This document shows, one piece after another, positions 1 through 64,000 of a stretch of 64,000 nucleotides of DNA (the stretch's first letter is position 1; each line of letters starts with the position of its first letter). The translations under genes were made by a program, and so were the position numbers. Under the pieces are notes generated by a model that was given only the letters and a program-made list of their open reading frames with translations, did not search any database and was not told the origin of the DNA. Source of the DNA: Prauserella isguenensis (lineage in GTDB: Bacteria > Actinomycetota > Actinomycetes > Mycobacteriales > Pseudonocardiaceae); assembly GCF_014191605.1 (NCBI RefSeq), contig NZ_JACHWU010000002.1, positions 248,001-312,000 on the forward strand, given 5' to 3'.

Positions 1-212
1 TGACAGCGCGTTCGCGCGGGTGGTTACTTTTTGCGCTTCGGGTCATCCGTTCACTCGGGAACGCCCGCGACACAGAGCCCGACACCGAGCCCGACGACGA
101 CACCGAGACGACGACGCCGAACCCCCGACGAGACCGGCCCCACGACATCGAGGTGCAACCGTGCGAATCGTTCGACCCCGGCGCGGCCGAGCCGTACTCG
201 CCACTGTCCTGA
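1..212 (+). CDS. C-terminal end of an upstream gene (partial, unidentified)
   Basis: The frame whose first complete codon is at base 3 is open from the left edge to a TGA at 210-212. It reads as about 69 residues: a short hydrophobic stretch, then a very acidic, Thr/Pro-rich tail with repeated DTEP-type units, ending in YSPLS. Third positions are strongly G/C, as in real genes here, while the competing frames give Arg/His-rich nonsense. It would overlap the start of the next gene by 52 bases. The family cannot be identified from the tail. A cytoplasmic acidic tail of a membrane protein is one possibility, but this is inference. Confidence 0.45.
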   Translation, partial: TARSRGWLLFALRVIRSLGNARDTEPDTEPDDDTETTTPNPRRDRPHDIEVQPCESFDPGAAEPYSPLS

Positions 213-1978
213 CGCCACTGCTGGCTGCGGGGCCACTGGCGCCCGCGGCCGCCGCGCAGGAGTCCGACGACGGCGACAAGTCGGTGCTGCGCGTCGCGTT
301 GGTACAGGAGATCGACCACCTCAACCCGTTCACCGCGAGCTTCTCGTCCAGCGCGATGATCGGTCGGATGACGTGGGAGTTCATGACTCCGCCGTCGGCC
401 GACGACGCCACGCCGACGCAGGGCGTGGCATCCGAGTGGGAGTCGTCCGAGGACGGCCTGACGTGGACCTACACGATCAACCCCGACATGACGTGGTCGG
501 ACGGTGAGGACGTCACCTCCGAGGACGTGAAGTTCACTTTCGAGAAGATCATGAACGACCCGGTCGCCGCGGAGGCCAACGGCAGCTACGTCGAGAACTT
601 CGAGAAGGTCACCGCGCCGGACGAGGACACCGTCAAGGTCCGGACCTCCGAGCCGCAGGCCAGCATGACGGCCCTCGACATCCCGATCGTGCCCGAGCAC
701 GTCTGGTCCGACGTGGAGGACTTCTCCGACCCGAAGACCGACACGCTCGACTACGTCGGCGTGGGCAGTGGCCCGTTCGTCATCACCGGCCACCAGCCGA
801 ACCGGTTCGTCAAGCTCGAGGCGAACGAGCAGTTCTGGCGTGGCGACGTCGCGGTCGACGAACTCCAGTTCATCCGGTTCGAGAACGCCGACGCCGCGGT
901 CTCGGCGTTGCAGAGCGGGGAGGTCGACTTCGTCAACCGGCTCACGCCCGCACAGTTCGAGACGCTGAAAGGCTCCGACGGCATCACCACGAACTCCGCC
1001 AACGGACGCCGGTTCAGCGAACTGATGATCAACCCGGGCGCGAGGACCCAGGACGGTGAGCGCATCGGCACCGGCCATCCGGCGTTGCGCGACGACCAGG
1101 TCCGCCGTGCCATCGCCTACGCCATCGACCCGAAGACGCTCGTCGACCGCGTGCTCGGCGGGTACGGCCAGCTGCCGGGCGGGCTCGTCCCGCCCATCTA
1201 CGACACGTTCCACTACGAGCCGTCCGGAAAGGACAAGTACACCCACGACCCCGACCGCGCGAACCGGATGCTCGACGAGGCGGGCTACGAGAAGGGCCCG
1301 GACGGCGTCCGCCGCGACGAGAACGGCGACCCTCTCGAACTTCGGCTGACCGGACGGTCGAGCGAGGACTTCGACGTCCGCGCCGCCGACTTCATCGCGG
1401 GCTGGCTCGGCGACGTCGGCATCCGCGTCACCAGGAACCTGGTCTCCGACAACCAGGTGGACGAGCAGACCACCGCGGCCGACTACGACCTGGCGCTGTC
1501 CGGCTGGGGCACGAACCCCGATCCGGACTACATCCTCGCCAAGCAGACGTGCGACGCCCTGCCCACCTCCGACGGCAACAGCACCAGCAGCGCGTTCTTC
1601 TGCGACCCGGCCTACGACAAGCTGTACCGGCAGCAGCTCGCCGAGATGGACATCGATAAGCGGGCGGAGTTCGTCAAGCAGGCCCAGGAGTTGTACTACA
1701 AAGCCGCGCCGAGTGTGGTCATCGGCTACGAGCAGGCCCTCGAGGCCTACCGCTCGGACCGGTGGGACGGCTTCCCCCGCCAGCCGAAGGGCGAGGGGGT
1801 CATCATGGAGCAGACCGGTTACTGGGGCTTCGCAGGCGCCGAACCGGTCGAGGGCGGCGCAGGCGACGGCATGCCGACCGGCGCGTGGGTGGCCATCGGC
1901 GCCGTCGCACTGGTCGTCGTCGCAGGCGGCGGGACGATGCTGGCGCGCCGCAAGGGCTCCGCGGAAGACCGGGAATAG
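161..1978 (+). CDS. Peptide-type ABC transporter substrate-binding protein with C-terminal membrane anchor
   Basis: Extracytoplasmic solute-binding protein of family 5 (dipeptide/oligopeptide/nickel type), 605 aa. I chose the GTG at 161: it gives a clean signal peptide (RRGR followed by an Ala/Leu-rich core, ending at AAAA near residue 30), whereas the upstream extension is Arg/His-rich and unlike a protein. The body carries family 5 features such as the DHLNPF segment near the N-terminus and SGWGTNPDPDY near residue 450. There is no lipobox Cys. Instead the protein ends with a hydrophobic helix (WVAIGAVALVVVAGG) and a basic tail, so it is probably anchored by its C-terminus. It is the first gene of a four-gene importer operon; the permease starts 10 bases downstream. 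Confidence 0.9.
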   Translation: MRIVRPRRGRAVLATVLTPLLAAGPLAPAAAAQESDDGDKSVLRVALVQEIDHLNPFTASFSSSAMIGRMTWEFMTPPSADDATPTQGVASEWESSEDGLTWTYTINPDMTWSDGEDVTSEDVKFTFEKIMNDPVAAEANGSYVENFEKVTAPDEDTVKVRTSEPQASMTALDIPIVPEHVWSDVEDFSDPKTDTLDYVGVGSGPFVITGHQPNRFVKLEANEQFWRGDVAVDELQFIRFENADAAVSALQSGEVDFVNRLTPAQFETLKGSDGITTNSANGRRFSELMINPGARTQDGERIGTGHPALRDDQVRRAIAYAIDPKTLVDRVLGGYGQLPGGLVPPIYDTFHYEPSGKDKYTHDPDRANRMLDEAGYEKGPDGVRRDENGDPLELRLTGRSSEDFDVRAADFIAGWLGDVGIRVTRNLVSDNQVDEQTTAADYDLALSGWGTNPDPDYILAKQTCDALPTSDGNSTSSAFFCDPAYDKLYRQQLAEMDIDKRAEFVKQAQELYYKAAPSVVIGYEQALEAYRSDRWDGFPRQPKGEGVIMEQTGYWGFAGAEPVEGGAGDGMPTGAWVAIGAVALVVVAGGGTMLARRKGSAEDRE

Positions 1979-1988
1979 GTAGCGCCCG

Positions 1989-3008
1989 GTGACCACCAGT
2001 CCCACCGATCAGCACGCCACCGACCCCGACGAGCGGCGCGACGGCACCTCCACGGTGCGGTACGTCGCGGGAAAGGTCGGTGGCGCGCTGGTCAGCCTCG
2101 TATTCGTCGTCGCGCTGGGGTTCTTCCTGTTCCGGATGATCCCCGGCGATCCGCTCGTCACGATGACGCGGGAGCGCCCCACCGACCCCGAGCAGCTAGC
2201 CCACCTGCGCGAGCGGCTGGGACTGGACCGGCCCGTCTGGCAGCAGTTCCTCGACTACACGAACGGCCTGTTGCAAGGCGATTTCGGCACGTCCTACATG
2301 TACCGGCGCCCGGTGGGCGACATGATCGCCGAACGAGTCTGGCCCACGCTGCTGCTGGTCGGCACCGCGACGGTGCTGGCGGTGCTGTTGGGCCTGTGGC
2401 TCGGGGTTCGCGCGGCCTGGCGCCGCGGCGGGACGTTCGACCGCACCCAGACCGGCATCGCGCTGGCGTTGTGGTCGATGCCCCAGTTCTGGCTGGGTCT
2501 ACTGTTGCTCATCGCCACGCAGGGAGTGTTCCCCAGCCGGGGCATGACCTCGGTAGACCCGCCCGACGGGTTCGTGCCGCAGGCTCTCGACGTGGCCTGG
2601 CACCTGACGCTGCCGTGCCTGACGCTGCTGTTGGTGATCTACGCCCAATACATGCTGGTCATGCGGTCGTCGCTGCTCGAGGAGATGGGTGCCGACTACC
2701 TGCGCACGGCGCGCGCCAAGGGCCTGCGGGACGACCTGGTGCGCAGGCGGCACGCCGTTCCCAACGCGCTGCTGCCGACGATGACGCTGATCTTCCTGCA
2801 GTTCGGCATGGTCGTGTCCGGCACGGTGACCGTCGAGGCGGTGTTCTCGTGGCCGGGTCTCGGCCTGCTCACCTACGAGTCGTTGCGCGGGCCCGACCTG
2901 CCCGTGCTGCAAGGAGTGTTCGTGATCCTGGCCGGTTCGGTGATCGTGATGAACCTGCTCGCCGATCTGCTGTACCGCGTGGTCGACCCGCGGGTGCGTG
3001 CCTCGTGA
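1989..3008 (+). CDS. ABC transporter permease, DppB/OppB type
   Basis: Integral membrane permease of the peptide/nickel importer class, 339 aa. It has an N-terminal membrane segment (residues 28-50), a periplasmic region, and a core of about five further helices. The EAA loop that contacts the ATPase is visible as YLRTARAKGL followed by HAVPNALLP near residue 240. The GTG start lies 10 bases after the binding protein. Its stop overlaps the GTG of the second permease by 4 bases (GTGA), indicating translational coupling. It forms the transmembrane channel with the next gene. Confidence 0.92.
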   Translation: MTTSPTDQHATDPDERRDGTSTVRYVAGKVGGALVSLVFVVALGFFLFRMIPGDPLVTMTRERPTDPEQLAHLRERLGLDRPVWQQFLDYTNGLLQGDFGTSYMYRRPVGDMIAERVWPTLLLVGTATVLAVLLGLWLGVRAAWRRGGTFDRTQTGIALALWSMPQFWLGLLLLIATQGVFPSRGMTSVDPPDGFVPQALDVAWHLTLPCLTLLLVIYAQYMLVMRSSLLEEMGADYLRTARAKGLRDDLVRRRHAVPNALLPTMTLIFLQFGMVVSGTVTVEAVFSWPGLGLLTYESLRGPDLPVLQGVFVILAGSVIVMNLLADLLYRVVDPRVRAS

Positions 3009-3886
3009 GCGCGCCGGTCTGGCAGCGCAGGCGCGCGGCCGCGGCCGACGTGTGGCGACAGTTCCGTACCAACCGCGGCGCGCTGTTCGGGGCCGCGTTC
3101 ATCGCGCTGCTCGTACTGTTCTCGCTGATCGCCCCGTTGCTGATCGACCGGGACGGCCTCGAGGTCGTCACCGCCGCGGGCGGGTCGCTGGAGCCGCCGA
3201 GCGGGGAGTACTGGCTCGGCACGGACGAGTCCGGCCGCTCGGTGATGCTGCTGACGCTGTGGGGCGCGCGGGTGTCACTGCTGGTCGGGTTCGCCGCGAC
3301 CCTGCTGTCGGTCGTCGTGGGCACCCTCGTCGGCGTGGTCTCGGCCCACTTCGGGGGGTGGATCTCGGCGGTGCTGATGCGCATCACCGACTTCTTCCTG
3401 GTGTTGCCCGCGCTGGTGCTGGCGGCGGTCCTGATGGCCGTGCTGCCCAAGTCGATGTGGACCGTGATCATGGCCATCGGCGTCACGTCGTGGCCGACCA
3501 CCGCCAGGCTCGTGCGCGCACAGACGTTGTCGGTCGAGAGCAGGCCGTACATCGAACGGTCGAAGGCGCTCGGCGGCGGGCACACGCACGTCATCGGCAA
3601 ACACGTGCTGCCGTCGGTGCTGCCGCTGGTGTTCGCGAACACCACGCTCGTCGTCGGCGGTTCGATCATCGCCGAGTCGACCCTGGCGTTCCTCGGCATG
3701 TCCGGGCCCGAGATCTCGTGGGGGTCCATGCTGGACCGCGCGAACCAGTCGGGCGCGGTCACCGCGGGTGCGTGGTGGTACCTGCTGCCTCCCGGCATCG
3801 CGATCGTCCTCGTCGTGCTGTCGTTCACGCTCGTCGGGCGCGGTCTGGAGACCGTGCTCAACCCGCGCCTGAAGGGGGAACGGTGA
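3005..3886 (+). CDS. ABC transporter permease, DppC/OppC type
   Basis: Second permease of the peptide importer, 293 aa. It has the typical OppC N-terminal helix (GALFGAAFIALLVLFSLIAP), the YWLGTDESGRSV segment that precedes the core in this family, and the EAA loop YIERSKALGGGH with HVLPSVLP. The GTG start at 3005 overlaps the previous stop; the open frame extends further upstream, but only as a shadow of the first permease gene. Its own stop again overlaps the ATPase start as GTGA. Together with the preceding gene it forms the heterodimeric channel. Confidence 0.92.
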   Translation: MSAPVWQRRRAAAADVWRQFRTNRGALFGAAFIALLVLFSLIAPLLIDRDGLEVVTAAGGSLEPPSGEYWLGTDESGRSVMLLTLWGARVSLLVGFAATLLSVVVGTLVGVVSAHFGGWISAVLMRITDFFLVLPALVLAAVLMAVLPKSMWTVIMAIGVTSWPTTARLVRAQTLSVESRPYIERSKALGGGHTHVIGKHVLPSVLPLVFANTTLVVGGSIIAESTLAFLGMSGPEISWGSMLDRANQSGAVTAGAWWYLLPPGIAIVLVVLSFTLVGRGLETVLNPRLKGER

Positions 3887-5520
3887 CACCGCTACTCGAA
3901 CTGCAGGACCTCGGTGTCACCTACCGGACCGCCGACGGCGACCTCGAGGCGGTGCGCGGCGTCGACCTCACCCTGCAACCGGGCGAGACGCTCGGTGTCG
4001 CGGGGGAGTCCGGTTCCGGCAAGTCCACCGTTGCGGCGAGCGTGTTGCGACTGCTGCCGAAGTCGGCGAAGGTCACCGGCAACGTACTGCTCGACGGCCA
4101 GGACGTCGGAGCGATGCGGTGGGGCACGCTTCGCGCCGCACGCTGGTCCGAGGCGTCGGTCGTGTTCCAGGGCGCGATGCACGCTCTCAACCCGGTGCAG
4201 CGCGTAGGGAAGCAGATCGCCGAACCGATCCGGCTGCACACCGCCGCGAGCGAGGCCGAGATCGACTCCCGGGTCCGCGAACTCCTCGACCAGGTCGACC
4301 TGCCCGCGGCGAAGGCGCGGGCCTACCCGCACGAGCTGTCCGGCGGGCAGAAGCAGCGCGTCATGATCGCGATGGCGCTGGCCTGCGACCCGCGGCTGGT
4401 CATCGCCGACGAGCCGACCACCGCGCTGGACGTCATCGTGCAGGCACAGGTGCTCGACCTCCTGGGCAGGCTGGTCGAGCAGCGCGGCATCGGCCTGGTG
4501 TTCATCACCCACGACCTGTCGGTGCTCGCCTCGACCTGCAGCCGCATCGCGGTGATGTACCGGGGACGGATCGTCGAGAGCGGCGACGCGAAGGAGGTCA
4601 TCACCGCGCCCCGGCACGAGCACACCGCCGCGCTGGCCGCCGCCTTCCCCGAGGTCGGCGACGCGGGGTCGCGCTACGCCCCGGCCACGGCCCGGCCGCT
4701 GCCCGACGAAGGGGAGCGGGACCCACAGCAACCCGTCCTGCTGTCGGCGCGCGATCTGCGGGTGCACTTCCGCGACCGCACCGGATCCACCGTCGCCGCG
4801 GTGAACGGGGTCGAGCTCGACGTGCGGCGCGACGAGATCGTCGCACTCGTGGGCCAGTCCGGATCGGGCAAGACCACCCTCGCCAGGACCCTGCTGGGCC
4901 TGCAGCGGCCGACGTCGGGCGCCGTGTACTACGACGGCGAACCCCTGCCGGTCTCCACCTCCGGACTGCGTGACTACCGGCGCCGCGTCCAGCTCGTGCT
5001 GCAGGACCCGAGCAGCGCGCTCAACCCGCGGCACACGGTGTACGAATCGGTGGCGGAAGGCCCGCGCATCCACCGGCTCGACGGCGACGAACGCGACCTC
5101 GTCGTGAGCGCGCTCGAGGCCGCCGAACTCAGGCCGGCCGAGCAGTATCTGACACGGTTGCCGCACGAACTCTCCGGCGGCCAACGACAACGTGTCGTGA
5201 TCGCGGGCGCCCTGGCGCTGAACCCGAGCGTGCTGGTGGCCGACGAGCCGGTCGCGTCACTGGACGCCTCGGTGCGCGGCGAGATCCTCGGCCTGCTGCT
5301 GCGGCTGCGCAGGCAGCTCGGCGTGGCCGGACTGGTGATCACCCACGACCTCGGCCTCGCGTGGAACATCGCCGACCGGGTCGCCGTGATGTACCGGGGA
5401 GAACTCGTCGAGGTCGGGGCGGTGGAACAGGTATTGCTCGAACCGCGGCACGACTACACCAAGGCCTTGCTCGCGGCGCTGCCGTCGGCCGGCCGGGACG
5501 ATGCCCGGTACGCGGGTTGA
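3883..5520 (+). CDS. Fused double ATPase of peptide ABC importer (DppD-DppF)
   Basis: Single 545 aa protein carrying both nucleotide-binding domains of a peptide importer. Domain 1 has Walker A GESGSGKS (about residue 42), signature LSGGQKQR and Walker B LVIADEPTTALD. Domain 2 has Walker A GQSGSGKT (about residue 325), signature LSGGQRQR and Walker B VLVADEPVASLD. All catalytic motifs are intact in both halves. Each half keeps the characteristic extension with RHEHT or RHDYT that follows the ABC fold in Opp/Dpp ATPases. The GTG start at 3883 overlaps the DppC stop. Fused DppDF ATPases are common in actinobacteria. Substrate (peptides or another oligomer) cannot be told. Confidence 0.93.
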   Translation: MTPLLELQDLGVTYRTADGDLEAVRGVDLTLQPGETLGVAGESGSGKSTVAASVLRLLPKSAKVTGNVLLDGQDVGAMRWGTLRAARWSEASVVFQGAMHALNPVQRVGKQIAEPIRLHTAASEAEIDSRVRELLDQVDLPAAKARAYPHELSGGQKQRVMIAMALACDPRLVIADEPTTALDVIVQAQVLDLLGRLVEQRGIGLVFITHDLSVLASTCSRIAVMYRGRIVESGDAKEVITAPRHEHTAALAAAFPEVGDAGSRYAPATARPLPDEGERDPQQPVLLSARDLRVHFRDRTGSTVAAVNGVELDVRRDEIVALVGQSGSGKTTLARTLLGLQRPTSGAVYYDGEPLPVSTSGLRDYRRRVQLVLQDPSSALNPRHTVYESVAEGPRIHRLDGDERDLVVSALEAAELRPAEQYLTRLPHELSGGQRQRVVIAGALALNPSVLVADEPVASLDASVRGEILGLLLRLRRQLGVAGLVITHDLGLAWNIADRVAVMYRGELVEVGAVEQVLLEPRHDYTKALLAALPSAGRDDARYAG

Positions 5521-5629
5521 GCAGGCTCGCGGCCTCGTACGATCGAAATCCGCCGATACGCCTAGTGACGTCGGATACGTCGGGTGATATCAGGGCGGCC
5601 GACCGTGGTGTGTAACCTCAAAACCTAGT

Positions 5630-7237
5630 ATGGCGACCACCACAGACCCCGTGCCCGGCGCCGGAACCCGGACCGCTGAGGGCCTCGCGGACACGTTCAT
5701 CCCGGCCGACGCAGAGCGCGGCGCGGGAAGATTTCCGCTGCGCACCACGCTGATGGGCGTGGTCGGCAGCGTGCTCGTGCTCATCGCGTCGTTCGGTGCG
5801 GCCGGGGTGCTCGTGCACGACCCGGTGCTCAGCCAGGGACCGTTGTCGTGGATCCGGTACGGGCACGGCAAGGTCCTCATGACCGGGTTGTTGTACGCCG
5901 GGTTCGGGCTCGTGGTGTGGGCCTGGATCCGCCTCGGCCGGTATGTGCTGGCAGGCCTGATCGGTGCCCGCCCGGTCGTGATCGCCGCCCTGTCCTGGAT
6001 GGCGCCGCTGCTCGTCGCACCACCGCTGTTCACGCGGGACGTCTACTCGTACCTCGGCCAGGGCGCACAGCTCCTGCACGGGCTCGACCCGTACGCCTAC
6101 GGCCCGGCCGCGCTCGACACGCTGCCCGCGGTCGTGGAGAACGTGCACCCGCTGTGGCAGACGACGCCCGCACCGTACGGCCCGCTGTTCCTGTGGATCT
6201 CGCAGCACATCGTCGGCGCCACGGGCGAGAACATGATCGCCGGCGTGATCGCCACGCGCCTGGTCCTGCTGGCCGGCCTGGCGGCGGTGCTGTGGGCACT
6301 GCCGAAGTTGGTCCGCAAGCTCGGCGGCAACCTCGCCGTGACGATGTGGCTCGCGGTGGCCAGCCCGATGATGGTCATCCACCTCGTCGGCGGCCCTCAC
6401 AACGACCTGCTGATGCTCGGCTTCCTCGCCATCGGTGTGCTACTGGCGCTGGAACGGAAACACGCGCTCGCCATCGGGCTGGTCACGGTCGGCATGCTGA
6501 TCAAGCCGACGGCCGCGGTCGCGCTGCCGTTCCTGGTGTGGATCTGGGCGAACCACCTGCCGCACGAGCACAGTCTGTTCCGCCGCTTCGTCACCGCCGT
6601 CACGCCGTCGCTGGGTATCTTCGGCGCCGTGTTCGTCGCCGGTACCTGGGCTTCCCTCGGCTCGTTCAACCTCGGCTGGTTCGCGGGCCTTTCCGCACCA
6701 CAGATCATCGTCAACTGGCTCAACTTCCCGAGCGGCGTCGGCGAAGCGGTGCACACTCTGGTCAAGACGATCGTCGACGTTCCGCCGGGCCCGTTCATCG
6801 ACGCCGCCCGCGGTCTCGGCTGGCTGGCGCTCGCCGCCATCGCGGTGCGGCAGTGGTGGCTCGCCCGGAACGGCGACGCCAACACGACGATCTTCCGCAT
6901 GGGCGTCGCCCTGCTGACGGTGGCCATCTTCGCGCCGCCGACGCTGCCGTGGTACCTCACCTGGGGCTTCCTCGTCCTGGCGCTGTTCCGCTGGCAGCGC
7001 ACCCACCTGGCCGCCGTCGTCGGGATCAGCGTCTTCCTGGTGCTCGTCTACTACCCGACGGGCGAGCAGAGCCTGTACCACTGGTGGTTCGTCGTGGGTG
7101 TCGTCGCGGCGAGCCTGTACGCTGCCGCGTCGCTGCTCAAGCCCGACCCGCTCGGGTTGGTGGCCGCCTGGCGGCGGCCCGATGTGCGTCACCCCGAACT
7201 GCCGCTCAACTCGCCGACCAGCCGCTCCACGCGCTGA
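5630..7237 (+). CDS. mptB: Polyprenol-phosphomannose-dependent alpha-1,6-mannosyltransferase, MptB type
   Basis: Polytopic membrane glycosyltransferase (GT-C fold), 535 aa, with about a dozen hydrophobic segments. The first periplasmic loop holds FTRDVYSYLGQG followed by GLDPYAYGP, the hallmark of the MptA/MptB family with its catalytic acidic residue. In corynebacteria and mycobacteria MptB begins the alpha-1,6-mannan backbone of lipomannan using polyprenol-phosphate mannose outside the membrane. There is no Shine-Dalgarno before the ATG; a -10-like TAACCT sits at 5613-5618, so the transcript may have a very short leader. The gene stands alone, convergent with the PPOX gene, whose end it overlaps by 32 bases. 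The sugar donor would come from the Ppm1 homologue at 59.0-59.8 kb. Confidence 0.85.
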   Translation: MATTTDPVPGAGTRTAEGLADTFIPADAERGAGRFPLRTTLMGVVGSVLVLIASFGAAGVLVHDPVLSQGPLSWIRYGHGKVLMTGLLYAGFGLVVWAWIRLGRYVLAGLIGARPVVIAALSWMAPLLVAPPLFTRDVYSYLGQGAQLLHGLDPYAYGPAALDTLPAVVENVHPLWQTTPAPYGPLFLWISQHIVGATGENMIAGVIATRLVLLAGLAAVLWALPKLVRKLGGNLAVTMWLAVASPMMVIHLVGGPHNDLLMLGFLAIGVLLALERKHALAIGLVTVGMLIKPTAAVALPFLVWIWANHLPHEHSLFRRFVTAVTPSLGIFGAVFVAGTWASLGSFNLGWFAGLSAPQIIVNWLNFPSGVGEAVHTLVKTIVDVPPGPFIDAARGLGWLALAAIAVRQWWLARNGDANTTIFRMGVALLTVAIFAPPTLPWYLTWGFLVLALFRWQRTHLAAVVGISVFLVLVYYPTGEQSLYHWWFVVGVVAASLYAAASLLKPDPLGLVAAWRRPDVRHPELPLNSPTSRSTR

Positions 7238-7622
7238 CGGCGATCACCACGACCGGTCCGCGTGGCGGCATCTCCTCGTACTGCGGGTAGCGCGCCGTGA
7301 GCGAGCGGATCGCCGGCATCCTGTCGGTCCCGTCGTCGTGCACGGTGGCCGTGCCGTCCGCGCGCGCCCACCACAGCCTGCGCCAGTCGTCCTCGTAGTG
7401 ATCGACCAGCAGCGACACCTGTGGGTTGGCCGCGATGTTGCGCAGGCGCCGCAGGTTGGACGTCGACTTGGGCTTGTCGTCGATCGCGAACACCACGGTG
7501 TCGCCCTCGACCGCGAACGTCAGCGGCACGAGGTGGGGCATGCCGTCGGCGTCGGCCGTGGCGAGGGTCGCCACTCGGGCGTCGACGAACCGGGAACGGG
7601 CTTCGGCCGGATCGAGCTTCAT
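7206..7622 (-). CDS. PPOX-class F420-dependent oxidoreductase (TIGR03668-like)
   Basis: Small split-barrel flavin/F420-binding protein of the pyridoxamine 5'-phosphate oxidase superfamily, 138 aa, full length for the actinobacterial Rv0121c-type group. Visible family features are ARVATLATADADGMPHLVPLTFA at the N-terminus, KPKSTSNLRRLRNI (the phosphate-binding region) and VDHYEDDWRRLWWARADG. Such proteins bind F420 or flavin and reduce small molecules; the substrate is unknown. It is convergent with mptB, overlapping it by 32 bases, and lies just upstream of the LD-carboxypeptidase gene on the same strand. Confidence 0.82.
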   Translation of the reverse strand: MKLDPAEARSRFVDARVATLATADADGMPHLVPLTFAVEGDTVVFAIDDKPKSTSNLRRLRNIAANPQVSLLVDHYEDDWRRLWWARADGTATVHDDGTDRMPAIRSLTARYPQYEEMPPRGPVVVIAVSAWSGWSAS

Positions 7623-7646
7623 GCCCCGAGCGTAGGGCGTCGCCGC

Positions 7647-8540
7647 TCAGGGATTGATCACGAGATGGGCGGCGTCGGCGTCCAGCGTCGCCGGCGTCCC
7701 GAGCGGAAGAGTCAGGGCACCCTTGTGGTGGCCGAACCCCAGTTCCCACACCATCGGCACGTCGAGCGGGCCCAGCCGTTCCTTCAGTAGCGCCTCGAGC
7801 TCTGCCTGGTCGCCGCAGTCGCTCCACGATCCGAGCGCGATGCCCACGACGTCGTCGAACCAGCCGGACCGCAACAACTGCGTCAGCATCCGGTCGATTC
7901 GGTAGAGGTCCTCGCCGACGTCCTCGAGCAGGGCGATCGCACCGGCGGCGTGTTGCTGCTCCGAGGTGCCCGCACTCGCCGCCAGCAGGCTGAGGTTGCC
8001 GCCCACCGTGGGACCGGTGGCTGTGCCGCCGACGAGCGGGCGCGCCCGGGGGCCGCGGATCGTGCGCGTGGCCTCGGGGTGGAACAGCGCCTCCCGCAGG
8101 CTCTCTGCCGCGACGGCGTCGAAGTGGGTCGAGGCCGGCATCGTGGCGAACACCGTCGGGGCGCCCAGGTGACGGGCGAGTGCGGCGTGCAGGGCCGTGA
8201 TGTCGCTCGACCCCGCGAACGGCTTCGGTCCCGCCACCCGGACGGCGGCCCAGTCGACCAAGTCGATCATGCGCTGAGCGCCGTACCCGCCGCGCGCCGC
8301 CACGACCGCGGCGATGTCCTCACACGTCCACGCGCGGGTGAAGTCGGCCGCACGCTGCTCGTCGGTTCCGGCCAGGTACGGATACCGCGGGTGCCGCGCG
8401 CGGACGCTGTCGAACACCTCGACCCGCAGTCCCCACGCGGTGAGCGCGCCGATCGCCTGGTCCACCAGGTCGCCGGAGACGGGCCCGGACGGGGCGACCA
8501 GCGCCACCGCGTCGCCCGGTCGCAGAGCGCGCGGGCTCAC
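7647..8540 (-). CDS. LD-carboxypeptidase (peptidase S66 family)
   Basis: 297 aa protein of the S66 family (LdcA/MccF), which cleaves the L-D bond of murein tetrapeptides or hydrolyses aminoacyl-nucleotide antibiotics such as microcin C. It shows the early VAPSGPV segment, AARGGYGAQRMIDLVDW, the nucleophile region FAGSSDITAL, and LEDVGEDLYRIDRMLTQL. The catalytic Glu and His fit GSWSDCG and LGFGHHKGALTLPLG near the C-terminus. The GTG start at 8540 overlaps the stop of the upstream S9 peptidase by 4 bases, so the two are translationally coupled. The much longer open frame upstream is an antisense-phase shadow of the S9 peptidase gene. Confidence 0.88.
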   Translation of the reverse strand: MSPRALRPGDAVALVAPSGPVSGDLVDQAIGALTAWGLRVEVFDSVRARHPRYPYLAGTDEQRAADFTRAWTCEDIAAVVAARGGYGAQRMIDLVDWAAVRVAGPKPFAGSSDITALHAALARHLGAPTVFATMPASTHFDAVAAESLREALFHPEATRTIRGPRARPLVGGTATGPTVGGNLSLLAASAGTSEQQHAAGAIALLEDVGEDLYRIDRMLTQLLRSGWFDDVVGIALGSWSDCGDQAELEALLKERLGPLDVPMVWELGFGHHKGALTLPLGTPATLDADAAHLVINP

Positions 8541-10504
8541 CGGCGCAGCTCCAGCGCGGGCACCCCCGGGGTGTCGAAGCCGAACACCTGCCCGTAGAAG
8601 GCCAGCTCCGCCTCGAGTGCGGTGACGATCGTCGCGGCCTTGCGGAAGCCGTGCTGTTCGCCCTCGAACGGCAGGTAGGCGTGTGGGATGCCGCTGCCCT
8701 CCAGCGCCTCGATGAACCGCTCGGCCTGGTCGGGCGGGCAGATCTCGTCGTCGAGTCCCTGCAGCAGCAACACCGGACCGCTGAGGCCGTCGAGGTTGTG
8801 CATGGGGGAGCGGGCCCGGAACCGCTCGGCCTTCTCCGGCAGCGGCCCGACGAGCCCGTAGACGTACTGCGACTCGAAATCGTGCACCTCGCCGCCGTCT
8901 CCCGTCCACTGCGCCAGGTCGAGGATCGGGAACTTGATCGTCGCGGCCCGGTAGGTGTCGGTCGCCGTCATCGACGCCGCCGCTGTGAACCCGCCCGCGC
9001 TGCCGCCCCGGATCGCGATCCGCTCGGGGTCTGCCGTGCCCTCCTCGGCCAGGATGCGGGCGACGGCGGCACAGTCGTCGACGTCGACCACGCCCCACTG
9101 CTCGCGCAGCCGTTCCCGGTACCGCCGGCCGTAGCCCACGGACCCGCCGTAGTCGACGGCCACCACGCCGATGCCCCGGCTGGTGAAGTAGGAGAAGTCC
9201 AGGTCCAGCGTCGCGTGGTTGCGGCCGGTCGGACCGCCGTGCGCGTGCACCAGGTACGGCGGTCGCTCGCCGTCCGGGCCCACGTGATCCGGGTGCTGGG
9301 GCGGGTGGACGTAGGCGGGTATCTCCTGGCCGTCGGCGGTGCGGAACGTGCGCTCCTGGGGCACCGAGAGGTACCCGGCGGGCGGGAGGGCGGGTTGCGG
9401 GGTGAGGTGGGTGACCGTCCCGTCTCCGGCCCGGACGCGGACGACCGCGTTCTCCGTACGCGGTCCCGCCGCGATGCCCACGACGTCGTCGCCGTCGACC
9501 GCGAGCGTCGGCGACCAGGCCGTCAGCTCCGGGGCGAGCGGGGTGAGCGTTCCCGTCGCCGCATCGAGGACTGCCAGCCTGCCCGCGGCCAGCACCGCGC
9601 ACCGGCCGCCCCCGAGCGGAGCCAGCCATCGCGCACCGGTCTTCCACGCCGGTCCGCCCAGTTCGGCCGCGACCGGGGCGAGGGGAATCGTGCCTGTGTC
9701 GGTTCCGTCGAGCGGCACCCGGTGCACGTTCCACCAGCCCGAAGGGTCGGCCAGCGCGAGCAGGCCGCCGTCGGTGTCCCAGGCGAGCTGGCACACCGAC
9801 ACCCCGTCGCCGCCCGCCACGACGCGAGGCGGCCCCAGCGCGCCGTCGTCGTCGACGTCGGCCACGCACACGGCCGTCTCGTCCCACGGCATCGACGGGT
9901 GGTCCCAGCCCAGCCATGCGGCATGAGCGCCGTCGGGCGACAGCTGCGGGCCGGTGAGGAAGTGATGAGTGGCGGCCAGGGACCGGACCTCACCGGCCGG
10001 GCCCACGGCGACCAGGTCACGCGCGATGTCGGTGCGGCGGGCGCCGGTGACGGTCTCGCGCACCGCCCACACGGCGCCGCCGGGACCGGGGCGCAGGTCG
10101 CCGTACCGGACGCCGTGGGGGACGGCGGGCTCCGGCGTCAGTGGTCGCACGGCGCCGGGCCCGCCGTCGGCACCGCCCGACAGCGGCCGGGCATGGAGTC
10201 GCTGGTCGGCCCAGTGGGTGAACACGAGCGTGCCGTCGACGACCGTCCACGGCCGGCCGCCGTACTCGTGGAGCCGGTTGCGGACGTTCCACGGCGACGG
10301 CAGGACGTCCTCGACGCGGCCGTCGCCGACGGCGCGCACCAGCGCGACCCGGCCGCCCTCGGCGGGCCGCGCCTCGGCCCACCACACGCCGGGTGCGTGC
10401 TCGTCGTGGACCACGTCCAGCCACTGCGGGGTCACACCCGCGGCGGCGACTTCGGACGCGGAGATCGGGGACGGCCAGGTACCGAACGGAGCGATCGCAG
10501 GCAT
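8537..10504 (-). CDS. S9 family prolyl-oligopeptidase-like peptidase
   Basis: 655 aa serine peptidase of the S9 (acylaminoacyl peptidase/dipeptidyl peptidase) type. An N-terminal beta-propeller (about residues 1-390) precedes an alpha/beta-hydrolase domain with nucleophile elbow GGSAGG, acid in GLDDEICPPDQ and His in EGEQHGF. The segment VHAHGGPTGRNH supplies the oxyanion region. ATG 10504 was preferred because the family begins near MPAIAPFGTWPSPIS; the 61 codons before it have no protein-like character. There is no signal peptide, so it is probably cytoplasmic. Pairing with an LD-carboxypeptidase suggests joint peptide degradation or recycling. Confidence 0.9.
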   Translation of the reverse strand: MPAIAPFGTWPSPISASEVAAAGVTPQWLDVVHDEHAPGVWWAEARPAEGGRVALVRAVGDGRVEDVLPSPWNVRNRLHEYGGRPWTVVDGTLVFTHWADQRLHARPLSGGADGGPGAVRPLTPEPAVPHGVRYGDLRPGPGGAVWAVRETVTGARRTDIARDLVAVGPAGEVRSLAATHHFLTGPQLSPDGAHAAWLGWDHPSMPWDETAVCVADVDDDGALGPPRVVAGGDGVSVCQLAWDTDGGLLALADPSGWWNVHRVPLDGTDTGTIPLAPVAAELGGPAWKTGARWLAPLGGGRCAVLAAGRLAVLDAATGTLTPLAPELTAWSPTLAVDGDDVVGIAAGPRTENAVVRVRAGDGTVTHLTPQPALPPAGYLSVPQERTFRTADGQEIPAYVHPPQHPDHVGPDGERPPYLVHAHGGPTGRNHATLDLDFSYFTSRGIGVVAVDYGGSVGYGRRYRERLREQWGVVDVDDCAAVARILAEEGTADPERIAIRGGSAGGFTAAASMTATDTYRAATIKFPILDLAQWTGDGGEVHDFESQYVYGLVGPLPEKAERFRARSPMHNLDGLSGPVLLLQGLDDEICPPDQAERFIEALEGSGIPHAYLPFEGEQHGFRKAATIVTALEAELAFYGQVFGFDTPGVPALELRR

Positions 10505-10610
10505 GCGCGCCACCTTAGGGGAGTAGGCGGGGCCGGTGGGGTGAAGATCATGCGACGAGTCGCACCCGGACGCGACCCCGCGCGGAAGTTGGCTTAGGGT
10601 CGGAGGTGCC

Positions 10611-11189
10611 ATGGCTCGTGTCATCCACGTCTTCCGCCAGCCCGACCGGTTCGTCGCGGGAACCGTCGGGGAACCCGGCGATCGCACCTTCTACCTGCAG
10701 GCCGCCGAGGACACGCGCACGATCAGCGTGACCATCGAAAAGCAGCAGGTGTCCGTGCTCGCCGAACGTCTGAGCTCGCTGCTCGAGGAGATCGCCAGCA
10801 GATTCGACGCCGAGGTGCCCGACGAGGCCCCGGACGAGCTGGTCGACAACGAGCCGCTGAGCGTGCCCGTCGAGGAGGAGTTCCGCGTCGGCACCATGGG
10901 CCTGGGCTGGGACGCCGAGAGTCAGGCCGTGGTCGTCGAGCTGCTCGCCGTGACCGAGGGCGAGGTGGACGAGACCGTCGTCCTCGACGACACCGAGGAG
11001 GGGCCCGACGCCGTGCGGGTGTTCCTGACCCCGCCCGCCGCCCGGGCCTTCGCCGCGCGCGCCGACCGCGTCGTCAGCGCGGGACGGAAACCGTGTCCGC
11101 TGTGCGGTGAGCCGCTCGACCCCGCAGGCCACATCTGTCCACGGCAGAACGGGTACCGGCGCGACTCGGAACTCACCGACGAGAGCTGA
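10611..11189 (+). CDS. DUF3090 family protein (TIGR03847)
   Basis: Conserved actinobacterial protein of unknown function, 192 aa. The N-terminus MARVIHVFRQPDRFVAGTVG and the following TFYLQAAEDTRTISV match the DUF3090 family. The C-terminus carries a likely zinc knuckle, CPLCGEP followed by GHICPRQNGYR. It is followed after 6 bases by the SCO1664-family gene. This pair is conserved in many actinobacteria, where it often sits beside mshC, but no mshC is visible here. Divergent from the S9 peptidase gene, with a 106-base intergenic region. Confidence 0.85.
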   Translation: MARVIHVFRQPDRFVAGTVGEPGDRTFYLQAAEDTRTISVTIEKQQVSVLAERLSSLLEEIASRFDAEVPDEAPDELVDNEPLSVPVEEEFRVGTMGLGWDAESQAVVVELLAVTEGEVDETVVLDDTEEGPDAVRVFLTPPAARAFAARADRVVSAGRKPCPLCGEPLDPAGHICPRQNGYRRDSELTDES

Positions 11190-11195
11190 GCCGCG

Positions 11196-12020
11196 GTGGC
11201 AGAGGCGCACAACGAGCCCGGCCGGCCCGTCGACCCGGCGGACCCGGCCGTCGCCGAGCTGATCACCCGCGGCCGGCTCGAGGTGCAGGGCCGGGTCGTC
11301 GACGCGTCCAATCTGACGCTGTTCGGCACCGTGGAGCTCGACGGGATCGCCGCCGACGTCGTGTACAAGCCCGTGACCGGCGAGCGGCCGCTCTGGGACT
11401 TTCCCGACGGCACCCTGGCGGGCCGCGAGGTCGCCACCGCGCTGATCGCCGAAGCCGCCGAGATCGGCAGGGTGCCGCCGACCGTGCTGCGCGACGGCCC
11501 GTTCGGCGAAGGCATGGTGCAGCTCTGGATCGACGTGACCGAACGCGAGCTGGTCGACGTCCTCGCACCCGAGGAGCTGCCCGAGGGATGGCGCGTCGTC
11601 CTGCGCGCCGAGGACGAGGAGGGGCAGCCGCTCGTGGTCGCCCACGCCGACGACGAGGAGCTGCGTGAGCTGGCGATCCTCGACGTCGTCGTCAACAACA
11701 CCGACCGCAAGGGCGGGCACATCCTGCCGGGGCCGGGCGACCGGAGCTACGGCATCGACCACGGCATCTGCCTGCACGCCGATCCGAAGCTGCGCACGGT
11801 GCTGTGGGGCTGGGCGGGCGAACCGCTGGGCGACGACGTGCTCGACAAGCTGCGCAAACTCCGCTGGGCGCTGGACCGTGAACTCGGCACCACGCTCGCG
11901 CAGCACCTGACCCGCGACGAGGTGGCCGCGCTCGGCACACGGGTGGACAGGCTGGTCGAGGCCGGTTCCTTCCCGGTGCCGAGCGGCCAGTGGCGCGCGA
12001 TTCCCTGGCCGCTGTTCTGA
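11196..12020 (+). CDS. SCO1664 family protein (TIGR03843, PI3/4-kinase-like fold)
   Basis: 274 aa conserved actinobacterial protein. It begins AELITRGRLEVQGRVVDASN and contains GIAADVVYKPVTGERPLWDFP, the family's nucleotide-binding-like segment, plus LDVVVNNTDRKGGHI and YGIDHGICLH, which resemble the catalytic and metal loops of PI3/4-kinase-like and HipA-type kinases. The function is not established. GTG 11196 is 6 bases after the DUF3090 stop, so the two are co-transcribed. A GC-rich inverted repeat follows the stop codon. Confidence 0.82.
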   Translation: MAEAHNEPGRPVDPADPAVAELITRGRLEVQGRVVDASNLTLFGTVELDGIAADVVYKPVTGERPLWDFPDGTLAGREVATALIAEAAEIGRVPPTVLRDGPFGEGMVQLWIDVTERELVDVLAPEELPEGWRVVLRAEDEEGQPLVVAHADDEELRELAILDVVVNNTDRKGGHILPGPGDRSYGIDHGICLHADPKLRTVLWGWAGEPLGDDVLDKLRKLRWALDRELGTTLAQHLTRDEVAALGTRVDRLVEAGSFPVPSGQWRAIPWPLF

Positions 12021-12047
12021 CAACGGCCGCTGCTGCGACCACCTGTG

Positions 12048-12096
12048 CGCCCGCCGCGGACGCCGCGCCTTCGGCGGCGGGCGTCTCCGGAGACGC
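12048..12096. terminator. GC-rich hairpins after the DUF3090/SCO1664 operon
   Basis: A 9-bp inverted repeat (CGCCCGCCG at 12048-12056, complement at 12075-12083) with an 18-base loop is followed by a perfect 16-bp palindrome, GCGTCTCCGGAGACGC, at 12081-12096. There is no T tract. Position right after a stop codon suggests termination, but the palindrome could instead be regulatory for the next gene. Confidence 0.4.
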
Positions 12097-12182
12097 GGCG
12101 TGTCCGGTGGCACTCGGGTCGTGAGGTGCCGGGGCGTGGCGCTCCCCGGATACCGGAGCCGGGGCCGCTAGGTTTCCGCTTC

Positions 12183-12995
12183 GTGCGTTCCCATTCCTAC
12201 GGCGACATCATGTCCGGCGCTCGCAAGCGCAAGATCCCCGAAGTGCCCGCCGAACCGGGACTGGTCGTGGAAGACCCGGCCAGCGGATTCTGCGGTGCGC
12301 TCGTCCGGCTCGAACACGGCAACGCGGTCCTCGAGGACCGCAGCGGCAAGCACCGCGTGTTCCCCCTCGGCCCCGCGGCGTTCCTGCTCGAGGGCAAGCC
12401 CGTGACGCTCGTGCCCGCGCGCGCCCCGCAGCCCGCCACGCCGCAGCCCGCGCAGTCGGCGTCGGGTTCGGTACACGTCGACGGGCTGCGTGCCCGCGTG
12501 GCACGGGACTCGCGGATCTGGGTCGAAGGCAAGCACGACGCCGAGCTCGTCGAACGCATCTGGGGCCACGACCTCCGCGTCGAAGGCGTGGTCGTCGAAC
12601 CGCTCGACGGCGTCGACGTGCTCTCCGACGCGATCGCCGAGTTCGGCACGGGTCCCGGGCGGCGACTCGGGGTACTCGTCGACCACCTGGTTGCCGGCAG
12701 CAAGGAGTCGAGGATCGTCGAGGGCATCACCGACCCGAACGTGATGATCACCGGCCATCCGTACGTCGACATCTGGGAGGCAGTGAAACCCGACGTGCTC
12801 GGGATCGAGGCGTGGCCGCGGATCCCGAAGGGCGTCGAGTGGAAGCGTGGCGTGTGCGACGCCCTCGGCTGGGGCGAGACCTACGAGGGATGGCAGCGGG
12901 TGCTCGCCGCGGTCGGCAGCTTCCGCGACGTCGAAACGCCCCTCATCGGCGCGGTCGAACGGCTCATCGACTTCGTCACCGAGCCGGCCGACTGA
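12183..12995 (+). CDS. DUF3097 family protein
   Basis: Conserved actinobacterial protein of unknown function, 270 aa. The segment EVPAEPGLVVEDPASGFCGALV and the later WVEGKHDAELVERIWGHDLR (a Toprim-like region) are typical of DUF3097. GTG 12183 was chosen because related proteins begin about ten residues before a basic stretch and the EVPA motif (here VRSHSYGDIMSG); the ATG at 12210 is an alternative, and the 46 codons further upstream look non-coding. LGVLVDHLVAGSKESRI and GHPYVDIWEAVKP may form an acidic metal site like those of primases and OLD-family nucleases, but that is inference. Confidence 0.83.
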   Translation: MRSHSYGDIMSGARKRKIPEVPAEPGLVVEDPASGFCGALVRLEHGNAVLEDRSGKHRVFPLGPAAFLLEGKPVTLVPARAPQPATPQPAQSASGSVHVDGLRARVARDSRIWVEGKHDAELVERIWGHDLRVEGVVVEPLDGVDVLSDAIAEFGTGPGRRLGVLVDHLVAGSKESRIVEGITDPNVMITGHPYVDIWEAVKPDVLGIEAWPRIPKGVEWKRGVCDALGWGETYEGWQRVLAAVGSFRDVETPLIGAVERLIDFVTEPAD

Positions 12996-13146
12996 GGCGT
13001 GGCGACGCGGGCGCACTACTCGCGAACCGACCGCGATAGACCGAACGGGTGAGCGCTCGGCCGTCGCGAACCTGAGCGAGGTCACACCTCGGTCACGTAC
13101 TGTGATCCGGTTCATCTCGCCCGAACGGATCTGGGAGCATGTGCGC

Positions 13147-13578
13147 ATGACAGCGGCACTCATCTGGCTCATCATCGGCGTCGTCCTGATCGTGGCCGAA
13201 GTGCTGTCGGGCGACTTCGTGCTGCTTATGCTCGGTGCCGGAGCGCTCGCCGCGGCAGGCGCGGAAGCGATCACCGGCAACATCTACATCGACGTCGCGG
13301 TGTTCGCGATCGTCTCGACCGGCATGCTGGGCCTCGTCCGGCCCGCCCTGAAACGCCGTTTCCTGGCCGGTCCCGGCATCAAGACCAATGCCGAGGCGCT
13401 GGTGGGAAGTCAGGCCGTTGCGATGTCCGACGTGGACTCGCACGGCGGTCAGGTGAAGCTGGCAGGAGAACCCTGGTCCGCGCGCACCCTGACCGAAGGA
13501 GACGTCATCGAGGCGGGAGCACACGTGACGGTCGTCGAGATCAAAGGGGCGACCGCCATCGTGTCCGCCGCGATCTGA
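13147..13578 (+). CDS. NfeD family membrane protein
   Basis: 143 aa protein with two or three membrane helices (residues 4-70) followed by a soluble OB-fold domain (GSQAVAMSDVDSHGGQVKLAGEPWSART), the standard NfeD layout. NfeD proteins partner with SPFH (stomatin/flotillin-like) proteins in membrane microdomains, and two SPFH genes follow directly. ATG 13147 is preferred over GTG 13141 because GGGAG at 13133-13137 is better spaced for it. Co-transcription with the next two genes is likely. Confidence 0.88.
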   Translation: MTAALIWLIIGVVLIVAEVLSGDFVLLMLGAGALAAAGAEAITGNIYIDVAVFAIVSTGMLGLVRPALKRRFLAGPGIKTNAEALVGSQAVAMSDVDSHGGQVKLAGEPWSARTLTEGDVIEAGAHVTVVEIKGATAIVSAAI

Positions 13579-13631
13579 CCAGCGGCCACAGGCCGGCAAC
13601 GGGCGGGTGAGCCGAGAGCGAGGGACAGCCA

Positions 13632-14234
13632 GTGAGCGCGAGTGTGGTGACGATCGTCGTGGTGGCGGTCGCGGCACTGTTCGCGGTCCTGGCCGTGCTC
13701 CCGGTACGTCCCATGCAGGCGGCCGTCATCGAACGCGGTGGCCGCTTCCACGCCGTGGCCGGGCCCGGGCTCACCCTCCGCGTTCCTTTCCTCGACAAGG
13801 TCCGGACCACCGTCGACCTGCGCGAGCAGGTGCTGCACATCCCCGCACAGCCGGTGGTCACCTCGGACAGGACGTCGGTGTCGATCGGCATCACGGCCTA
13901 CTTCGCGGTGGTCGATGTCCGGGCGTCGGTCTACGACCGGCCCGGCGACCTGTACCGCGAGTCGGAGTCCGGGCGCGAGCGCAGCGTCGGTGAGAGCGTG
14001 GAGCGCGTCGTCACGCTCGCCCTGCGCGAGTTCGCGGGCACGGACGGGTCCAACGGGCCTGCACCCGACATCGTCGGAAACCGAGTGCGGGACGAGGCCG
14101 ACCGGACCGCCATGCGCTGGGGTGTGCGCGTCCGCCGGGTGGAGGTGAGGCCGATGGAACCGTCGCCGTCCTCGCACGGTCCACACCACGGGCAACACCA
14201 CACGAACATCCACAGAGGATCGAACAAGCCCTGA
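13632..14234 (+). CDS. Short SPFH (stomatin/prohibitin-like) protein with His-rich tail
   Basis: 200 aa protein with one N-terminal membrane helix and an SPFH/Band 7 domain. VLPVRPMQAAVIERGGRFHAVAGPG and VPFLDKVRTTVDLREQVL closely parallel the next gene, so the pair probably arose by duplication. It lacks the long C-terminal coiled coil of its neighbour and ends in a His-rich tail (HGPHHGQHHTNIH). The SPFH core also carries a charged insertion (ESESGRERS). It sits between NfeD and the full-length SPFH gene, suggesting an accessory subunit. Truncation is not by an internal frameshift; the frame is intact. Confidence 0.82.
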   Translation: MSASVVTIVVVAVAALFAVLAVLPVRPMQAAVIERGGRFHAVAGPGLTLRVPFLDKVRTTVDLREQVLHIPAQPVVTSDRTSVSIGITAYFAVVDVRASVYDRPGDLYRESESGRERSVGESVERVVTLALREFAGTDGSNGPAPDIVGNRVRDEADRTAMRWGVRVRRVEVRPMEPSPSSHGPHHGQHHTNIHRGSNKP

Positions 14235-14302
14235 CCGGGAATCCACGCGAGAACACGTGGCCACGCACGGCCCGGTCGCACAGTGAAGGGGAGAGAAATC
14301 AG

Positions 14303-15775
14303 GTGGAGACAACAGGACTGATTGTTGTCGCCGTCATCGCGCTGCTCGTGATCGTCGTGGTCGCGAAGGCGCTGATGGTGGTGCCGCAATCGCAATCGGC
14401 CGTGATCGAGCGGCTCGGACGGTTCCGGATGGTGGCCGGTCCCGGCCTGAACTTCCTCGTGCCGTTCCTGGACAAGGTGCGCGCGAAGGTCGACCTGCGT
14501 GAACAGGTCGTCTCGTTCCCGCCGCAGCCGGTGATCACGCAGGACAACCTGACGGTCTCGATCGACACGGTCGTGTACTTCCAGGTCACCGATTCCCGCG
14601 CCGCCGTGTACGAGATCTCCAACTACATCGTCGGTGTCGAGCAGCTGACCACGACGACGCTGCGCAACCTCGTCGGCGGCATGAGCCTTGAGGACGCGCT
14701 GACCTCGCGTGACCAGATCAACCAGCAGCTGCGCGGCGTCCTCGACGAGGCGACCGGCCGCTGGGGCATCCGCGTCGCGCGGGTCGAGTTGAAGGCCATC
14801 GACCCGCCACCGTCGATTCAGGACTCGATGGAGAAGCAGATGCGCGCCGACCGCGAGAAGCGCGCCATGGTGCTGACCGCCGAGGGTGAACGCGAATCGG
14901 CCATCAAGACGGCCGAGGGGCAGAAGCAGAGCCAGATCCTCGCCGCCGAGGGCTCCAAGCAGGCCTCGATCCTGTCCGCGGAAGCCGAGCGGCAGTCCCG
15001 GATCCTGCGGGCCCAGGGTGAACGTGCCGCCCGGTACCTCCAGGCACAGGGGCAGGCCAAGGCCATCGAGAAGGTCTTCGCGGCCATCAAGGCCGGCAAG
15101 CCGACTCCGGAGGTGCTGGCCTACCAGTACCTGCAGACCCTGCCGCAGATGGCGCAGGGTGACGCGAACAAGGTCTGGATGATTCCGAGCGAGTACGGCC
15201 AGGCCCTCGAAGGCTTCGCCCGCAAGCTCGGCGCTCCGGGCGAGGACGGCGTGTTCCGGTACGAACCGCCGAAGGACGACGACACGGAGATGCCGCCGCT
15301 GGAGGACGAGGAGGTCGCGTCCTGGTTCGACACCAAGTCGGACCCGAGCGTGGCCGAAGCGGTGCGGGAGGCCGAGAAGGTCGCGCGCCAGGAGGTCGGC
15401 CCGCTGCACGGTACGCCGCAGGCCCCGACGCCGCCGCCCGCGGCGCTGCAGGCGCTCGGCGGAGGTGCTCCCGGGCCGACGCAGCCGGAGACCGCTGCGG
15501 AGGAGGAAGAGCAGGGCGAGGCCCCGGAGCTTCCTCCGGGCCCGCCTGCGCAGCCGACGCCTCCGCCCACCCCGCCGCAGCAGGCTCCGCAGCAGCAGCA
15601 ACCGCCCGCGGGACCGTACGGGGGCAACCAGGGGCAGCAGCCCCCTCAGGGCGGTCCGACCCCGCCGCCGCAGCCCCCTCAGGGCGGTCCGACCCCGCCG
15701 CCGCAGCCGCCGCAGGGTGGGCAGTACCCGCCGCAGCAGGGTCCGCCGTTCGGCGGCCCGCCGCGTCAGCAGTAG
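14303..15775 (+). CDS. SPFH/Band 7 protein (stomatin-like) with Pro/Gln-rich tail
   Basis: 490 aa membrane scaffold protein. An N-terminal helix (TGLIVVAVIALLVIVVVAKALMV) is followed by the SPFH domain (residues 30-180), then an Ala/Glu/Arg-rich coiled coil containing repeated EGxKQAS/EAERQSRI units (about 185-270), the stomatin-like segment MPSEYGQAL, and finally a low-complexity tail from about residue 370 rich in PPQ and QGG. The tail is partly built from a 33-base perfect tandem repeat. GTG 14303 follows GGGGAGAG. Such proteins oligomerise on the inner membrane and act with NfeD. The operon ends with a strong hairpin. Confidence 0.9.
   Translation: METTGLIVVAVIALLVIVVVAKALMVVPQSQSAVIERLGRFRMVAGPGLNFLVPFLDKVRAKVDLREQVVSFPPQPVITQDNLTVSIDTVVYFQVTDSRAAVYEISNYIVGVEQLTTTTLRNLVGGMSLEDALTSRDQINQQLRGVLDEATGRWGIRVARVELKAIDPPPSIQDSMEKQMRADREKRAMVLTAEGERESAIKTAEGQKQSQILAAEGSKQASILSAEAERQSRILRAQGERAARYLQAQGQAKAIEKVFAAIKAGKPTPEVLAYQYLQTLPQMAQGDANKVWMIPSEYGQALEGFARKLGAPGEDGVFRYEPPKDDDTEMPPLEDEEVASWFDTKSDPSVAEAVREAEKVARQEVGPLHGTPQAPTPPPAALQALGGGAPGPTQPETAAEEEEQGEAPELPPGPPAQPTPPPTPPQQAPQQQQPPAGPYGGNQGQQPPQGGPTPPPQPPQGGPTPPPQPPQGGQYPPQQGPPFGGPPRQQ
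15641..15706 (+). repeat. Two perfect 33-bp tandem repeats in the SPFH tail
   Basis: Bases 15641-15673 and 15674-15706 are identical 33-mers and a degenerate third copy follows. They encode the unit PPQGGPTPPPQ. Such units change copy number by replication slippage, so tail length may vary among strains. Confidence 0.85.
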
Positions 15776-15787
15776 GCGCAGGCGAGA

Positions 15788-15836
15788 ACGACGAAGGCCG
15801 GTTTCCACGTCACCTGTGGGAACCGGCCTTCGTCGT
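15788..15836. terminator. Strong intrinsic terminator hairpin after the NfeD/SPFH operon
   Basis: A 21-bp stem (15788-15808 with 15816-15836, one G-U pair) and a 7-base loop, starting 13 bases after the SPFH stop. There is only a short TT after it, as usual in high-GC actinobacteria. It also faces the convergent NTF2-like gene and may stop transcription from both sides. Confidence 0.85.
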
Positions 15837-15961
15837 GTTCCGGCCCGGCACCGACGCTCCACGGCACCTGCCACGTGCCGTGTCCGACATCGCCCTCGAG
15901 GACGCGCACACGGCCTCGCCGAGGACCATCGCGGACGGCAACGCCCGCCTGTCTCTACTCC

Positions 15962-16420
15962 TCAGTGCAACGGAAGCAGTGCACCCCGCTCATGTGCTGG
16001 CCGGGAACCGAAGATGCGTCGGTCGCCCTCGTTGATGGGCACATCGTTGATGCTGGATTCCCGCCGGTTCATCAGGCCGTCGTCGGTGAACTCCCACAAC
16101 TCGTTGCCGTAGCTTCGCCACCACTGGCCATGGGTGTCACGGCACTCGTACTGATACCGCACCGCGATGCGGTTGCCGCGGAATCCCCACAGTTCCTTGC
16201 GCAGTGCGTAGTCGAGCTCGCGGTCCCACTTGCGCCGCAACAGGTCGATGATCTCGGCGCGGCCGGTGACGAACTCGTCGCGATTGCGCCACACCGAGTC
16301 CTCGGTGTAAGCGAGTGCCACGCGTTCGGGATCCCGGGTGTTCCACGCGTCCTCGGCCGCCTGCACCTTCTCCACGGCGGTCTGCTCCGTGAACGGCGGG
16401 AACGGGGGTCGTGCCGTCAT
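15962..16420 (-). CDS. DUF1348 family (NTF2-like/SnoaL fold) protein
   Basis: 152 aa, full length for DUF1348. It shows [25 protein letters not shown] and [22 protein letters not shown], then [23 protein letters not shown], all characteristic. The NTF2-like cone fold usually makes a hydrophobic pocket for a small substrate; the reaction is unknown. GAGGAG precedes the ATG. It is transcribed divergently from a TetR gene, and two palindromic operators lie between them, so this is very likely the regulator's target. Confidence 0.85.
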
Positions 16421-16437
16421 GGCTCCTCACTCAGGTC

Positions 16438-16487
16438 GAGAATGATCGTTCTCCGGATGGCTGCTAGCCTAGAGAACGTTCATTCTC
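16438..16487. promoter_or_regulatory. Twin palindromic operators between DUF1348 and TetR genes
   Basis: Two related 16-bp palindromes: GAGAATGATCGTTCTC at 16438-16453 and GAGAACGTTCATTCTC at 16472-16487, sharing the pattern GAGAAYG-WW-CRTTCTC. Centres are 34 bp apart. Spacing and location in an 88-base divergent intergenic region fit autoregulation by the adjacent TetR-family protein and control of the DUF1348 gene. Confidence 0.75.
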
Positions 16488-16508
16488 CTGTCGAGGGCGA
16501 GGTGTCGC

Positions 16509-17111
16509 GTGGATCGGCAGGAGGCTCACGACCGGATCCTGGACGCGGCCGAGCAGCTGTTCTACGGGCGGGGCATCCAGGCGGTGGGTATGGCCGAGAT
16601 CCGGCAGGCTTCGGGCGTCTCACTCAAGCGGCTCTACCAGTGCTTCGCGTCCAAAGAGGACCTGGTGGACGCGTATCTGCGCAGGCGGGACCAGCGTTGG
16701 CATCAGGCACTGGCCGAGCACATCGATCGCCACCGCAGTCCGGAGCGTCGCCTGCTTGCGGTGTTCGACTTCCTCGCGGCATGGTTCGATACATCGGATT
16801 TCCGCGGGTGTGCGTTCATCAACGCCTTCGGTGAACTCGGGGCCGTGTCAACACCTGTGGCCGGCTTGGCCCGGGCGCACAAGTGCGCCTTGCGTGCGCA
16901 GCTTCGCGCGCTTGCTGTCGAGGCCGACGCCGAGGACGCCGAGGCGCTGGCCGACCAGCTCCTGCTCCTGGTCGAGGGCGCAATCGTCGCTGCCGCCATG
17001 CGGCAAACCCACCACTGTCCCGCCGAACAGGGCAAAGCCGCCGCACGCGGGCTGCTCAACGCGCATCTCAGCACGACGACGCCGGACCTGTCCGCGCCGC
17101 CCGGCGAATAG
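16509..17111 (+). CDS. TetR/AcrR family transcriptional regulator
   Basis: 200 aa. The N-terminal HTH (residues 7-50) reads ILDAAEQLFYGRGIQAVGMAEIRQASGVSLKRLYQCF, canonical for TetR, with a helical ligand-binding C-terminal domain (FRGCAFINAFGELG, typical of the group with TetR_C-type signature). GTG 16509 is supported by GAGG a few bases upstream. It likely represses the divergent DUF1348 gene and itself through the twin palindromes just upstream. The ligand is unknown. Confidence 0.87.
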   Translation: MDRQEAHDRILDAAEQLFYGRGIQAVGMAEIRQASGVSLKRLYQCFASKEDLVDAYLRRRDQRWHQALAEHIDRHRSPERRLLAVFDFLAAWFDTSDFRGCAFINAFGELGAVSTPVAGLARAHKCALRAQLRALAVEADAEDAEALADQLLLLVEGAIVAAAMRQTHHCPAEQGKAAARGLLNAHLSTTTPDLSAPPGE

Positions 17112-17265
17112 GTCGGGCAGACACGACAGCGCTCGGCCACGGCCGGGACGCGCCACCGCTGCTCGCCCGGCCATGGACATCCCTTCGACCGCCCGGGCTC
17201 GCCTCCCTGAGGATCACCGAGGGATCACTGAGGAATCTTTTGACGGAACCGCTGCCCCGGACGGT

Positions 17266-18111
17266 CTACCCGCCGTCACTGGGGTGGAAGTGATAGGTCT
17301 CGCCGTGGTCGAGGTAGTGGAACTCCGCTGCGGTCGACGATGAGGCCGCGGCCTGCTTGATGTCGTCCAGTCCGGATTGAAAGACCGAGTAGTCGTTGTA
17401 GTGGATGGGCACCGCAGTGCGCGGATCGACGATTTCCACAGCCCGTACGGCCTGTTCGCCGGTCATGGTGACCACGGTGCCGAGCAGGGTGGTGCCACCG
17501 GCGTGCACCAACGCCAGATCGATGTCGGGGTAGCGCTGCGGGATGTCGTACAGCCGGTCGTGCAACAGTGTGTCGCCGCTGATGTAGAGCCGGAAGGACC
17601 GGTTCTCGCCGCGGCTGAAGTCCAGAACACTGCCCATGGTCGGCGGCAGCATGCCCGCCACCGGATCGGGGTCGTGCTTGGCCGGCATCGCGGTGACCCG
17701 CACTTCGTCCTCGCCCTTGGCCACGGTGTGGGACTGCCAGGTGTCCAGCGCGTGCCCCTGGGTGAAGCCCTGCTCGGACAGCAGCCCCACGGCGTGTTCG
17801 GTGGTGATGATGGGTACGTCCTTGTTCAGCTGCTCGGCGGCGACATCGTCGAAATGGTCGCCGTGGTGGTGCGAGAGCACGATGAAGTCCAGCGGTGGCA
17901 GGTCGTCAATCTGGCAGGCGGGCTCGACTTCGCGCCGCGCGTACATGCCGTGGCCGAGGTGCACGTGGTCGCCGGCGTGCAGGAACGTGGGGTCAGTCAG
18001 GATCGTGAATCCGCCGTAGCGAATGAGCGTTGTGGCATTGCCGATGAAGTAGACACTGCCTGCGGTGAAGTCGCCGGGCTCGGTTGCCGACAATGTCAAC
18101 GGTGCGCTCAT
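17266..18111 (-). CDS. MBL-fold metal-dependent hydrolase
   Basis: 281 aa metallo-beta-lactamase fold protein of the UlaG/UPF0173-like type. Metal-binding motifs are visible: LSHHHGDHFDD (HxHxDH), a later His in MPAKHDPD, SGDTLL (bridging Asp) and PIHYNDY near the C-terminus. Start ATG 18111 has AGGGG upstream; the longer open frame is not protein-like. Substrate unknown. Divergent from the recombinase gene. Confidence 0.85.
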   Translation of the reverse strand: MSAPLTLSATEPGDFTAGSVYFIGNATTLIRYGGFTILTDPTFLHAGDHVHLGHGMYARREVEPACQIDDLPPLDFIVLSHHHGDHFDDVAAEQLNKDVPIITTEHAVGLLSEQGFTQGHALDTWQSHTVAKGEDEVRVTAMPAKHDPDPVAGMLPPTMGSVLDFSRGENRSFRLYISGDTLLHDRLYDIPQRYPDIDLALVHAGGTTLLGTVVTMTGEQAVRAVEIVDPRTAVPIHYNDYSVFQSGLDDIKQAAASSSTAAEFHYLDHGETYHFHPSDGG

Positions 18112-18277
18112 GTCATAACCCCTGTGTGCGGCGCTCGGTCCATGAATGCGGGAACTACCCGGTTCATGTCGCCCGTCAAACACCTCGCCGTGGGCCTGCT
18201 GTCCACGGGTGGGCAGCGCGTGACCACGGCTGATGCCGGTCCGGTAACGGGCCCGCGATGCGCTACGGTCGGTCGCG

Positions 18278-19618
18278 ATGAGCGAGCATCCGGTTCCCCT
18301 CACGCGGTCGGTGTGGGCCGGGACGGATCCGTGGCCCGGGGCGTCCGACCCGGCCGCGTTGCTGTCGGGGATCGCGGACTGGCTCACCGGGTACGGCAAC
18401 GTCCAGACCCGCCGGACCTACGCCGAGGGGTTGGGACTGCCCGGCACGAGCGCCGACGTCGAGGAATGGGTCCGGACCATCACCGCCTCCGCGGCCTCAC
18501 ACGTGTCCACACCGGACGGCGAGCCGCAGACCGGGTTCGTCCACGGCGGCCGGTTGCCCGGCACGGACTGGCGCGACGCGGTCGCGGCCTACGCGTCGGC
18601 GCTCCAGCTGAGCCCACCGGGCGCGAGTGCCGACGGAGCGGCTCGACGTCCGCCACCGGCACCGCGTGGCCGGTTACGGGCGGTCCACTGGTTCCGCTGG
18701 TGCGCCGCACGGGGACTCGACCCGCTGCGGGTCACCAGCCGCGACGTGAAGGCGTGGCTCGAGGCCGTGGCCACCGCAGGTGCCGCACCGTCCACACGCG
18801 ATCGCCTCCTCGCGACAGTCAAGACCCTGTACGCCTACCTCGCCGAGGAGGGCCTCGTCACGGGGAATCCGGCGGCGCTGAGCAGACGGCGACTCGGCCT
18901 CACGACGGCGACGACGAGCACCTCGGCCACGATCACGCTGACCGGGCGGCAGGTACGTGCGCTCCACACCGCGGCCGCGGCGCCGCGCAGGGGAGCGGGT
19001 CCGGTGGATACCGCCCGTGCCGCCGCGGTCGTCGCGCTGTTCACCCTCGGCCTGCGCGTGAGCGAGCTGTGCGGGCTCGATGAGTCCGACCTCCACGTCA
19101 CGCGGGGGCGACGGGCACTGCGGGTGCACGGCAAGGGCGGCAAGGCGCGCATCGTGTACCTCAGCGAGCCCGCCGAGGCCGCGCTGACCGAGTACCGGCT
19201 CCGTGTCCGGGATGCCGCGACCTCGCAGAACACGGCCTCGAAAGACCGGACGTCGAAGGGGGCGGCGCTGCAACGCGACCGCACCGGAACCGTCGACGAA
19301 CGGCCGTTGCTGCGTACCCGCACGGGACGGCGTTTCCAGCGGCAGGCGATCTGGCAACTGCTGCGCCGCGTCGCCGCGTCGGCCGGGCCGGAACTCGCCG
19401 AGGTGGCCGACGCGATGCACCCGCACGCGCTGCGGCACTTCTACGTCACCACCGCCGTCGAGGCGGGCGCGGACCTCGCCCACGTGCAAGGCGACGTCGG
19501 GCACAGCAGTATCGACACCACCCGCAAGGTCTACGACCACGCCGCGCCGGATCCCGAGCGCAGCGCAGTCGATCTCGTGGCGGGGACGTGGTACGCCGCC
19601 GACGAGGAGCCCGAGTAG
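18278..19618 (+). CDS. Tyrosine recombinase/integrase (XerC/D-like)
   Basis: 446 aa site-specific recombinase. The N-terminal SAM-like core-binding domain spans roughly residues 70-215 (VHWFRWCAARGL, RDRLLATVKTLYAYLAEEGLVTGNP) and the catalytic domain follows. The active-site set is complete: Arg in TLGLRVSELCGL, Lys in HGKGGKAR, HALRH, His in VGHSSIDTT, and the nucleophile Tyr in KVYDH near residue 418. A ~35-residue insertion rich in Ser/Thr and charged residues (about 305-340) lies between the Lys and HxxR motifs. There is no excisionase, phage gene or tRNA beside it, so it is either chromosomal or a solitary remnant of an element. Confidence 0.88.
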   Translation: MSEHPVPLTRSVWAGTDPWPGASDPAALLSGIADWLTGYGNVQTRRTYAEGLGLPGTSADVEEWVRTITASAASHVSTPDGEPQTGFVHGGRLPGTDWRDAVAAYASALQLSPPGASADGAARRPPPAPRGRLRAVHWFRWCAARGLDPLRVTSRDVKAWLEAVATAGAAPSTRDRLLATVKTLYAYLAEEGLVTGNPAALSRRRLGLTTATTSTSATITLTGRQVRALHTAAAAPRRGAGPVDTARAAAVVALFTLGLRVSELCGLDESDLHVTRGRRALRVHGKGGKARIVYLSEPAEAALTEYRLRVRDAATSQNTASKDRTSKGAALQRDRTGTVDERPLLRTRTGRRFQRQAIWQLLRRVAASAGPELAEVADAMHPHALRHFYVTTAVEAGADLAHVQGDVGHSSIDTTRKVYDHAAPDPERSAVDLVAGTWYAADEEPE

Positions 19619-19786
19619 TGCGCGTCAAGGCCACCGCAGGCACCTCGTAGCCACGCTTGACACTCCCGCGTTCCCGCCTGAGTTGCTCTGCGCGGTGTGA
19701 ACTGCGGCCACGTCGTGGTCAAACGCGGTGGGACCACCTCGAGGCGGTGAGCCGCCGGTTTCCCGCCGGTGCGGCTGCGGGCAGAG

Positions 19787-20497
19787 CTACTGGGTGGCGT
19801 GGTGCAGCTGTACGCAGCATTCGCCGGTGCGGGGGGCGAGGGTCGCCTCGACGGCGGAGGCGTGCAGCCCGGTGAGGAACCCCTCGAGGAAGGCATGGTT
19901 GATGCCGCAAACCAGGTCCGGGGATTGCGCGACCAGTGGGTGGAAGGGGCAGTTGAGCAGCCGCACGCACTCCGGTGACTGACGGGAGGGTTCGAATCCG
20001 TACCGGGCCAGCACGGTCTCGGCGTGGGTGAGTGCACGTTCGACGCCGAGTTTGCCGGGACGAAGCCGCTCCCGTTCGGTGGTGCCGAGTCGGTGGCCGC
20101 GTTCGCGGGCCGTGCGCAGGGCGGCGTGGTGGGCGGTTTCTCCTTCACCCTCGGTGAGCACAGCCTGAAGCAGGATGTCGGCGAGCAGGTCGTGCTGGCG
20201 GGGCGGGATGGTGACGCGGATGTCGACGTCGGCCGGTTCGTAGACCTTCGGGGTCCTCCCGACCTTGCGGATGCCGCCGACCGCTTCGAACCGGGCGGTC
20301 AGCAGGCCGGCGTCGACCAGCTTGTCGAGGTGGAAGGCGGCGAGCTTGCGAGAGATTCCGACCGCGGCCGCCGCGTCGTCGCGGGTGACCGGCCGCTGGG
20401 CATGGCGGATGAACTCGTACATCCCGCGCCGGAGCTCGTCGTCCAGGGCGGCCACGGTCGCGATGGGAAGTCCGGGGTTGTCGCAGCGTGCGTCCAC
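19787..20497 (-). CDS. HTH regulator with C-terminal Cys cluster (SufR/ArsR-like)
   Basis: 236 aa. The N-terminal winged HTH (residues 15-75) has RRGMYEFIRHAQRPVTRDDAAAAVGISRKLAAFHLDKLVDAGLL. The C-terminal part has CVRLLNCPFHPLVAQSPDLVCGINHAFLEG and GECCVQL. This arrangement resembles SufR-type regulators, in which such Cys residues bind an Fe-S cluster and the protein senses iron, oxidative or NO stress. The GTG start at 20497 is the most upstream plausible. Divergent from the DUF2231 gene, it probably controls the DUF2231-membrane protein-folE genes. Fe-S binding is inference from the motif. Confidence 0.78.
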   Translation of the reverse strand: MDARCDNPGLPIATVAALDDELRRGMYEFIRHAQRPVTRDDAAAAVGISRKLAAFHLDKLVDAGLLTARFEAVGGIRKVGRTPKVYEPADVDIRVTIPPRQHDLLADILLQAVLTEGEGETAHHAALRTARERGHRLGTTERERLRPGKLGVERALTHAETVLARYGFEPSRQSPECVRLLNCPFHPLVAQSPDLVCGINHAFLEGFLTGLHASAVEATLAPRTGECCVQLHHATQ

Positions 20498-20624
20498 CCC
20501 GCCACCGTAGCGCGGGTTCCGCTAATGCGAGTGCACCGAAACGACTTCGACCGTGCTGTCACCACCGCGTGCTTGCTTCTCGGCTCGAATAAAACTAACG
20601 TCCATTGGTGAAAAGGGAGGCGCT

Positions 20625-21158
20625 GTGGACGGTCCGCGACAACAGGCCAAGCACCCGGTGAGCGCGGCGCTGGCCGGCCCGTACGGGCATCCGTTTCATC
20701 CGATCCTGGTCACCGTGCCGATCGGAGCGTGGGTGGCCAGCCTGGTGTTCGACGTGGCCTCGTGGCTCGTGGTCGACCCCGGCTTCCTGGCACAGGGATC
20801 GGTCTGGCTGATCGGACTCGGCGTGCTCGGTGCCGTCGCCGCGGCCCTGGTCGGGGTGCTCGATCTGTTCGCCATCCCCACCGGCACCCCGGCGTTTCGA
20901 CTCGGGTTGCTGCACATGGCGCTGAACCTCACGGTCACCGCCGCCTACGCCGTCAACTTCGTGTGGCGCCAGGCCGACTACGGCCGGCCCGGCCCGGTCC
21001 CGGCCGCGATGCTCACGCTCTCGGTGGCGGGCGTGATCGTGCTGGCGGTGGCGGGCTACCTCGGCGGCAAGCTGGCCTACCGCTACGGCGTCCGGGTCGC
21101 CGACGAGAAGACCCAGGCCACCGGATACACCACCCGCGACGATCCGTCCGGCCGCTGA
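20625..21158 (+). CDS. DUF2231 membrane protein
   Basis: 177 aa protein with four predicted membrane helices. The N-terminal AALAGPYGHPFHPILVTVPIGAW matches the DUF2231 signature, which has conserved His residues possibly binding heme or metal. GTG 20625 is preceded by GGGAGG at 20615-20620; the further upstream extension is an artefact. An AT-rich stretch (GAATAAAACTAACG, 20587-20600) upstream is a candidate promoter. It starts a probable three-gene unit ending with folE. Confidence 0.82.
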   Translation: MDGPRQQAKHPVSAALAGPYGHPFHPILVTVPIGAWVASLVFDVASWLVVDPGFLAQGSVWLIGLGVLGAVAAALVGVLDLFAIPTGTPAFRLGLLHMALNLTVTAAYAVNFVWRQADYGRPGPVPAAMLTLSVAGVIVLAVAGYLGGKLAYRYGVRVADEKTQATGYTTRDDPSGR

Positions 21159-21205
21159 CCCCGGTGCGACCACCATCGTCACCATCACGACAGGAGACAC
21201 CTCCC

Positions 21206-21616
21206 ATGGCACTCGCAGCCTTGATCACGTGGTTGATCACCGCCATCGGCGGATTCGTCATGCTCGGCACCTGGGTGGCCAAAGGCGGCCCGAAGAAGAA
21301 CAGCCACCTGCCCCCTGCGGTGATCGTCGGGCACTTCGCGCTGGCCGCGATCGGCCTGATCGTGTGGATCATCTACGTGTTCACCGACAACCACGCGATC
21401 GCCTGGACCGGTTTCGTCCTGCTGCTACCGGTGGCGCTGCTGGGATTCCTGATGCTGTTCCGGTGGATCCCCGTCTACCGCGCCAGGGCGGCCGCCGGCG
21501 CCACGGGCGGGCAGGACGTGGCCGAGAAACACTTCCCGGTCGGTGTGGTCGCCGGCCACGGGATCTTCGCCGTGGCGACGGTCGTACTGGCGTTGTTGGC
21601 CGCCCTCGGGTTCTGA
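21206..21616 (+). CDS. Small four-helix membrane protein of unknown function
   Basis: 136 aa with about four membrane segments (residues 2-24, 38-60, 66-86, 115-135). I recognise no named family. Conserved-looking polar residues include GGPKKNSHLPP and two His in membrane-proximal positions (GHFALAA, GHGIFAV), which could bind heme or metal. GGAGA lies 11 bases upstream of the ATG. Its TGA overlaps the folE ATG (TGATG), so its translation is coupled to folE. Confidence 0.75.
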   Translation: MALAALITWLITAIGGFVMLGTWVAKGGPKKNSHLPPAVIVGHFALAAIGLIVWIIYVFTDNHAIAWTGFVLLLPVALLGFLMLFRWIPVYRARAAAGATGGQDVAEKHFPVGVVAGHGIFAVATVVLALLAALGF

Positions 21617-22275
21617 TGCCCACCACCAAGCCACCCACCCCTGCCGCACTGTCGATGGACGAGGACCTGCCCATGACCCCTGGCGCCGCACTGCGCGTCG
21701 TGCACGAGCCCGACACCGGCATCGACCTCGAGGCGGCCGAGCGCGCCGCAGGCGAATTGTTACGAGCCTTGGGGATATCCACCGACTCCGAGAGCCTGTC
21801 CGGAACCCCCGGCAGGATGGCCCGCGCCTACGCCGAGCTGTTCACCCCACGCCCGTTCGACCTGACGACCTTCCCCAACGAGGAGGGCTACGACGAGCTC
21901 GTGTTGGCCAGGGCAATTCCGGTGCGCTCGGTCTGCGAACACCACCTGCTGCCGTTCACGGGAGTGGCCCACGTCGGCTACCTGCCCGGTCAGCGCATCC
22001 TGGGGCTTTCCAAACTGGCCCGGATCGTCGAGCACTTCGCCTGCCGGCCCCAGGTTCAGGAACGCCTGACCAAGCAGGTCGCCGACTGGCTGGGAGAACA
22101 CCTGCAGCCCAAGGGCGTCGGAGTGGTCATCGAAGCCGAACACACCTGCATGACCCTGCGCGGAGTCCAGGCCACCGGTGCCCACACCGTGACCTCCACG
22201 CTGCTCGGCACGCTGCGCGCCGACGCCCGTGCGCGCCACGAGTTCTTCGCGCTGACCGGCGTCAACGGCGCCTGA
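21616..22275 (+). CDS. folE: GTP cyclohydrolase I (type IA)
   Basis: 219 aa enzyme converting GTP to 7,8-dihydroneopterin triphosphate, the first step to folate or tetrahydrobiopterin. Catalytic and zinc residues are visible: SVCEHHLLPF (Cys and His ligands), GLSKLARIVEHFACRPQVQERLT, and EAEHTCMTLRGV with the third ligand Cys. The N-terminal ~35 residues are variable. ATG 21616 overlaps the previous stop. The housekeeping actinobacterial folE usually lies beside ftsH and folP. This one sits with membrane proteins and a stress-type regulator, so it is probably a second, conditionally expressed copy. Confidence 0.92.
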   Translation: MPTTKPPTPAALSMDEDLPMTPGAALRVVHEPDTGIDLEAAERAAGELLRALGISTDSESLSGTPGRMARAYAELFTPRPFDLTTFPNEEGYDELVLARAIPVRSVCEHHLLPFTGVAHVGYLPGQRILGLSKLARIVEHFACRPQVQERLTKQVADWLGEHLQPKGVGVVIEAEHTCMTLRGVQATGAHTVTSTLLGTLRADARARHEFFALTGVNGA

Positions 22276-22335
22276 GTGCACGCCGCGTCAGCAACCTCCG
22301 TCCCGGGCCAGTGGGGTAGCGGCGGCGCGTGCCGG

Positions 22336-23622
22336 TCAGTGCTCGGGAGGCGCCGACGTGGTCGGATCCGCGGCTCGCGGGGCGCTGCGGACGCGCGAGG
22401 TCAGCATGATCATCGGAAGGAGCATCACGGCGAGCACACCCCCGGCCAGGGACAGCAGGGTGTAGCTGCCGGTGGCCACGATCATTCCGGAGGCCAGTCC
22501 GCCGCCGGCTCCTGAGACGGCGATGGCGACGTCGACCAGCCCCTGTGTTCTGGCGCGGGTGGCAGGCGGCGTGTTGTCGATGATGATCGCGGTGCCGCTG
22601 ACGAGTCCGAAGCTCCATCCCAACCCCAACAGGCCGAGTGCAACGGCCAGTAGTGCGACCGACTGCGGCGGCGCGAAGGCGGCCAGTGTCCCCGCCGCCA
22701 GCAGGGTCAGCCCTGATGCGCCCGCGACCGGAATCCGGCCGTAGCGGTCGACGAGGAAACCGCTCAACGGCGACGGCAGATACATCGCGGCGACGTGGAC
22801 GGCGATGACGACGCCGGCCGCGCCGACCGAGTGACCGTGGTGCTGCATGTGGATCGGGGTCATGGTCATGATCGCGACCATGACGAGTTGAGCCAGGACC
22901 ATCACCGCGGCGCCGAGCAGAACGCGGCGCCGGTCACCGCGGTGGTCGGTGGCCGCGACGTCCGGTCCCGGGAGGCCGTCGGGGACGGAGTCCGCCAGAG
23001 CACGCGCCGTGAGTAGTGGGTCTGGACGCAGCAACGACCACAGCACCGCGCCGGCGGCGCCGTAGGCGATCGCAGCCAGTAGAAAGGGCCCGGCCAACGG
23101 TGGGATGTTCCAGGTCTGCGCCAGTGTGCCCAGGGGCGTGACCAGGTTGGGACCGACGACGGCCCCGAGTGTCGTGGCCACCAGCACGGTGCTGAGGGCG
23201 CGAGCACGGTGCGCAGGTGTCGCCAGGTCGGCGCCGGAGTAGCGGGCTTGCAGATTGGCGGCGGTGCCCGATCCGTAGAGGAGTAGTGCGACGAAGAGCA
23301 GGGCGACACTGTCGACGGTGGCGGCGACCACGACGCCGACGGCTCCGAGTGCCCCGACTACGTAGCCTGCGGCAAGGCCCGTGCGGCGTCCCCGACGTTG
23401 GGAAGTCCGTCCGATCAGGGCTGCAGCCAGCGCCGACCCCGCGGTGAACAGGGCAATGGGTAGTCCGGACAGGCCGGTGGTGTCGAGCATGTCTTCGGCC
23501 AGCAGCGCCCCGACCGTGATGCCCGCAGCCAGCCCCGCACCGCTGAGGATCTGCGCAGCTACGAGTACGGCGAGGATGCGCCGTTGGGCAGGGTGCAGCG
23601 CAGCCGCGGTCGCAGGGGTCAT
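22336..23622 (-). CDS. MFS transporter (DHA1-like efflux permease)
   Basis: 428 aa with 12 membrane segments. The loop 2-3 motif is degenerate but recognisable (GRTSQRRGRRTGL), and the second half has FLVDRYGRIPVAGASG. The central loop (about residues 200-225) is hydrophilic and His/Asp-rich. Substrate unknown; homologous exporters carry drugs or metabolites. ATG 23622 follows AAGGGAG. It is convergent with folE and transcribed away from the coiled-coil gene's direction of origin on the same strand. Confidence 0.85.
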   Translation of the reverse strand: MTPATAAALHPAQRRILAVLVAAQILSGAGLAAGITVGALLAEDMLDTTGLSGLPIALFTAGSALAAALIGRTSQRRGRRTGLAAGYVVGALGAVGVVVAATVDSVALLFVALLLYGSGTAANLQARYSGADLATPAHRARALSTVLVATTLGAVVGPNLVTPLGTLAQTWNIPPLAGPFLLAAIAYGAAGAVLWSLLRPDPLLTARALADSVPDGLPGPDVAATDHRGDRRRVLLGAAVMVLAQLVMVAIMTMTPIHMQHHGHSVGAAGVVIAVHVAAMYLPSPLSGFLVDRYGRIPVAGASGLTLLAAGTLAAFAPPQSVALLAVALGLLGLGWSFGLVSGTAIIIDNTPPATRARTQGLVDVAIAVSGAGGGLASGMIVATGSYTLLSLAGGVLAVMLLPMIMLTSRVRSAPRAADPTTSAPPEH

Positions 23623-23696
23623 CCCGCTCCCTTCGGAAGAAGTGGTGGATCAGGCGGCGGTGAAGCATGCCGTCCGACCTTGCTGTCCGGCGCGGG

Positions 23697-24842
23697 TCAG
23701 GATTCGGCTCCGTCCGGTGGTGCGTCGTCAGGATGCGTGTTGCGGGAGAGAAGCTCCAGCAACACGCGTTCGCGGAGGCCGGCCGGGTCGTCGGGGGATT
23801 CCAGCACCGCGGTGTGCACGCGTCGGAGCACGCCGTCGAGGGCCACGCGGTGCCGGTCGGCTTCGGTCGCCCGGTTCTGCTGGCGTTCCGCGTCGCCGCG
23901 GACGTCCCCCAACTCCGCCTGCACGCCGGCCAGTTCGGCTCGCACGGCGGCGAGGCTCTGCTCGGCCTGCTGCCGTGCGGCTACGGCGTCGTCGAATCGC
24001 TGCGCGAGGTCCTGTTCTCGCTGCGTGGTCTCACGCAGCGAGGCGCGGGTGTCGTCGAGCTGGGCGGTGGCGGTCGTCAGCCGTTCGGTGAGGCTCTGTT
24101 CCAGGTCACGGCTCCGTGCGCGGTGTTCGTCGAGCGTGGCCTGCGCGGTGTCGCGTTCCCCGGTGCGTTCGGCCAGCTGCCGTCGCAACTCATCGAGGCG
24201 TTCGGTGAGTTCGTCGACCCGAGCACGGGCGACCTTGTTCTGGTCCTCGGCCGTGCGGGCCCGCTCGGCGGTCGCTTCCGCCGTGGCCTCGGCGCGCGCC
24301 TGCGCGAGCGCGGCGGCTTCGGCGGTCGCCGTGGCCTGCTGTGCGGTGTCCTGGGCCGCGTCCGCGTCGGCCGTTGCCCGGTCGGCCTCGGCGATGGCCG
24401 CCTCCCGGAGTCGGTCGGATTCGGCCGCCCGTTCCTCCGCGTCGACCTGTGCGCTTCGGGCCCGCTCGGCGGCGGCCTCCGCCTCGTCGGCCCGGGCCGC
24501 TGCGGCTGTCAGTTCGTCCTGCATGCGTGCCGTGACGTCGTCGAGTGCGCCGCCGAGTGCTTGCAGTGGTTCGAGGATCCGTCCGGCGGCTTCGGCGAAC
24601 ATGTCGGTCGCGTCGCGCAAGGCCGTCGGGGGATCGGTGTCGCCGAGCGCGGTGCGGAGCGCGTGTTCGGCGGCCGCGAGTTGCTTGCACGTCTTGTCGC
24701 CCGGCCACCGGCGGTCCGGGCAGAACTCGTAAGGCCGCCCCCCACGCGGGCCCGGCGGCGGGAGGGGCCGTCTGCAATGCCGGAAGCCGCACTGCGCCGC
24801 CTGTGGGTCCGTCACGTGCACCGTCACACTTTCCGCGCTCAT
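23697..24842 (-). CDS. Coiled-coil protein with N-terminal Cys motif
   Basis: 381 aa. The first ~55 residues hold CGFRHCRRPLPPP, then YEFCPDRRW and KTCKQLA, four Cys/His positions that suggest a small treble-clef zinc finger. Residues about 100-345 are one long Ala/Glu/Arg/Gln-rich coiled coil (repeats of EAxAxAxRA), and the C-terminus is acidic. The layout resembles KfrA-like or replication-associated actinobacterial proteins, but I do not recognise a defined family. A similar Cys motif occurs in the small protein at 52.6-52.9 kb. Confidence 0.7.
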   Translation of the reverse strand: MSAESVTVHVTDPQAAQCGFRHCRRPLPPPGPRGGRPYEFCPDRRWPGDKTCKQLAAAEHALRTALGDTDPPTALRDATDMFAEAAGRILEPLQALGGALDDVTARMQDELTAAAARADEAEAAAERARSAQVDAEERAAESDRLREAAIAEADRATADADAAQDTAQQATATAEAAALAQARAEATAEATAERARTAEDQNKVARARVDELTERLDELRRQLAERTGERDTAQATLDEHRARSRDLEQSLTERLTTATAQLDDTRASLRETTQREQDLAQRFDDAVAARQQAEQSLAAVRAELAGVQAELGDVRGDAERQQNRATEADRHRVALDGVLRRVHTAVLESPDDPAGLRERVLLELLSRNTHPDDAPPDGAES

Positions 24843-25328
24843 GCAGCCACCCTAGTTCAGAGTTATCTATGCCTTAACACGGGTTCTGGTTGCACTAACT
24901 ATAATCATGGACCGCTACAGAAGATATATTTTGTAGCCGAGGTATCGGAGGGTTCGCGGCGGCTCGATGGAGGGCCTTGCAGGCGGTGATGAGTCGCGTT
25001 TATCCCCACGCAGGAGGGCTTCCCGCGGGGCGGGAGAGCGACATCCGCGGACCGAGGCCGTCTGAAGCCGTGCGACACGGGGGCACAGAGCCCGAGTCCT
25101 ACGGGCGGTCGCCGGAGGTGTCCCGAACGGAGGTGGAGCGGTCCTTCGGCCTCGACATCGCGGGACGCGTGCGGCGTGGTGCCCCGATGTCGGTGGCCGC
25201 GCACACGGAGCGCCCGCGGGTCTGGCCGGTGCCCGCGGAGCGTCAGCCGGCGCCGATGAGGTGCGCGCCGGTATCGGGCCGCCACGTGCTCGTGATGTGG
25301 CGACCGGACCTGTGGCGACCGGACCGCA
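24843..25328. other. 486-bp intergenic stretch without a convincing gene
   Basis: The first 100 bases, next to the coiled-coil gene start, are AT-rich for this genome (around 24860-24935) and probably hold its promoter. The rest is GC-rich. One open frame (24986 to 25378, plus strand) gives a Pro/Arg-rich product with no family features and runs antisense into the STAS gene, so I do not call it. Confidence 0.5.
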
Positions 25329-25700
25329 TCAGGCCATCGCCATCGCAGTGTCCGACTGCGGTGGCGGGCTCGTGGTGAGGGCGAACTCGGAGCGGGAGTG
25401 GGCCGCCGGGAGTGCGCTGACGCCGGTCGCTTGCAGCATGGCGTGCAGGTGGGGCGCCGCGTTGACGACGTCGAAGGGAATGTGCCGGTGGGTCGCGTAC
25501 GTGTGTACGGCGATCAGGAGATCGAGCCCGGCGGTATCGATGGTCGTGGCCGGGGCCAGGTCCACCACGGTTTCCGGTGGCCCGCTCAACACATGCGGCC
25601 AGAGCCGCTCGGCCAGCAGGGCGGTGCTCGAACCGGCGAGGTCCCCCTCCACTGTGAACACAGCGGAGGGGGTCGTGATCAGGTTGTAGTCGGCCCGCAT
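25329..25700 (-). CDS. STAS-domain protein (anti-sigma factor antagonist-like)
   Basis: 123 aa single-domain STAS protein like SpoIIAA/RsbV, which normally switch partner-binding by phosphorylation. The fold is seen in VFTVEGDLAGSSTALL and VVDLAPATTIDTAGLDLLIAVH. Here the phosphorylation motif D-S-S-G reads D-T-A-G, so the usual phospho-Ser is Ala and a Thr sits beside it. No anti-sigma kinase or sigma gene is adjacent. ATG 25700 has GGAGC upstream. Confidence 0.82.
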   Translation of the reverse strand: MRADYNLITTPSAVFTVEGDLAGSSTALLAERLWPHVLSGPPETVVDLAPATTIDTAGLDLLIAVHTYATHRHIPFDVVNAAPHLHAMLQATGVSALPAAHSRSEFALTTSPPPQSDTAMAMA

Positions 25701-26040
25701 CGGGGCTCCTATACGCGTCGAAGGATCCCGTGGCCCGGCGCAACGTCGAGAGTTGCGGCTGCAGGCCACAGGAAAGGAAGTGGCGAGGTTCCGGGAGCCG
25801 GCCCGTGGGGGATGCGCTCGGCTCAACCGGAAGAAGGACTGGACGACAGCAGGCTACGGGCGGCCGCTTCTGCGCGCCCGGTGGTGGGCAGCGTGGTCAC
25901 GGCGGCCGGGGTGCTGTGGGATCGGATCGGTTGGGCCCGTCTCAACCGCACCGCATGGTGGCGAGCGCGGGAGGTGGGCCGGGTGACCGCGGTTCCCGGC
26001 CCGCACACGAGGTGCGGGCCGGGAGAAACTCAGCGGAGTC
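25701..26040. other. 340-bp stretch between STAS and cold-shock genes
   Basis: It holds the STAS upstream region and the cold-shock terminator at its right end. One open frame (ATG 25812 to 26078, plus strand, 88 aa, containing VVGSVVTAAGVLWDRIGWARLNR) has a faintly protein-like middle but runs through the terminator and antisense into the cold-shock gene, and has no clear ribosome site. I leave it uncalled. Confidence 0.4.
25994..26024 (-). terminator. Terminator of the cold-shock gene
   Basis: A perfect 13-bp inverted repeat, TCCCGGCCCGCAC at 25994-26006 paired with 26012-26024, with a 5-base loop, 17 bases beyond the stop of the cold-shock gene on the minus strand. No T tract, typical for this GC content. 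Confidence 0.8.
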
Positions 26041-26244
26041 TCAGGCCACGCGCACGACGTCGGCCTGCGGACCCTTAGGGCCCTGGCTGACGTCGTAGGT
26101 CACCTGCTGGTTCTCCTCGAGGGTCCGGAACCCGGCCGCGTCGATGGCCGAGTAGTGCACGAACACGTCCGGCCCGCCCTCGTCCGGGGCGATGAAGCCG
26201 AAGCCCTTTTCCGAGTTGAACCACTTCACGGTTCCGTTGATCAT
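26041..26244 (-). CDS. Cold-shock protein (CspA family)
   Basis: 67 aa single cold-shock domain, full length. RNP1 (KGFGFIAP) and RNP2 (VFVHYSAI) nucleic-acid-binding motifs are intact within the usual five-stranded OB fold. These proteins bind single-stranded RNA and act as chaperones or antiterminators. ATG 26244 has a good site (GAAGGAGACAG). Transcribed alone with its own terminator. Confidence 0.95.
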
Positions 26245-26641
26245 GACTGTCTCCTTCGGGAGCTGGGATATACGGACGCACCACACCGTGTGGAGGCCCG
26301 GGCCGGCGATCTCAGACGGCGGCTTACTCCAGCTACAACCAAAGAAAGAAGCTCGCCCGCATCAACATCCTGCGAGCATGCACAAAACACGAACCCAGAA
26401 AACTACGACCACCGCCCACACTACACGCTTCGGATGCCGCCGGCACCCGATGTGCCCCGGCGAACACCCTCGGCCAACGCCGCGGCGTCCGAACCGTCGA
26501 GTTGCTCGCGCCGATGCGGCTGGTCAGGCGGCTGCGAACCTGTCGGTGGCGTTGAGCAGAACGTCGAGCATGCCCGGCTCGTCGAAGGCGTGGCCTGCGT
26601 CGTGCAACAGCGCGGGGCGCCGGCGCCGAACCGAGCCTGGC
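26245..26641. other. Intergenic stretch with a possible alpha/beta-hydrolase remnant
   Basis: The left part is the cold-shock leader and promoter region and is unusually AT-rich (about 26330-26430). Further right, the minus strand from about 26640 down to a stop at 26524 reads LLHDAGHAFDEPGMLDVLL, which looks like the catalytic-His end of an alpha/beta hydrolase. It has no start of its own and its upstream part is replaced by the 70-bp palindrome, so it is probably a decayed gene end. Confidence 0.35.
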
Positions 26642-26711
26642 GTCAACCTACGTTGACCCGAGGGCAGGGTCAACCTGGGTTGACCCTGCCCTCGGGTCAA
26701 CGTAGGTTGAC
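26642..26711. repeat. 70-bp palindrome with three 16-bp operator-like boxes
   Basis: The two 34-base arms (26642-26675 and 26678-26711) are perfectly complementary around a central TG. Inside are three boxes of the form GTCAAC-N4-GTTGAC: 26642-26657, 26669-26684 and 26696-26711, exactly 27 bp apart. The outer two are inverted copies and each box is itself a near-perfect palindrome. The last box ends 3 bases before the ATG of the small HTH gene. It looks like a multi-site operator for that protein, and in RNA it would form a very stable hairpin over the start region. Confidence 0.85.
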
Positions 26712-26714
26712 TCC

Positions 26715-26948
26715 ATGGATGAGACGTTGACCGCACTCGCCGCAGGCGCCGATGGCCCCGATCCGTTGGCCGCGCTGCGAGCAGCGGCCGAGCTGCGCCG
26801 CGAGCTCGATCGGAGGGAAGCGGTGGCTGTTCGGCGAGCCCGCGTTCAGGGCGTGCTCTGGACGGATATCGCAGGGGCCCTCGGGGTGTCCAAACAGGCC
26901 GTCCACAAGAAATACGGTGGCAACCGGCTACTGCCCGGGAACCGCTGA
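26715..26948 (+). CDS. Small helix-turn-helix protein
   Basis: 77 aa. An acidic N-terminal helix (ALRAAAELRRELDRREAVAVRRARVQG) is followed by an HTH, LWTDIAGALGVSKQAVHKKYGG, and almost nothing after it. Similar tiny HTH proteins occur in actinobacteria, often annotated as AsnC- or sigma-region-4-like, but I cannot name a family. The ribosome site is weak (AGG at 26704-26706). The 70-bp palindrome immediately upstream suggests autoregulation. Confidence 0.7.
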   Translation: MDETLTALAAGADGPDPLAALRAAAELRRELDRREAVAVRRARVQGVLWTDIAGALGVSKQAVHKKYGGNRLLPGNR

Positions 26949-26954
26949 CACCGA

Positions 26955-27051
26955 GGTCGTGCTACCGGCGGTATTCGTCGGCTGGTCCTACGGCGGACGA
27001 CTCGTCCTGCAACACATTGCGGACACGGTCGCAAGCCCGGAGTACGAATAA
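26955..27051 (+). pseudogene. Possible alpha/beta-hydrolase fragment (nucleophile elbow)
   Basis: Just after the HTH gene, one plus-strand frame ending at 27051 reads VVLPAVFVGWSYGGRLVLQH and then IADTVASPEYE. GWSYGG in this setting is the classic Ser-nucleophile elbow of alpha/beta hydrolases. Neither the preceding strand-helix part nor the rest of the fold is present, so it appears to be a leftover fragment. Chance similarity is possible. Confidence 0.35.
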
Positions 27052-27121
27052 GAACGAAAGCCTGGGAAGCGTCTACGCGCGGGCGCGCTGACACACCGTC
27101 GCCCCACGAACGGACCGGACC

Positions 27122-27883
27122 TCAGCGGGGCGTCACGCGCTCCGGGATCGGGCGTTTCGGGGTGACGCCGTCGCCGGACGAGGTTCCGGTCAGGCGCCGG
27201 TGAATCCAAGGCACGACGTGGGTGCGCAGCCATCGGAGGTTCTCGCTGCGCCGCTGTGCCGGAGCGTCGGCAGGGATGGGCAGGTCGACCGGCCGCAGGG
27301 TGTGGCCGGCTCCGAGGGTGTCGAGCACGGCCGTGGCGACCGTCCGATGGCCGTCGGGGCCGAGGTGGATGCGGTCGTCGGACCACATGCGACGGTCCCG
27401 CAGGACGCGCATCGCCCACATGTCCACGACGAGAGCACGGTGGCGTGCCGCGATGAGCCGGACGTGCTCGTTGTAGACCGCCGTGCGGCCCCGCATCTTC
27501 CGGAACACCGGATCGGCCACGCCGTCGACGCCGGTGAACAGCACGACCGTCGCACCGGTGGCGGCGAGCTTGCCGATCGCCTCGTCGTAGATCTCGGCCA
27601 GACCGTCGATGTCGGGCCGGGGCCGCATCAGGTCGTTGCCTCCAGCGTAGAGCGTCACCAGGTCCGGGTGCAGCGCCAGTGCGGGATCGAGCTGTTCGGC
27701 GACGACCTGGTGGAGCAACCGGCCGCGCACCGCCAGGTTCGCGTAACCGAGGGCCGGGTTCGCCGCGGCGAGCGACTCGGCGACGAGATCGGCCCACCCG
27801 CGGACGCCGTTCGGATAATCGGGGTCGTCGTCACCGACCCCTTCGGTGAACGAATCTCCCAGTGCGACGAACCGCTCGAACAT
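27122..27883 (-). CDS. SGNH/GDSL-type hydrolase
   Basis: 253 aa esterase-like protein. The blocks are FVALGDSFTEGVGD (block I Ser), LAVRGRLLHQVV (block II Gly), LYAGGNDLMRP (block III Asn) and DDRIHLGPDGH (block V Asp/His). No signal peptide, so cytoplasmic or peripheral. The start at ATG 27883 places GDSF at residues 9-12, as usual. The basic C-terminal ~20 residues are variable. Substrate unknown (lipid or carbohydrate esters). Confidence 0.9.
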   Translation of the reverse strand: MFERFVALGDSFTEGVGDDDPDYPNGVRGWADLVAESLAAANPALGYANLAVRGRLLHQVVAEQLDPALALHPDLVTLYAGGNDLMRPRPDIDGLAEIYDEAIGKLAATGATVVLFTGVDGVADPVFRKMRGRTAVYNEHVRLIAARHRALVVDMWAMRVLRDRRMWSDDRIHLGPDGHRTVATAVLDTLGAGHTLRPVDLPIPADAPAQRRSENLRWLRTHVVPWIHRRLTGTSSGDGVTPKRPIPERVTPR

Positions 27884-28124
27884 GATCCCGACTCTAGTCA
27901 GCGGGCACCTGTGACCGGGCACGCACCGGACGAGAAGCGGCCTACCGCCGCAGGTTCCCGGTGCCCGATGCAACCGTAGTGTCCGCCTCCGCGTCGTAGC
28001 CGCGGACGGGTGGGGCCGTCTCGCGCGACGCCCCCACCGCCACAACCGAACAGTGACACGAAGGCCGCGAGACAACCGACGGTCACCTCGTGGCCGAGTA
28101 GGAAACCTGGGGGGTTTCGTCATC

Positions 28125-28676
28125 ATGAGACGACGAGTGAAACTCGGCGTCGTGGCGCTGAGTGCGATCTTCGGAGCGACTCTCGCTCCGCCGGCTGCGG
28201 CCGCGGTGCCCATCTCGTGGCGCAGCCACCGGTTCACGAAGCTCGCCTCGGGCTACACGCGGACGCACCCGGGCGAAGCGGGTGTCACACCCGCCCGGTT
28301 CGTGACGTGGGTCAAGCTGAAACTGCGCGGCACGAACAAGAAGGTCATCGTGGTGACCACGCACCTGATCTCCGGTGCGTGGTCCACACACCCGGAGCGG
28401 TGGGAGCGCTGGTACACGCACATGCGCACGCTGCGCGGCAAGGTGCGGGCGCTGCACTCGAACCACCCGAACGCTCGGCTCTTCGTGGTGGGTGATTTCA
28501 ACCGGCGGAGGGCGCTGCCGATGCCCTCGCCGCTGAAGTACACGCCGATCAAGGGCGTGCCGGGCGTGCGGCTCGACCATATGTACGCGCCGACGAACGT
28601 GCAGCACTCCAAGGCGTTGCAGCGCCCGAGGTGGGGTTCGGACCACCACGCCTACACGATGCGGGCCCGGCTGTAA
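28125..28676 (+). CDS. Secreted endonuclease/exonuclease/phosphatase-like protein, N-terminally reduced
   Basis: 183 aa with a Sec signal peptide (MRRRVKLGVVALSAIFGATLAPPAAAA). The rest matches the second half of the EEP fold: VTTHLISG (catalytic His), VVGDFNRR, RLDHMYAP and GSDHHAYTMRARL (terminal SDH motif). The first half of an EEP domain, carrying the conserved Asn and metal-binding Glu, is missing: after the signal peptide only about 45 residues precede the TTHL motif. It may be inactive or a decayed nuclease. ATG 28125 follows a G-rich sequence. Confidence 0.72.
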   Translation: MRRRVKLGVVALSAIFGATLAPPAAAAVPISWRSHRFTKLASGYTRTHPGEAGVTPARFVTWVKLKLRGTNKKVIVVTTHLISGAWSTHPERWERWYTHMRTLRGKVRALHSNHPNARLFVVGDFNRRRALPMPSPLKYTPIKGVPGVRLDHMYAPTNVQHSKALQRPRWGSDHHAYTMRARL

Positions 28677-28723
28677 CCGCGGTCGAAACACCGCTGTCGC
28701 ACCGGTGACGCGGCGCAGGGGCC

Positions 28724-29170
28724 TCAGTGGGGCAGCAGTTCGAAGTCCTCGAAGTCGAAGCCGGGGGAGACGATGCACGACACGAGCACCTCGGTGTCGT
28801 CGGCGGGCCGCGCGGTCTGCCACACGCCCGCGGGCACGAGTACCTGGAGGTGCTGGCCGTCCTCGACCGCGGGGCCGAGCGTGGAGGTCTGCGGCGCGGT
28901 GTCGGGCTCGCCACCGGAGCCGCCGAGTTGCAGGGTCAGCGGACCGCCGCGGTGCCAGAGCCACAGCTCGTCACTGCGGACGCGGTGCCACGCCGATTCC
29001 TCCCCCGGAGCGAGCAGGTAGTGGATGCCGGTCGCCGCGGAGCGGTCGCCGGGATAGCCCTCCGGCCGGAACGTGTGGCCGGCGACCCAGGTCTGCCGGA
29101 ACCACCCGCCTTCGGGATGTGGTTCGAGGTCGAGGGCCGCGGCGAGCGGCGGCCGTTGCGGGGTCGACAT
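28724..29170 (-). CDS. Cupin DUF985 family protein
   Basis: 148 aa cupin, typical length. DLEPHPEGGWFRQTW and TGIHYLLAPGEESAWHRVRSDELWLWHRGGPL are diagnostic; the terminal part VSPGFDFEDFELL is also conserved. The two cupin motifs keep His and Glu candidates for metal binding. The function is unknown; relatives have been linked to sugar or oxalate chemistry. Single gene, downstream and on the same strand as the gene for the MFS fusion protein only in reverse order. Confidence 0.87.
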   Translation of the reverse strand: MSTPQRPPLAAALDLEPHPEGGWFRQTWVAGHTFRPEGYPGDRSAATGIHYLLAPGEESAWHRVRSDELWLWHRGGPLTLQLGGSGGEPDTAPQTSTLGPAVEDGQHLQVLVPAGVWQTARPADDTEVLVSCIVSPGFDFEDFELLPH

Positions 29171-29251
29171 GGCCGCGGAGTCTAGCCCGCACACACGTCG
29201 GGGCGGGACGGCCGCGAAAGCCTCCCGCCCCGACGTTCCCCGTCCCGGGCC

Positions 29252-31804
29252 TCAGCCCTGCGGGGTGTCCGAGTCCTCGGCGGCGCCGTCACCGCGGACC
29301 ACGGCGCGCCGCGGCCGGAAGCCGCTCGGCGCGGGCGACGGGCCGCCGCTCTCGGTGGAGTAGCCGAGGTCGAAATCCTGCCTGCCCTCTTCGACGCCCA
29401 CCTGAACGGTCGCCGTGGCGGGTCCGTAGCCGCTGGCGATGACCGTGTAATGACCGTGCTCGACGTCGTCGAACCGGTAGGTGCCGTCGGAGGCGGTCAT
29501 GGTCACCCCGGCGACGCCGCCGACCTCGTCGAGCAGCACCACGCGGGCCTCGGCGACGGCCGTGCCGCTGAGTTCCGAACGCACGGTGCCTTCGAGGTGC
29601 CCGGCCGCGCTGAGCTCGACGTCCTGCGTGACCCGCTCGCCGGTGGCCAGCCGGACAGGCGTGGCCTGCGGCCGGTAGCCCTGCGCCGTGACGGCCAGCG
29701 TGTAGGTGCCGCCCGCCACGTCGGGGAACCGGTACCAGCCGTCACCGCCGGTCATACTCGCGTCGAGCACGTCGCCGCCGGTGTCGGTCAGTACGACCGT
29801 CGCCCCGCCCACGGGCCGCGACTGCGGTGTCCGGACGCGCCCGCTGATCTGGCCGGAGCCGGTCAGCGCGATGTCGCGGTGCAGCGGACTCGTCCCGAGC
29901 TCGACCGACTGTGCCGAGGGCTGCAGGTGTTCGGCGGCGGCGATGAGGATGTACCGGCCCGGTTCCCGCGCGCCGACGCGGAACGTGCCGTCCTCGGCGC
30001 TGCGCGTCAGATCGACCTGCGCACCCGACGCGTCGGTCAGTGTGAGCGTGACGCCGGACGCGGGTTCGCCCGCGGCCGTGACGACGCCGTACACCGTGGC
30101 GGACCGATCGGCGGTGGCACCGTTGCGTGCAGCGAACGCGGCGGCCGCGAGTCGTGAGGAGGGCACCTCGTACGCCGACCGCGCGGCGGGGACAGGTGCC
30201 GTGTCCGCACCGGCCGGACCCGCCGTCGCGGCGGCCGGCAGTTCGGCGTCGGCGGGGGTTTCCGCCTCACCGGCCCCGGCCGTGTCCTCGGCCTCCTCGT
30301 CCGCCAGGTCGAGCGTGCTGCGGAGCGGCGTCTCCTTGATGAACACCACCGCGAGGAACGTGACCACGGCGACGGCGGCGCCGATGAGGAACACGTCGCC
30401 GATGGCGTCGCCGTAGGCCGACCGCACGATCGCCTGCACGGGTGCGGGCATCGCCTCGACGTCGAGGGTGCTGCCGCCGGACGCGCCGGTGGCGCCGCCA
30501 CTCATCGGCATGCCCCGTGCGGCGGCCGCTTCGGCGATGTACTCGGAGACGTTGTGCGCGAGCACCGCACCCAGCGCGGACACGCCCGCGGAGCCGCCGA
30601 GCGTGCGGAAGAACGTGACCACGGCGGTGCTGGACCCGACGTCCCGCATGCCGACCGTGTTCTGTGCGACCAGCACCAGGTTCTGCATGAGGCAGCCGGT
30701 GCCGATGCCCATCAGCGCCAGGTAGACGCCCATCTGGACCAGGTTGATCTCGCTGTCGATCGTGCCGAGCAGGCTCAGGGCGACGACGAGGATGAACGCG
30801 CCCGCCACCAGGAACGGCTTCGTCCTGCCGATGCGGGACACGACCTGGCCCGCGATGGTCGAGGACAGGAAGAGGCCGAGCACCATCGGCATGGTCATCA
30901 GGCCGGCTTCGGTGGGCGAGTAGCCGCGCGCGATCTGGTAGTACTGCGCCAGGAAGACCGCGCCGCCGAACATGGCCGTGCCGACCGCGAGCGTCCCGAT
31001 CACGGTGAGCGAGAAGGAGCGGTTGCGGAACAACTTGAGTGGCACGACCGGTTCGGAGACCTTCGACTCGACGAACACGGCCAGCGCCAGTGCGACGGCT
31101 GCTCCGCCGAGGAACGCGGCCGTCGTGGGCGACCACCAGTCGAATTCCTTGCCCGCGAGCGACACCCAGATCAGCACCAGGGCCACGCCGCCGACGATGA
31201 GTGTCGCGCCCAGCCAGTCGATTTTCACGTGTCGCTTGATCACGGGCAGCTTGAGCGTCTTGCCGAGCACGATCAGCGCGAGCACCGCGACGGGCACGGT
31301 GACCCAGAAGCACCAGCGCCACCCGAGCGGGGAGTCGACGATGATGCCACCCAGCAACGGGCCGGACACCGTGGCGACGGCGAAGGTCGCGCCGATGTAG
31401 CCCGAGTAGCGGCCGCGGTCACGCGGGGAGATCATCGCGGCGATGACGGCCTGGACCAGTGCCTGCAGGCCGCCCATGCCGATGCCCTGGATGGCGCGGT
31501 AGGTGATCAGTTCCGGCATCGACTCGGCGAAGCCGCCGAGGACCGAGCCGACGGTGAAGATCACGATGGCGAGCTGGTACAGCAGCTTCTTGCTGAACAG
31601 GTCGGCGAGCTTCCCCCAGATCGGCGTGGTGGCCGTCGAGGTGAGCAGCATCGCGGTGATCACCCAGGTGTACTGGCTCTGGGTGCCGTCGAGGTCGGCG
31701 ATGATGCGGGGCAGGGCGTTGGAAACGATCGTCGACGAGAGGATCGCGACGAGCAGCGCGAGCAGCAGGCCGATGAAGGCCTGCATGATCTCGCGCTTGG
31801 ACAT
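29252..31804 (-). CDS. DHA2-type MFS exporter fused to carboxypeptidase-regulatory-like repeats
   Basis: 850 aa. Residues 1-500 form a 14-helix EmrB/QacA-type drug:proton antiporter (motif A-like GKLADLFSKKLLYQ, motif C-like GPLLGGIIVD). After an acidic linker rich in Ala/Glu, residues about 575-825 hold three tandem beta-sandwich domains of the CarboxypepD_reg type (GVVTAAGEPASGVTLTLTDA, GRVRTPQSRPVGGATVVLTD, GTVRSELSGTAVAEARVVLLD), each ending in GxYxL/VIA. The tail should be cytoplasmic if the last helix count is even. ATG 31804 is the first possible start. A promoter with an operator-like palindrome lies about 90 bases upstream. Confidence 0.9.
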   Translation of the reverse strand: MSKREIMQAFIGLLLALLVAILSSTIVSNALPRIIADLDGTQSQYTWVITAMLLTSTATTPIWGKLADLFSKKLLYQLAIVIFTVGSVLGGFAESMPELITYRAIQGIGMGGLQALVQAVIAAMISPRDRGRYSGYIGATFAVATVSGPLLGGIIVDSPLGWRWCFWVTVPVAVLALIVLGKTLKLPVIKRHVKIDWLGATLIVGGVALVLIWVSLAGKEFDWWSPTTAAFLGGAAVALALAVFVESKVSEPVVPLKLFRNRSFSLTVIGTLAVGTAMFGGAVFLAQYYQIARGYSPTEAGLMTMPMVLGLFLSSTIAGQVVSRIGRTKPFLVAGAFILVVALSLLGTIDSEINLVQMGVYLALMGIGTGCLMQNLVLVAQNTVGMRDVGSSTAVVTFFRTLGGSAGVSALGAVLAHNVSEYIAEAAAARGMPMSGGATGASGGSTLDVEAMPAPVQAIVRSAYGDAIGDVFLIGAAVAVVTFLAVVFIKETPLRSTLDLADEEAEDTAGAGEAETPADAELPAAATAGPAGADTAPVPAARSAYEVPSSRLAAAAFAARNGATADRSATVYGVVTAAGEPASGVTLTLTDASGAQVDLTRSAEDGTFRVGAREPGRYILIAAAEHLQPSAQSVELGTSPLHRDIALTGSGQISGRVRTPQSRPVGGATVVLTDTGGDVLDASMTGGDGWYRFPDVAGGTYTLAVTAQGYRPQATPVRLATGERVTQDVELSAAGHLEGTVRSELSGTAVAEARVVLLDEVGGVAGVTMTASDGTYRFDDVEHGHYTVIASGYGPATATVQVGVEEGRQDFDLGYSTESGGPSPAPSGFRPRRAVVRGDGAAEDSDTPQG

Positions 31805-31890
31805 CGTGGCGTCGGGATCCTCGACGGTCTGGGCGTGCGCGGACGTGGTGAACCCCCTGAGTAAGGACAGAGTCGTGACGACGACAGTCG

Positions 31891-31933
31891 TGAGTCGGTT
31901 GACTCAACATAACAAATAACTTGATTGCTGCAA
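31891..31933 (-). promoter_or_regulatory. Promoter and operator-like palindrome of the MFS fusion gene
   Basis: On the minus strand, TTGCAG (31928-31933) and TATGTT (31906-31911) are spaced by 16 bases as -35 and -10. They are followed at once by TGAGTCAACCGACTCA (31891-31906), an inverted repeat with 6-bp arms covering the expected start site. This fits repression by a MarR- or TetR-like protein, but no such gene is adjacent. Confidence 0.5.
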
Positions 31934-32104
31934 CTACATATTCCGGCCGAGGTCGCCGCCTAGTCCGATCGAGTGGCCCGGTTTGCGAGGTTCGTGCGCG
32001 ATTTCCCGGCGCGACGTGGGGCAACTCACCCCTCCGCACCCGGCGACATCGCCACCGGCGCGCCGTGTTGACCTCCACTGTGGTCGAGGTGTGAGGCTGC
32101 AGCC
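31934..32104. other. Remaining intergenic region before the nat gene
   Basis: This is the right part of the 300-base divergent gap between the MFS fusion gene and nat. It must carry the nat promoter, but I see no clear hexamers, palindromes or small ORF in it. Confidence 0.4.
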
Positions 32105-32995
32105 ATGACAGCGCAACCCACGTCCGCTTCCACCGCGACCGCTTCCACCTCGTCGCCGCCCGCCCAGGCCGCGCCCGCGTCGCCGCCCGCCGATGACTGG
32201 GGGATCGGGGCCCTCGACCTCGACGCCTACCTCGCGCGCATCGGCCGCCGCCCGGTATCGCCGTCGCCCGAAGCGCTCACCGCGCTGCACGAGGCACACG
32301 TACGGACCATCCCGTTCGAGAACGTCGACCCGTTCTCCGGCAGACCGCCATCGCTCGACCTCGCCGACATCCAGGCGAAACTCGTCGACCGTCACCGCGG
32401 CGGCTACTGCTACGAACACGGCCTGCTGTTCGCCGCCGCGCTGGAACGCCTCGGCTACGACGTCACGCGCCTCACGGCCCGGGTGCAACCGCACCGCAAC
32501 GGCCCGAAGTCCCACATGAACCTCGTCGTCAGCCTCAACGGAGCCCGGTATCTCGCCGATGTCGGTTTCGGAGCGAGCGTGCTACGTCCCATGCCGCTCG
32601 AGGACGGAGTCGTCGTGGACCAGGCGGGGTGGCCCACCCGGATCGTGCGCGGCGACGACGGGTGGACGCTCGAGAAGTCGACGGCCGGGGAGTGGGAACC
32701 GCAGTACGCCTTCGACGAACGGCCGCAGCGGCCGATCGACTACGAGGTCTTCAACCACTACGTCGCCACGCACCCGAAGTCCCCGTTCACGCGGGGCCTG
32801 ATCGCGATGCGCCTCGAACCCGGGGCGGTCACCGAGATCCTCGGCGGCAAGCTGGTCGTCGAACGCCCTGACGGCAGTAAAGACGCGACGGACCTGCACC
32901 ACGACGACGTGCCGGCCCGGTTGCGCGGCCTCGGCATCGAGCTCACGGACGGCGAGACGGCCACCTTGCTGGAGACGATGAAGGCGGCAGGCTGA
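32105..32995 (+). CDS. nat: Arylamine N-acetyltransferase
   Basis: 296 aa acetyl-CoA-dependent enzyme with a Cys-His-Asp triad: Cys in RGGYCYEHGLLFAAAL, His in SHMNLVV, Asp in YLADVGFGAS. The C-terminal lid domain is present. The first ~30 residues are an Ala/Ser/Thr/Pro-rich extension not found in most NATs, so translation may begin further in, but the next candidate start is inside the fold. NATs acetylate arylamines and hydrazines such as isoniazid, and in mycobacteria affect cell-wall lipids. Confidence 0.92.
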   Translation: MTAQPTSASTATASTSSPPAQAAPASPPADDWGIGALDLDAYLARIGRRPVSPSPEALTALHEAHVRTIPFENVDPFSGRPPSLDLADIQAKLVDRHRGGYCYEHGLLFAAALERLGYDVTRLTARVQPHRNGPKSHMNLVVSLNGARYLADVGFGASVLRPMPLEDGVVVDQAGWPTRIVRGDDGWTLEKSTAGEWEPQYAFDERPQRPIDYEVFNHYVATHPKSPFTRGLIAMRLEPGAVTEILGGKLVVERPDGSKDATDLHHDDVPARLRGLGIELTDGETATLLETMKAAG

Positions 32996-33010
32996 CCGGC
33001 CACGCCGGGG

Positions 33011-34471
33011 TCATTCGGGCAGCAACCGGGTCACGAGCCGGGACAACTGCCGGATCGTGCGGCATTCGAACATCGGCACCTCCCGGGCGTACCGGTGCGC
33101 CTCGGAGTCACCGGTGCCCCACGACGACTCGCGTTCCGGGTTGAGCCAGTAGACGTGCCGGGCGCGCCCTGCGATCCCGCGCAGCGCGGCGAGGTTCGGG
33201 GGAGCGCCGTTGGTGCGGCCGTCGCCGAGGACGAGCACGCTGGTGCGGGGACCGAGCACATCGCCCCAGCCGTCGGTGAACGTCTGCAGCGCCCCGTCGT
33301 AGTCGCTGCTCATGCCGATCGTCGTCAGGTTCGCCTCGGCGACGATGCGCTCGGCCAGGTTCTCGGGCTCGTCCCGGCCCGCCCGCACCAGGTCGGTGAT
33401 CTCGTCGGTCCGCGAGACGAACGCGAAGCTGCGGACCTTCGAGAACTGATCACTCAGCGCCTGCGTCAGCAGGAGCGTGAACTGGGCGAACCCGGCGACC
33501 GAGCCGGACATGTCGCACAGCAGCACCAGCTCGGGTCTACCGGGACGTCTGCGGCGCATGACCGGTCGCATCGGTACACCGCCGGTCGCCAGCGACCGGC
33601 GCACGGTACGGCGCAGATCGATCCGTCCCCGTGCCGCGCGCCTGCGTCGGGCCGCCAGCCGCGTGGCCAGTTTGCGGGACAGCGGCTGCACCGCGCGGCG
33701 CATCTCGGCGAACTGCTCCGCGGTCGCGCTCGTGAACGACACGAGCTCGGTCTGCGGAGCCACGGCGTGCCGTGCGATGCGGTCGCGCCCGCGGAGCTCG
33801 GCCGTGCGCCTGCGCGCCTCGGCCCGCACGTGCTCGGTGAACGACGCGATCCCCGCGGCGGCCTCCCTGTCCGCGAGTGCCTCCGCGGCCTCGCCGTCGA
33901 GCCCGTCGGTTCTGGCGTCGCGAATCGCGGTCCGCAACCGCGCCCGTAACGCCTGGGGGCGCACCTCGGACAACGCCTGATACGCCGACCAGCCGCTCAG
34001 CCGCGCCGCCGGACTCCCGTTCCCACCGGCCTGTCCCGTACCGCCCTGCGCACCCTCACCACCGTGACCTCCCTGGCCTTGCCCACCGCCCGCGACGGCG
34101 CCGTAGCCGCCGAACAGGTCGATCCCCGTGGCGGCCAGCGCACGCACCCGGGCGTCGTCGCCCGCCACGAGCGCGTCGAGGAGCCGATCGCGCAGCTGCG
34201 CGGGTGTCTCCGGATCGTCGGAAGCGGTCTCCGAGGTGCCGTGCGCGGCGGGAAAGTAGAGGTCGAAGACGCCGTCGAACACCGGCCGCTGCGCCGAACC
34301 CCGCAGCACGCTCGCGGCGAGGGCCTCCCGGAGCCGCTCCCGATCGGCGAACCCGACGGCCTCGGCGGCCGCGGCGGCGTCGACCGTCTCCCCGGTGCCG
34401 ACCGCGACGCCGTGCTCGCGCAGCGCGTGCGCGAATTCCACGAGCCTGCTGGCCACCGCGTGCGGCGTCAT
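33011..34471 (-). CDS. VWA-domain protein (CoxE-like)
   Basis: 486 aa. The C-terminal half carries a von Willebrand A/CoxE domain with the MIDAS motif CDMSGSV, later Thr (TTIGMSSDYDGAL) and Asp (LGDGRTN). The N-terminal half has a helical region with a Gly/Gln-rich spacer near residue 130. ATG 34471 overlaps the stop of the MoxR gene (ATGA), so the two are coupled. MoxR ATPase and VWA pairs act as metal-insertion or protein-remodelling chaperones; the client is not evident. Confidence 0.88.
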   Translation of the reverse strand: MTPHAVASRLVEFAHALREHGVAVGTGETVDAAAAAEAVGFADRERLREALAASVLRGSAQRPVFDGVFDLYFPAAHGTSETASDDPETPAQLRDRLLDALVAGDDARVRALAATGIDLFGGYGAVAGGGQGQGGHGGEGAQGGTGQAGGNGSPAARLSGWSAYQALSEVRPQALRARLRTAIRDARTDGLDGEAAEALADREAAAGIASFTEHVRAEARRRTAELRGRDRIARHAVAPQTELVSFTSATAEQFAEMRRAVQPLSRKLATRLAARRRRAARGRIDLRRTVRRSLATGGVPMRPVMRRRRPGRPELVLLCDMSGSVAGFAQFTLLLTQALSDQFSKVRSFAFVSRTDEITDLVRAGRDEPENLAERIVAEANLTTIGMSSDYDGALQTFTDGWGDVLGPRTSVLVLGDGRTNGAPPNLAALRGIAGRARHVYWLNPERESSWGTGDSEAHRYAREVPMFECRTIRQLSRLVTRLLPE

Positions 34472-35469
34472 GACACGGAGCTGCCGGACGGTGCCGGGTT
34501 CGCGGATCGTGCCGCGGCGGAGCTGCCGGCGGTGTCCGTGGAGGAGAGCATGTGATCGAGTCGCAGCTCGGACAGTGCCTTCCGCTGGTCGGTCTCGTAC
34601 TTGAGGATCACCCCGAGGGTCGCGCGCACGGTCTCCTCGTCGAGAGTCTCCGCGCCGAGAGCGAGCAGCGTGCGTGCCCAGTCCACCGATTCGGCGATCG
34701 ACGGCGACTTGCGCAGTTCCAGCTCCCGCAGCGCGCCGACGACCCGCACCAGCGAGGCGGCCAGCTCGTCGTCCAGTTGCGGCACGCGCAGCGTGACGAT
34801 GTCGCGTTCCAGGTCGGCGGGCGGGAAATCCAGGTGCAGGAACAGGCAGCGGCGTTTCAGCGCCTCCGACAACTCCCGCGTGGCGTTCGAGGTCAGCACG
34901 ACCAGGGGCCGCCGCGTCGCCGTGATCGTGCCCAGCTCGGGGACCGTGACCTGGAAGTCGCCCAGTACCTCCAACAGCAGGCCTTCGACCTCGACGTCCG
35001 CCTTGTCGACCTCGTCGATCAGCAGCACCGTCGGGTCCTCGTTGCGGATCGCCGTCAGCAGCGGGCGCGAGAGCAGGAACTCCTCGCTGAACACGTGCTC
35101 GCGGGTGGCATCCCAGCTCTCGTCCTTGGCCGCGGTGATCCGCAGCAGCTGGCTGGCGTGGTTCCACTCGTAGAGCGCGCGGGACTCGTCGATGCCCTCG
35201 TAGCACTGCAGCCGGATCAGTTCACTGTCGGTTCCGGCCGCCATGGCCCGGGCGAGTTCGGTCTTTCCGACACCGGCCGGACCTTCGACCAGCAGTGGCT
35301 TGCCGAGCCGGTCGGCGAGGAACACCGTGGTCGCCACGGCGTTCGACGCGAGGTAGCCGGCTCCTGCCAGCCGTTCGACGACCTCGTCGACCGATGCGAA
35401 CTGCGGCGCCTGCTCGGCCGACCCCGACGGGGACGCCTGCGCCGCCTGCGACGTCGATGGCTCTGTCAC
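34468..35469 (-). CDS. MoxR-family AAA+ ATPase
   Basis: 333 aa AAA+ chaperone-like ATPase. Walker A is EGPAGVGKTEL, Walker B is VLLIDEVDKAD, sensor 1 is VVLTSNATRELSEALKRRCLF with the arginine finger region, and the lid domain follows. Low-complexity Ser/Ala ends flank the core. GTG 35469 has AAGGAGT upstream. It is the first gene of the MoxR-VWA operon and would energise remodelling together with the VWA partner. Confidence 0.92.
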   Translation of the reverse strand: MTEPSTSQAAQASPSGSAEQAPQFASVDEVVERLAGAGYLASNAVATTVFLADRLGKPLLVEGPAGVGKTELARAMAAGTDSELIRLQCYEGIDESRALYEWNHASQLLRITAAKDESWDATREHVFSEEFLLSRPLLTAIRNEDPTVLLIDEVDKADVEVEGLLLEVLGDFQVTVPELGTITATRRPLVVLTSNATRELSEALKRRCLFLHLDFPPADLERDIVTLRVPQLDDELAASLVRVVGALRELELRKSPSIAESVDWARTLLALGAETLDEETVRATLGVILKYETDQRKALSELRLDHMLSSTDTAGSSAAARSANPAPSGSSVS

Positions 35470-35791
35470 AACGGACTCCTTGCGGTAAGCGTCCGCTCAT
35501 TCTCGCGCCCGAACGAGCACTGACGCGAGGCCGGTGGCTCACCTCACGCGAATTGTCAGGGGTAGGTCGGACAACGGTTCCACAGCCGCGGTCGTGTGGG
35601 TCGCTTCCCGGAGTTCCCGCGCGAGGTCGAGCTGGGCAGCCGAACAGGACTCGACGGCCAGTCCGTGTACCTCGAACCAGCGGCAGATACCCCCGAGCAC
35701 TGGACAACGTCACGCTCTACTCGCGGCGGTCCTGGCGACGACGAGGCGGTGAAGGCCGGCCGAGCGCGCGGCCGGATGAGCTGACCGACCG
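35470..35791. other. 322-bp gap with only short candidate ORFs
   Basis: This stretch lies between the MoxR and PrmC-like genes, both on the minus strand. It contains the 53-codon minus-strand candidate listed separately. On the plus strand an open frame from GTG 35596 to 35784 (GRFPEFPREVELGSRTGLDG) also has good G/C third positions, but it has no family features. Confidence 0.4.
35539..35700 (-). CDS. Possible small protein, unknown
   Basis: A 53 aa minus-strand frame from GTG 35700 to TGA 35539, below common length cut-offs. Composition is protein-like: it contains ICRWFEVHGLAVESCSAAQ followed by LDLARELREATHTTAA and ends LTIRVR. Roughly three quarters of third positions are G/C. No clear ribosome site is seen, and a plus-strand frame competes over the same bases. 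I do not recognise it. Confidence 0.3.
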   Translation of the reverse strand: MLGGICRWFEVHGLAVESCSAAQLDLARELREATHTTAAVEPLSDLPLTIRVR

Positions 35792-36580
35792 CTACGAGCG
35801 CCCGGCGTCCTGCCGGTCGTGCGCGGCCCGGCCGACGACCACGGTGGCGCCGAGCTCCTCGCACCGCTCCACGCGCGGTGCGAGGCCCGCGTCGGCCAGC
35901 GCTGCGGATGCGGCCTCGGCCTGCTGCTTACTCGTCTCGCTGAGCAGGTGGCCGCCCGCGGCGAGCCACGACGGCGCCTCACGGGCCAACGTGCGGAGCG
36001 TGTCCAGCCCGTCGACGCCGCCGTCCAAGGCGATCGCCGGTTCGTGGTCCCTCGCCTCGGGCGGCATCGACGCGATGGCCCCCGACGGTACGTACGGCAC
36101 GTTGGCGACGACGACGTCCACGCCGCCGCGCAGCTCCGGCGGCAGTGCGGCGAACAGGTCGCCCTCGTACACCCGCCCTGTCAGGTTGCGACAGGCGCAC
36201 CGCACCGCGACGGGATCGAGGTCGGCGGCGTGGACCGTCGCATCGGGACGTTCCGCCCCGATCGCCGCACCGAGCGCGCCCGACCCGCAGCACAGGTCGA
36301 CGACCACGCCACCGTCGGGCAGCACCGCGAGCGCCTGCTGCACGAGGAACCCGGTCCGTTGCCGGGGCACGAACACACCCGGCTCGACCACCACGCGCAG
36401 ACCACGGAACTCGGCCCAGCCCAGCACGTACTCAAGAGGCTCACCGCCTACCCGGCGTGCGACGAGCCGGTCCAGGTCGGCCCCGTCCGCGGCCGTCTCG
36501 ATCAGCAGTGCGGCCTCGTCCTCGGCGAACACGCACCCGGCGTTACGGAGGGACGACACGATCGGCGACGGCGGCACCAC
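35792..36580 (-). CDS. PrmC/HemK-like methyltransferase (TIGR03704-type)
   Basis: 262 aa SAM-dependent methyltransferase related to the protein-(glutamine-N5) methyltransferase PrmC. The SAM site is VVDLCCGSGALGAAI, and the acidic motif is HAADLDP. The family's catalytic NPPY motif reads NVPY here (VVANVPYVPSG), as in the TIGR03704 subgroup whose substrate is unknown. It is probably a paralogue of the release-factor enzyme rather than PrmC itself. GTG/ATG starts near 36580 agree with family N-termini (SLRNAGCVFAEDEAALL). Confidence 0.85.
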   Translation of the reverse strand: MVPPSPIVSSLRNAGCVFAEDEAALLIETAADGADLDRLVARRVGGEPLEYVLGWAEFRGLRVVVEPGVFVPRQRTGFLVQQALAVLPDGGVVVDLCCGSGALGAAIGAERPDATVHAADLDPVAVRCACRNLTGRVYEGDLFAALPPELRGGVDVVVANVPYVPSGAIASMPPEARDHEPAIALDGGVDGLDTLRTLAREAPSWLAAGGHLLSETSKQQAEAASAALADAGLAPRVERCEELGATVVVGRAAHDRQDAGRS

Positions 36581-36586
36581 CCCAGG

Positions 36587-37549
36587 CTAGCCCCGGGCCG
36601 ACCGGCCGAAGCGGGCGGTGAACCCGTGACGGCGGATGCGCTCGACGGCCTCGGCACCGACCAGCTCCCGTGCGATGTCGAACTCGCGGCTCAGGCGGGT
36701 GTTGCTGACCGACGGGTTGTCCGTGCACAGCGCGACCGGCACGTCCGCGGCGACGAGAGAGGCCAGCTGGTGACGCCTGCGGTCCTGCGCGGCACCGGTC
36801 TGGACGTTGCTCGTGACGGCGACCTCGAGGGTGATGCCCCGGGCGACGAGGTGGTCGAGCAGGCGCGGATCCTCGGCAGCCCGCACCCCGTGACCGATCC
36901 GTGCCGGGCCCAGGTGCCGGACGGCGTTCCACACGCTGTCCGGACCGGCCGCTTCGCCCGCGTGGACCGTGACGGGCAGGCCTGCGTCGTGAGCCGGCCG
37001 GAACGCCGGGGCGAACTGCGCCACGGGGAATCCTGCCTCGTCACCGGCCAGGTCGACGCCCACGAGCCGGTCGGCGCGACGCAGGATCCTGCGCATCTGG
37101 CGTTCGGCCGATTCCGGACCCTCGTCGCGCACGACGATGCCGATGAGCCCCACGTCGATGGGCAGGCCGTGGCCTGCGGCCGCGCCGGTCACGGTGTCGA
37201 TCACGGCGCCGGCGTCGAGACCGGTCCGGGCCGCGATGAACTGGGGACTGAAGCGCAACTCGACGGCGGTGAGCCCGTCGTCGCAGGCGTCGGCGAGGGC
37301 TTCGCGGGTGATCCACCACCAGTCGTCGAGGGTGGTGGCCAGCGTCGCGGCATTGTCGATCTTCGCCAGGTAAGGGAGCAGGTCGCCTTCGCACCCGGCC
37401 ACGAACTCGCTACGCGACGGCCGGGCACCCGCGCGTGCGGCGAGGCGGTACGCCGTGGACGGACGGATCGAGCCCTCGAGGTGCCGGTGCAGGTCGACCA
37501 TCGGACCGGCGGACAGGGAACGGGAGGAGGACAGGGGAGCGGCGGGCAT
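36587..37549 (-). CDS. add: Adenosine deaminase family enzyme
   Basis: 320 aa metal-dependent deaminase. Zinc ligands and catalytic residues are visible: DLHRHLEGS (HxH), VHAGEA (His and catalytic Glu), GHGVRA (His) and LCTDNPSVSNT (Asp). It is about the normal length, though the C-terminal end is short. ATG 37549 has AAAGG upstream. It converts adenosine to inosine, or acts on a related nucleoside or adenine. It ends 6 bases before the PrmC-like start, so the two genes are probably co-transcribed. Confidence 0.87.
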   Translation of the reverse strand: MPAAPLSSSRSLSAGPMVDLHRHLEGSIRPSTAYRLAARAGARPSRSEFVAGCEGDLLPYLAKIDNAATLATTLDDWWWITREALADACDDGLTAVELRFSPQFIAARTGLDAGAVIDTVTGAAAGHGLPIDVGLIGIVVRDEGPESAERQMRRILRRADRLVGVDLAGDEAGFPVAQFAPAFRPAHDAGLPVTVHAGEAAGPDSVWNAVRHLGPARIGHGVRAAEDPRLLDHLVARGITLEVAVTSNVQTGAAQDRRRHQLASLVAADVPVALCTDNPSVSNTRLSREFDIARELVGAEAVERIRRHGFTARFGRSARG

Positions 37550-37658
37550 GTCGAACCTTTCGCGGCGACGGCCACCGGCCGAGCCGGTGGGGAGCTGACA
37601 GCTGACGTGCGGGGGTTGCGCGCCGGGCAGCGGGCACACTGCGGACGCGGCACGTGCG

Positions 37659-37751
37659 TCAGCCGCGAAGGTCCATGCGATAGCTGTGGTCGCCGAAGAT
37701 CGCGAACACGCGATCGGCGTCGGCGATCCGGTCAACACGCATGATCGGCAT
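37659..37751 (-). CDS. Possible 30-aa small protein
   Basis: A short minus-strand frame, ATG 37751 (or ATG 37742) to TGA 37659, reads MPIMRVDRIADADRVFAIF followed by GDHSYRMDLRG. Codon choice is G/C-ending like real genes nearby and the peptide is not low complexity. It lies 17 bases after the FGGY kinase stop and 109 bases before add on the same strand, so it could be a leader peptide or small protein of either unit. I do not recognise it. Confidence 0.3.
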   Translation of the reverse strand: MPIMRVDRIADADRVFAIFGDHSYRMDLRG

Positions 37752-37768
37752 GCTAGGTCGACGGACGA

Positions 37769-39205
37769 TCACTGTTCAACGGCCGTCCCGCCGGAGGCGC
37801 CTCCTCCGGGAAGCCAGCCGCGGCGGCGGAGTTCGCCGGTGAACCGCCGGTAGGACTCCTCCAGCCGGTCGTGCTGTGCGGGGTCGGGGTCGACCACGGT
37901 GCCGCGCACGCCGACCCGGGCGCACACCTCGGACAGCCCTCCCGGCGCCGTCGCCGCGGCGGCCAGCAGTGCCGCACCGTATGCCGTCTCGGCATGCTCG
38001 GTCACCTGCACGCTCCTGCCCGTGACGGTCGCGCGGATCGTGGTCCACAGCCTGCTCGCGCTTCCCCCTCCCGCGGCGAGCAGCGGCCCGCGGACGTCCA
38101 TCCCGAGATCGTGCACGCGTTCGAGCGCGAGACGTTCGAGGAACGCGACGCCTTCGAGGCGTGCCCGGTGGAGCTCGACGTCGTCGGCGGGGTCGCCGAC
38201 GAGGAACCCCCTGGCCTCCGGTGCTGGGAACGGGAAGCGTTCGCCCGCCCGGGCCAACGGGTAGGCCAACGCGCGGGCCGGGCCCCGTGCCTCGGCCTCG
38301 TCGTCCAGGCACGCAAGGTCGCCGGTCACTCCCTCGCCACCTGTGTTGGACGCGCCGCCCACGAGCCACCAGCCGTCCGGATGCCGGTGGCCGTACAGCG
38401 CACCCCAGGGGTCGGCGACGAGCCGTTCGGAGACGCCTTTGAGCACGTACGTCGTGCCGAGAATGCCGACGAAGCGCCCCGGTTCCACCGCGCCCGTGGC
38501 CAGTTGTGCCGCGCATCCGTCCGTCATGCCGGCCACGACAGGGCAGTGGGCGGGCAGCCCGGCGATGGGCTGCCGGGTCTCGCCGAGTACACACGTCGGC
38601 GCCACCACACCGGGAAGCCATGAATCCGGCACGCCGAGTGCCTCGAACACCTCCGAGGCCCATTCGCGCCGCACCGGGTCGTAGCCGCTCTTCAGAGCGT
38701 GCGACCAGTCCGTGGGCACCGGGTGTCCCGTCAGTGCCGCGGCGATGATCTCCGGAGTGTGGACGACGCCCGCCGCATCGGGGTACGCCGCGCGCAGCCA
38801 GGCGATACGACCGAGCGCCGCGGTCGGCGCGACCGTCGTCCCGAGCGCACCCCAGCGTGGTGCGCCGGCCTCGGCGGCCGTTGCGTTCTCGCCTGCGCCA
38901 CGTCGGTCGTCGTACATGAGGGCCGGCGACACGGGCTCGCCGCGGTGGTCGACCGCGACGACCGTGCCAGACGTGGCCGACACCGCGACCGCGTCGGCCG
39001 GACCGACCTCGGGACGTGCGCACACCTGCCGCAGGACCGACTCCACGGCGGGCCACCAGGTGCGGGCGTCCTGTTCGCTACTCCCGTCGGCCGAGCGCAC
39101 CGGGCGGGGCAGCGGCGCTGCGGCGCTGGCGAGCACGACGCCGTCGGGCGCGACCGCGAAGGCCCGGACCCCCGCGGTCGCCACGTCGATGCCGACGACC
39201 GTCAC
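37769..39205 (-). CDS. FGGY-family carbohydrate kinase (xylulokinase-like)
   Basis: 478 aa sugar kinase. The phosphate-1 motif is VGIDVATAGVRAFAV, the acceptor-site region MYDDRRG, then GMTDGCAAQLATGAV, and the adenosine region LLAAGGGSASRLW. FGGY proteins phosphorylate ketoses or polyols. GTG 39205 overlaps the stop of the upstream transporter gene (GTGA), so the two are coupled and the kinase most likely acts on what that transporter imports. The Asp in the usual DxGT motif is kept but Gly-Thr is changed to Ala-Thr. Specificity unknown. Confidence 0.87.
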   Translation of the reverse strand: MTVVGIDVATAGVRAFAVAPDGVVLASAAAPLPRPVRSADGSSEQDARTWWPAVESVLRQVCARPEVGPADAVAVSATSGTVVAVDHRGEPVSPALMYDDRRGAGENATAAEAGAPRWGALGTTVAPTAALGRIAWLRAAYPDAAGVVHTPEIIAAALTGHPVPTDWSHALKSGYDPVRREWASEVFEALGVPDSWLPGVVAPTCVLGETRQPIAGLPAHCPVVAGMTDGCAAQLATGAVEPGRFVGILGTTYVLKGVSERLVADPWGALYGHRHPDGWWLVGGASNTGGEGVTGDLACLDDEAEARGPARALAYPLARAGERFPFPAPEARGFLVGDPADDVELHRARLEGVAFLERLALERVHDLGMDVRGPLLAAGGGSASRLWTTIRATVTGRSVQVTEHAETAYGAALLAAAATAPGGLSEVCARVGVRGTVVDPDPAQHDRLEESYRRFTGELRRRGWLPGGGASGGTAVEQ

Positions 39206-40566
39206 CGATGCACCACGGGTCCCTGCGTCGCGTCCTGCGTCACTTCTTCGGTGACCTCTTGCAGGTTGGCGTCCTTCGCGAGCGCTTCCTCGGTGGCCTC
39301 GGGCAGCTCCAGGAAGCGCACGATCACCGCGGCGACCACGTACAGCGCCGAGAAGATGATCACCACGCCCGCGGCGCCGGTCGGCCCGAGGAACAGGCTC
39401 ACGATCGCCGGCCCGACGAAGGTCGCGGCGCCCGCGCCGAGGTTCAACAGCGCCATCGCCCCACCCTTGTTCTCGGGGGCCAGTGACGGCAGCAGCGCCG
39501 AGATCGGTACGAACCCGGCCAGCGTGGCGCCGTACAACGCACCCACGAGCAGCGCCACCCAGTAGTAGTCGGCGCCGAGTGCGAGCGGAACGAAGTACAA
39601 CAGCAGGATCGAGACGGCACAGCCGACGGCGCCGAACCAGAAGATCGTGGTGCGCCAGCCGATCCTGTCGGAGACCACGCCGAAGATCAGGTTGAACACG
39701 ATGTTGGTGCCGTAGATGACGGACACGAGCAGCAGCCAGCGTCCCTCGCCGAATCCGATCTGGTGGGCGAAGATCGTCGGGAAGAACACGAGCATGCCGA
39801 ACTCGGGTGCGGTGTTGATGACCCGTGCGATCATGCCGAGCCCGACCTGCGGCTTCTGCCAGGCGATCGACACACTCGACACGAGACTCTGGACGGGTTT
39901 CACATCGGGCGGTGCGAGCCGCTGGTAGCCCGTGCGTTCCCGCACCCCGAGCAGGCAGACCAGGCCGCCGAGTCCGAGGATGCCGATCGAGAGCCACAGG
40001 GTCCCGTAGTGGCCGAAGATCGGGTTGGTCACGCTCGCCACGAGCGAACCCAGGGTCGGCAGTCCTCCGGTGAAGGCGAAGTAGAACCACCCCACGGCGG
40101 CTCCGAGGCGTGCTATCGGCGCAACGGCCGTGATCCAGACCAGGAACCCGAACGCGAACATCGGATAGCCGAAGCCACGGATGCCGTAGAACACCATCAT
40201 GAGTGTGTAGTTCTCATCCGAAACTGCGATCGCGAGGAAAAGTACGTCGAACACCAGCCAGATGGCGAGACCGAGCATCATGACCCGGCGCGGCCCCCAC
40301 AGTTCCGACAGTGCGCCGGACAACCACGACGCGAGCATGACGGCGACGCCGTACACGGTGATCACGTAGGAGGCGCGGATGTCGGTTCCGGCACCGTGAT
40401 CGGCCATGAATGGCGCGATGAAGCCGGACTCGACGCCGTCGCCGATCATGAACAGGAGCAGGCCGACGTAGCCCAACACCAACGGCGCGGGCAGGCCCCA
40501 TTTCTCGAGCAACCCGCGGAAACCTCCGCCGGCTCCGGACAACGTCGGTGTTGTCTGCGCAGTCAT
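39202..40566 (-). CDS. MFS transporter, polyol permease type (RbtT/DalT-like)
   Basis: 454 aa, 12 helices. The first helices read LVLGYVGLLLFMIGDGVESGF, then WLSGALSELWGPRRVMMLG and MMVFYGIRGFGYPMFAFGF. These are strongly reminiscent of the ribitol and D-arabinitol permeases RbtT and DalT. ATG 40566 follows GGAGGGAAG; the 13 codons before it are not needed. The C-terminal tail is acidic. It heads the transporter-kinase unit and has a DeoR-type operator (40605-40617) 39 bases upstream. Substrate is probably a sugar alcohol or related ketose. Confidence 0.87.
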   Translation of the reverse strand: MTAQTTPTLSGAGGGFRGLLEKWGLPAPLVLGYVGLLLFMIGDGVESGFIAPFMADHGAGTDIRASYVITVYGVAVMLASWLSGALSELWGPRRVMMLGLAIWLVFDVLFLAIAVSDENYTLMMVFYGIRGFGYPMFAFGFLVWITAVAPIARLGAAVGWFYFAFTGGLPTLGSLVASVTNPIFGHYGTLWLSIGILGLGGLVCLLGVRERTGYQRLAPPDVKPVQSLVSSVSIAWQKPQVGLGMIARVINTAPEFGMLVFFPTIFAHQIGFGEGRWLLLVSVIYGTNIVFNLIFGVVSDRIGWRTTIFWFGAVGCAVSILLLYFVPLALGADYYWVALLVGALYGATLAGFVPISALLPSLAPENKGGAMALLNLGAGAATFVGPAIVSLFLGPTGAAGVVIIFSALYVVAAVIVRFLELPEATEEALAKDANLQEVTEEVTQDATQGPVVHR

Positions 40567-40604
40567 CTTCCCTCCATGGGTGCGGCTCGAAGCATCATCA
40601 CCCA

Positions 40605-40617
40605 TGTGAAGTTCACA
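40605..40617. promoter_or_regulatory. Candidate DeoR operator before the transporter-kinase unit
   Basis: Perfect 13-bp palindrome TGTGAAGTTCACA, matching the core of the second palindrome in this locus (TGTTAATTTAACA) at 10 of 13 positions. An AT-rich stretch (TGTTATTTAAGG, 40626-40637) follows. Position upstream of the transporter gene fits repression by the neighbouring DeoR protein. Confidence 0.65.
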
Positions 40618-40668
40618 GACAAGATGTTATTTAAGGTTCTCCTGGTCGCCGGGGCGGCGCCACCTCCG

Positions 40669-41469
40669 TCACAGCGGTGCGACGTCCACCTGCGTGCGGT
40701 TGCGCAGCTCCTCGACGGTCGCCTCAGGCGTCCCCGAATCCACGATCACCCTGTGGTAGTCGGTGACCGGCGCCAAGCGGTGCAGGGCGGTCCGCGGCAT
40801 CTTGCTGGAGTCCATCAGCAGCACGCGATTCTGTGCGCTCTGCAGCATGGCCCGCTTGACCATGACGACCTCGGGCTCCTGGTGAAAGGTCAGTTCCGCG
40901 GTCATCGCCGACGTGGAGACGAACGTCGTGTCCACGGTGAGCCGTTCGACCGCCTCGAGGCACGGCATGCCGAGGAAAGCGTCGTGCGTGGGGGAGTAGT
41001 CGCCGCCGATCGCGATGAGACGCACGTCGTCGATGTCCTTGAGTACGTCGATCGCGCGCAGGTAGTTGGTCGCGACGGTCAGCGGGGTGACCTCGCCGAG
41101 CAGCGTGGCCAGTGCCAGCGCGCTCGTGGAGTCGTCGAGCAGGATCGACATCCCCGGTTCCACATGGGCCAGCGCCTGCCGGGCGATGGCGGCCTTGGCT
41201 TCGACGTGGGCATTGAGCCGGTACTCGGAGTTGCTCTCGAACACGGTCGAGGGCTGCGCGGACACGCCGCCGCGGAACTTGCGCAGCAGGCCCCGGCGAG
41301 CCAGCTCGTCGAGATCCCGGTGGACCGTCATCACGCTGACACCGGTCAGCTCCGCCAGCTCCGCCGCCGAGGCCGAACCGTTGTTCACCACGTAGTCCGT
41401 GATGCGCTGTTGCCTGCTCGCGCGCTGCCCTGCACTCTTGTCGGTCTTCTCCGTCACGCGGCACAGCAT
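40669..41469 (-). CDS. DeoR/GlpR family transcriptional regulator
   Basis: 266 aa. The N-terminal winged HTH has QRASRQQRITDYVVNNGSAS and AELAELTGVSVMTVHRDLDEL, with RKFRGGVS after it, diagnostic of DeoR. The C-terminal sugar-phosphate-sensing domain follows (LLDDSTSALALATLL, TNYLRAIDVL, FVSTSAM). DeoR proteins release operators when they bind a pathway sugar phosphate. ATG 41469 is 1 base after the phosphatase stop; GTG 41457 is an alternative start. It is the likely local regulator of the whole 37.8-47.5 kb locus. Confidence 0.9.
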   Translation of the reverse strand: MLCRVTEKTDKSAGQRASRQQRITDYVVNNGSASAAELAELTGVSVMTVHRDLDELARRGLLRKFRGGVSAQPSTVFESNSEYRLNAHVEAKAAIARQALAHVEPGMSILLDDSTSALALATLLGEVTPLTVATNYLRAIDVLKDIDDVRLIAIGGDYSPTHDAFLGMPCLEAVERLTVDTTFVSTSAMTAELTFHQEPEVVMVKRAMLQSAQNRVLLMDSSKMPRTALHRLAPVTDYHRVIVDSGTPEATVEELRNRTQVDVAPL

Positions 41470-41470
41470 C

Positions 41471-42082
41471 TCATTCCACGGGTGCGTTCAACCGGTACAG
41501 GCTGGCGTGTCCTGCGTCGATGCCGATCTCGGTGATCGCGACGTTCTCGAGTCTCGGCAGTGCGCGCCGGTAGGCCGGTAGCGGGATGTCGAGCAGGTGA
41601 CACAGTGCGAGCCGCAGCAGCGTGTTATGCGCGACCACCAGTGCCGGCCCGCCCGCATGTTCGGCGTGTTCGGCGATCCTTCCGATGGCCGCCACGGCGC
41701 GCTCGGCGACGGCCACGGGCTTCTCCGCGTCGGGGAACGCACCCGTCACCGGGTCGGCACGGAAGCGTGCGACCACGTCCTCGGGCAGTTCACAGAGTGT
41801 CCGCCCTTCGGCGACGCCGAAGTGGGCCTCCCGAAACTCCGGCTCGACGTCGACGGCCAGGCCGAGGGCGGTGGCGACGGGTTCGGCTGTCGCCACCGCC
41901 CTGCTGAGCGGGGAGGAGTGGACCGCCACGGGAGGTTCCGCAGCCAGTGTCACGTGCCGTGCGAGTGCCGCGGCCTGGGCGGTGCCGCGGTCGGTGAGCG
42001 CGACGTCGCTGCTGCCGGCGTACCGATTCTCGGCGTGCCACGTCGTCTCCCCGTGCCGCACCAGTAGAACTCGACCGCCCAT
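41471..42082 (-). CDS. Histidine phosphatase family protein
   Basis: 203 aa phosphoglycerate-mutase-like phosphatase. The phospho-His motif is LVRHGETTWHAENRYAGSSD; SSPLSRAVATAEPVA supplies the second Arg, and the C-terminal His is in VAHNTLLRLAL. ATG 42082 was chosen over a TTG two codons earlier because GGAGG lies 6 bases before it. It is co-oriented with the DeoR gene and probably removes phosphate from a sugar-phosphate intermediate or serves house-cleaning; the exact substrate is not evident. Confidence 0.87.
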   Translation of the reverse strand: MGGRVLLVRHGETTWHAENRYAGSSDVALTDRGTAQAAALARHVTLAAEPPVAVHSSPLSRAVATAEPVATALGLAVDVEPEFREAHFGVAEGRTLCELPEDVVARFRADPVTGAFPDAEKPVAVAERAVAAIGRIAEHAEHAGGPALVVAHNTLLRLALCHLLDIPLPAYRRALPRLENVAITEIGIDAGHASLYRLNAPVE

Positions 42083-42112
42083 GCACAACCTCCGATGACA
42101 AATCTCGACTAC

Positions 42113-42129
42113 GGTGTTAATTTAACACC
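42113..42129. promoter_or_regulatory. Candidate DeoR operator in the divergent promoter region
   Basis: Perfect 17-bp palindrome GGTGTTAATTTAACACC (8-bp arms around a central T) in the 69-base region between the phosphatase and HAD genes. Its core matches the palindrome at 40605-40617. It is placed to control both divergent units of the locus. Confidence 0.75.
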
Positions 42130-42151
42130 TGGGACGTGAAAGGGGCTGTGA

Positions 42152-42829
42152 ATGACGTTCGCCGCGGTCGTGTTCGACCTCGACGGAGTACTGGTCGAGA
42201 GTGAACACCTCTGGGAAGAGAACTGGATCGCCTACGCCGGCCGACACGGCGTGGAATGGACGGCCGAGGACACCGCCACGGTGCAGGGGATGAGTGCTCC
42301 CGAATGGGCTGCCTACCTCGCCGACCGGAGCGGCACGAACGAGACCGTGCAGCAGGTCGAGGACGCGGTCGTCGACGGCATGATCGCCTCGATCGAAAGC
42401 GGCGAGGCACCACTGCTGGCCGGCGCGGACGCCATGGTGCGCGGTGTGGGTGCGCAGGCTCCCATCGCGCTCGCCTCCTCGGCGGCGCGCCGCGTGATCG
42501 ACGCCGTGCTGACGACCCACGGCCTGACCGACGAGTTCAGCGTCACCGTGTCGAGCGCCGAGGTGCCCAGGGGCAAACCGAGCCCCGACGTCTACACCGA
42601 GGCCGCCGCACGACTCGGTGTCCCGGGGAGCCGTTGCCTCGGCGTGGAGGACTCGAGCAACGGAATCCGCGCCGCCGTGGCCGCGGGCCTCACCGTCGTC
42701 GCGCTACCCAACCCGACCTACCCACCGAAGCCCGACGCACTCGAACTGGCCGCCGACGTCGCGGCCGACAACGACGACGTCCGCCGAACCCTGCTCGCCT
42801 ACCTCACCGGAGAGTTGGTGCGATCATGA
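42152..42829 (+). CDS. HAD-superfamily phosphatase (beta-phosphoglucomutase-like)
   Basis: 225 aa HAD subfamily IA protein. Motif I is VVFDLDGVLVES, motif II LASSAAR, motif III Lys in PRGKPSPDVY, and motif IV VEDSSNGIRAA, all intact. It has the helical cap of beta-PGM-like enzymes. It may be a phosphatase that clears excess or misphosphorylated sugar in this pathway, or a mutase. It is first in the plus-strand operon and overlaps the kinase gene start by 4 bases (ATGA). Confidence 0.87.
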   Translation: MTFAAVVFDLDGVLVESEHLWEENWIAYAGRHGVEWTAEDTATVQGMSAPEWAAYLADRSGTNETVQQVEDAVVDGMIASIESGEAPLLAGADAMVRGVGAQAPIALASSAARRVIDAVLTTHGLTDEFSVTVSSAEVPRGKPSPDVYTEAAARLGVPGSRCLGVEDSSNGIRAAVAAGLTVVALPNPTYPPKPDALELAADVAADNDDVRRTLLAYLTGELVRS

Positions 42830-44496
42830 CCGTGCTGGGAACCGCCGAGACCTTCAAACGCGACTGGGTCGACGGCTTCGTCACCGCCTACGGGCGCGAG
42901 GTCCGCAAAGTCCCGGACGCCTACGGCGTGGTCGGCGCCGAGGTTCCGAGACCCGGCAAGGTCGCCGTGGTGATCGGCGGCGGCTGCGGGCACTACCCGG
43001 CGTTCGCGGGCCTGGTCGGTCATGGACTCGCCGACGGCGCCGTCGTCGGCGACGTGTTCACCAGCCCCAGTGCCGAGCAGGTCTACCGCACGGCGCGGGA
43101 AGCCTCCGGCGGTGCCGGCGTCCTGTTCGGCTACGGCAACTACCAGGGCGACGTGCTCCACTTCGGACTCGCGGCACGCAGGCTGGCCGCCGAGGGCATC
43201 GACAGCCGCACGATCCTCGTCACCGACGACGTGGCCAGCGGCCCCTCCGACGATCCCGCGAGCAGGCGCGGCGTGGCGGGTGACTTCTTCGTCTTCAAGG
43301 TTGCGGGCGCCGCGGCCGAGCGCGGCGACGACCTCGACGGCGTGTACGCCGCGGCTGTGAAGGCCAACGACCACACCCGCACATTCGGAGCCGCCTTCGG
43401 TGGATGCACGCTCCCCGGGGCCGCCGAGCCGCTGTTCACGGTCGCCGACACCGACATGGAACTCGGCCTCGGCATCCACGGCGAACCGGGCGTACGCACC
43501 GTCGGCAGGCTGGCCGCCACCGAGCTGGCCGACGAGCTCGTCGACGGCCTCCTGCCCGAACTGCCGAGCAGTGACGGACGCGTCGCCGTGCTGCTCAACG
43601 GGCTCGGCCGCACCAAGTACGAAGAGATGTTCGTGACGTACAAACGTGTCCACGAACGCCTCGTCGACGCAGGTCTGGACCCCGTGCACATCGAGGTCGG
43701 CGAGTTCGTCACCTCGCTCGACATGGCGGGCGTGTCCCTGTCGGCGATGGTCCTCGACGACGAGCTGGCCGAGCTGTACGCGGCACCGTGTTCGTCCCCG
43801 GGGTACCGCAGCGACGGCCGTCCCGTCGCGCCGGTGCGACCCTCGGTCACGGTCGACGACGCCCTCGCCACCGCCGGTGGCGAGGGGGAGAGCACCGTGG
43901 ACAGGGCACTCACCGCGGCACTTCGGCGGATCGAGGAGAACGAGGACGAACTCGGCAGGCTCGACGCCGTCGCCGCCGACGGCGACCACGGGCTCGGAAT
44001 GACTCGCGGCATGCGCGCGGCGGTCGCAGCGGCACGCGACCGCGACGGCCCAGCCGAGCAGCTGCTCGCCGCGGGCACGGCGTTCGCCGACGCGGCAGGT
44101 GGTGCCTCCGGCGCGCTGTACGGCGTGCTGCTGGCCGAAACGGGCGCGGGTCTGCGCGGCGAGATCACGGCCGCGACCCTGGCCGATGCCGTCGACGGCG
44201 CAGTCCGGGCGTTCACGGCGCTGGGCAAGGCCGAGCCGGGCGACAAGACCATGCTCGACGCGATCGAACCGTTCCGCGCCACACTGCGCACCCACACCGG
44301 CTCCGACATCGCCGACGCCTGGCGCAAAGCCGCCCAAGCCGCCACCGTGGCAGCGCAGGAGACCGCGGACCTGGTTCCCGGCAAAGGACGTGCGGCGCGG
44401 CTGGCGGAACGCAGCAAAGGCCACGCCGACCCGGGGGCGACGTCGTTCGCGCTCCTCGTCACCGCGGTCGGCGACGTACTGGGAGGGCAGAACTGA
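42826..44496 (+). CDS. Fused DhaK-DhaL dihydroxyacetone/tetrulose kinase
   Basis: 556 aa ATP-dependent kinase with both domains in one chain. DhaK (1-330) has VVIGGGCGHYPAFAGLVG, YGNYQGDVLHF, and the substrate-binding His in ELGLGIHGEPG. DhaL (350-556) has the metal/ATP motif AADGDHGLGMTRG and GGASGALYG. Family members phosphorylate dihydroxyacetone, and some actinobacterial relatives phosphorylate D- or L-erythrulose in tetritol catabolism. The RpiB-type isomerase that starts in its stop codon (TGATG) favours a tetrulose-kinase-like role over glycerol metabolism; this is inference from context. Confidence 0.9.
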   Translation: MTVLGTAETFKRDWVDGFVTAYGREVRKVPDAYGVVGAEVPRPGKVAVVIGGGCGHYPAFAGLVGHGLADGAVVGDVFTSPSAEQVYRTAREASGGAGVLFGYGNYQGDVLHFGLAARRLAAEGIDSRTILVTDDVASGPSDDPASRRGVAGDFFVFKVAGAAAERGDDLDGVYAAAVKANDHTRTFGAAFGGCTLPGAAEPLFTVADTDMELGLGIHGEPGVRTVGRLAATELADELVDGLLPELPSSDGRVAVLLNGLGRTKYEEMFVTYKRVHERLVDAGLDPVHIEVGEFVTSLDMAGVSLSAMVLDDELAELYAAPCSSPGYRSDGRPVAPVRPSVTVDDALATAGGEGESTVDRALTAALRRIEENEDELGRLDAVAADGDHGLGMTRGMRAAVAAARDRDGPAEQLLAAGTAFADAAGGASGALYGVLLAETGAGLRGEITAATLADAVDGAVRAFTALGKAEPGDKTMLDAIEPFRATLRTHTGSDIADAWRKAAQAATVAAQETADLVPGKGRAARLAERSKGHADPGATSFALLVTAVGDVLGGQN

Positions 44497-44960
44497 TGCG
44501 ACTCGTCGTCGCCGCGGATGACGCGGGCGTGGGACTGAAGAACGAGGTGCGGGACCTGCTGGCCACCGACGAGCGGGTCACCGACGTGATCGACGTCGGC
44601 GTGGCCGGGCCGGACGACACCCGCGCCTATCCCGTCCTCGGACTGGCCGCGGCCGAGAAGATCGCCGCGGGCGAGGCCGACCGCGGGGTGCTCGTCTGCG
44701 GCACCGGCATCGGCGTGGCCATCGCGGCGAACAAGGTCCCCGGTGTCCGTGCCACCGTGGCCCACGATTCCTACTCCGCCGAACGATCGGTCAAGTCGAA
44801 CGACTGCCAAGTGATCACGTTCGGAGCACGGGTGATCGGTCCCGAGCTCGCCAAGCGGATCGTCACCGAATGGCTCGGCTACACCTTCGACCCGGCCTCG
44901 GCCAGCGCCGCCAAGGTCGCCCACATCACCGACTACGAACAAGCAGGCGCCGGGACCTGA
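44496..44960 (+). CDS. RpiB/LacAB-family sugar-phosphate isomerase
   Basis: 154 aa, normal length for RpiB. VVAADDAGVGLKNEV replaces the usual DHAG with DDAG, and the catalytic Cys is in VLVCGTGIGVAIAANKVPGVRA. Relatives interconvert ribulose- and ribose-5-phosphate, tagatose- and galactose-6-phosphate, or erythrulose- and erythrose-phosphate. The changed DDAG motif and coupling to a DhaK-type kinase point away from housekeeping ribose isomerisation. ATG 44496 overlaps the previous stop. Confidence 0.87.
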   Translation: MRLVVAADDAGVGLKNEVRDLLATDERVTDVIDVGVAGPDDTRAYPVLGLAAAEKIAAGEADRGVLVCGTGIGVAIAANKVPGVRATVAHDSYSAERSVKSNDCQVITFGARVIGPELAKRIVTEWLGYTFDPASASAAKVAHITDYEQAGAGT

Positions 44961-44998
44961 CCTCGCCGGCACCCGGAACCGGAGCATCGAGAGGAACA

Positions 44999-46033
44999 AT
45001 GACGTTGCGGATACTCGCTGCAGGAGATGAGTTCGTCAGGACCGAGCTGCTCACCGACGCGGTGCGCGCCCGGGTGCCCGACGCCGAGCTGTCGCCGTTG
45101 TCGCTGCCTTGGCCGGTCGAACCGTTCGGCCCCGTGGGCGGGGTACAGGAGGCCAGCGGCACCGAGGAGCAGGTGATCGAGGCACTCGGCGACGCCGAGG
45201 TGGCGGTCACGCAGATGGCCCCGTTCACCAAGCAGGTGTTCGCCGCCGCCCCGAGCCTGAAACTGGTGTCGGTCTCCCGCGGAGGACCGGTGAACGTCGA
45301 CCTGGAGGCGGCCACCGAAGCCGGGGTCGCGGTCACGTTCGCGCCCGGCCGCAACGCGGCCGCCGCGGCCGAGTTCGCACTCGGGCTCATCCTCGCCGCC
45401 ATGCGCCGGATCCCGACGGCGTCCGCGGAGCTGCTCGGTGGACAGTGGCGCGGCGACTACTACGCCTATCCCAACGCGGGCCTCGAACTGGACGGCACGA
45501 CGGTGGGCCTGGTCGGTTACGGCGCGATCGGCTCGCGAGTCGCGAAGGTCCTCGTGGCGTTCGGCTCCCGCGTGCTCGTCGCGGATCCCTTCGCCCAACC
45601 CGCGCAGGTCACGGCCGACGGCGCGGAACTCGTCGACCTCGACGACCTGCTCCGCCGGAGCCCGGTAGTGAGCCTGCACGCACGGCTCACCGACGAGACC
45701 ACCCACCTGATCGACGCCGAGAAGCTCGCACTCCTGCCCGACGGTGCGGTACTGGTCAACTCCGCGCGCGGCGGCCTACTGGACTACGCACCCCTGTCCG
45801 GCCTGTTGCGCAGCGGCAAGCTCGGCGCGCTCGCACTCGACGTGTACGACGAGGAACCACCACCCGCGGACTGGGAGCTGCGGAACCTGCCGAACGTGAT
45901 CGCCACGCCGCACCTGGCCGGATGCAGCAAGCAGACCGCCGAACGGGCCGCCGAGATCGTCGCGGCGGAGGTGGGCCGTTACGTGCGCGGCGAGGACCTG
46001 CTCAACGTCGCCAACCCGGCAGTGCTGCGATGA
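44999..46033 (+). CDS. D-2-hydroxyacid dehydrogenase (phosphoglycerate dehydrogenase-like)
   Basis: 344 aa NAD(P)-dependent dehydrogenase. The Rossmann motif is GLVGYGAIGSRVAK with ADPF as the acidic discriminator. Catalytic Arg is in VNSARGGLLD, Glu in DVYDEEPPP, and His in TPHLAGCSKQT. It starts 38 bases after the isomerase stop with AGAGGAAC upstream. It ends in an ATGA overlap with the second FGGY kinase. Its substrate in this pathway is not obvious: it could reduce a 2-keto acid or oxidise a hydroxy acid derived from the sugar. Confidence 0.88.
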   Translation: MTLRILAAGDEFVRTELLTDAVRARVPDAELSPLSLPWPVEPFGPVGGVQEASGTEEQVIEALGDAEVAVTQMAPFTKQVFAAAPSLKLVSVSRGGPVNVDLEAATEAGVAVTFAPGRNAAAAAEFALGLILAAMRRIPTASAELLGGQWRGDYYAYPNAGLELDGTTVGLVGYGAIGSRVAKVLVAFGSRVLVADPFAQPAQVTADGAELVDLDDLLRRSPVVSLHARLTDETTHLIDAEKLALLPDGAVLVNSARGGLLDYAPLSGLLRSGKLGALALDVYDEEPPPADWELRNLPNVIATPHLAGCSKQTAERAAEIVAAEVGRYVRGEDLLNVANPAVLR

Positions 46034-47484
46034 CCCGCATCATCGGCGTCGACATCGGAACGTCGCTCACCAAGGCCGTCGTGTTCGACGACGACGGGTC
46101 GGCCGTCGCCGAGGCGTGCACCGCATCCGAACTGCACCAACTGCCCGGTGGCCGCGTCGAACAGGACCTCGACCAGGTCGTCGACACCGTGGCGACGGTG
46201 GTCCGCAAGGTCATGGCCGCCCTCGAGGGCCCCGTCGACGCCGTCGCGCTCACCGGGCAGGGCGACGGCGTCTGGCTCCGCGACGAGGACGGCCGGGCGG
46301 TGCGACCCGCCGTGTCCTGGTTGGACGGCCGGGCGAACACGTTGCTGGCGGAGTGGCAGGCCGGTGGTGTGTCCACGGAGGTGTTCCGCCGCACCGCCTC
46401 CGGCCTGTTCCCCGGCTGCGCAGCACCCGTCCTGTCGTACCTGGACGCTCACGAGCCCGAGACACTCGACCGCGCGGCCGTCGCCGGGTACTGCGTGGAC
46501 GCGGTGCTGCAGCGGCTCACGGGCGAGATCACCGTCGACGTCTCCGACGCGTCGTTGCCGTTCCTCGACCCCGTGACCCGGCGTTACGACGACAGAGCCG
46601 TCGCCGCGTGCGGACTCGCGCACCGGCGGGACCTGCTGGCCGAACCCGCGAAGCCGAGGACCGTCTTCGCGCTCGACGCCCGCGGCGCCGAGTTGCTCGG
46701 CCTGCCGACGGGACTGCCGGTGACGGCCGGGCCGTTCGACCTGCCCGCCAGCGCCATCGGCGCGGGTGTGCGCGACCCGGGCGACGGCATCCTCACCGCA
46801 GGAACGACACTCGCGTGCCAGGTCCTCACCGGCGACGCCTATTTCGATCCGGACGGCGAACCGGCGGGCATGTTCCTGTCCACGCCGAACGAGGGGGAGT
46901 ACCTGCGGGCGATGCCGGCAATGGTCGGCACCGCGAGCATCGACTGGGCGTGCCGGATGTTCGGGATCGAGGTCGATCACGTCGGCCGGCTGCTCACGGA
47001 GAGCGGCCCCGGAGCGCGAGGAGTCCGCGCGCTGCCGTTCCTGTCGGCGTCGGGGGAGCGGGCCCCGTTCGTCGACGCGGCCGCACGCGCGCAGTTCTCC
47101 GGGCTGAGCCTCGAACACGGGCCGGCGGACGTCATGCGTGCGCTGTGCGAGTCGATCGCCTACGCCGCGCGGCACTGCTTCGACGCGGCAGGGCTGTCCG
47201 GCACGCTCTACGCCTGCGGAGGCGGCGTCCGCTCCGAGGAGTGGACGCAGCTCTTCGCCGACGTGCTGGGCAGGCCGATCGTCATTCCGAGCGACCCCGG
47301 CGTGGGCGCGCGCGGAGCGGTGCTGGTGGCGGCCGAGGCCTTGGGGGAGCCGTACGACGCGGAACGCTGGGCCGCCAGTTCGCGCACGGTGGCGTTCGAG
47401 CCCTCTGCGGCCGAGTTCTATCGGGACGGCTACGCCGACTACCAGGCGTCGCTGGCCTCGGCGCGGCAGCTGTGGCGGCTGTGA
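46030..47484 (+). CDS. FGGY-family carbohydrate kinase, second copy
   Basis: 484 aa. Motifs are IIGVDIGTSLTKAVVFD (phosphate 1), VSWLDGRAN, the sugar region TAGPFDLPASAIGAGV, and TLYACGGGVRSEEWTQL (adenosine). The EYLRAMPAMVGTASIDW segment is shared with polyol and ketose kinases such as those for erythritol or lyxulose. It is distant from the other FGGY kinase at 37.8 kb, so the locus phosphorylates at least two substrates or two epimers. Last gene of the plus-strand operon. Confidence 0.88.
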   Translation: MTRIIGVDIGTSLTKAVVFDDDGSAVAEACTASELHQLPGGRVEQDLDQVVDTVATVVRKVMAALEGPVDAVALTGQGDGVWLRDEDGRAVRPAVSWLDGRANTLLAEWQAGGVSTEVFRRTASGLFPGCAAPVLSYLDAHEPETLDRAAVAGYCVDAVLQRLTGEITVDVSDASLPFLDPVTRRYDDRAVAACGLAHRRDLLAEPAKPRTVFALDARGAELLGLPTGLPVTAGPFDLPASAIGAGVRDPGDGILTAGTTLACQVLTGDAYFDPDGEPAGMFLSTPNEGEYLRAMPAMVGTASIDWACRMFGIEVDHVGRLLTESGPGARGVRALPFLSASGERAPFVDAAARAQFSGLSLEHGPADVMRALCESIAYAARHCFDAAGLSGTLYACGGGVRSEEWTQLFADVLGRPIVIPSDPGVGARGAVLVAAEALGEPYDAERWAASSRTVAFEPSAAEFYRDGYADYQASLASARQLWRL

Positions 47485-47611
47485 ACGTGCCGACCGTTTG
47501 CGCTCCGACCAGGCGCTTTGCGCCAGCCGATCGTCATCGGGTGGCCGCGGCGTTGTGTGACAGCCGACCTACGGGCGAGCACCGGAACCTACGGGTGCGT
47601 AGCCTGGAGGC

Positions 47612-48355
47612 GTGGCAGAGATCGTGTACCCGCCCGTCGTACTGGCGGCCAAGACCATGTTCCGCGTGCTCGACAACCGGCTGCGGGTGACGGGCACCGA
47701 ACACGTCCCGCGCACCGGCGGGGCGGTGATCGCCTGCAATCACATCGGCTACCTGGACTTCATCTTCTGCGGCCTCGGGGCGCAGCCCGCGAAGCGGCTG
47801 GTGCGGTTCATGGCCAAGAAGGAGATCTTCGACAACCGGATCGCGGGCCCGCTGATGCGCGGCATGCACCACATCTCGGTCGACCGCGCAGCGGGCAAGG
47901 CCTCCTACGACGAGGCCGTGGACCGGCTGCGTTCGGGCGAGGTCGTCGGGGTGTTCCCGGAGGCGACGATCAGCCGGTCGTTCACGATCAAGCCGATCAA
48001 GTCCGGGGCGATCCGCATGGCCGCCGACGCGGGTGTGCCGGTCGTCCCGATGGCGCTGTGGGGCACGCAGCGCCTCTGGACCAAGGGACGTCCGAAGGAA
48101 CTCACCAAGCGGCACGTCCCGATCCACATTCACGCGGGGGAACCGCTGCGCCCGACGCCGGACGACGACCCGGACGCGCTCAGCGGCGATCTGCGTGCGC
48201 GACTGCAGTCGACCCTGGACAAGCTGCAGGCCGACTACCCGGACCACCCTGCCGGCGAGGACGACCGCTGGTGGTTGCCCGCGCACCTCGGCGGAACCGC
48301 GCCGACTCCCGAGGAAGCCGCCGAACTCGACGCGAAAGGTTCGAACCGGGACTGA
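47612..48355 (+). CDS. 1-acylglycerol-3-phosphate acyltransferase-like protein (PlsC family)
   Basis: 247 aa. The acyltransferase motifs are NHIGYLD (NHx4D, block I), GMHHISVDR (block II region), VVGVFPEATIS (block III) and GVPVVPMALWGTQ (block IV). A short hydrophobic N-terminus suggests peripheral or single-pass membrane attachment. It acylates lysophosphatidate or a related glycolipid. GTG 47612 follows GGAGGC closely, and a -10-like TAGCCT is nearby. Confidence 0.9.
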   Translation: MAEIVYPPVVLAAKTMFRVLDNRLRVTGTEHVPRTGGAVIACNHIGYLDFIFCGLGAQPAKRLVRFMAKKEIFDNRIAGPLMRGMHHISVDRAAGKASYDEAVDRLRSGEVVGVFPEATISRSFTIKPIKSGAIRMAADAGVPVVPMALWGTQRLWTKGRPKELTKRHVPIHIHAGEPLRPTPDDDPDALSGDLRARLQSTLDKLQADYPDHPAGEDDRWWLPAHLGGTAPTPEEAAELDAKGSNRD

Positions 48356-48424
48356 CGAATCCGGCGAGTCCGGTCGTGGTGTCGTCAGCGCGAAGTTCGG
48401 CCCGCCTGACACTCGCCGGCGCGT

Positions 48425-49444
48425 TCATCGGCGGCGCAGGGACGCGTCGAGCAGGGCGGGCGGGGTGTCGTTCTTCTCGTGTGCGGCCAGGTCCACGCCC
48501 GGGACGGCGATCTCGTCGATCGCGTCCAGCACGTCGGCAGGCAGCACGGTCTCGGCGGCCGCCAACTGCGACGCGAGATGTTCCGGAGTCCGGGGCCCGA
48601 TCAGAGCGGTGGTCACGCCGGGGTGCGCGGTGACGAACCCCAGTGCGAGCTGGATGAGCGTCAGGCCCGACTCGTCAGCCAGAGCCGCGAGTTTCTCGAC
48701 AGTGGCCATACGCACCTGGTTGACCGGGTCGGACAGGTCGAAGCGTTGCGGCATGAAGCCGGCACGGTGGGTCGACACCTCGCGGTCGCGCCGGACCGCA
48801 CCGGACAGCCACCCCGAGGCGAGCGGGCTCCACACCATCACCCCGAGCCCGTACTCCTGCGCGACCGGCAACACGTCGCGCTCGATGCCGCGCTGCAGGA
48901 TCGAGTAGCTGGGCTGTTCGGTCACGAACCGGCCGGCGCCGGTACGCGCCGCAGCCCACTGGGCCTGCACCATCCGGTAGGCGGGGTAGGTCGAGGTGCC
49001 GAAATGGTGGATCTTGCCCGCGCGCTGCAGGTCCGTCAGCGCGGTGAGTGTCTCCTCGTCGCCGGTGGCCGGGTCCCACCGGTGGATCTGGAACAGGTCC
49101 ACGTGGTCGACTCCGAGCCGGCGCAGGCTGTCGTCCAGAGCCGTGGTCAGCCAACGTCGCGACGCGCCTCTCTTGCCGATGTCCTCTCCCATCGGCAGGC
49201 CGGCCTTGGTGGCCAGCACGACCTCGTCCCGACGTCCCGTCAGCGCCTTGCCGACCAGTTCCTCGGACTGGCCCGCGCTGTACGCGTCAGCGGTGTCGAC
49301 CAGGTTGACCCCGGCATCGAGCGCCGCGCCGACCAACGCGTCGACCTCGGGCTGGCCGGTGTCGCCGATCTTGCCGAAGTTCATGGTGCCCAATGCCAGC
49401 GAGCTGACCTGGATCCCTGTGGTTCCGAGCGTGCGGTACTGCAT
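48425..49444 (-). CDS. Aldo/keto reductase
   Basis: 339 aa NADPH-dependent reductase of the AKR superfamily. The catalytic tetrad is visible: Asp and Tyr in VDTADAYSAGQSEE, Lys in VVLATKAG, His in FQIHRWDPATG. The NADP-binding GPRTPEHLASQL lies near the C-terminus. ATG 49444 has GGGAGA upstream; the longer frame is not supported. Divergent from a TetR gene with two palindromic operators between, so it is a likely target of that repressor. Confidence 0.9.
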   Translation of the reverse strand: MQYRTLGTTGIQVSSLALGTMNFGKIGDTGQPEVDALVGAALDAGVNLVDTADAYSAGQSEELVGKALTGRRDEVVLATKAGLPMGEDIGKRGASRRWLTTALDDSLRRLGVDHVDLFQIHRWDPATGDEETLTALTDLQRAGKIHHFGTSTYPAYRMVQAQWAAARTGAGRFVTEQPSYSILQRGIERDVLPVAQEYGLGVMVWSPLASGWLSGAVRRDREVSTHRAGFMPQRFDLSDPVNQVRMATVEKLAALADESGLTLIQLALGFVTAHPGVTTALIGPRTPEHLASQLAAAETVLPADVLDAIDEIAVPGVDLAAHEKNDTPPALLDASLRRR

Positions 49445-49515
49445 GAGCGTTCTCCCTGTACCTGCGATGCGGCGTGTGTCTGTGGGCTGCGGCGATCGGC
49501 CTGCCATGATTGAAT

Positions 49516-49557
49516 CGGAACGTCGTTCCGGAACCGACAATACGGAACGTGGTTCCG
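49516..49557. promoter_or_regulatory. Twin palindromic operators between AKR and TetR genes
   Basis: CGGAACGTCGTTCCG (49516-49530, perfect around a central T) and CGGAACGTGGTTCCG (49543-49557, one mismatch), centres 27 bp apart, just upstream of the TetR start. The repetition and location are typical of autoregulated TetR circuits. Confidence 0.78.
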
Positions 49558-49575
49558 CTTCGCAAGGAGGAGCCC

Positions 49576-50181
49576 GTGCCCGCAGGCGATACCCCGTCGC
49601 GCGACACGCAGTCGCGCACCCGCCGCGTCGACGCGCGTCGCAACGAGAAGACGCTGCTGGACGCGGCCGCGCGGGTGTTCGCGAACCAAGGGGTCGACGC
49701 GCCCGTGCGGCAGATCGCCGCCGAGGCCGGGGTAGGGGTGGGGACCGTGTACCGCCACTTCCCGCAGCGTTCCGACCTCGTCATCGCGGTCTACCGACAC
49801 CAGGTCGACGCCTGTGTCGACCTCGGCGAACGCCTCCTCGGCCGTGGATCCTCGCCCTTGGCCGCACTGGAGGAGTGGGTCGACGCGTTCGTCGATTTCC
49901 TGGTCACCAAGCACGGCTTGGCCTCCGTGAACGGAGGCCAAGCCGACGAGGGCGGACTTCACGCCTACTTCCTCGACCACCTCGTGCCCGTGTGTGAACG
50001 ACTCCTCGAAGCGGCACGCGAGGCCGGCGAGACCTCCACCGATATCGGCGCCTACGAGCTCATGCGCGGCATCGGCAACCTCTGCCTGTTCGGCGGCGAC
50101 GACACGCGCTACGACGCGCGCAAGCTCTCCCACGTCCTGCTCGCGGGCGTGGCATTGCGCCGTGAACCCCGTGCGGACTAG
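49576..50181 (+). CDS. TetR/AcrR family regulator
   Basis: 201 aa. HTH: KTLLDAAARVFANQGVDAPVRQ and IAAEAGVGVGTVYRHFPQRSDLV, with a helical effector domain. GTG 49576 is chosen because AAGGAGG sits 5 bases before it; the upstream TTG 49510 would start inside the operators. It probably represses itself and the divergent aldo/keto reductase, perhaps responding to an aldehyde or quinone, but the ligand is unknown. Confidence 0.9.
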   Translation: MPAGDTPSRDTQSRTRRVDARRNEKTLLDAAARVFANQGVDAPVRQIAAEAGVGVGTVYRHFPQRSDLVIAVYRHQVDACVDLGERLLGRGSSPLAALEEWVDAFVDFLVTKHGLASVNGGQADEGGLHAYFLDHLVPVCERLLEAAREAGETSTDIGAYELMRGIGNLCLFGGDDTRYDARKLSHVLLAGVALRREPRAD

Positions 50182-50247
50182 CGCAGGGGATCGGCGAAGG
50201 ATCTCGGTGCAGAGGAGCGAGAGGTGTGGATGTTCCGGAAGCAGCGC

Positions 50248-51189
50248 TCAGGCGTGGCCACGTCGGAGGCGTTCGGGTGCCTGCTCCCGCAGTGCAGTCA
50301 CGGCCGCGGCCGTGGGAGATCCGTGCAATGCTTCCCAGCGCAGATCGTTTGTCGCGACCCAGAGGCCGGCCGCCCATGCGACCTGCTGCTCCTCGGCGGT
50401 GAAATCTCGGCCGCGCGCGGCTTGGTAGCCGTTCAGGAATGCCTCGGTGCTACCGACCGGAGGCAGCGTGGCCGCTCCCGTCTTCGGGAAGACCACACTC
50501 GCGGCACCGGCCAGAGCCGCTTTCGGCTGCCACGCCAGGCTGTCCCAGTCGTGCACCGTCCACACGCGCCGGCCGTGCCATCGGACGTTCTGCGCCTCGA
50601 AGTCCGCATGCCCCAGCACGCAGGGGAGTTCGGCTGCCAGTAGCCGTCGGCGAGCCCTGGCGGCGATGGTGGTAACCCGGGGCGGGACGAGGTTCTGATC
50701 CTTCCCGTCGAGAGCGTCGATCGGGGGCCACAGCTGCGCACCCTCGTGGTCCCAACGCACCCAGCGTGGATTCGGCAGCGGCGGTGGAACAGGGACCGAG
50801 GCCAACCCGGCCATCAGTTGCGCGAACACGTGGGCGCAACGGGCGGCGACGTCCGCCGAAGCGCAGTGCAGGACGTCGCCGCCCGGCCGGAATTTCTCCG
50901 CATGCACAGCGAGTGCGCCAACAGCGCCGACCTCGATGAGCGGCCGGGGACAGGGGAGCGCCATCTCGACCAACCGGTCCTGCGCCGCTACACGCGACAC
51001 TGCGCGGCCGTCCTGGGCGCGGGCTTCGACGACGAGTTCCGTGCCGTCGGCCAGACGGAGGCCGATGACGTCCGAGAGCGACCGATGACGGAACAGGACA
51101 GCGTCAGGTTGGCTGCCGAAGTGCTCGAGACACCACGTCGGCAGCCAACCCGGCAGAGCGTCCGACGACACGGGTAGATCGGACGTCAC
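50248..51189 (-). CDS. Aminoglycoside phosphotransferase-like (APH) kinase
   Basis: 313 aa small-molecule kinase of the APH/choline kinase superfamily. The catalytic loop reads LGHADFEAQNVRW (HxDxxxxN) and the metal-binding motif is VHDWDSLAW. The N-lobe glycine loop is degenerate. Substrate cannot be assigned; many such proteins are not resistance enzymes. GTG 51189 is the most upstream good start. Confidence 0.8.
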   Translation of the reverse strand: MTSDLPVSSDALPGWLPTWCLEHFGSQPDAVLFRHRSLSDVIGLRLADGTELVVEARAQDGRAVSRVAAQDRLVEMALPCPRPLIEVGAVGALAVHAEKFRPGGDVLHCASADVAARCAHVFAQLMAGLASVPVPPPLPNPRWVRWDHEGAQLWPPIDALDGKDQNLVPPRVTTIAARARRRLLAAELPCVLGHADFEAQNVRWHGRRVWTVHDWDSLAWQPKAALAGAASVVFPKTGAATLPPVGSTEAFLNGYQAARGRDFTAEEQQVAWAAGLWVATNDLRWEALHGSPTAAAVTALREQAPERLRRGHA

Positions 51190-51303
51190 AGGGAAACTGT
51201 GGCACGAGTGAGCGATGGCAGCGTCAGAAGTCGTGTGCCATGAGGGGTCCGCCGAGAGTGCCGGGGAACCGGTTCCACCGGCCCCTCCGGAACACTACTT
51301 AAC

Positions 51304-51317
51304 ATAATGTGCATTAT
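51304..51317. promoter_or_regulatory. AT-rich palindrome upstream of the MDR gene
   Basis: ATAATGTGCATTAT, 6-bp arms around TG, in an AT-rich island about 92 bases before the MDR start. A second palindrome, GGAACCGGTTCC, lies at 51265-51276. No regulator gene is adjacent, so the binding protein is unknown. Confidence 0.5.
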
Positions 51318-51408
51318 CGGCACTTGATTTGTCTCCGGTAGGAGTGCTGCGCGACCCGCCGCGACCCCTCCCACAGCGTCTCCACGCGCCGTGAGGAATC
51401 GTGGAAGT

Positions 51409-52419
51409 ATGAGCACCACGCACACCGCTGTCGGTTACACCGCCAACCTTCCCGCGACCGACCCTGAATCCCTGGTCACCAGGGACATCGAGACACCACA
51501 GCCCGGTCCGCACGATCTGCTCGTGGACGTTCAGGCCGTCTCGGTCAACCCGGTCGACAGGAAGCTCCGTGCCGGCGCTCCCGCCGACGGCTTCCGCGTG
51601 TTGGGATTCGACGCCGCCGGCATCGTCCGTGCCGTCGGCGACGAAGTGAGCCTTTTCGCGCCCGGTGACGACGTGTTCTACGCCGGCACCATCGACCGCC
51701 CCGGGACGAATCAACGTTTCCACCTGGTCGACGAGCGGATCGTGGGCCCCAAGCCGGCGTCGACGTCGTACGCCGACGCCGCGTCGTTGCCGCTGACGGC
51801 GATCACCGCGTGGGAAACGCTGTTCGACCGGTTCCGCCTCACCGAGGCCAGCACGGGGACGTTGCTGGTCGTCGGCGCGACCGGAGGCGTCGGGTCGATT
51901 CTGCTCCAGCTCGCCGAGACACTTCTTCCCGGTGTCCGCGTGATCGCCACCGCGTCCGACGCCGAACGGCAGGCCTGGGTCCGCGACCTCGGCGCCGAGG
52001 ACACGGTCGACCACCACGGCGACCTGTCCGCCGAGGTACTCGAACTGGCCCCCGGTGGCGTCGATTGGCTCTTCACCGCCCATTCCTACGGACAGGTCGA
52101 GACCTACGCGAACATCGTGCGACCCTTCGGCGAGATCGTGGCCATCGACGACGGCCCTCGGGACGTCGAACCGCTGAAGCCCCGGAGCATCACGTGGCAC
52201 TGGGAGCTCATGTTCACCCGCCCCGTGCAGCAGACGGCCGACATGGCCGAGCAGCACCGACTGCTCGCCGAGGTCAGCAGGCTCACGGATGCCGGTAAGC
52301 TGCGGCCGACCACGAACGAGACCTTGAGTCCGATCAGTCGCGAAACCTTGCGTCAGGCTCACGAGCGGATCGAGAACAATCGCACCGTCGGCAAGATCGT
52401 TCTCCACGACTGGGCATAG
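51409..52419 (+). CDS. Zinc-independent MDR-family alcohol dehydrogenase/quinone reductase
   Basis: 336 aa medium-chain reductase of the TIGR02817-like NADPH:quinone oxidoreductase group. The N-terminal domain has VQAVSVNPVDRKLR and VLGFDAAGIV, the nucleotide site is VVGATGGVGSILLQLAE, and the C-terminus has VGKIVLHD. The structural- and catalytic-zinc Cys/His sets of zinc alcohol dehydrogenases are absent. It probably reduces quinones or enones. ATG 51409 was preferred over the earlier frame start. Ends at a bidirectional terminator. Confidence 0.87.
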   Translation: MSTTHTAVGYTANLPATDPESLVTRDIETPQPGPHDLLVDVQAVSVNPVDRKLRAGAPADGFRVLGFDAAGIVRAVGDEVSLFAPGDDVFYAGTIDRPGTNQRFHLVDERIVGPKPASTSYADAASLPLTAITAWETLFDRFRLTEASTGTLLVVGATGGVGSILLQLAETLLPGVRVIATASDAERQAWVRDLGAEDTVDHHGDLSAEVLELAPGGVDWLFTAHSYGQVETYANIVRPFGEIVAIDDGPRDVEPLKPRSITWHWELMFTRPVQQTADMAEQHRLLAEVSRLTDAGKLRPTTNETLSPISRETLRQAHERIENNRTVGKIVLHDWA

Positions 52420-52499
52420 CCGCACCCTCCTCGCGGAGGCCTACCGGACGAAGCCGTACCACGGCCTGACATCGGCCTCTCCCCTTGCGATCCGACGTC

Positions 52500-52550
52500 C
52501 CCACACCCCTCCGAGTTTCGTCACGGTGACGAAACTCGGAGGGGTGTGGG
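52500..52550. terminator. Perfect 25-bp bidirectional terminator
   Basis: The arms 52500-52524 and 52526-52550 are perfectly complementary around a single base, including GAGTTTCGTCAC near the loop. It lies between two convergent genes, so it should terminate both. Confidence 0.88.
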
Positions 52551-52565
52551 CCTGACTCGTGCCGA

Positions 52566-52934
52566 TCAGCGGAGCGCTTCGATGTCGCTGGCGATCCTGC
52601 TGACCTCACCCGCGAGTTTCTGGAGTTCGTCACTGCCGGCTCCGTCCACGGCAGCCGTTGCCACGTCCTCGGCGGCGCAGCGCAGTTGGAACAGCCGATC
52701 CTGCAACGCCGCGACCTCGTCGCCGGACAGTACGACGGCGTCGTCGGGCAATCCGGTGCGCTGCACGGCCGTGCGGCGTTCGTAGGCACGTTGCCGGCAC
52801 GAGCGGCCACAGTAGCGACGCCGGCGTCCCGCCGCGGCCGGCTGTTCGACGGCGCGACCGCACCAGCCGCAATGCTGCGGCACGGGCGTACGTAGAGCCT
52901 GCAGTTCCTCACGGGACGGCGTCGCACTCACCAC
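52566..52934 (-). CDS. Small zinc-finger-like protein with helical tail
   Basis: 122 aa. Residues 20-50 carry HCGWCGRAVEQ and RYCGRSCRQRAYERR, a CxxC...CxxxC cluster like FCS/MYM-type or treble-clef fingers, followed by an Arg-rich patch and a helical C-terminus (LSGDEVAALQDRLFQLRCA). I do not know a function; nucleic-acid binding is plausible. The finger resembles the N-terminal Cys motif of the coiled-coil protein at 24.0-24.8 kb. GTG 52934 and 52931 are both possible starts. Confidence 0.72.
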   Translation of the reverse strand: MVSATPSREELQALRTPVPQHCGWCGRAVEQPAAAGRRRRYCGRSCRQRAYERRTAVQRTGLPDDAVVLSGDEVAALQDRLFQLRCAAEDVATAAVDGAGSDELQKLAGEVSRIASDIEALR

Positions 52935-52998
52935 ACCGACCTTAGACGGCTACGCGTTGTCCATGCCGCGGCCACGCCGGTCCGGCAGACTGGACGGC

Positions 52999-53847
52999 GT
53001 GACGCACATGTGGCATCGCCATTCACACCCCTATCTCGACGGCACCGCCCCCCGTGCGTTCGCACACCGGGGCTGGCACGTCGGCGAGCTCGACGGGCTC
53101 GAGAACTCGCTGCCCGCGTTCCGGCGCGCCGCCGAGGAGGGCTACCGGTACGTCGAGACGGACGTGCATGCGACGTCGGACGGCGTCGTCGTGGTGCACC
53201 ACGACGCGTTGCTCGACCGCACCACCGACGGCCACGGCCCCATCGCCGAACAGTCGTGGGACACGGTGCGACGGGCGAAGGTCGACGGACGCGCGGCGGT
53301 GTCACGGCTGGAAGACGTCCTGGAGGAACTCCCGGACGTGCGCTTCAACGTCGACGTCAAGGCCGACGGCGCTGTCGATCCGTTCGTGCGGGTGCTCGAA
53401 CGGACGGAGGGGTTCGACCGCGTCGCAGCGGCGGCGTTCTCCGACTCCCGGCTGGCACGCCTCCGCGCACTCGGCGGCGATCGTCTGCTCACCGCATGTG
53501 GCCCGCGCTCCGCGGCTGTGCTGTGGGCCAACGGCTGGGTGCCGTTCCTGCGGCTGGGCGGGTTGTCGCGCGGCTCCATGGCACAGGTTCCGCGGCGGCA
53601 GGGCCGGATGACGATCGTGGACCGCGCGTTCGTGCGGGCGGCGCGCAACGCGGGCGTGGAAGTGCACGTCTGGACCATCGACGACGCCGACGAGATGCGT
53701 GCACTTCTGGACCTGGGTGTACACGGGATCGTCACCGATCGCCCCGACATCCTCCGCGGGGTGCTGACCGAGCGCGGCACGTGGCACGCCGAACAGCCGG
53801 ACGCCGCCCCGGACTCGGCCGGGGCGGGCGACCTCGCCGACGGGTGA
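52999..53847 (+). CDS. Glycerophosphodiester phosphodiesterase
   Basis: 282 aa TIM-barrel enzyme. Catalytic and metal residues appear as FAHRGWHVGELDGLENSLPAF (His and Glu/Asn), VETDVHATSDGVVVVHHD (ExD and His) and the terminal HVWTIDDADEMRALLDLGVHGIVTDRPD. It hydrolyses glycerophosphodiesters to glycerol-3-phosphate and alcohols. No signal peptide, so cytoplasmic. GTG 52999 is chosen, with ATG 53008 as an alternative. Confidence 0.92.
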   Translation: MTHMWHRHSHPYLDGTAPRAFAHRGWHVGELDGLENSLPAFRRAAEEGYRYVETDVHATSDGVVVVHHDALLDRTTDGHGPIAEQSWDTVRRAKVDGRAAVSRLEDVLEELPDVRFNVDVKADGAVDPFVRVLERTEGFDRVAAAAFSDSRLARLRALGGDRLLTACGPRSAAVLWANGWVPFLRLGGLSRGSMAQVPRRQGRMTIVDRAFVRAARNAGVEVHVWTIDDADEMRALLDLGVHGIVTDRPDILRGVLTERGTWHAEQPDAAPDSAGAGDLADG

Positions 53848-53873
53848 GGTCTCACCGCCGACACGGCCGATCG

Positions 53874-54563
53874 TCAGCGCGGGGCGGTTCCCTCCCACGC
53901 GGCCGTCCACGTCTTCGGGCCGAGGCGTCCCGAGTCGCGGATGTCGTTGGCCCGCTGCAGGTCCAGTACGGCTTCCTTCGTCTCGTCGTAGTAGCAGCCG
54001 GTGCCCTGGAAGTCGTAGCCGAAATCGTTCATGCGCAGCTGGAACGTGCGCAGCTCTTGCGCGCAATCGCCGTAGGCGTAGACCACGCCCGGCCAATCGG
54101 GCATCGCCGGTCGCTGCGGCGCGGGCGCCGGTGCGGGTGCCGCTGGCTGCCTACCCCCGATGTAGGCCGCTTCGGCGCGGCTCGGTACGACCTTGCTGCG
54201 GGCGTCGGCGTCGTCGACCAGTCCGACCATCGCCGCACATTCCCACGGCTGCCAGCCGCGCATGCGGTACAGGCGCAGCGCCCGGTAGTCCTGTTCGGCA
54301 GGCGTGGCGAGGTCCGGTCGTCCGGCGCCGCCGACACTGCGCCAGGTCGGAAGATCGAATTGGTAGGCACCGTAGTATCCGGTGCCCGTGTTCACGTGGT
54401 AGCGCTCGGTCGATTCGCACATCCGCAGCTTGGCCCAGTCGGCGCGACCGGGATCCGCCGCTGTGGATGCAGCGAGCGCGAACTGCACGCCGAGCGCGGC
54501 GAGGACGACGAGGAGCAGCTTCGTGAATCCCCGTGTCAAGCCACGGAGCCGGCGTCTGTTCAT
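53874..54563 (-). CDS. Secreted Rpf-like transglycosylase with peptidoglycan-binding domain
   Basis: 229 aa with a signal peptide or anchor (residues 1-38, RGFTKLLLVVLAALGVQFALA). The resuscitation-promoting-factor domain (about 45-110) has DWAKLRMCESTERYHVNTGTG and YYGAYQFDLPTW, with the catalytic Glu in MCESTE. After an Ala/Pro linker, a PG_binding_1 domain follows (ELRTFQLRMNDFGY, DLQRANDIRDSGRLGPKTW). Such enzymes cleave peptidoglycan to aid growth and resuscitation from dormancy. ATG 54563 gives the correct signal peptide. Confidence 0.88.
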   Translation of the reverse strand: MNRRRLRGLTRGFTKLLLVVLAALGVQFALAASTAADPGRADWAKLRMCESTERYHVNTGTGYYGAYQFDLPTWRSVGGAGRPDLATPAEQDYRALRLYRMRGWQPWECAAMVGLVDDADARSKVVPSRAEAAYIGGRQPAAPAPAPAPQRPAMPDWPGVVYAYGDCAQELRTFQLRMNDFGYDFQGTGCYYDETKEAVLDLQRANDIRDSGRLGPKTWTAAWEGTAPR

Positions 54564-54802
54564 AACGGCACGGTAAGTAAACCGGACAACCGCCACAACA
54601 GTCACACTGGAAACTGCAGCATCTCATACCACATGCGGGGGATACTGCTACGACACCCGGTATCACCCACGACGTCCGTCGCCACCGGATGCGCACGCGG
54701 TGGCACCGGAACCGCGCCCCGAACGTCACACGGGCGCGACAGGTGCGGCCGATCATGGGCAGTACCGACGACCACGACAGCACCGAAGGACACCGACGCC
54801 GC

Positions 54803-56227
54803 ATGACGAGCACGTTGCCCGGGCCGCAGCCACCCGCCGATCCCGCACAGCGAAAGCGGGAACAACGGGGCTGGTACTTCTACGACTGGGCGAACTCGGC
54901 GTTCTACACGTCGGTGATCACCGTCTTCGGTGCGCTGTACATGAGTGCCGTGGCCGCCGACGCCGCGCGCGACGACGTGGCGCGCAACGGTCCCGGGGCG
55001 TGCACCGGCCCCGACGGCGGCGAGAACCGGCTCGTCGACTGCGACATCTCCGTGTTCGGGCTCGCCTTCCCCGCCGGGTCGCTGTGGGGCTACCTGCTGG
55101 CAGTGGCCACGATCGTGCAGGTCCTGGTCCTGCCGATCGCGGGCGCGATCGCCGACCGGAGTCAGCGCAAGAAGGCGATCCTCGCGGGCTTCGCATTCCT
55201 CGGGGCTGCGGCGTCGGCGTTGCTGTTCTTCGTCGACGACGGCCGATGGGAACTGGGCGCGGTCCTCTACATCGTGGCCAACATCGGCTACGGCGCCTCG
55301 ATCGTCACCTACTACGCGTTCCTGCCCGGCATCGCGACACCCGACGAGCGCGACGACGTCTCGGCGAAGGGATGGGCGTTCGGGTACCTGGGCGGCGGTG
55401 TCGCGCTGGCGTTGCAGCTGGCGTTCTATCTCGGTCACGAGACGGTGGGCGTGAGCGAGTCGATGGCCGTGCGGATCTGCTATCTGAGCTCCGGGCTGTG
55501 GTGGGCGCTGTTCACGTTGATCCCGCTGCGCAGGCTGCGCGAACACCAGAGCCCGCACGGCGGCGAGAAAGGCCTGCGGGTGCTCACTGCCGGGTTCGTC
55601 GAGTTGAAGGACACGGTCAAGGCTGCGAAGGCGCTGCCGCTGACGCTCGGGTTCCTCGGTGCTTATCTGATCTACACCGACGGCATCAACACGGTGGTCA
55701 GCGTGTCGGCGCAGTACGGCACGGAGGAGCTCGGGTTCAGCGACCAGGTGCTGATCGCGACGGTGCTGGTGATCCAGTTCGTGGCTTACATCGGCGGCAT
55801 GGTGCACGGCCTGGCGGCGCGCAGGTTCGGCGCCAAGAAGGTGATCCTGGTGAGCCTGGCCGTCTGGGTGCTGGTGCTGGTGTACGCCTACTTCGTCGAA
55901 GAGCGCCAGGCGATGCAGTTCTACGTCCTGGCGGTCGGGATCGGCCTGGTACTCGGCGGCACCAATGCGTTGTCGCGGTCGCTGTACAGCCAGCTGATCC
56001 CGGCGGGCAAGGAGGCGCAATTCTACTCGCTGTACGAGGTCGGCGAGCGGGGCACGTCGTGGCTGGGTCCGCTCGTGTTCGCGGCCGTGGGGCAGGCGAC
56101 GGGCTCGTTCCGGTACGCCATCATCGCGCTGGTGGTCTTCTTCGTCGTCGGTTTCGTGCTCGTGGCGCTGGTGCCTGTGAGAAGGGCCATCGCGGCGGCG
56201 GGCAACGAGGAGCCTGCGGTGCTGTAG
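54803..56227 (+). CDS. MFS transporter, Atg22/UMF1 family
   Basis: 474 aa, 12 helices. The N-terminus REQRGWYFYDWANSAFYTSVITVFGALY is diagnostic for the UMF1/Atg22-like group, with a Cys-pair loop (GACTGPDGGENRLVDCD) after helix 1. VKAAKALPLTLGFLGAYLIYTDG is also typical. Vacuolar Atg22 exports amino acids in yeast; bacterial members have unknown substrates. ATG 54803 has GAAGGA upstream; ATG 54755 is an alternative. Confidence 0.87.
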   Translation: MTSTLPGPQPPADPAQRKREQRGWYFYDWANSAFYTSVITVFGALYMSAVAADAARDDVARNGPGACTGPDGGENRLVDCDISVFGLAFPAGSLWGYLLAVATIVQVLVLPIAGAIADRSQRKKAILAGFAFLGAAASALLFFVDDGRWELGAVLYIVANIGYGASIVTYYAFLPGIATPDERDDVSAKGWAFGYLGGGVALALQLAFYLGHETVGVSESMAVRICYLSSGLWWALFTLIPLRRLREHQSPHGGEKGLRVLTAGFVELKDTVKAAKALPLTLGFLGAYLIYTDGINTVVSVSAQYGTEELGFSDQVLIATVLVIQFVAYIGGMVHGLAARRFGAKKVILVSLAVWVLVLVYAYFVEERQAMQFYVLAVGIGLVLGGTNALSRSLYSQLIPAGKEAQFYSLYEVGERGTSWLGPLVFAAVGQATGSFRYAIIALVVFFVVGFVLVALVPVRRAIAAAGNEEPAVL

Positions 56228-56254
56228 CGGCGGCGACCGTTAGGGTTCTCCGGC

Positions 56255-57130
56255 GTGACAGCGCTGGAGAACCCCGGAGTCGACCCGACCGACGCTCTAT
56301 CCCCGGTCCCCGCCTGGGGTTCGCGGCGCGAGGTGCCGAACGTCGGGAAGATCAAGTTTTCCTACGGTCCGATGGACTGCGGGAAGTCGACGCTGGCGCT
56401 GCAGATCGATCACAACCTGGCGCGCCAGGGCAGGCAGGGTCTGCTGTTGGTGAGCAACGACCGTTCCGGTCCCGGGCAGATCACGAGCCGCATCGGGATC
56501 ACGCGGGAGGCGTTGGAGCTCGATCTCGACACGGACCTGCGCGGCGTGGTGCGGCGGGCGTGGGAACAGGGCACGCACGTCGATTACCTGATCGTGGACG
56601 AGGCGCAGTTCCTCTCCCCTGTCCAGGTCGAGCAGCTCGGCGAACTCGCCGACGAGGCGACGATCGACGTGTACTGCTTCGGCATCGCGACCGACTTCCG
56701 CAGCATGCTGTTCCCCGGCGCGCGGCGGCTGTTCGAGCTGGCCGACGAGCTGCAGCCGGTGCAGGTCGAAGTGCTGTGCTGGTGCGGACTGCCGGGTCGG
56801 TTCAACGCCCGCGTGTGCGGCGACGAGGTGCAGCGCACCGGCGACACCGTGGTCGTGGCGGACACGGCTGACGGCGGGGACGGCGGGGACGGATCCGCGG
56901 GTGCCGGCGACGGTGAGTACGCGCCGGATGCTCCCCCGGCCGTGTTACCCGCTGCGGCCCACACCTCGGCCGACGACGGCGACGTGTCCGTCGCGGAGGT
57001 GAATCGCGCGACACCACCGACGCAGACGGACAGCACTACGGTGCGTTACCAAGTACTGTGTCGGCGGCATTACCGCCTCGGAGATCTCGGGCCTGCCGGT
57101 TCCGGTCACGGTCAGCTGCGGTTGACCTGA
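56255..57130 (+). CDS. tdk: Thymidine kinase (type II) with an acidic insertion
   Basis: 291 aa, longer than the usual ~190-220. The P-loop is YGPMDCGKSTLAL, Walker B-like LIVDEAQFL, and the zinc/lasso residues CWCGLPGRFNARV and LCRRHYRLG. Between these, residues about 205-265 are a Gly/Asp/Ala-rich low-complexity insertion (DGGDGGDGSAGAGDGEY) placed in the substrate-binding lasso. The N-terminal 25 residues are also extra. It phosphorylates thymidine for dTTP salvage. GTG 56255 is 27 bases after the transporter stop. Confidence 0.9.
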   Translation: MTALENPGVDPTDALSPVPAWGSRREVPNVGKIKFSYGPMDCGKSTLALQIDHNLARQGRQGLLLVSNDRSGPGQITSRIGITREALELDLDTDLRGVVRRAWEQGTHVDYLIVDEAQFLSPVQVEQLGELADEATIDVYCFGIATDFRSMLFPGARRLFELADELQPVQVEVLCWCGLPGRFNARVCGDEVQRTGDTVVVADTADGGDGGDGSAGAGDGEYAPDAPPAVLPAAAHTSADDGDVSVAEVNRATPPTQTDSTTVRYQVLCRRHYRLGDLGPAGSGHGQLRLT

Positions 57131-57310
57131 CGACCTCACCGGAGACGCCGCGCCGCCGACTCCCCTTCATGGGGGATGCGGCCGAGAAACGCACCCCTCG
57201 GAGCGTCATACGAGCGCGGCTGCCGTCTCCCATCCGGGAGAAGACCGTTGTCCCGGCGCGATTCGTCGCGGCGGGTGTACCGGGTGCCGTGGGTAACGAT
57301 CCGGCGTACG

Positions 57311-57338
57311 GGGAATGAACCCGGCGACGGCGTTCGTT
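57311..57338 (+). promoter_or_regulatory. SigR/SigH-type promoter of rbpA
   Basis: GGGAAT at 57311-57316 and GTT at 57336-57338, 19 bases apart, match the GGAAT-N18/19-GTT consensus of the thiol-oxidative-stress sigma factor SigR (SigH in mycobacteria). rbpA is known to be in that regulon in Streptomyces. It lies 55-82 bases before the start codon. Confidence 0.6.
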
Positions 57339-57392
57339 GCACTCGGTGAGCACGACCCGGGCTCCACCGGGAGCCGACTGAAAGGACTCATC

Positions 57393-57734
57393 ATGGCCGA
57401 CCGTGTTCTCCGTGGCAGCAGGTTGGGAGCGGTTAGCTACGAGACCGACCGCAATCACGACCTCGCTCCGCGGCGTAGCGTGCGCTACGCCTGCCCCAAG
57501 GGCCACGAGTTCGAGGTTCCGTTCTCCGACGACGCCGAGATCCCCGCGACGTGGGAATGCCGACTGCACGGCAGTGAGTCGGACATCATCGAGGGTGGCC
57601 AGACGGAGCAGAAGGAGGTCAAGCCTCCGCGTACGCACTGGGACATGCTCCTGGAGCGTCGGTCGGTACCGGAACTCGAGGAACTGCTCAACGAGCGCCT
57701 CGAAGAGCTGAAGGCCCGCCGCGGCCGCGCGTGA
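57393..57734 (+). CDS. rbpA: RNA polymerase-binding protein RbpA
   Basis: 113 aa actinobacterial transcription factor that binds RNA polymerase and the principal sigma factor and stabilises the open complex. It shows the N-terminal tail (MADRVLRGSRLGAVSYETDR), the beta-barrel core with YACPKGHEFEVPFSDDAEIP and WECRLHG, and the sigma-interacting C-terminal helices (RTHWDMLLERRSVPELEELL). The core Cys pair is present. ATG 57393 has AAAGGA upstream; the longer frame is excluded. It ends in a hairpin terminator. Confidence 0.97.
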   Translation: MADRVLRGSRLGAVSYETDRNHDLAPRRSVRYACPKGHEFEVPFSDDAEIPATWECRLHGSESDIIEGGQTEQKEVKPPRTHWDMLLERRSVPELEELLNERLEELKARRGRA

Positions 57735-57824
57735 CGTCTCGGCGTCGCGCGACAGCGCGGCATCGCCGACGGAACGCCCGTGTCCACGCGGGTCGTCGGC
57801 CGGAGGTTTCGCTCCCACCACATG

Positions 57825-57863
57825 GACGGCGCCCGCACCTCACTCCGAGGTGCGGGCGCCGTC
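57825..57863. terminator. Terminator between rbpA and the PadR-like ORF
   Basis: Perfect 16-bp stem (57825-57840 with 57848-57863) and 7-base loop, 90 bases after rbpA. The minus-strand PadR-like ORF ends inside it, so it may serve both directions. Confidence 0.8.
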
Positions 57864-58028
57864 GTCTGTCTGTTCCACCTCGCCCGCCTCGTGCAGCTGC
57901 CGCAAGGCTCGATGGATGCTGCCGTAGCTCGCCGCATAGATGTGGGCGAGCCCTGCTTCGAACCGGCCGTGCAGGTCGTGGTGCGACAGAGCCTGTCGCA
58001 GCATCAAGCCCAGCATCAGGAACGTCAC
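57840..58028 (-). CDS. Short PadR-like winged-helix protein, possibly truncated
   Basis: 62 aa from GTG 58028. The frame reads FLMLGLMLRQALSHHDLHG, then AASYGSIHRALRQLHEAGEV, which matches the PadR N-terminal wHTH (usual pattern LGLL..GPLHGYEL...SYGSLYPALKRLEAAGLV). It stops after the wing, lacking the C-terminal dimerisation helices, and its end lies in a terminator. Either a minimal regulator or a decayed gene. It follows the dehydratase gene by 29 bases on the same strand. Confidence 0.55.
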   Translation of the reverse strand: MTFLMLGLMLRQALSHHDLHGRFEAGLAHIYAASYGSIHRALRQLHEAGEVEQTDDGARTSE

Positions 58029-58057
58029 ATGGCTGCGACCCGCCAAACCCGGGCGAG

Positions 58058-59023
58058 TCAGGCCAGGTCCGACGGGTCGGTGTTGGCACCGCACAGTACG
58101 ACGGCGACGCGTTCGCCGTCGGCGGGCCGGTAGGCGCGCGAGAGCAAGGCCGCCGGTGCCGCCGCGGTGCCGTGTTCGACGACGAGGCGGAACTTGCGCC
58201 ACAGCAGCGCCCGGGCGGCGACGATGTCGGCGTCGTCGACCAGCACCGAGGACACGCCGGTGCGCGTGGCGACGCTGTGCGCGATCTCGCCGATGCGAGT
58301 GGCACCGAGCGAGTCGGCCGCGACGCCCGAGACATCGACGTCCACGGGGGCGCCCGCCGCGAGCGCCGTGTGCAGTGTCGGGATCGTCGCGGGTTCGACC
58401 CCGACGACGCGGGCGTGTCCTTCGGTCGCCGCCGCGATGCCGGCCAGCAACCCGCCGCCGCCCACGGCGACGAGGATCGTGTCGACGCCACCGGTCTGGT
58501 CCAGCAACTCCGCGCCGAGCGTGCCCTGTCCGGCGCAGATCTCGGGCTGGTCGTAGGCGTGGCACAGCAGCGCGCCGGTCTCGGCGACGTCGGCCGCCGC
58601 GGCGTCGTAGGCGTCGGTGTACTTCGTCCCGGTGGCCACGACGGTGGCGCCGAGTTCGGCGAGCTTGGCCTGTTTCACCGCCGGTGCCGTCTCCGGCACG
58701 TACACCCGCGCGGACGCGCCCTGCCGGGCGGCGGCGTGCGCCACGGCCAGGCCCGCGTTACCGCCCGACGCGGCGACGACACCGGCCTCGGTGAGCTGCC
58801 CGGCGGCGGCCGCGGTGAGGATGCGGTTGAACGCGCCCCGAGCCTTGAACGAACCGGTGTGTTGCAGCTGCTCGAGTTTGAACCAGACGGACGAGGCGGC
58901 GTCGGCGCCGCCCTCCGCCGAATCCCCGGTCAACGAAGCGGGATCGGCCTGGACCAGCGGCGTCGTGCGGATGTGGTCGCGGATACGCTCCCGCGCGGCC
59001 GCCACGTCTGCTGCGGTGAGCAT
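58058..59023 (-). CDS. Threonine/serine dehydratase (PLP-dependent)
   Basis: 321 aa fold type II PLP enzyme without an ACT regulatory domain, i.e. the catabolic type. The PLP Lys is in TGSFKARGAF, the Asn in ASGGNAGLAVA, and the phosphate loop is VGGGGLLAGIA. It deaminates Thr or Ser to 2-keto acids. It lies 2 bases after the Ppm1 stop on the same strand and is followed by the PadR-like ORF. ATG 59023 matches family N-termini (LTAADVAAARERI). Confidence 0.9.
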   Translation of the reverse strand: MLTAADVAAARERIRDHIRTTPLVQADPASLTGDSAEGGADAASSVWFKLEQLQHTGSFKARGAFNRILTAAAAGQLTEAGVVAASGGNAGLAVAHAAARQGASARVYVPETAPAVKQAKLAELGATVVATGTKYTDAYDAAAADVAETGALLCHAYDQPEICAGQGTLGAELLDQTGGVDTILVAVGGGGLLAGIAAATEGHARVVGVEPATIPTLHTALAAGAPVDVDVSGVAADSLGATRIGEIAHSVATRTGVSSVLVDDADIVAARALLWRKFRLVVEHGTAAAPAALLSRAYRPADGERVAVVLCGANTDPSDLA

Positions 59024-59025
59024 GC

Positions 59026-59790
59026 TCAGCGCCGCGTGACGAGCCGGCGCAGCTGTCCGAACCGGCGTTGCAGGCCCCACTGCGCGACCCGCAGCATCGC
59101 CTCGCCGACGATCGAGCCGTTCATCTTCGACGTCCCGATCTCGCGCTCGGTGAACGTGATCGGAACCTCGACGATGTCGAACCCGCCCTCGGCCGTACGC
59201 AACGTCAGGTCGATCTGGAAGCAGTAGCCCGCGGAGACGACCTCGCCCAGCGGCATCGCCGCCAGCACGTGGGCGCGGTAGGCGCGGAACCCGGCGGTCA
59301 TGTCGTTGACCGGCACGCCGAGCGCGATCCGCGAGTAGATGTTGGCGCCGCGGGACAGGGCCTCGCGGTGTTTCGGCCAGTTCACCAACGCGCCGCCCGC
59401 GACGTAGCGCGAGCCGATGACGAGGTCCGACTCCTCGAGCGCGGCGAGCAGCCGGGGCAGGTCCTCCGGCGCGTGGGAGCCGTCGGCGTCCATCTCGACG
59501 AGCGTGGCGTAGTCGCGTGCGAGTCCCCAGTGGAAGCCCGCGATGTAGGCGGCGCCGAGGCCGGCCTTCTCCGTGCGGTGCAGCACGTGGACGCGGTCGT
59601 CGGACGCGGCGATCTTGTCGGCGAGTTCGCCGGTGCCGTCCGGGCTGCCGTCGTCGACGACGAGTGCGTGCACGTCGGGCAGTGCGTCGTGGAGGCGTTG
59701 CAGGAGCGGCGTGAGGTTCTCCCGCTCGTTGTAGGTCGGGACGATCACCAGCACGGGTTCGATCGAGCCGGTGTGCGAGCCCTCCGCCAT
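59026..59790 (-). CDS. ppm1: Polyprenol-phosphate mannosyltransferase (Ppm1/DPMS)
   Basis: 254 aa GT2 enzyme that makes polyprenol-phosphate mannose, the lipid-linked donor for lipomannan, lipoarabinomannan and protein mannosylation. [24 protein letters not shown] and [14 protein letters not shown] (DxD) are intact, followed by GSRYVAGG and [13 protein letters not shown]. No membrane segments. ATG 59790 has AGGGGAG upstream. In mycobacteria it is fused to Lnt; here the lnt gene is separate, 139 bases upstream, as in corynebacteria. Confidence 0.92.
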
Positions 59791-59929
59791 GTCGCTCCCC
59801 TGTCTCCCCTGTCGATTGCGGCGTCGCCGGCCTGCGGCGCGCCGTGGTTCACCGGCCACCGCGTCGTGGCCGTTCCGGGCTGCGCCCGGTGCTGCCTCCG
59901 TGACGTGTGTACGGTCCGGCCTGCCGCCG

Positions 59930-61591
59930 TCAGGCGTCGTCGCCGGTGGTTCCGGCCGGACGGCGCCGCAGGGCGACTCCGGCGATCACCGCGCAGACCG
60001 CCGCGCCGAGCATGACGCGTTCGGTCCACGGGCCGAACCGGTCCGCCAGCGTAGTCGTCTCCCGCAGCGGCACGTCGGCGACCAGCGAGCCGGCCGTGTA
60101 CATCTCCGTCTGCCGCGTGACGGTACCGTCCGGCTCGACGACGGCACTCACGCCACTGGTAGCCGCGACGACGACGGCACGGCCGTGCTCGACCGCGCGC
60201 AGGCGCGCCATCGCCAGCTGCTGGTAGGTCATCTCCCCGTCGCCGAACCATGCGTTGTTCGTCGGCAGCACGATCATGCGGGCGCCGGCGTCGACCGCAT
60301 CGCGGGACGGGTAGTCGTAGGCGGCCTCGTAACAGATCGCGGTGCCCACGCGCGTGCCCGCGATGTCGAACACGCCGGGTTCGTCGCCCCAGCGCATGTC
60401 CCGCGTGTTGCCGACGAACGGGGTGAACCACGCGGCGATCGCCCGCATCGGCACGTATTCGGAGAACGGCACCAGCTCCTGTTTCGTGTACCGCTCGCCC
60501 GGGCCGTCGCCGGGACGCCACGCGACGACGGCGTTGTCGGTCCTGCCGGAGTCGGTCCGGTACAGCGAGCCGACGAGCGTGGGCACTCCCAGGCGGTCGA
60601 CCGCGGCGCTCACCTCGGCGTCCCTGCCGCCGACGACGTCCACCGTGGTCTCCGGCCATACGACCAGGTCGGGCCTGGGCACGTCGCCGCGGTCGATGCG
60701 CGCGGCGAGCCGCTCGCTCTCGGCGAGGGCGCCGTCGCGGATGGTCGCGCGTTGTCCGAGCAGGCCGATGCCCGCGTTGGGCGCGTTGCCCTGGACAACG
60801 GCCACGGTGCGGCGGCCCGTCTCGGCGCCGGTGCCGACGGTGGGCCAGAGCGCCAGCCCCGCCAGCAGCGGGACGAGTGCGTACGCCGCGGTGCGGGTGA
60901 GGCCCGCCCCATCCCGACGACCGTTGCGCACGTGCACGACGAGCCAGGCGAGGCCGAAGCCCGACGTGAGGACCGCGAAGCCGACCAGCGGTGCACCGCC
61001 GATCGACGCGAGCGGGGTGAAGGCACCGTCGGGCTGGCTGAACCCGATGCGGCCCCACGGGAAGCCGTTGGCGGGCCAGCGGGACCGGGCGTACTCCTGC
61101 AGCAGGAACACGAGCGCGAGCCACACCGGCGCTCCCGGGATGCACCCCACGAACGACATCAGCCCGGCGGCGACGGCGACGTACAGCGCCATCACCCCGG
61201 ACAGCGCCAGCCACGGGCCGGGGCCGAACTCCACGCCGAGGAAGTCCTGGATCCACACCAGGTGCAGCAGGTTGAACGCCAGGCCGAACACGAGCCCGTA
61301 GCCGGCGGAGGCCCACAACCGCCTGCCGTGCAGCGTGAGGCCGAACCCGGCGAACGCCACGGGCGCCAGCCACCACAGCTCTCGCGGGGCGAAGGCCAGG
61401 AACAACATCACGCCGGACACGGCGGCGAGGGCGAGCCTTCCCAGTACCGGCCGCATCCGCTCCCACCGGGTGCGGCCCGCGTCCGACGCGCCGTCGGTGC
61501 CGGTTCCGGTGTCGGGACGCGGTGTCTCCTCGGCCACCGGCTCGGCGGCCGCCGCGGTCGCGGGCGCGGCCCGTTGGCTCGACTCAGTCAC
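59930..61591 (-). CDS. lnt: Apolipoprotein N-acyltransferase
   Basis: 553 aa. A ~40-residue Ala/Pro/Glu-rich cytoplasmic N-terminus precedes about seven membrane helices ([34 protein letters not shown]) and the nitrilase domain. The Glu-Lys-Cys triad is visible in [23 protein letters not shown] and [13 protein letters not shown]. It adds the third acyl chain to lipoproteins. GTG 61591 overlaps the amidohydrolase stop by 8 bases. It precedes ppm1, the conserved actinobacterial neighbour. Confidence 0.93.
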
Positions 61592-63236
61592 GGGAGTGGA
61601 TGACCTCACCGGCGCGGACGGTGCGCAGGCACGTCGGCAGCGGCGCCTCGGGGTCGAGCGGCGGCAGTCCGGGGACCTGGGCTCGTGGATCGGTGGACCA
61701 CCGCTGCACCCGGCTGTCCGGTGCCGCGACGACGAGCTCCACCGGTTCCCAGATCGCGTAGTGGGCGGGCGCGCCGGGTACGAGCGACCCGGTGACCCCG
61801 TCCTGGATGCCCGCGGCGCGGTGGCCGCCCCGCGTGTGGGCGTTGAACGCGGCGCGCGGGGAGATCCCGGATCCCGGGGTGCGGTGGTGCACGGCGGCAC
61901 GCACGCTCTCCCACGGCGCCAGCGGCGTGACCGGTGCGTCCGAGCCGAACGCGAGCGCCACCCCGGCGGCCGCCAGTGTGGCGAACGGGTTCAGCCCGGC
62001 GGCACGGTCGGCGCCGAGCCGGGTCGCGTACATGCCGTCGGTTCCGCCCCAGTTGCCGTCGAACAGTGGCTGCATCGACGCGGCGACGTTGACACCGGCG
62101 AGGACGTCGGCCTGCTGCGCGTCGATCATCTCGACGTGTTCGAGCCGGTGCTTGGCTCCGGCGAGGGCCCGCCGGCCGACCTGCTTCTCCGCGAGGCGGA
62201 AGCCTTCCACGACCTCGCCGACGCCCGCCTCTCCGATGACGTGGAAGCCGGCCTGGAGTCCCGCATCGGTGCACAGGGCGATGTGGTCGGCGATCTCGTC
62301 GGCGTCGAGGTAACGGTTGCCGGTGGTGTCGGCGTCGGCGTAGGGCGTGTGCAGGGCCGCGGTGCGGGACCCCAGCGAGCCGTCGACGAGCAGATCGCCC
62401 GCCAGGCCGCGGGCGCCGAGCCTGCGAGCCGTGTCGACGGCGTCCTGTCCGCGTGCGCCCCAGTAGCCGACGACCTCGGGCAGCCCGGGCGTCGACGCCA
62501 GGTCCAGCAGCCCGCGCAGATCCTCCTCGCTCGAGATGCCGGGGGCGGCGTTCTCGTGGACGGAGACGATGCCGTGGGCTGCGGCGGCGCGCAGGAAGGT
62601 CTCCTGCACGCGACGGCGGTGCTCCGGTCCGAGGGCCGTGCGGGAGGCGGTGATCGCGGCGCTGTGCGCCTCGCGGGTCACCGGGCCGTCGTCGGACCAG
62701 CCGGGCAGCTGCCGGATCCCCGGGGCGCGGTCGACCAGCGCACTGGACACGAGCGCCGAGTGGACGTCCACCCTGCTCAGGTACACGGGCGCGCCGCCTG
62801 CCGCCTCGTCCAGCTCTGCCCGACTCGGCAGTCGCGGGTCCGCCCAGGCCGTCTCGTCCCAGCCGTGCGCGATCAGCACCTCGCCGGGCGTGGCGGCGCG
62901 GCGGACGGCGGCGAGGAGTTCACCCGCGTCGCGGACGCGGGCCAGGTCGACGCCCGCCAGGTGCAGTCCCGCGTTGGTGGCGTGCACGTGGGCGTCGACG
63001 AAGCCCGGGGTGACGAACGCGCCGTCGAGTTCGACCACCTCGGCGTCCGGGTGGAGTGCGCGCCCCGGGCCGTCCTGCCCCACCCACACGACCGTGCCGT
63101 CGGTGACCGCCATCGCCGTGGCGTCGCTGGATGCCGGCGTGTGGATGTGCCCGCCGAGCAGCAGGGTCGTGCGAGGGCCTGCCGTCGTGCGGCCTGCGGC
63201 GGGGGGACCTGCGGATTCAGCGGAAGAACTCGTCAC
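61584..63236 (-). CDS. Amidohydrolase family 3 protein (YtcJ-like)
   Basis: 550 aa metal-dependent hydrolase. Metal and catalytic residues appear as GFVDAHVHATNAG (HxH), GFHVIGEAG (His), RLEHVEMI (His) and AFGSDAPVTPL (Asp). The N-terminal composite beta domain is present (LLLGGHIHTPASSDATAMAVTDGTVVWVG). Substrate unknown; relatives hydrolyse N-acyl or amide bonds. It is coupled to lnt by an 8-base overlap and divergent from the aminomutase gene. Confidence 0.88.
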   Translation of the reverse strand: MTSSSAESAGPPAAGRTTAGPRTTLLLGGHIHTPASSDATAMAVTDGTVVWVGQDGPGRALHPDAEVVELDGAFVTPGFVDAHVHATNAGLHLAGVDLARVRDAGELLAAVRRAATPGEVLIAHGWDETAWADPRLPSRAELDEAAGGAPVYLSRVDVHSALVSSALVDRAPGIRQLPGWSDDGPVTREAHSAAITASRTALGPEHRRRVQETFLRAAAAHGIVSVHENAAPGISSEEDLRGLLDLASTPGLPEVVGYWGARGQDAVDTARRLGARGLAGDLLVDGSLGSRTAALHTPYADADTTGNRYLDADEIADHIALCTDAGLQAGFHVIGEAGVGEVVEGFRLAEKQVGRRALAGAKHRLEHVEMIDAQQADVLAGVNVAASMQPLFDGNWGGTDGMYATRLGADRAAGLNPFATLAAAGVALAFGSDAPVTPLAPWESVRAAVHHRTPGSGISPRAAFNAHTRGGHRAAGIQDGVTGSLVPGAPAHYAIWEPVELVVAAPDSRVQRWSTDPRAQVPGLPPLDPEAPLPTCLRTVRAGEVIHSRD

Positions 63237-63334
63237 GTCCGGCAGTGTGCCACGACCAACGCGGCGAGAATCTTTGCATCCATTCCGCGATATGACAGGA
63301 TAATTTCAACGTAACCGCGAGTTGAGGAGCAGAT

Positions 63335-64000
63335 GTGACTGCGACCCAGGAGCCTGCTGCCGGCACACACCCGTCCGCGCACGCCACCGACCAGGCAGGG
63401 CAGCGCAGCGTCGAACAGGGACACGGCGTCGAACAGCCCTACGAGTACCGGCGCGCCGAACTGACCGAACCGGACTGGCGCCGCTTCCCCGGCTGGCGCG
63501 ACGTGACCGAGGCCGAATGGCGCGACGCCCAGTGGCAGCGGGTCCACTGCGTCCGCAACCTCAAACAGCTCCGCACCGTGCTGGGTGACCTGGTCGAGGA
63601 CCGGTTCTTCGAGGACCTGGCCGCCGACCAGCGCGACATGGCCACCATGTCGATGCTGCTCCCGCCGCAGATGCTCAACACGATGGCGCCGCTCGCGGGC
63701 ACCGACCCGGAGAAGGTCACCGAGGAGTTCTACGCCGACCCGATCCGGCGCTACATGCTGCCGGTGCGCAGCGACCGCGATCCGCGGTGGCCGAGCCACC
63801 CGCACTCGGAACGGGACTCGCTGCACGAGGCCGAGATGTGGGTCGTCGAGGGGCTGACCCACCGCTACCCCACCAAGGTGCTCGCCGAACTGCTCTCGAC
63901 CTGCCCGCAGTACTGCGGCCACTGCACCCGCATGGACCTCGTCGGCAACTCGACCGAGCAGATCGACAAGCACAAGCTCGAACTCAAACCGGTCGACCGG
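63335..64000 (+). CDS. kamA: KamA family lysine 2,3-aminomutase (5' part, cut by window edge)
   Basis: The first 222 codons are visible, with no stop before the window end. After a ~30-residue Ala/Gln/His-rich lead it reads TEPDWRRFPGWRDVTEAEW, the KamA N-terminal region, and at about residue 194 the radical-SAM motif STCPQYCGHCTRMDLVG (CxxxCxxC), which binds a 4Fe-4S cluster and SAM. The PLP Lys lies beyond the edge. Lysine 2,3-aminomutases convert lysine to beta-lysine and are used in catabolism, osmolytes or antibiotics. GTG 63335 has GAGGAGC upstream. Confidence 0.9.
   Translation, partial: MTATQEPAAGTHPSAHATDQAGQRSVEQGHGVEQPYEYRRAELTEPDWRRFPGWRDVTEAEWRDAQWQRVHCVRNLKQLRTVLGDLVEDRFFEDLAADQRDMATMSMLLPPQMLNTMAPLAGTDPEKVTEEFYADPIRRYMLPVRSDRDPRWPSHPHSERDSLHEAEMWVVEGLTHRYPTKVLAELLSTCPQYCGHCTRMDLVGNSTEQIDKHKLELKPVDR

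Follow-up and report, generated by a model that had tools for sequence, protein, structure and literature searches.

A predicted phosphorylate-first route for small-polyol degradation in Prauserella isguenensis

A nine-gene block of Prauserella isguenensis may serve the degradation of small polyols, with erythritol and ribitol, or stereochemically close compounds, as the likeliest substrates. In this route the polyol would be phosphorylated and oxidised, after which its phosphate would be moved to the opposite end. We hold this reading tentatively, at close to even chances, with reactions and substrates predicted from sequence. The block lies at positions 37769–47484 of the window, the 64 kb stretch of DNA that was analysed. 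Profile matches recovered all the genes named in the original prediction in the families given there: a permease, two FGGY kinases, a DhaK-DhaL kinase, an RpiB, a dehydrogenase, phosphatases and a DeoR regulator.

37769–39205, minus strand: K1, FGGY ketose kinase (FGGY_N/C), RbtB-like, predicted D-ribulose kinase (C5 arm)
39202–40566 (open frame to 40605), minus strand: RbtT/DalT/CsbX-family MFS permease (TIGR00897, 532.7 bits, cut-off 375)
40605–40617: operator-like palindrome TGTGAAGTTCACA, 5' of the permease gene, match to TGTKAANTTMACA
40669–41469, minus strand: DeoR-family regulator (HTH_DeoR and DeoRC)
41471–42082, minus strand: HisP, histidine phosphatase (His_Phos_1, 1.6e-47), predicted pentulose-1-phosphate phosphatase (C5 arm)
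42113–42129: operator-like palindrome GGTGTTAATTTAACACC, between the divergent HisP and HAD genes, match to TGTKAANTTMACA
42152–42829, plus strand: HAD, HAD-IA sugar phosphatase, HxpB-like (PF00702, 7.9e-28), predicted tetrulose-1-phosphate phosphatase (C4 arm)
42826–44496, plus strand: DhaKL, fused DhaK-DhaL ketose kinase (NF011049, 647 bits, cut-off 492), predicted erythrulose kinase (C4 arm)
44496–44960, plus strand: RpiB (TIGR02133, 177.7 bits, cut-off 168.2), predicted erythrulose-4-phosphate isomerase of DerI/EryI type
44999–46033, plus strand: HADH, D-2-hydroxyacid-dehydrogenase family (PF02826, 2.1e-52), RbtA-like, predicted polyol-phosphate dehydrogenase
46030–47484, plus strand: K2, FGGY kinase, EryA-like (bit scores and tree), predicted tetritol/pentitol kinase

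Overlaps of 4 bases, earlier attributed to most of the genes, do occur, at three of the seven same-strand junctions; the other four comprise one 1-base overlap, between DhaKL and RpiB, and three gaps. The first ATG of the permease frame borders on an operator-like palindrome, so a start at 40566, an internal ATG preceded by GGAGG, is likelier. The HAD gene product scores 110.6 bits against the HxpB model, under its cut-off of 191. Searching the window for Rfam families and tRNA genes gave no matches. An adenosine deaminase gene adjoins the block (36587–37738).

In the proposed pathway, the RbtT/DalT-type permease would take up the polyol, and the EryA-like K2 would add a phosphate to one of its ends. 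The RbtA-like HADH would then oxidise the carbon adjoining the phosphate, yielding a ketose-1-phosphate, for which two interchangeable back ends are predicted. In the C5 arm, HisP would strip the 1-phosphate from pentulose-1-phosphate and K1 would then phosphorylate D-ribulose at C5. In the C4 arm, HAD would strip the 1-phosphate from tetrulose-1-phosphate, DhaKL would phosphorylate D-erythrulose at C4, and RpiB would isomerise the product to D-erythrose-4-phosphate. The products of both arms would feed the pentose phosphate pathway. The three sugar kinases and two phosphatases, pointed out in the original prediction as unusual, are all present and could represent a single polyol kinase accompanied by two phosphatase–kinase pairs.

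It is possible, though rather more doubtful, that these genes represent an undescribed modular pathway. Its ketose-1-phosphates would be made by an EryA-like kinase together with a 2-hydroxyacid-family polyol-1-phosphate dehydrogenase, and swappable cassettes (HisP-K1 for C5, HAD-DhaKL-RpiB for C4, or an aldolase) would follow, with dephosphorylation and rephosphorylation taking the place of the EryC/EryH isomerases. The available text of the open-licence PMC literature yielded no description of the phosphatase–kinase scheme. If true, the proposal would give roles to RbtA and RbtC in rhizobia, to phosphatases that travel with sugar kinases, and to the widespread K2-adjoining dehydrogenase of Streptomycetaceae. 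It would also bring a new reaction to the D-2-hydroxyacid dehydrogenase family, and its new bypass of the erythritol isomerases would be of use in tetrose and polyol engineering.

Judged by sequence, K2 is EryA-like, a predicted polyol kinase nearer to polyol than to ketose kinases. It scores 208 and 195 bits against the EryA-position kinases of Klebsiella and S. meliloti, compared with 134 for XylB and 90 for FucK, and forms one clade with the EryA-position kinases (support 100/99). K1 finds its best PDB matches in 5htn and 5htr (SePSK/AtXK-1; 144.5 and 143 bits), ahead of the xylulose kinase 2itm (90.5). It is 36% identical to the RbtB-position FGGY kinase of S. meliloti (173 bits, against 96 for E. 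coli XylB), with which it forms one clade (100/100), in a tree where long branches join at the K1/RbtB and reference rows. According to the available text of Geddes 2013 (PMC3599248), S. meliloti EryA accepts adonitol and L-arabitol as well as erythritol.

Across 336 aligned columns, HADH and the S. meliloti protein at the RbtA position share 45% identity. Its Arg, Glu and His residues, presumably the catalytic triad of the family, are kept in all 16 aligned sequences. A loop that reads ARAGVGLDN in 1wwk is replaced by VSRGGPVN in HADH; 1wwk has an Arg two columns before the loop Arg of HADH. The AlphaFold model (pLDDT 81, pTM 0.66, 18 close sequences) confirms the fold; its whole-chain superpositions are poor (rmsd 6.8–8.7) and support the fold only, not the active site. 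We know of no polyol-phosphate oxidation in the 2-hydroxyacid dehydrogenase family.

It had been argued that the locus lacks a polyol dehydrogenase and would therefore import a ketose. SDR and zinc MDR enzymes are indeed absent among the nine genes, but only these two families had been tallied, and a polyol locus has a homologue of HADH at its RbtA position. Since K2 is EryA-like, the permease of RbtT/DalT type and HADH homologous to RbtA, a phosphorylate-first polyol route appears to be the better reading.

The tetrulose kinase and isomerase part of the original prediction fared well: the pairing of DhaKL and RpiB is supported by motif, identity and conserved neighbourhood. DhaKL is 49–54% identical to DhaKLs from Arthrobacter, Mycolicibacterium, Paracoccus and Rubrobacter. 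RpiB shares 59% identity with the DhaKL-adjoining RpiBs of Arthrobacter, Microbacterium and Mycolicibacterium, 51% with its counterpart in a Sinorhizobium ery locus, and just 31–35% with the two other RpiBs of its own genome. Against NF051858 (DerI) it scores 160 bits, missing the cut-off of 240. Its DDAG motif is altered, as had been noticed, but this is not unique: in an 18-row alignment, all 15 RpiBs from the block or from beside DhaKL, ery or polyol genes (the window's own included) read D[DNES]A without the His, whereas DH is found in E. coli RpiB and in the other two RpiBs that the genome encodes.

A standard glycerol/dihydroxyacetone locus whose RpiB is a housekeeping enzyme is very improbable, and we rejected it on the motif and identity of DhaKL. 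The protein does belong to the dihydroxyacetone-kinase superfamily and keeps, in the alignment, the conserved His and Asp positions, which we take to be catalytic. However, its motif is GHYPAF, in contrast to GHEPxH in both E. coli DhaK and the other DhaK of the genome, with which it shares 38% and 36% identity, respectively. The genome has this separate GHEP-type DhaK and two DHAG-type RpiBs elsewhere, the block is without a glycerol dehydrogenase, and the GlpK clade of the FGGY tree contains neither K1 nor K2. A glycerol-type DhaKL, a housekeeping RpiB and an unconserved neighbourhood had been named as findings that would speak against the original prediction; by identity and motifs, none of the three is the case. 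A D-threonate/erythronate route (OtnK/OtnC/PdxA) was also rejected, with no such gene in the Prauserella block. DhaKL relatives in Paracoccus and Pararhizobium adjoin PdxA and sugar-phosphate isomerase genes.

Two sets of related loci were compared; the genome of L111 is that of L173 and is counted once per set. Among 32 named loci, anchored on DhaKL so that their DhaKL counts hold by construction, 24 have K1, HisP, HAD, DhaKL, HADH, K2 and a permease together, 23 of these also with RpiB; the grouping is therefore not a chance one. The locus of P. muralis (L052) is without RpiB. Of 297 Streptomycetaceae genomes sampled, 63 carry the HADH gene, which occupies 65 places in all and adjoins K2 at 63 of these. 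There are two exceptions: L234 is truncated by a contig end, and L177 has HADH, K1, HisP and an aldolase without K2. K1 and HisP occur together at 54 of the 65 places, K1 alone at 3, HisP alone at none and neither at 8; the three K1-only stretches are all end-cut, and one retains the start of HisP. HAD, DhaKL and RpiB are all present at 6 places, HAD or DhaKL alone at none, while L227 has an RpiB (39%) without DhaKL. Five of the six places are without K1 and HisP; the sixth (L178) carries both arms, as does the Prauserella locus. K1 with HisP spans at least 6 gene orders, HAD with DhaKL and RpiB 2. Fisher p-values of these co-occurrences are not probabilities, because the sequences are related. 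K1-HisP and HAD-DhaKL-RpiB are thus co-inherited as separate sets beside a near-constant K2-HADH pair.

Genes resembling EryB, EryC, TpiB or LerI were over threshold in none of the 97 related loci, so any such steps that the pathway requires would proceed by other means or through genes at other sites. A search with a single SDR and a single MDR query found SDR-like genes in the stretches of 4 of the 97 loci and MDR genes in none. A Shinella plasmid has a K2 relative beside a GlpD/EryB-like gene, without HADH, as expected if the two dehydrogenases substitute for one another. Among the families scored, Shinella H4-D48 has a transporter, an EryA-like kinase, HADH and a class II aldolase, as expected if HADH yields a ketose-1-phosphate.

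An aldolase gene follows K2 in 23 of the 32 named relatives, is present at just 1 of the 65 Streptomycetaceae places and is missing from the Prauserella locus. In most Amycolatopsis relatives this class II aldolase may provide a third back end, cleaving the ketose-1-phosphate to DHAP and an aldehyde. Its top models are L-fuculose-phosphate aldolase (212 bits) and ribulose-1-phosphate aldolase (211 bits), both under cut-off, and its best PDB match is 6btd (DrdA). These DrdA-like and ribulose-1-phosphate-aldolase-like scores, together with the neighbouring adenosine deaminase, led us to consider 5-deoxyribose disposal or nucleoside salvage. Both were rejected: an aldolase search of the Prauserella genome, run without a positive control, gave 0 matches, and we noted no deaminase among the recurring neighbour families.

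Just two matches to the TGTKAANTTMACA palindrome occur in the 64 kb window, upstream of the permease gene and in the divergent gap; 100 shuffles gave none. In 25 of the 32 named loci, the core TGTTAANTTAACA lies no more than 200 bp upstream of HAD; 652,187 bases contain 26 sites. The shared palindromes suggest one DeoR regulon for the locus, in which a single regulator would control both transcription units through the TGTKAANTTMACA sites.

The original prediction envisaged direct uptake of a tetrulose or pentulose, which DhaKL or one of the FGGY kinases would phosphorylate and RpiB convert to an aldose phosphate, with the dehydrogenase and phosphatases as accessories. This seems unlikely to us. 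It draws support from Streptomyces, where six of eight loci have a DhaKL of 60–64% identity divergent to a permease of 67–70% identity as the sole other block gene, an arrangement that fits direct ketose uptake by the permease. In the available text of PMC12780249, from 2025, direct tetrose uptake transporters and kinases are given as unreported. Against this reading, K2 and HADH remain together while DhaKL and RpiB vary, K2 is nearer to polyol kinases, and the permease model is that of the RbtT/DalT/CsbX subfamily, which we understand to take its name from polyol transporters.

Alternatively, the phosphatases could repair dead-end polyol or ketose phosphates, with HADH a true hydroxyacid or hydroxypyruvate-glyoxylate reductase for an overflow product and a GlpD-type enzyme elsewhere oxidising the polyol phosphates. 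Repair phosphatases are known in both the HAD and the HisP families, the nearest relatives of HADH in sequence and fold (including its best-matching structures) are phosphoglycerate dehydrogenase and glyoxylate reductase, and the Prauserella genome has two GlpD/EryB-like genes elsewhere. EryB is also kept beside the RbtA-position gene in rhizobial loci: in Table 2 of PMC3599248, as far as its text is available, all 20 genomes carry EryB, even the five that lack EryC/TpiB, so that the oxidation in those genomes may fall to EryB and a different task to RbtA. The same source has M. ciceri positive for RbtB and RbtC, yet without RbtA. However, the repair reading leaves the separate pairing of HisP with K1 and of HAD with DhaKL unpredicted; nor does it predict HADH beside K2, without an EryB-like gene, at 63 of 65 places, or a substrate loop fixed as RGGPVN in 96 of 96 HADH homologues. 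We consider it improbable. Model scores below cut-off for DerI, XylB and the aldolase, the deviating loci L177, L052 and L227, and the near-absence of the aldolase from the Streptomycetaceae places also count against the phosphorylate-first pathway that we prefer.

This pathway has its closest counterpart in the erythritol-adonitol-L-arabitol locus of Sinorhizobium meliloti and S. fredii (mptABCDE, eryABC, lalA, rbtABC, tpiB-rpiB), with which the block shares homologues of EryA, the RbtA-position dehydrogenase, the RbtB-position FGGY kinase, RpiB and DeoR. The gene order of S. fredii NGR234 runs Mpt-type transporter, EryA, HADH, EryB, LalA, K1-like FGGY, HAD-IIA phosphatase, EryC, DeoR, TpiB, RpiB. 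Elimination, gene order and the available Table 2 of PMC3599248 make RbtA the HADH, RbtB the K1-like kinase and RbtC the phosphatase. In both loci a phosphatase accompanies a ketose kinase, although the Prauserella enzymes are a HAD-IA and a histidine phosphatase whereas the RbtC position holds a HAD-IIA enzyme (in NGR234, TIGR01459, 247.8 bits, cut-off 103.75). The nine Prauserella genes include no EryB, EryC, TpiB, LalA or Mpt transporter, and DhaKL would stand in for the EryC/TpiB isomerase steps.

In the tetritol pathway of Mycolicibacterium smegmatis, a member of the same phylum, SDR/MDR dehydrogenases oxidise the free polyol first. Its enzymes, reportedly described by Huang in 2015, are DthD/EltD, DerK/LerK, LerI and DerI. 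Its adjoining DhaK-type tetrulose kinase and RpiB-type (DerI) tetrose-phosphate isomerase have a predicted equivalent here. Free erythrulose is an intermediate of pathways of this type according to the available text of PMC12780249. Prauserella differs in having an EryA-like kinase, an RbtA-like dehydrogenase and phosphatases in place of SDR/MDR enzymes. In the Brucella erythritol pathway, phosphorylation precedes oxidation and an EryI-type RpiB acts last, with the EryC and EryH isomerases in between. The phosphorylate-first order and the final EryI-type RpiB are shared; EryB, EryC and EryH, which stand beside EryA and EryI in the gene list available from PMC10190533, are absent from the Prauserella block, where a phosphatase and a second kinase would move the phosphate.

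Two further systems resemble parts of the scheme, as far as the available texts describe them. The aldolase of related loci is nearest in the PDB to DrdA of 5-deoxyribose disposal (DrdK-DrdI-DrdA; PMC6079011), whose kinase and isomerase come from other families, none of them in the Prauserella block; the clade of the window is without the aldolase. The haloarchaeal non-carboxylating pentose bisphosphate pathway (PMC9700705) differs in being fed by nucleosides via ribose-1,5-bisphosphate, without a polyol kinase; in it, a HAD phosphatase makes ribulose-1-phosphate, which a FucA-like aldolase cleaves.

All nine genes named in the original prediction were found at their predicted positions, in two divergent groups within a genome of 4.95 Mb:

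37769-39205, minus strand: K1, an RbtB-like FGGY kinase
minus strand: permease of the RbtT/DalT type
minus strand: DeoR regulator
minus strand: HisP, a histidine phosphatase
plus strand: HAD, a HAD-IA phosphatase
plus strand: DhaKL, a fused DhaK-DhaL kinase
plus strand: RpiB
plus strand: HADH, a D-2-hydroxyacid-dehydrogenase-family protein
ending at 47484, plus strand: K2, an EryA-like FGGY kinase

This description stood with small corrections: the 4-base overlap, said to join most of the genes, occurs at just 3/7 same-strand junctions. The accompanying interpretation, ketose uptake followed by phosphorylation and isomerisation to an aldose phosphate, is supported in part only. The block likely serves polyol catabolism. 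Just past K2 (47484-47612), where some relatives carry a class II aldolase gene, the window has none, and an acyltransferase gene comes next. On the minus strand at 33011-35469, a gene for a CoxE-like VWA protein adjoins one for an AAA ATPase, both unrelated to the block.

Outside its own family of loci and among the references used, K2 is nearest to EryA-position kinases. In a 66-row FGGY tree, for which the tree tool flags long branches, one branch (100/99) separates the K2 and EryA rows from the rest, and another groups K1 with the RbtB-position rows (100/100). The PDB entries nearest to K1 are 5htn and 5htr. The Arg, Glu and His residues of HADH, presumably the catalytic triad, are kept in 16/16 aligned rows, and the loop RGGPVN is found in 96/96 homologues, where 1wwk reads GVGLDN.

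In rhizobial replicons, HADH relatives come after an EryA-like kinase. The order in S. fredii NGR234 is Mpt-type transporter, EryA, HADH, EryB, LalA (class II aldolase family), K1-like FGGY, HAD-IIA phosphatase (281 aa), EryC, DeoR, TpiB and RpiB. The gene list of Geddes 2013 (PMC3599248) comprises EryA, EryB, EryC, EryD, EryR, TpiB, MptA, LalA and RbtA-C. We take HADH as RbtA, the K1-like FGGY as RbtB and the phosphatase as RbtC, since these are the three genes that remain once the others on that list are assigned. In S. meliloti Ak57 the HAD-like frame at the rbtC position (L162, 14482-15117) is short and unannotated compared with the 281 aa of S. fredii NGR234. A polyol-type locus on a Shinella plasmid (L160) holds a 49% K2 relative with a GlpD/EryB-like gene, a class II fructose-bisphosphate aldolase, 2-oxo-acid-dehydrogenase-like subunits and lipoyl synthase.

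Gene content was surveyed around HADH matches (E <= 1e-75) in 297 Streptomycetaceae genomes, which gave 65 places in 63 genomes, all 65 with neighbourhoods read. The family name is based on L173, whose DNA is identical to that of Streptomyces sulphureus L111. K2 is present at 63/65. K1 and HisP, which we call the C5 arm, occur together at 54 places, K1 alone at 3, HisP alone at none and neither at 8. The stretches with K1 alone comprise one that starts at a contig end, one that stops inside K1 and one that keeps approximately the first 58 HisP residues. The C4 arm (HAD, DhaKL and RpiB) is found at 6/65 places, with neither HAD nor DhaKL ever alone; the C5 arm is missing from five of these places, and the sixth (L178) has both arms, as in the window. 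One other locus has a 39% RpiB ~4.5 kb from HisP, and an aldolase gene occurs at 1/65 places. In the set of 32 named loci anchored on DhaKL, HADH is present in 31, accompanied by HAD in 31, RpiB in 30 and an aldolase in 23; K1 and HisP are together in 24 of these 31 and both missing from 7. K1 and HisP are paired in six or more different gene orders. Fisher p-values for co-occurrence take no account of relatedness, and our case for arms is built instead on how exclusively their genes pair and how much the gene order varies. EryB-, EryC-, TpiB- and LerI-like genes were found above search thresholds in 0/97 stretches.

Several loci depart from these patterns. Genome G700 has two HADH places (L175 and L177), one with the C4 arm and the other, L177, with the C5 arm and an aldolase, K2 being absent; G931 likewise has two (L172 and L204). 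Locus L146 of G467 reads K1-DeoR-HisP // K2 and lacks HADH; a possible replacement is the zinc-type alcohol dehydrogenase encoded on the opposite strand, 0.8 kb downstream of K2. The same genome also carries a C4-arm block (L147). In Prauserella muralis (L052, 11671-11703) the block includes the aldolase, with no RpiB between DhaKL and HADH, and in Amycolatopsis palatopharyngis (L047, 4715-6040) a 43% identical RbtT/DalT-type permease in opposite orientation replaces the usual one.

The top matches of DhaKL are those of P. halophila and P. alba (91%). It is 38% identical to E. coli DhaK and 36% to the other DhaK of the genome (L001); in the alignment it reads GHYPAF where both have GHEPxH, and the His and Asp positions, which we take to be catalytic, are conserved. 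RpiBs that adjoin DhaKL in Arthrobacter, Microbacterium and Mycolicibacterium match the RpiB of the block at 59% identity, the one in the Sinorhizobium ery locus at 51% and the E. coli protein at 41%; the genome's two further RpiBs reach 35% and 31%. The His of 'DHAG' is absent from 15/18 aligned rows, all 15 from such DhaKL- or ery-type loci. The nearest solved structures, 3qd5 and 3sdw (presumably Coccidioides proteins), both have DDAG.

The gap between HisP and HAD holds a perfect 17-base palindrome, GGTGTTAATTTAACACC. Across the 64 kb of the window its relaxed core, TGTKAANTTMACA, has just two sites, one at 42115 and one at 40605 before the permease, and none of 100 shuffles contained it. 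Of the 32 DhaKL-anchored loci, 25 carry the strict core in the 200 bp upstream of HAD (26 sites in 652,187 bases); the seven without it are five Nocardiopsis loci, one Streptomyces locus and L051, whose contig is truncated. From these sites we infer that DeoR would bind the palindromes and control the block as one regulon.

A class II aldolase gene, a possible third back end, follows K2 in 23/32 DhaKL-anchored loci, among them Amycolatopsis, Saccharomonospora and P. muralis. None follows K2 in the window, P. halophila, P. rugosa, P. alba, five Nocardiopsis and S. sulphureus, and a search of the window's genome, run without a positive control, found none elsewhere. The relatives' aldolase scores highest with the models for L-fuculose-phosphate aldolase (212 bits) and ribulose-1-phosphate aldolase (211 bits), reaching neither cut-off; in the PDB it is nearest to 6btd, which is DrdA according to PMC6079011. 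In haloarchaea, according to PMC9700705, ribulose-1-phosphate is made by a HAD phosphatase and cleaved by a FucA-like enzyme.

The weakest step of the polyol reading is the proposed oxidation by HADH, because rhizobia with RbtA retain EryB (20/20 genomes in Table 2 of Geddes 2013; PMC3599248) and two GlpD/EryB-like genes exist in the window's genome outside the block. The lack of K2 in L177 and of RpiB in P. muralis also counts against that reading. Ketose uptake, as originally predicted, bears on Streptomyces, where 6/8 loci (L061, L064, L065, L066, L069 and L091) have of the block just a divergent permease-DhaKL pair (DhaKL 62-64%). There the permease may carry a ketose, and the pair is a candidate for uptake of DHA or erythrulose. 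These pairs adjoin a four-gene cassette, present twice, which in L061 encodes a nitrate-sensing histidine-kinase-like protein, a roadblock protein, a small protein and an ATP-binding protein. Ketose uptake, if true, would likewise be of interest, since direct tetrose uptake transporters and kinases are unreported according to a 2025 paper (PMC12780249).

For polyol catabolism we propose a scheme that moves the phosphate; its stereochemical argument for the phosphate position is our own and unproven, and the complete scheme is tentative, plausible but somewhat short of probable. The EryA product of the Brucella pathway is L-erythritol-4-phosphate, the same molecule as D-erythritol-1-phosphate. 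Oxidation beside the phosphate would yield D-erythrulose-1-phosphate, and ribitol, phosphorylated at the same end and oxidised, would yield D-ribulose-1-phosphate, both with the phosphate at the opposite end from pentose phosphate pathway intermediates. HAD and DhaKL would move it on the C4 chain, RpiB then forming D-erythrose-4-phosphate, and HisP and K1 would convert the C5 compound to D-ribulose-5-phosphate. This would explain the three kinases and two phosphatases, the absence of an SDR or MDR dehydrogenase, and the pairing in the survey. Brucella gets round the wrong-end phosphate with the isomerases EryC and EryH, whereas here both are absent and the block instead has one phosphatase and one ketose kinase for each chain length.
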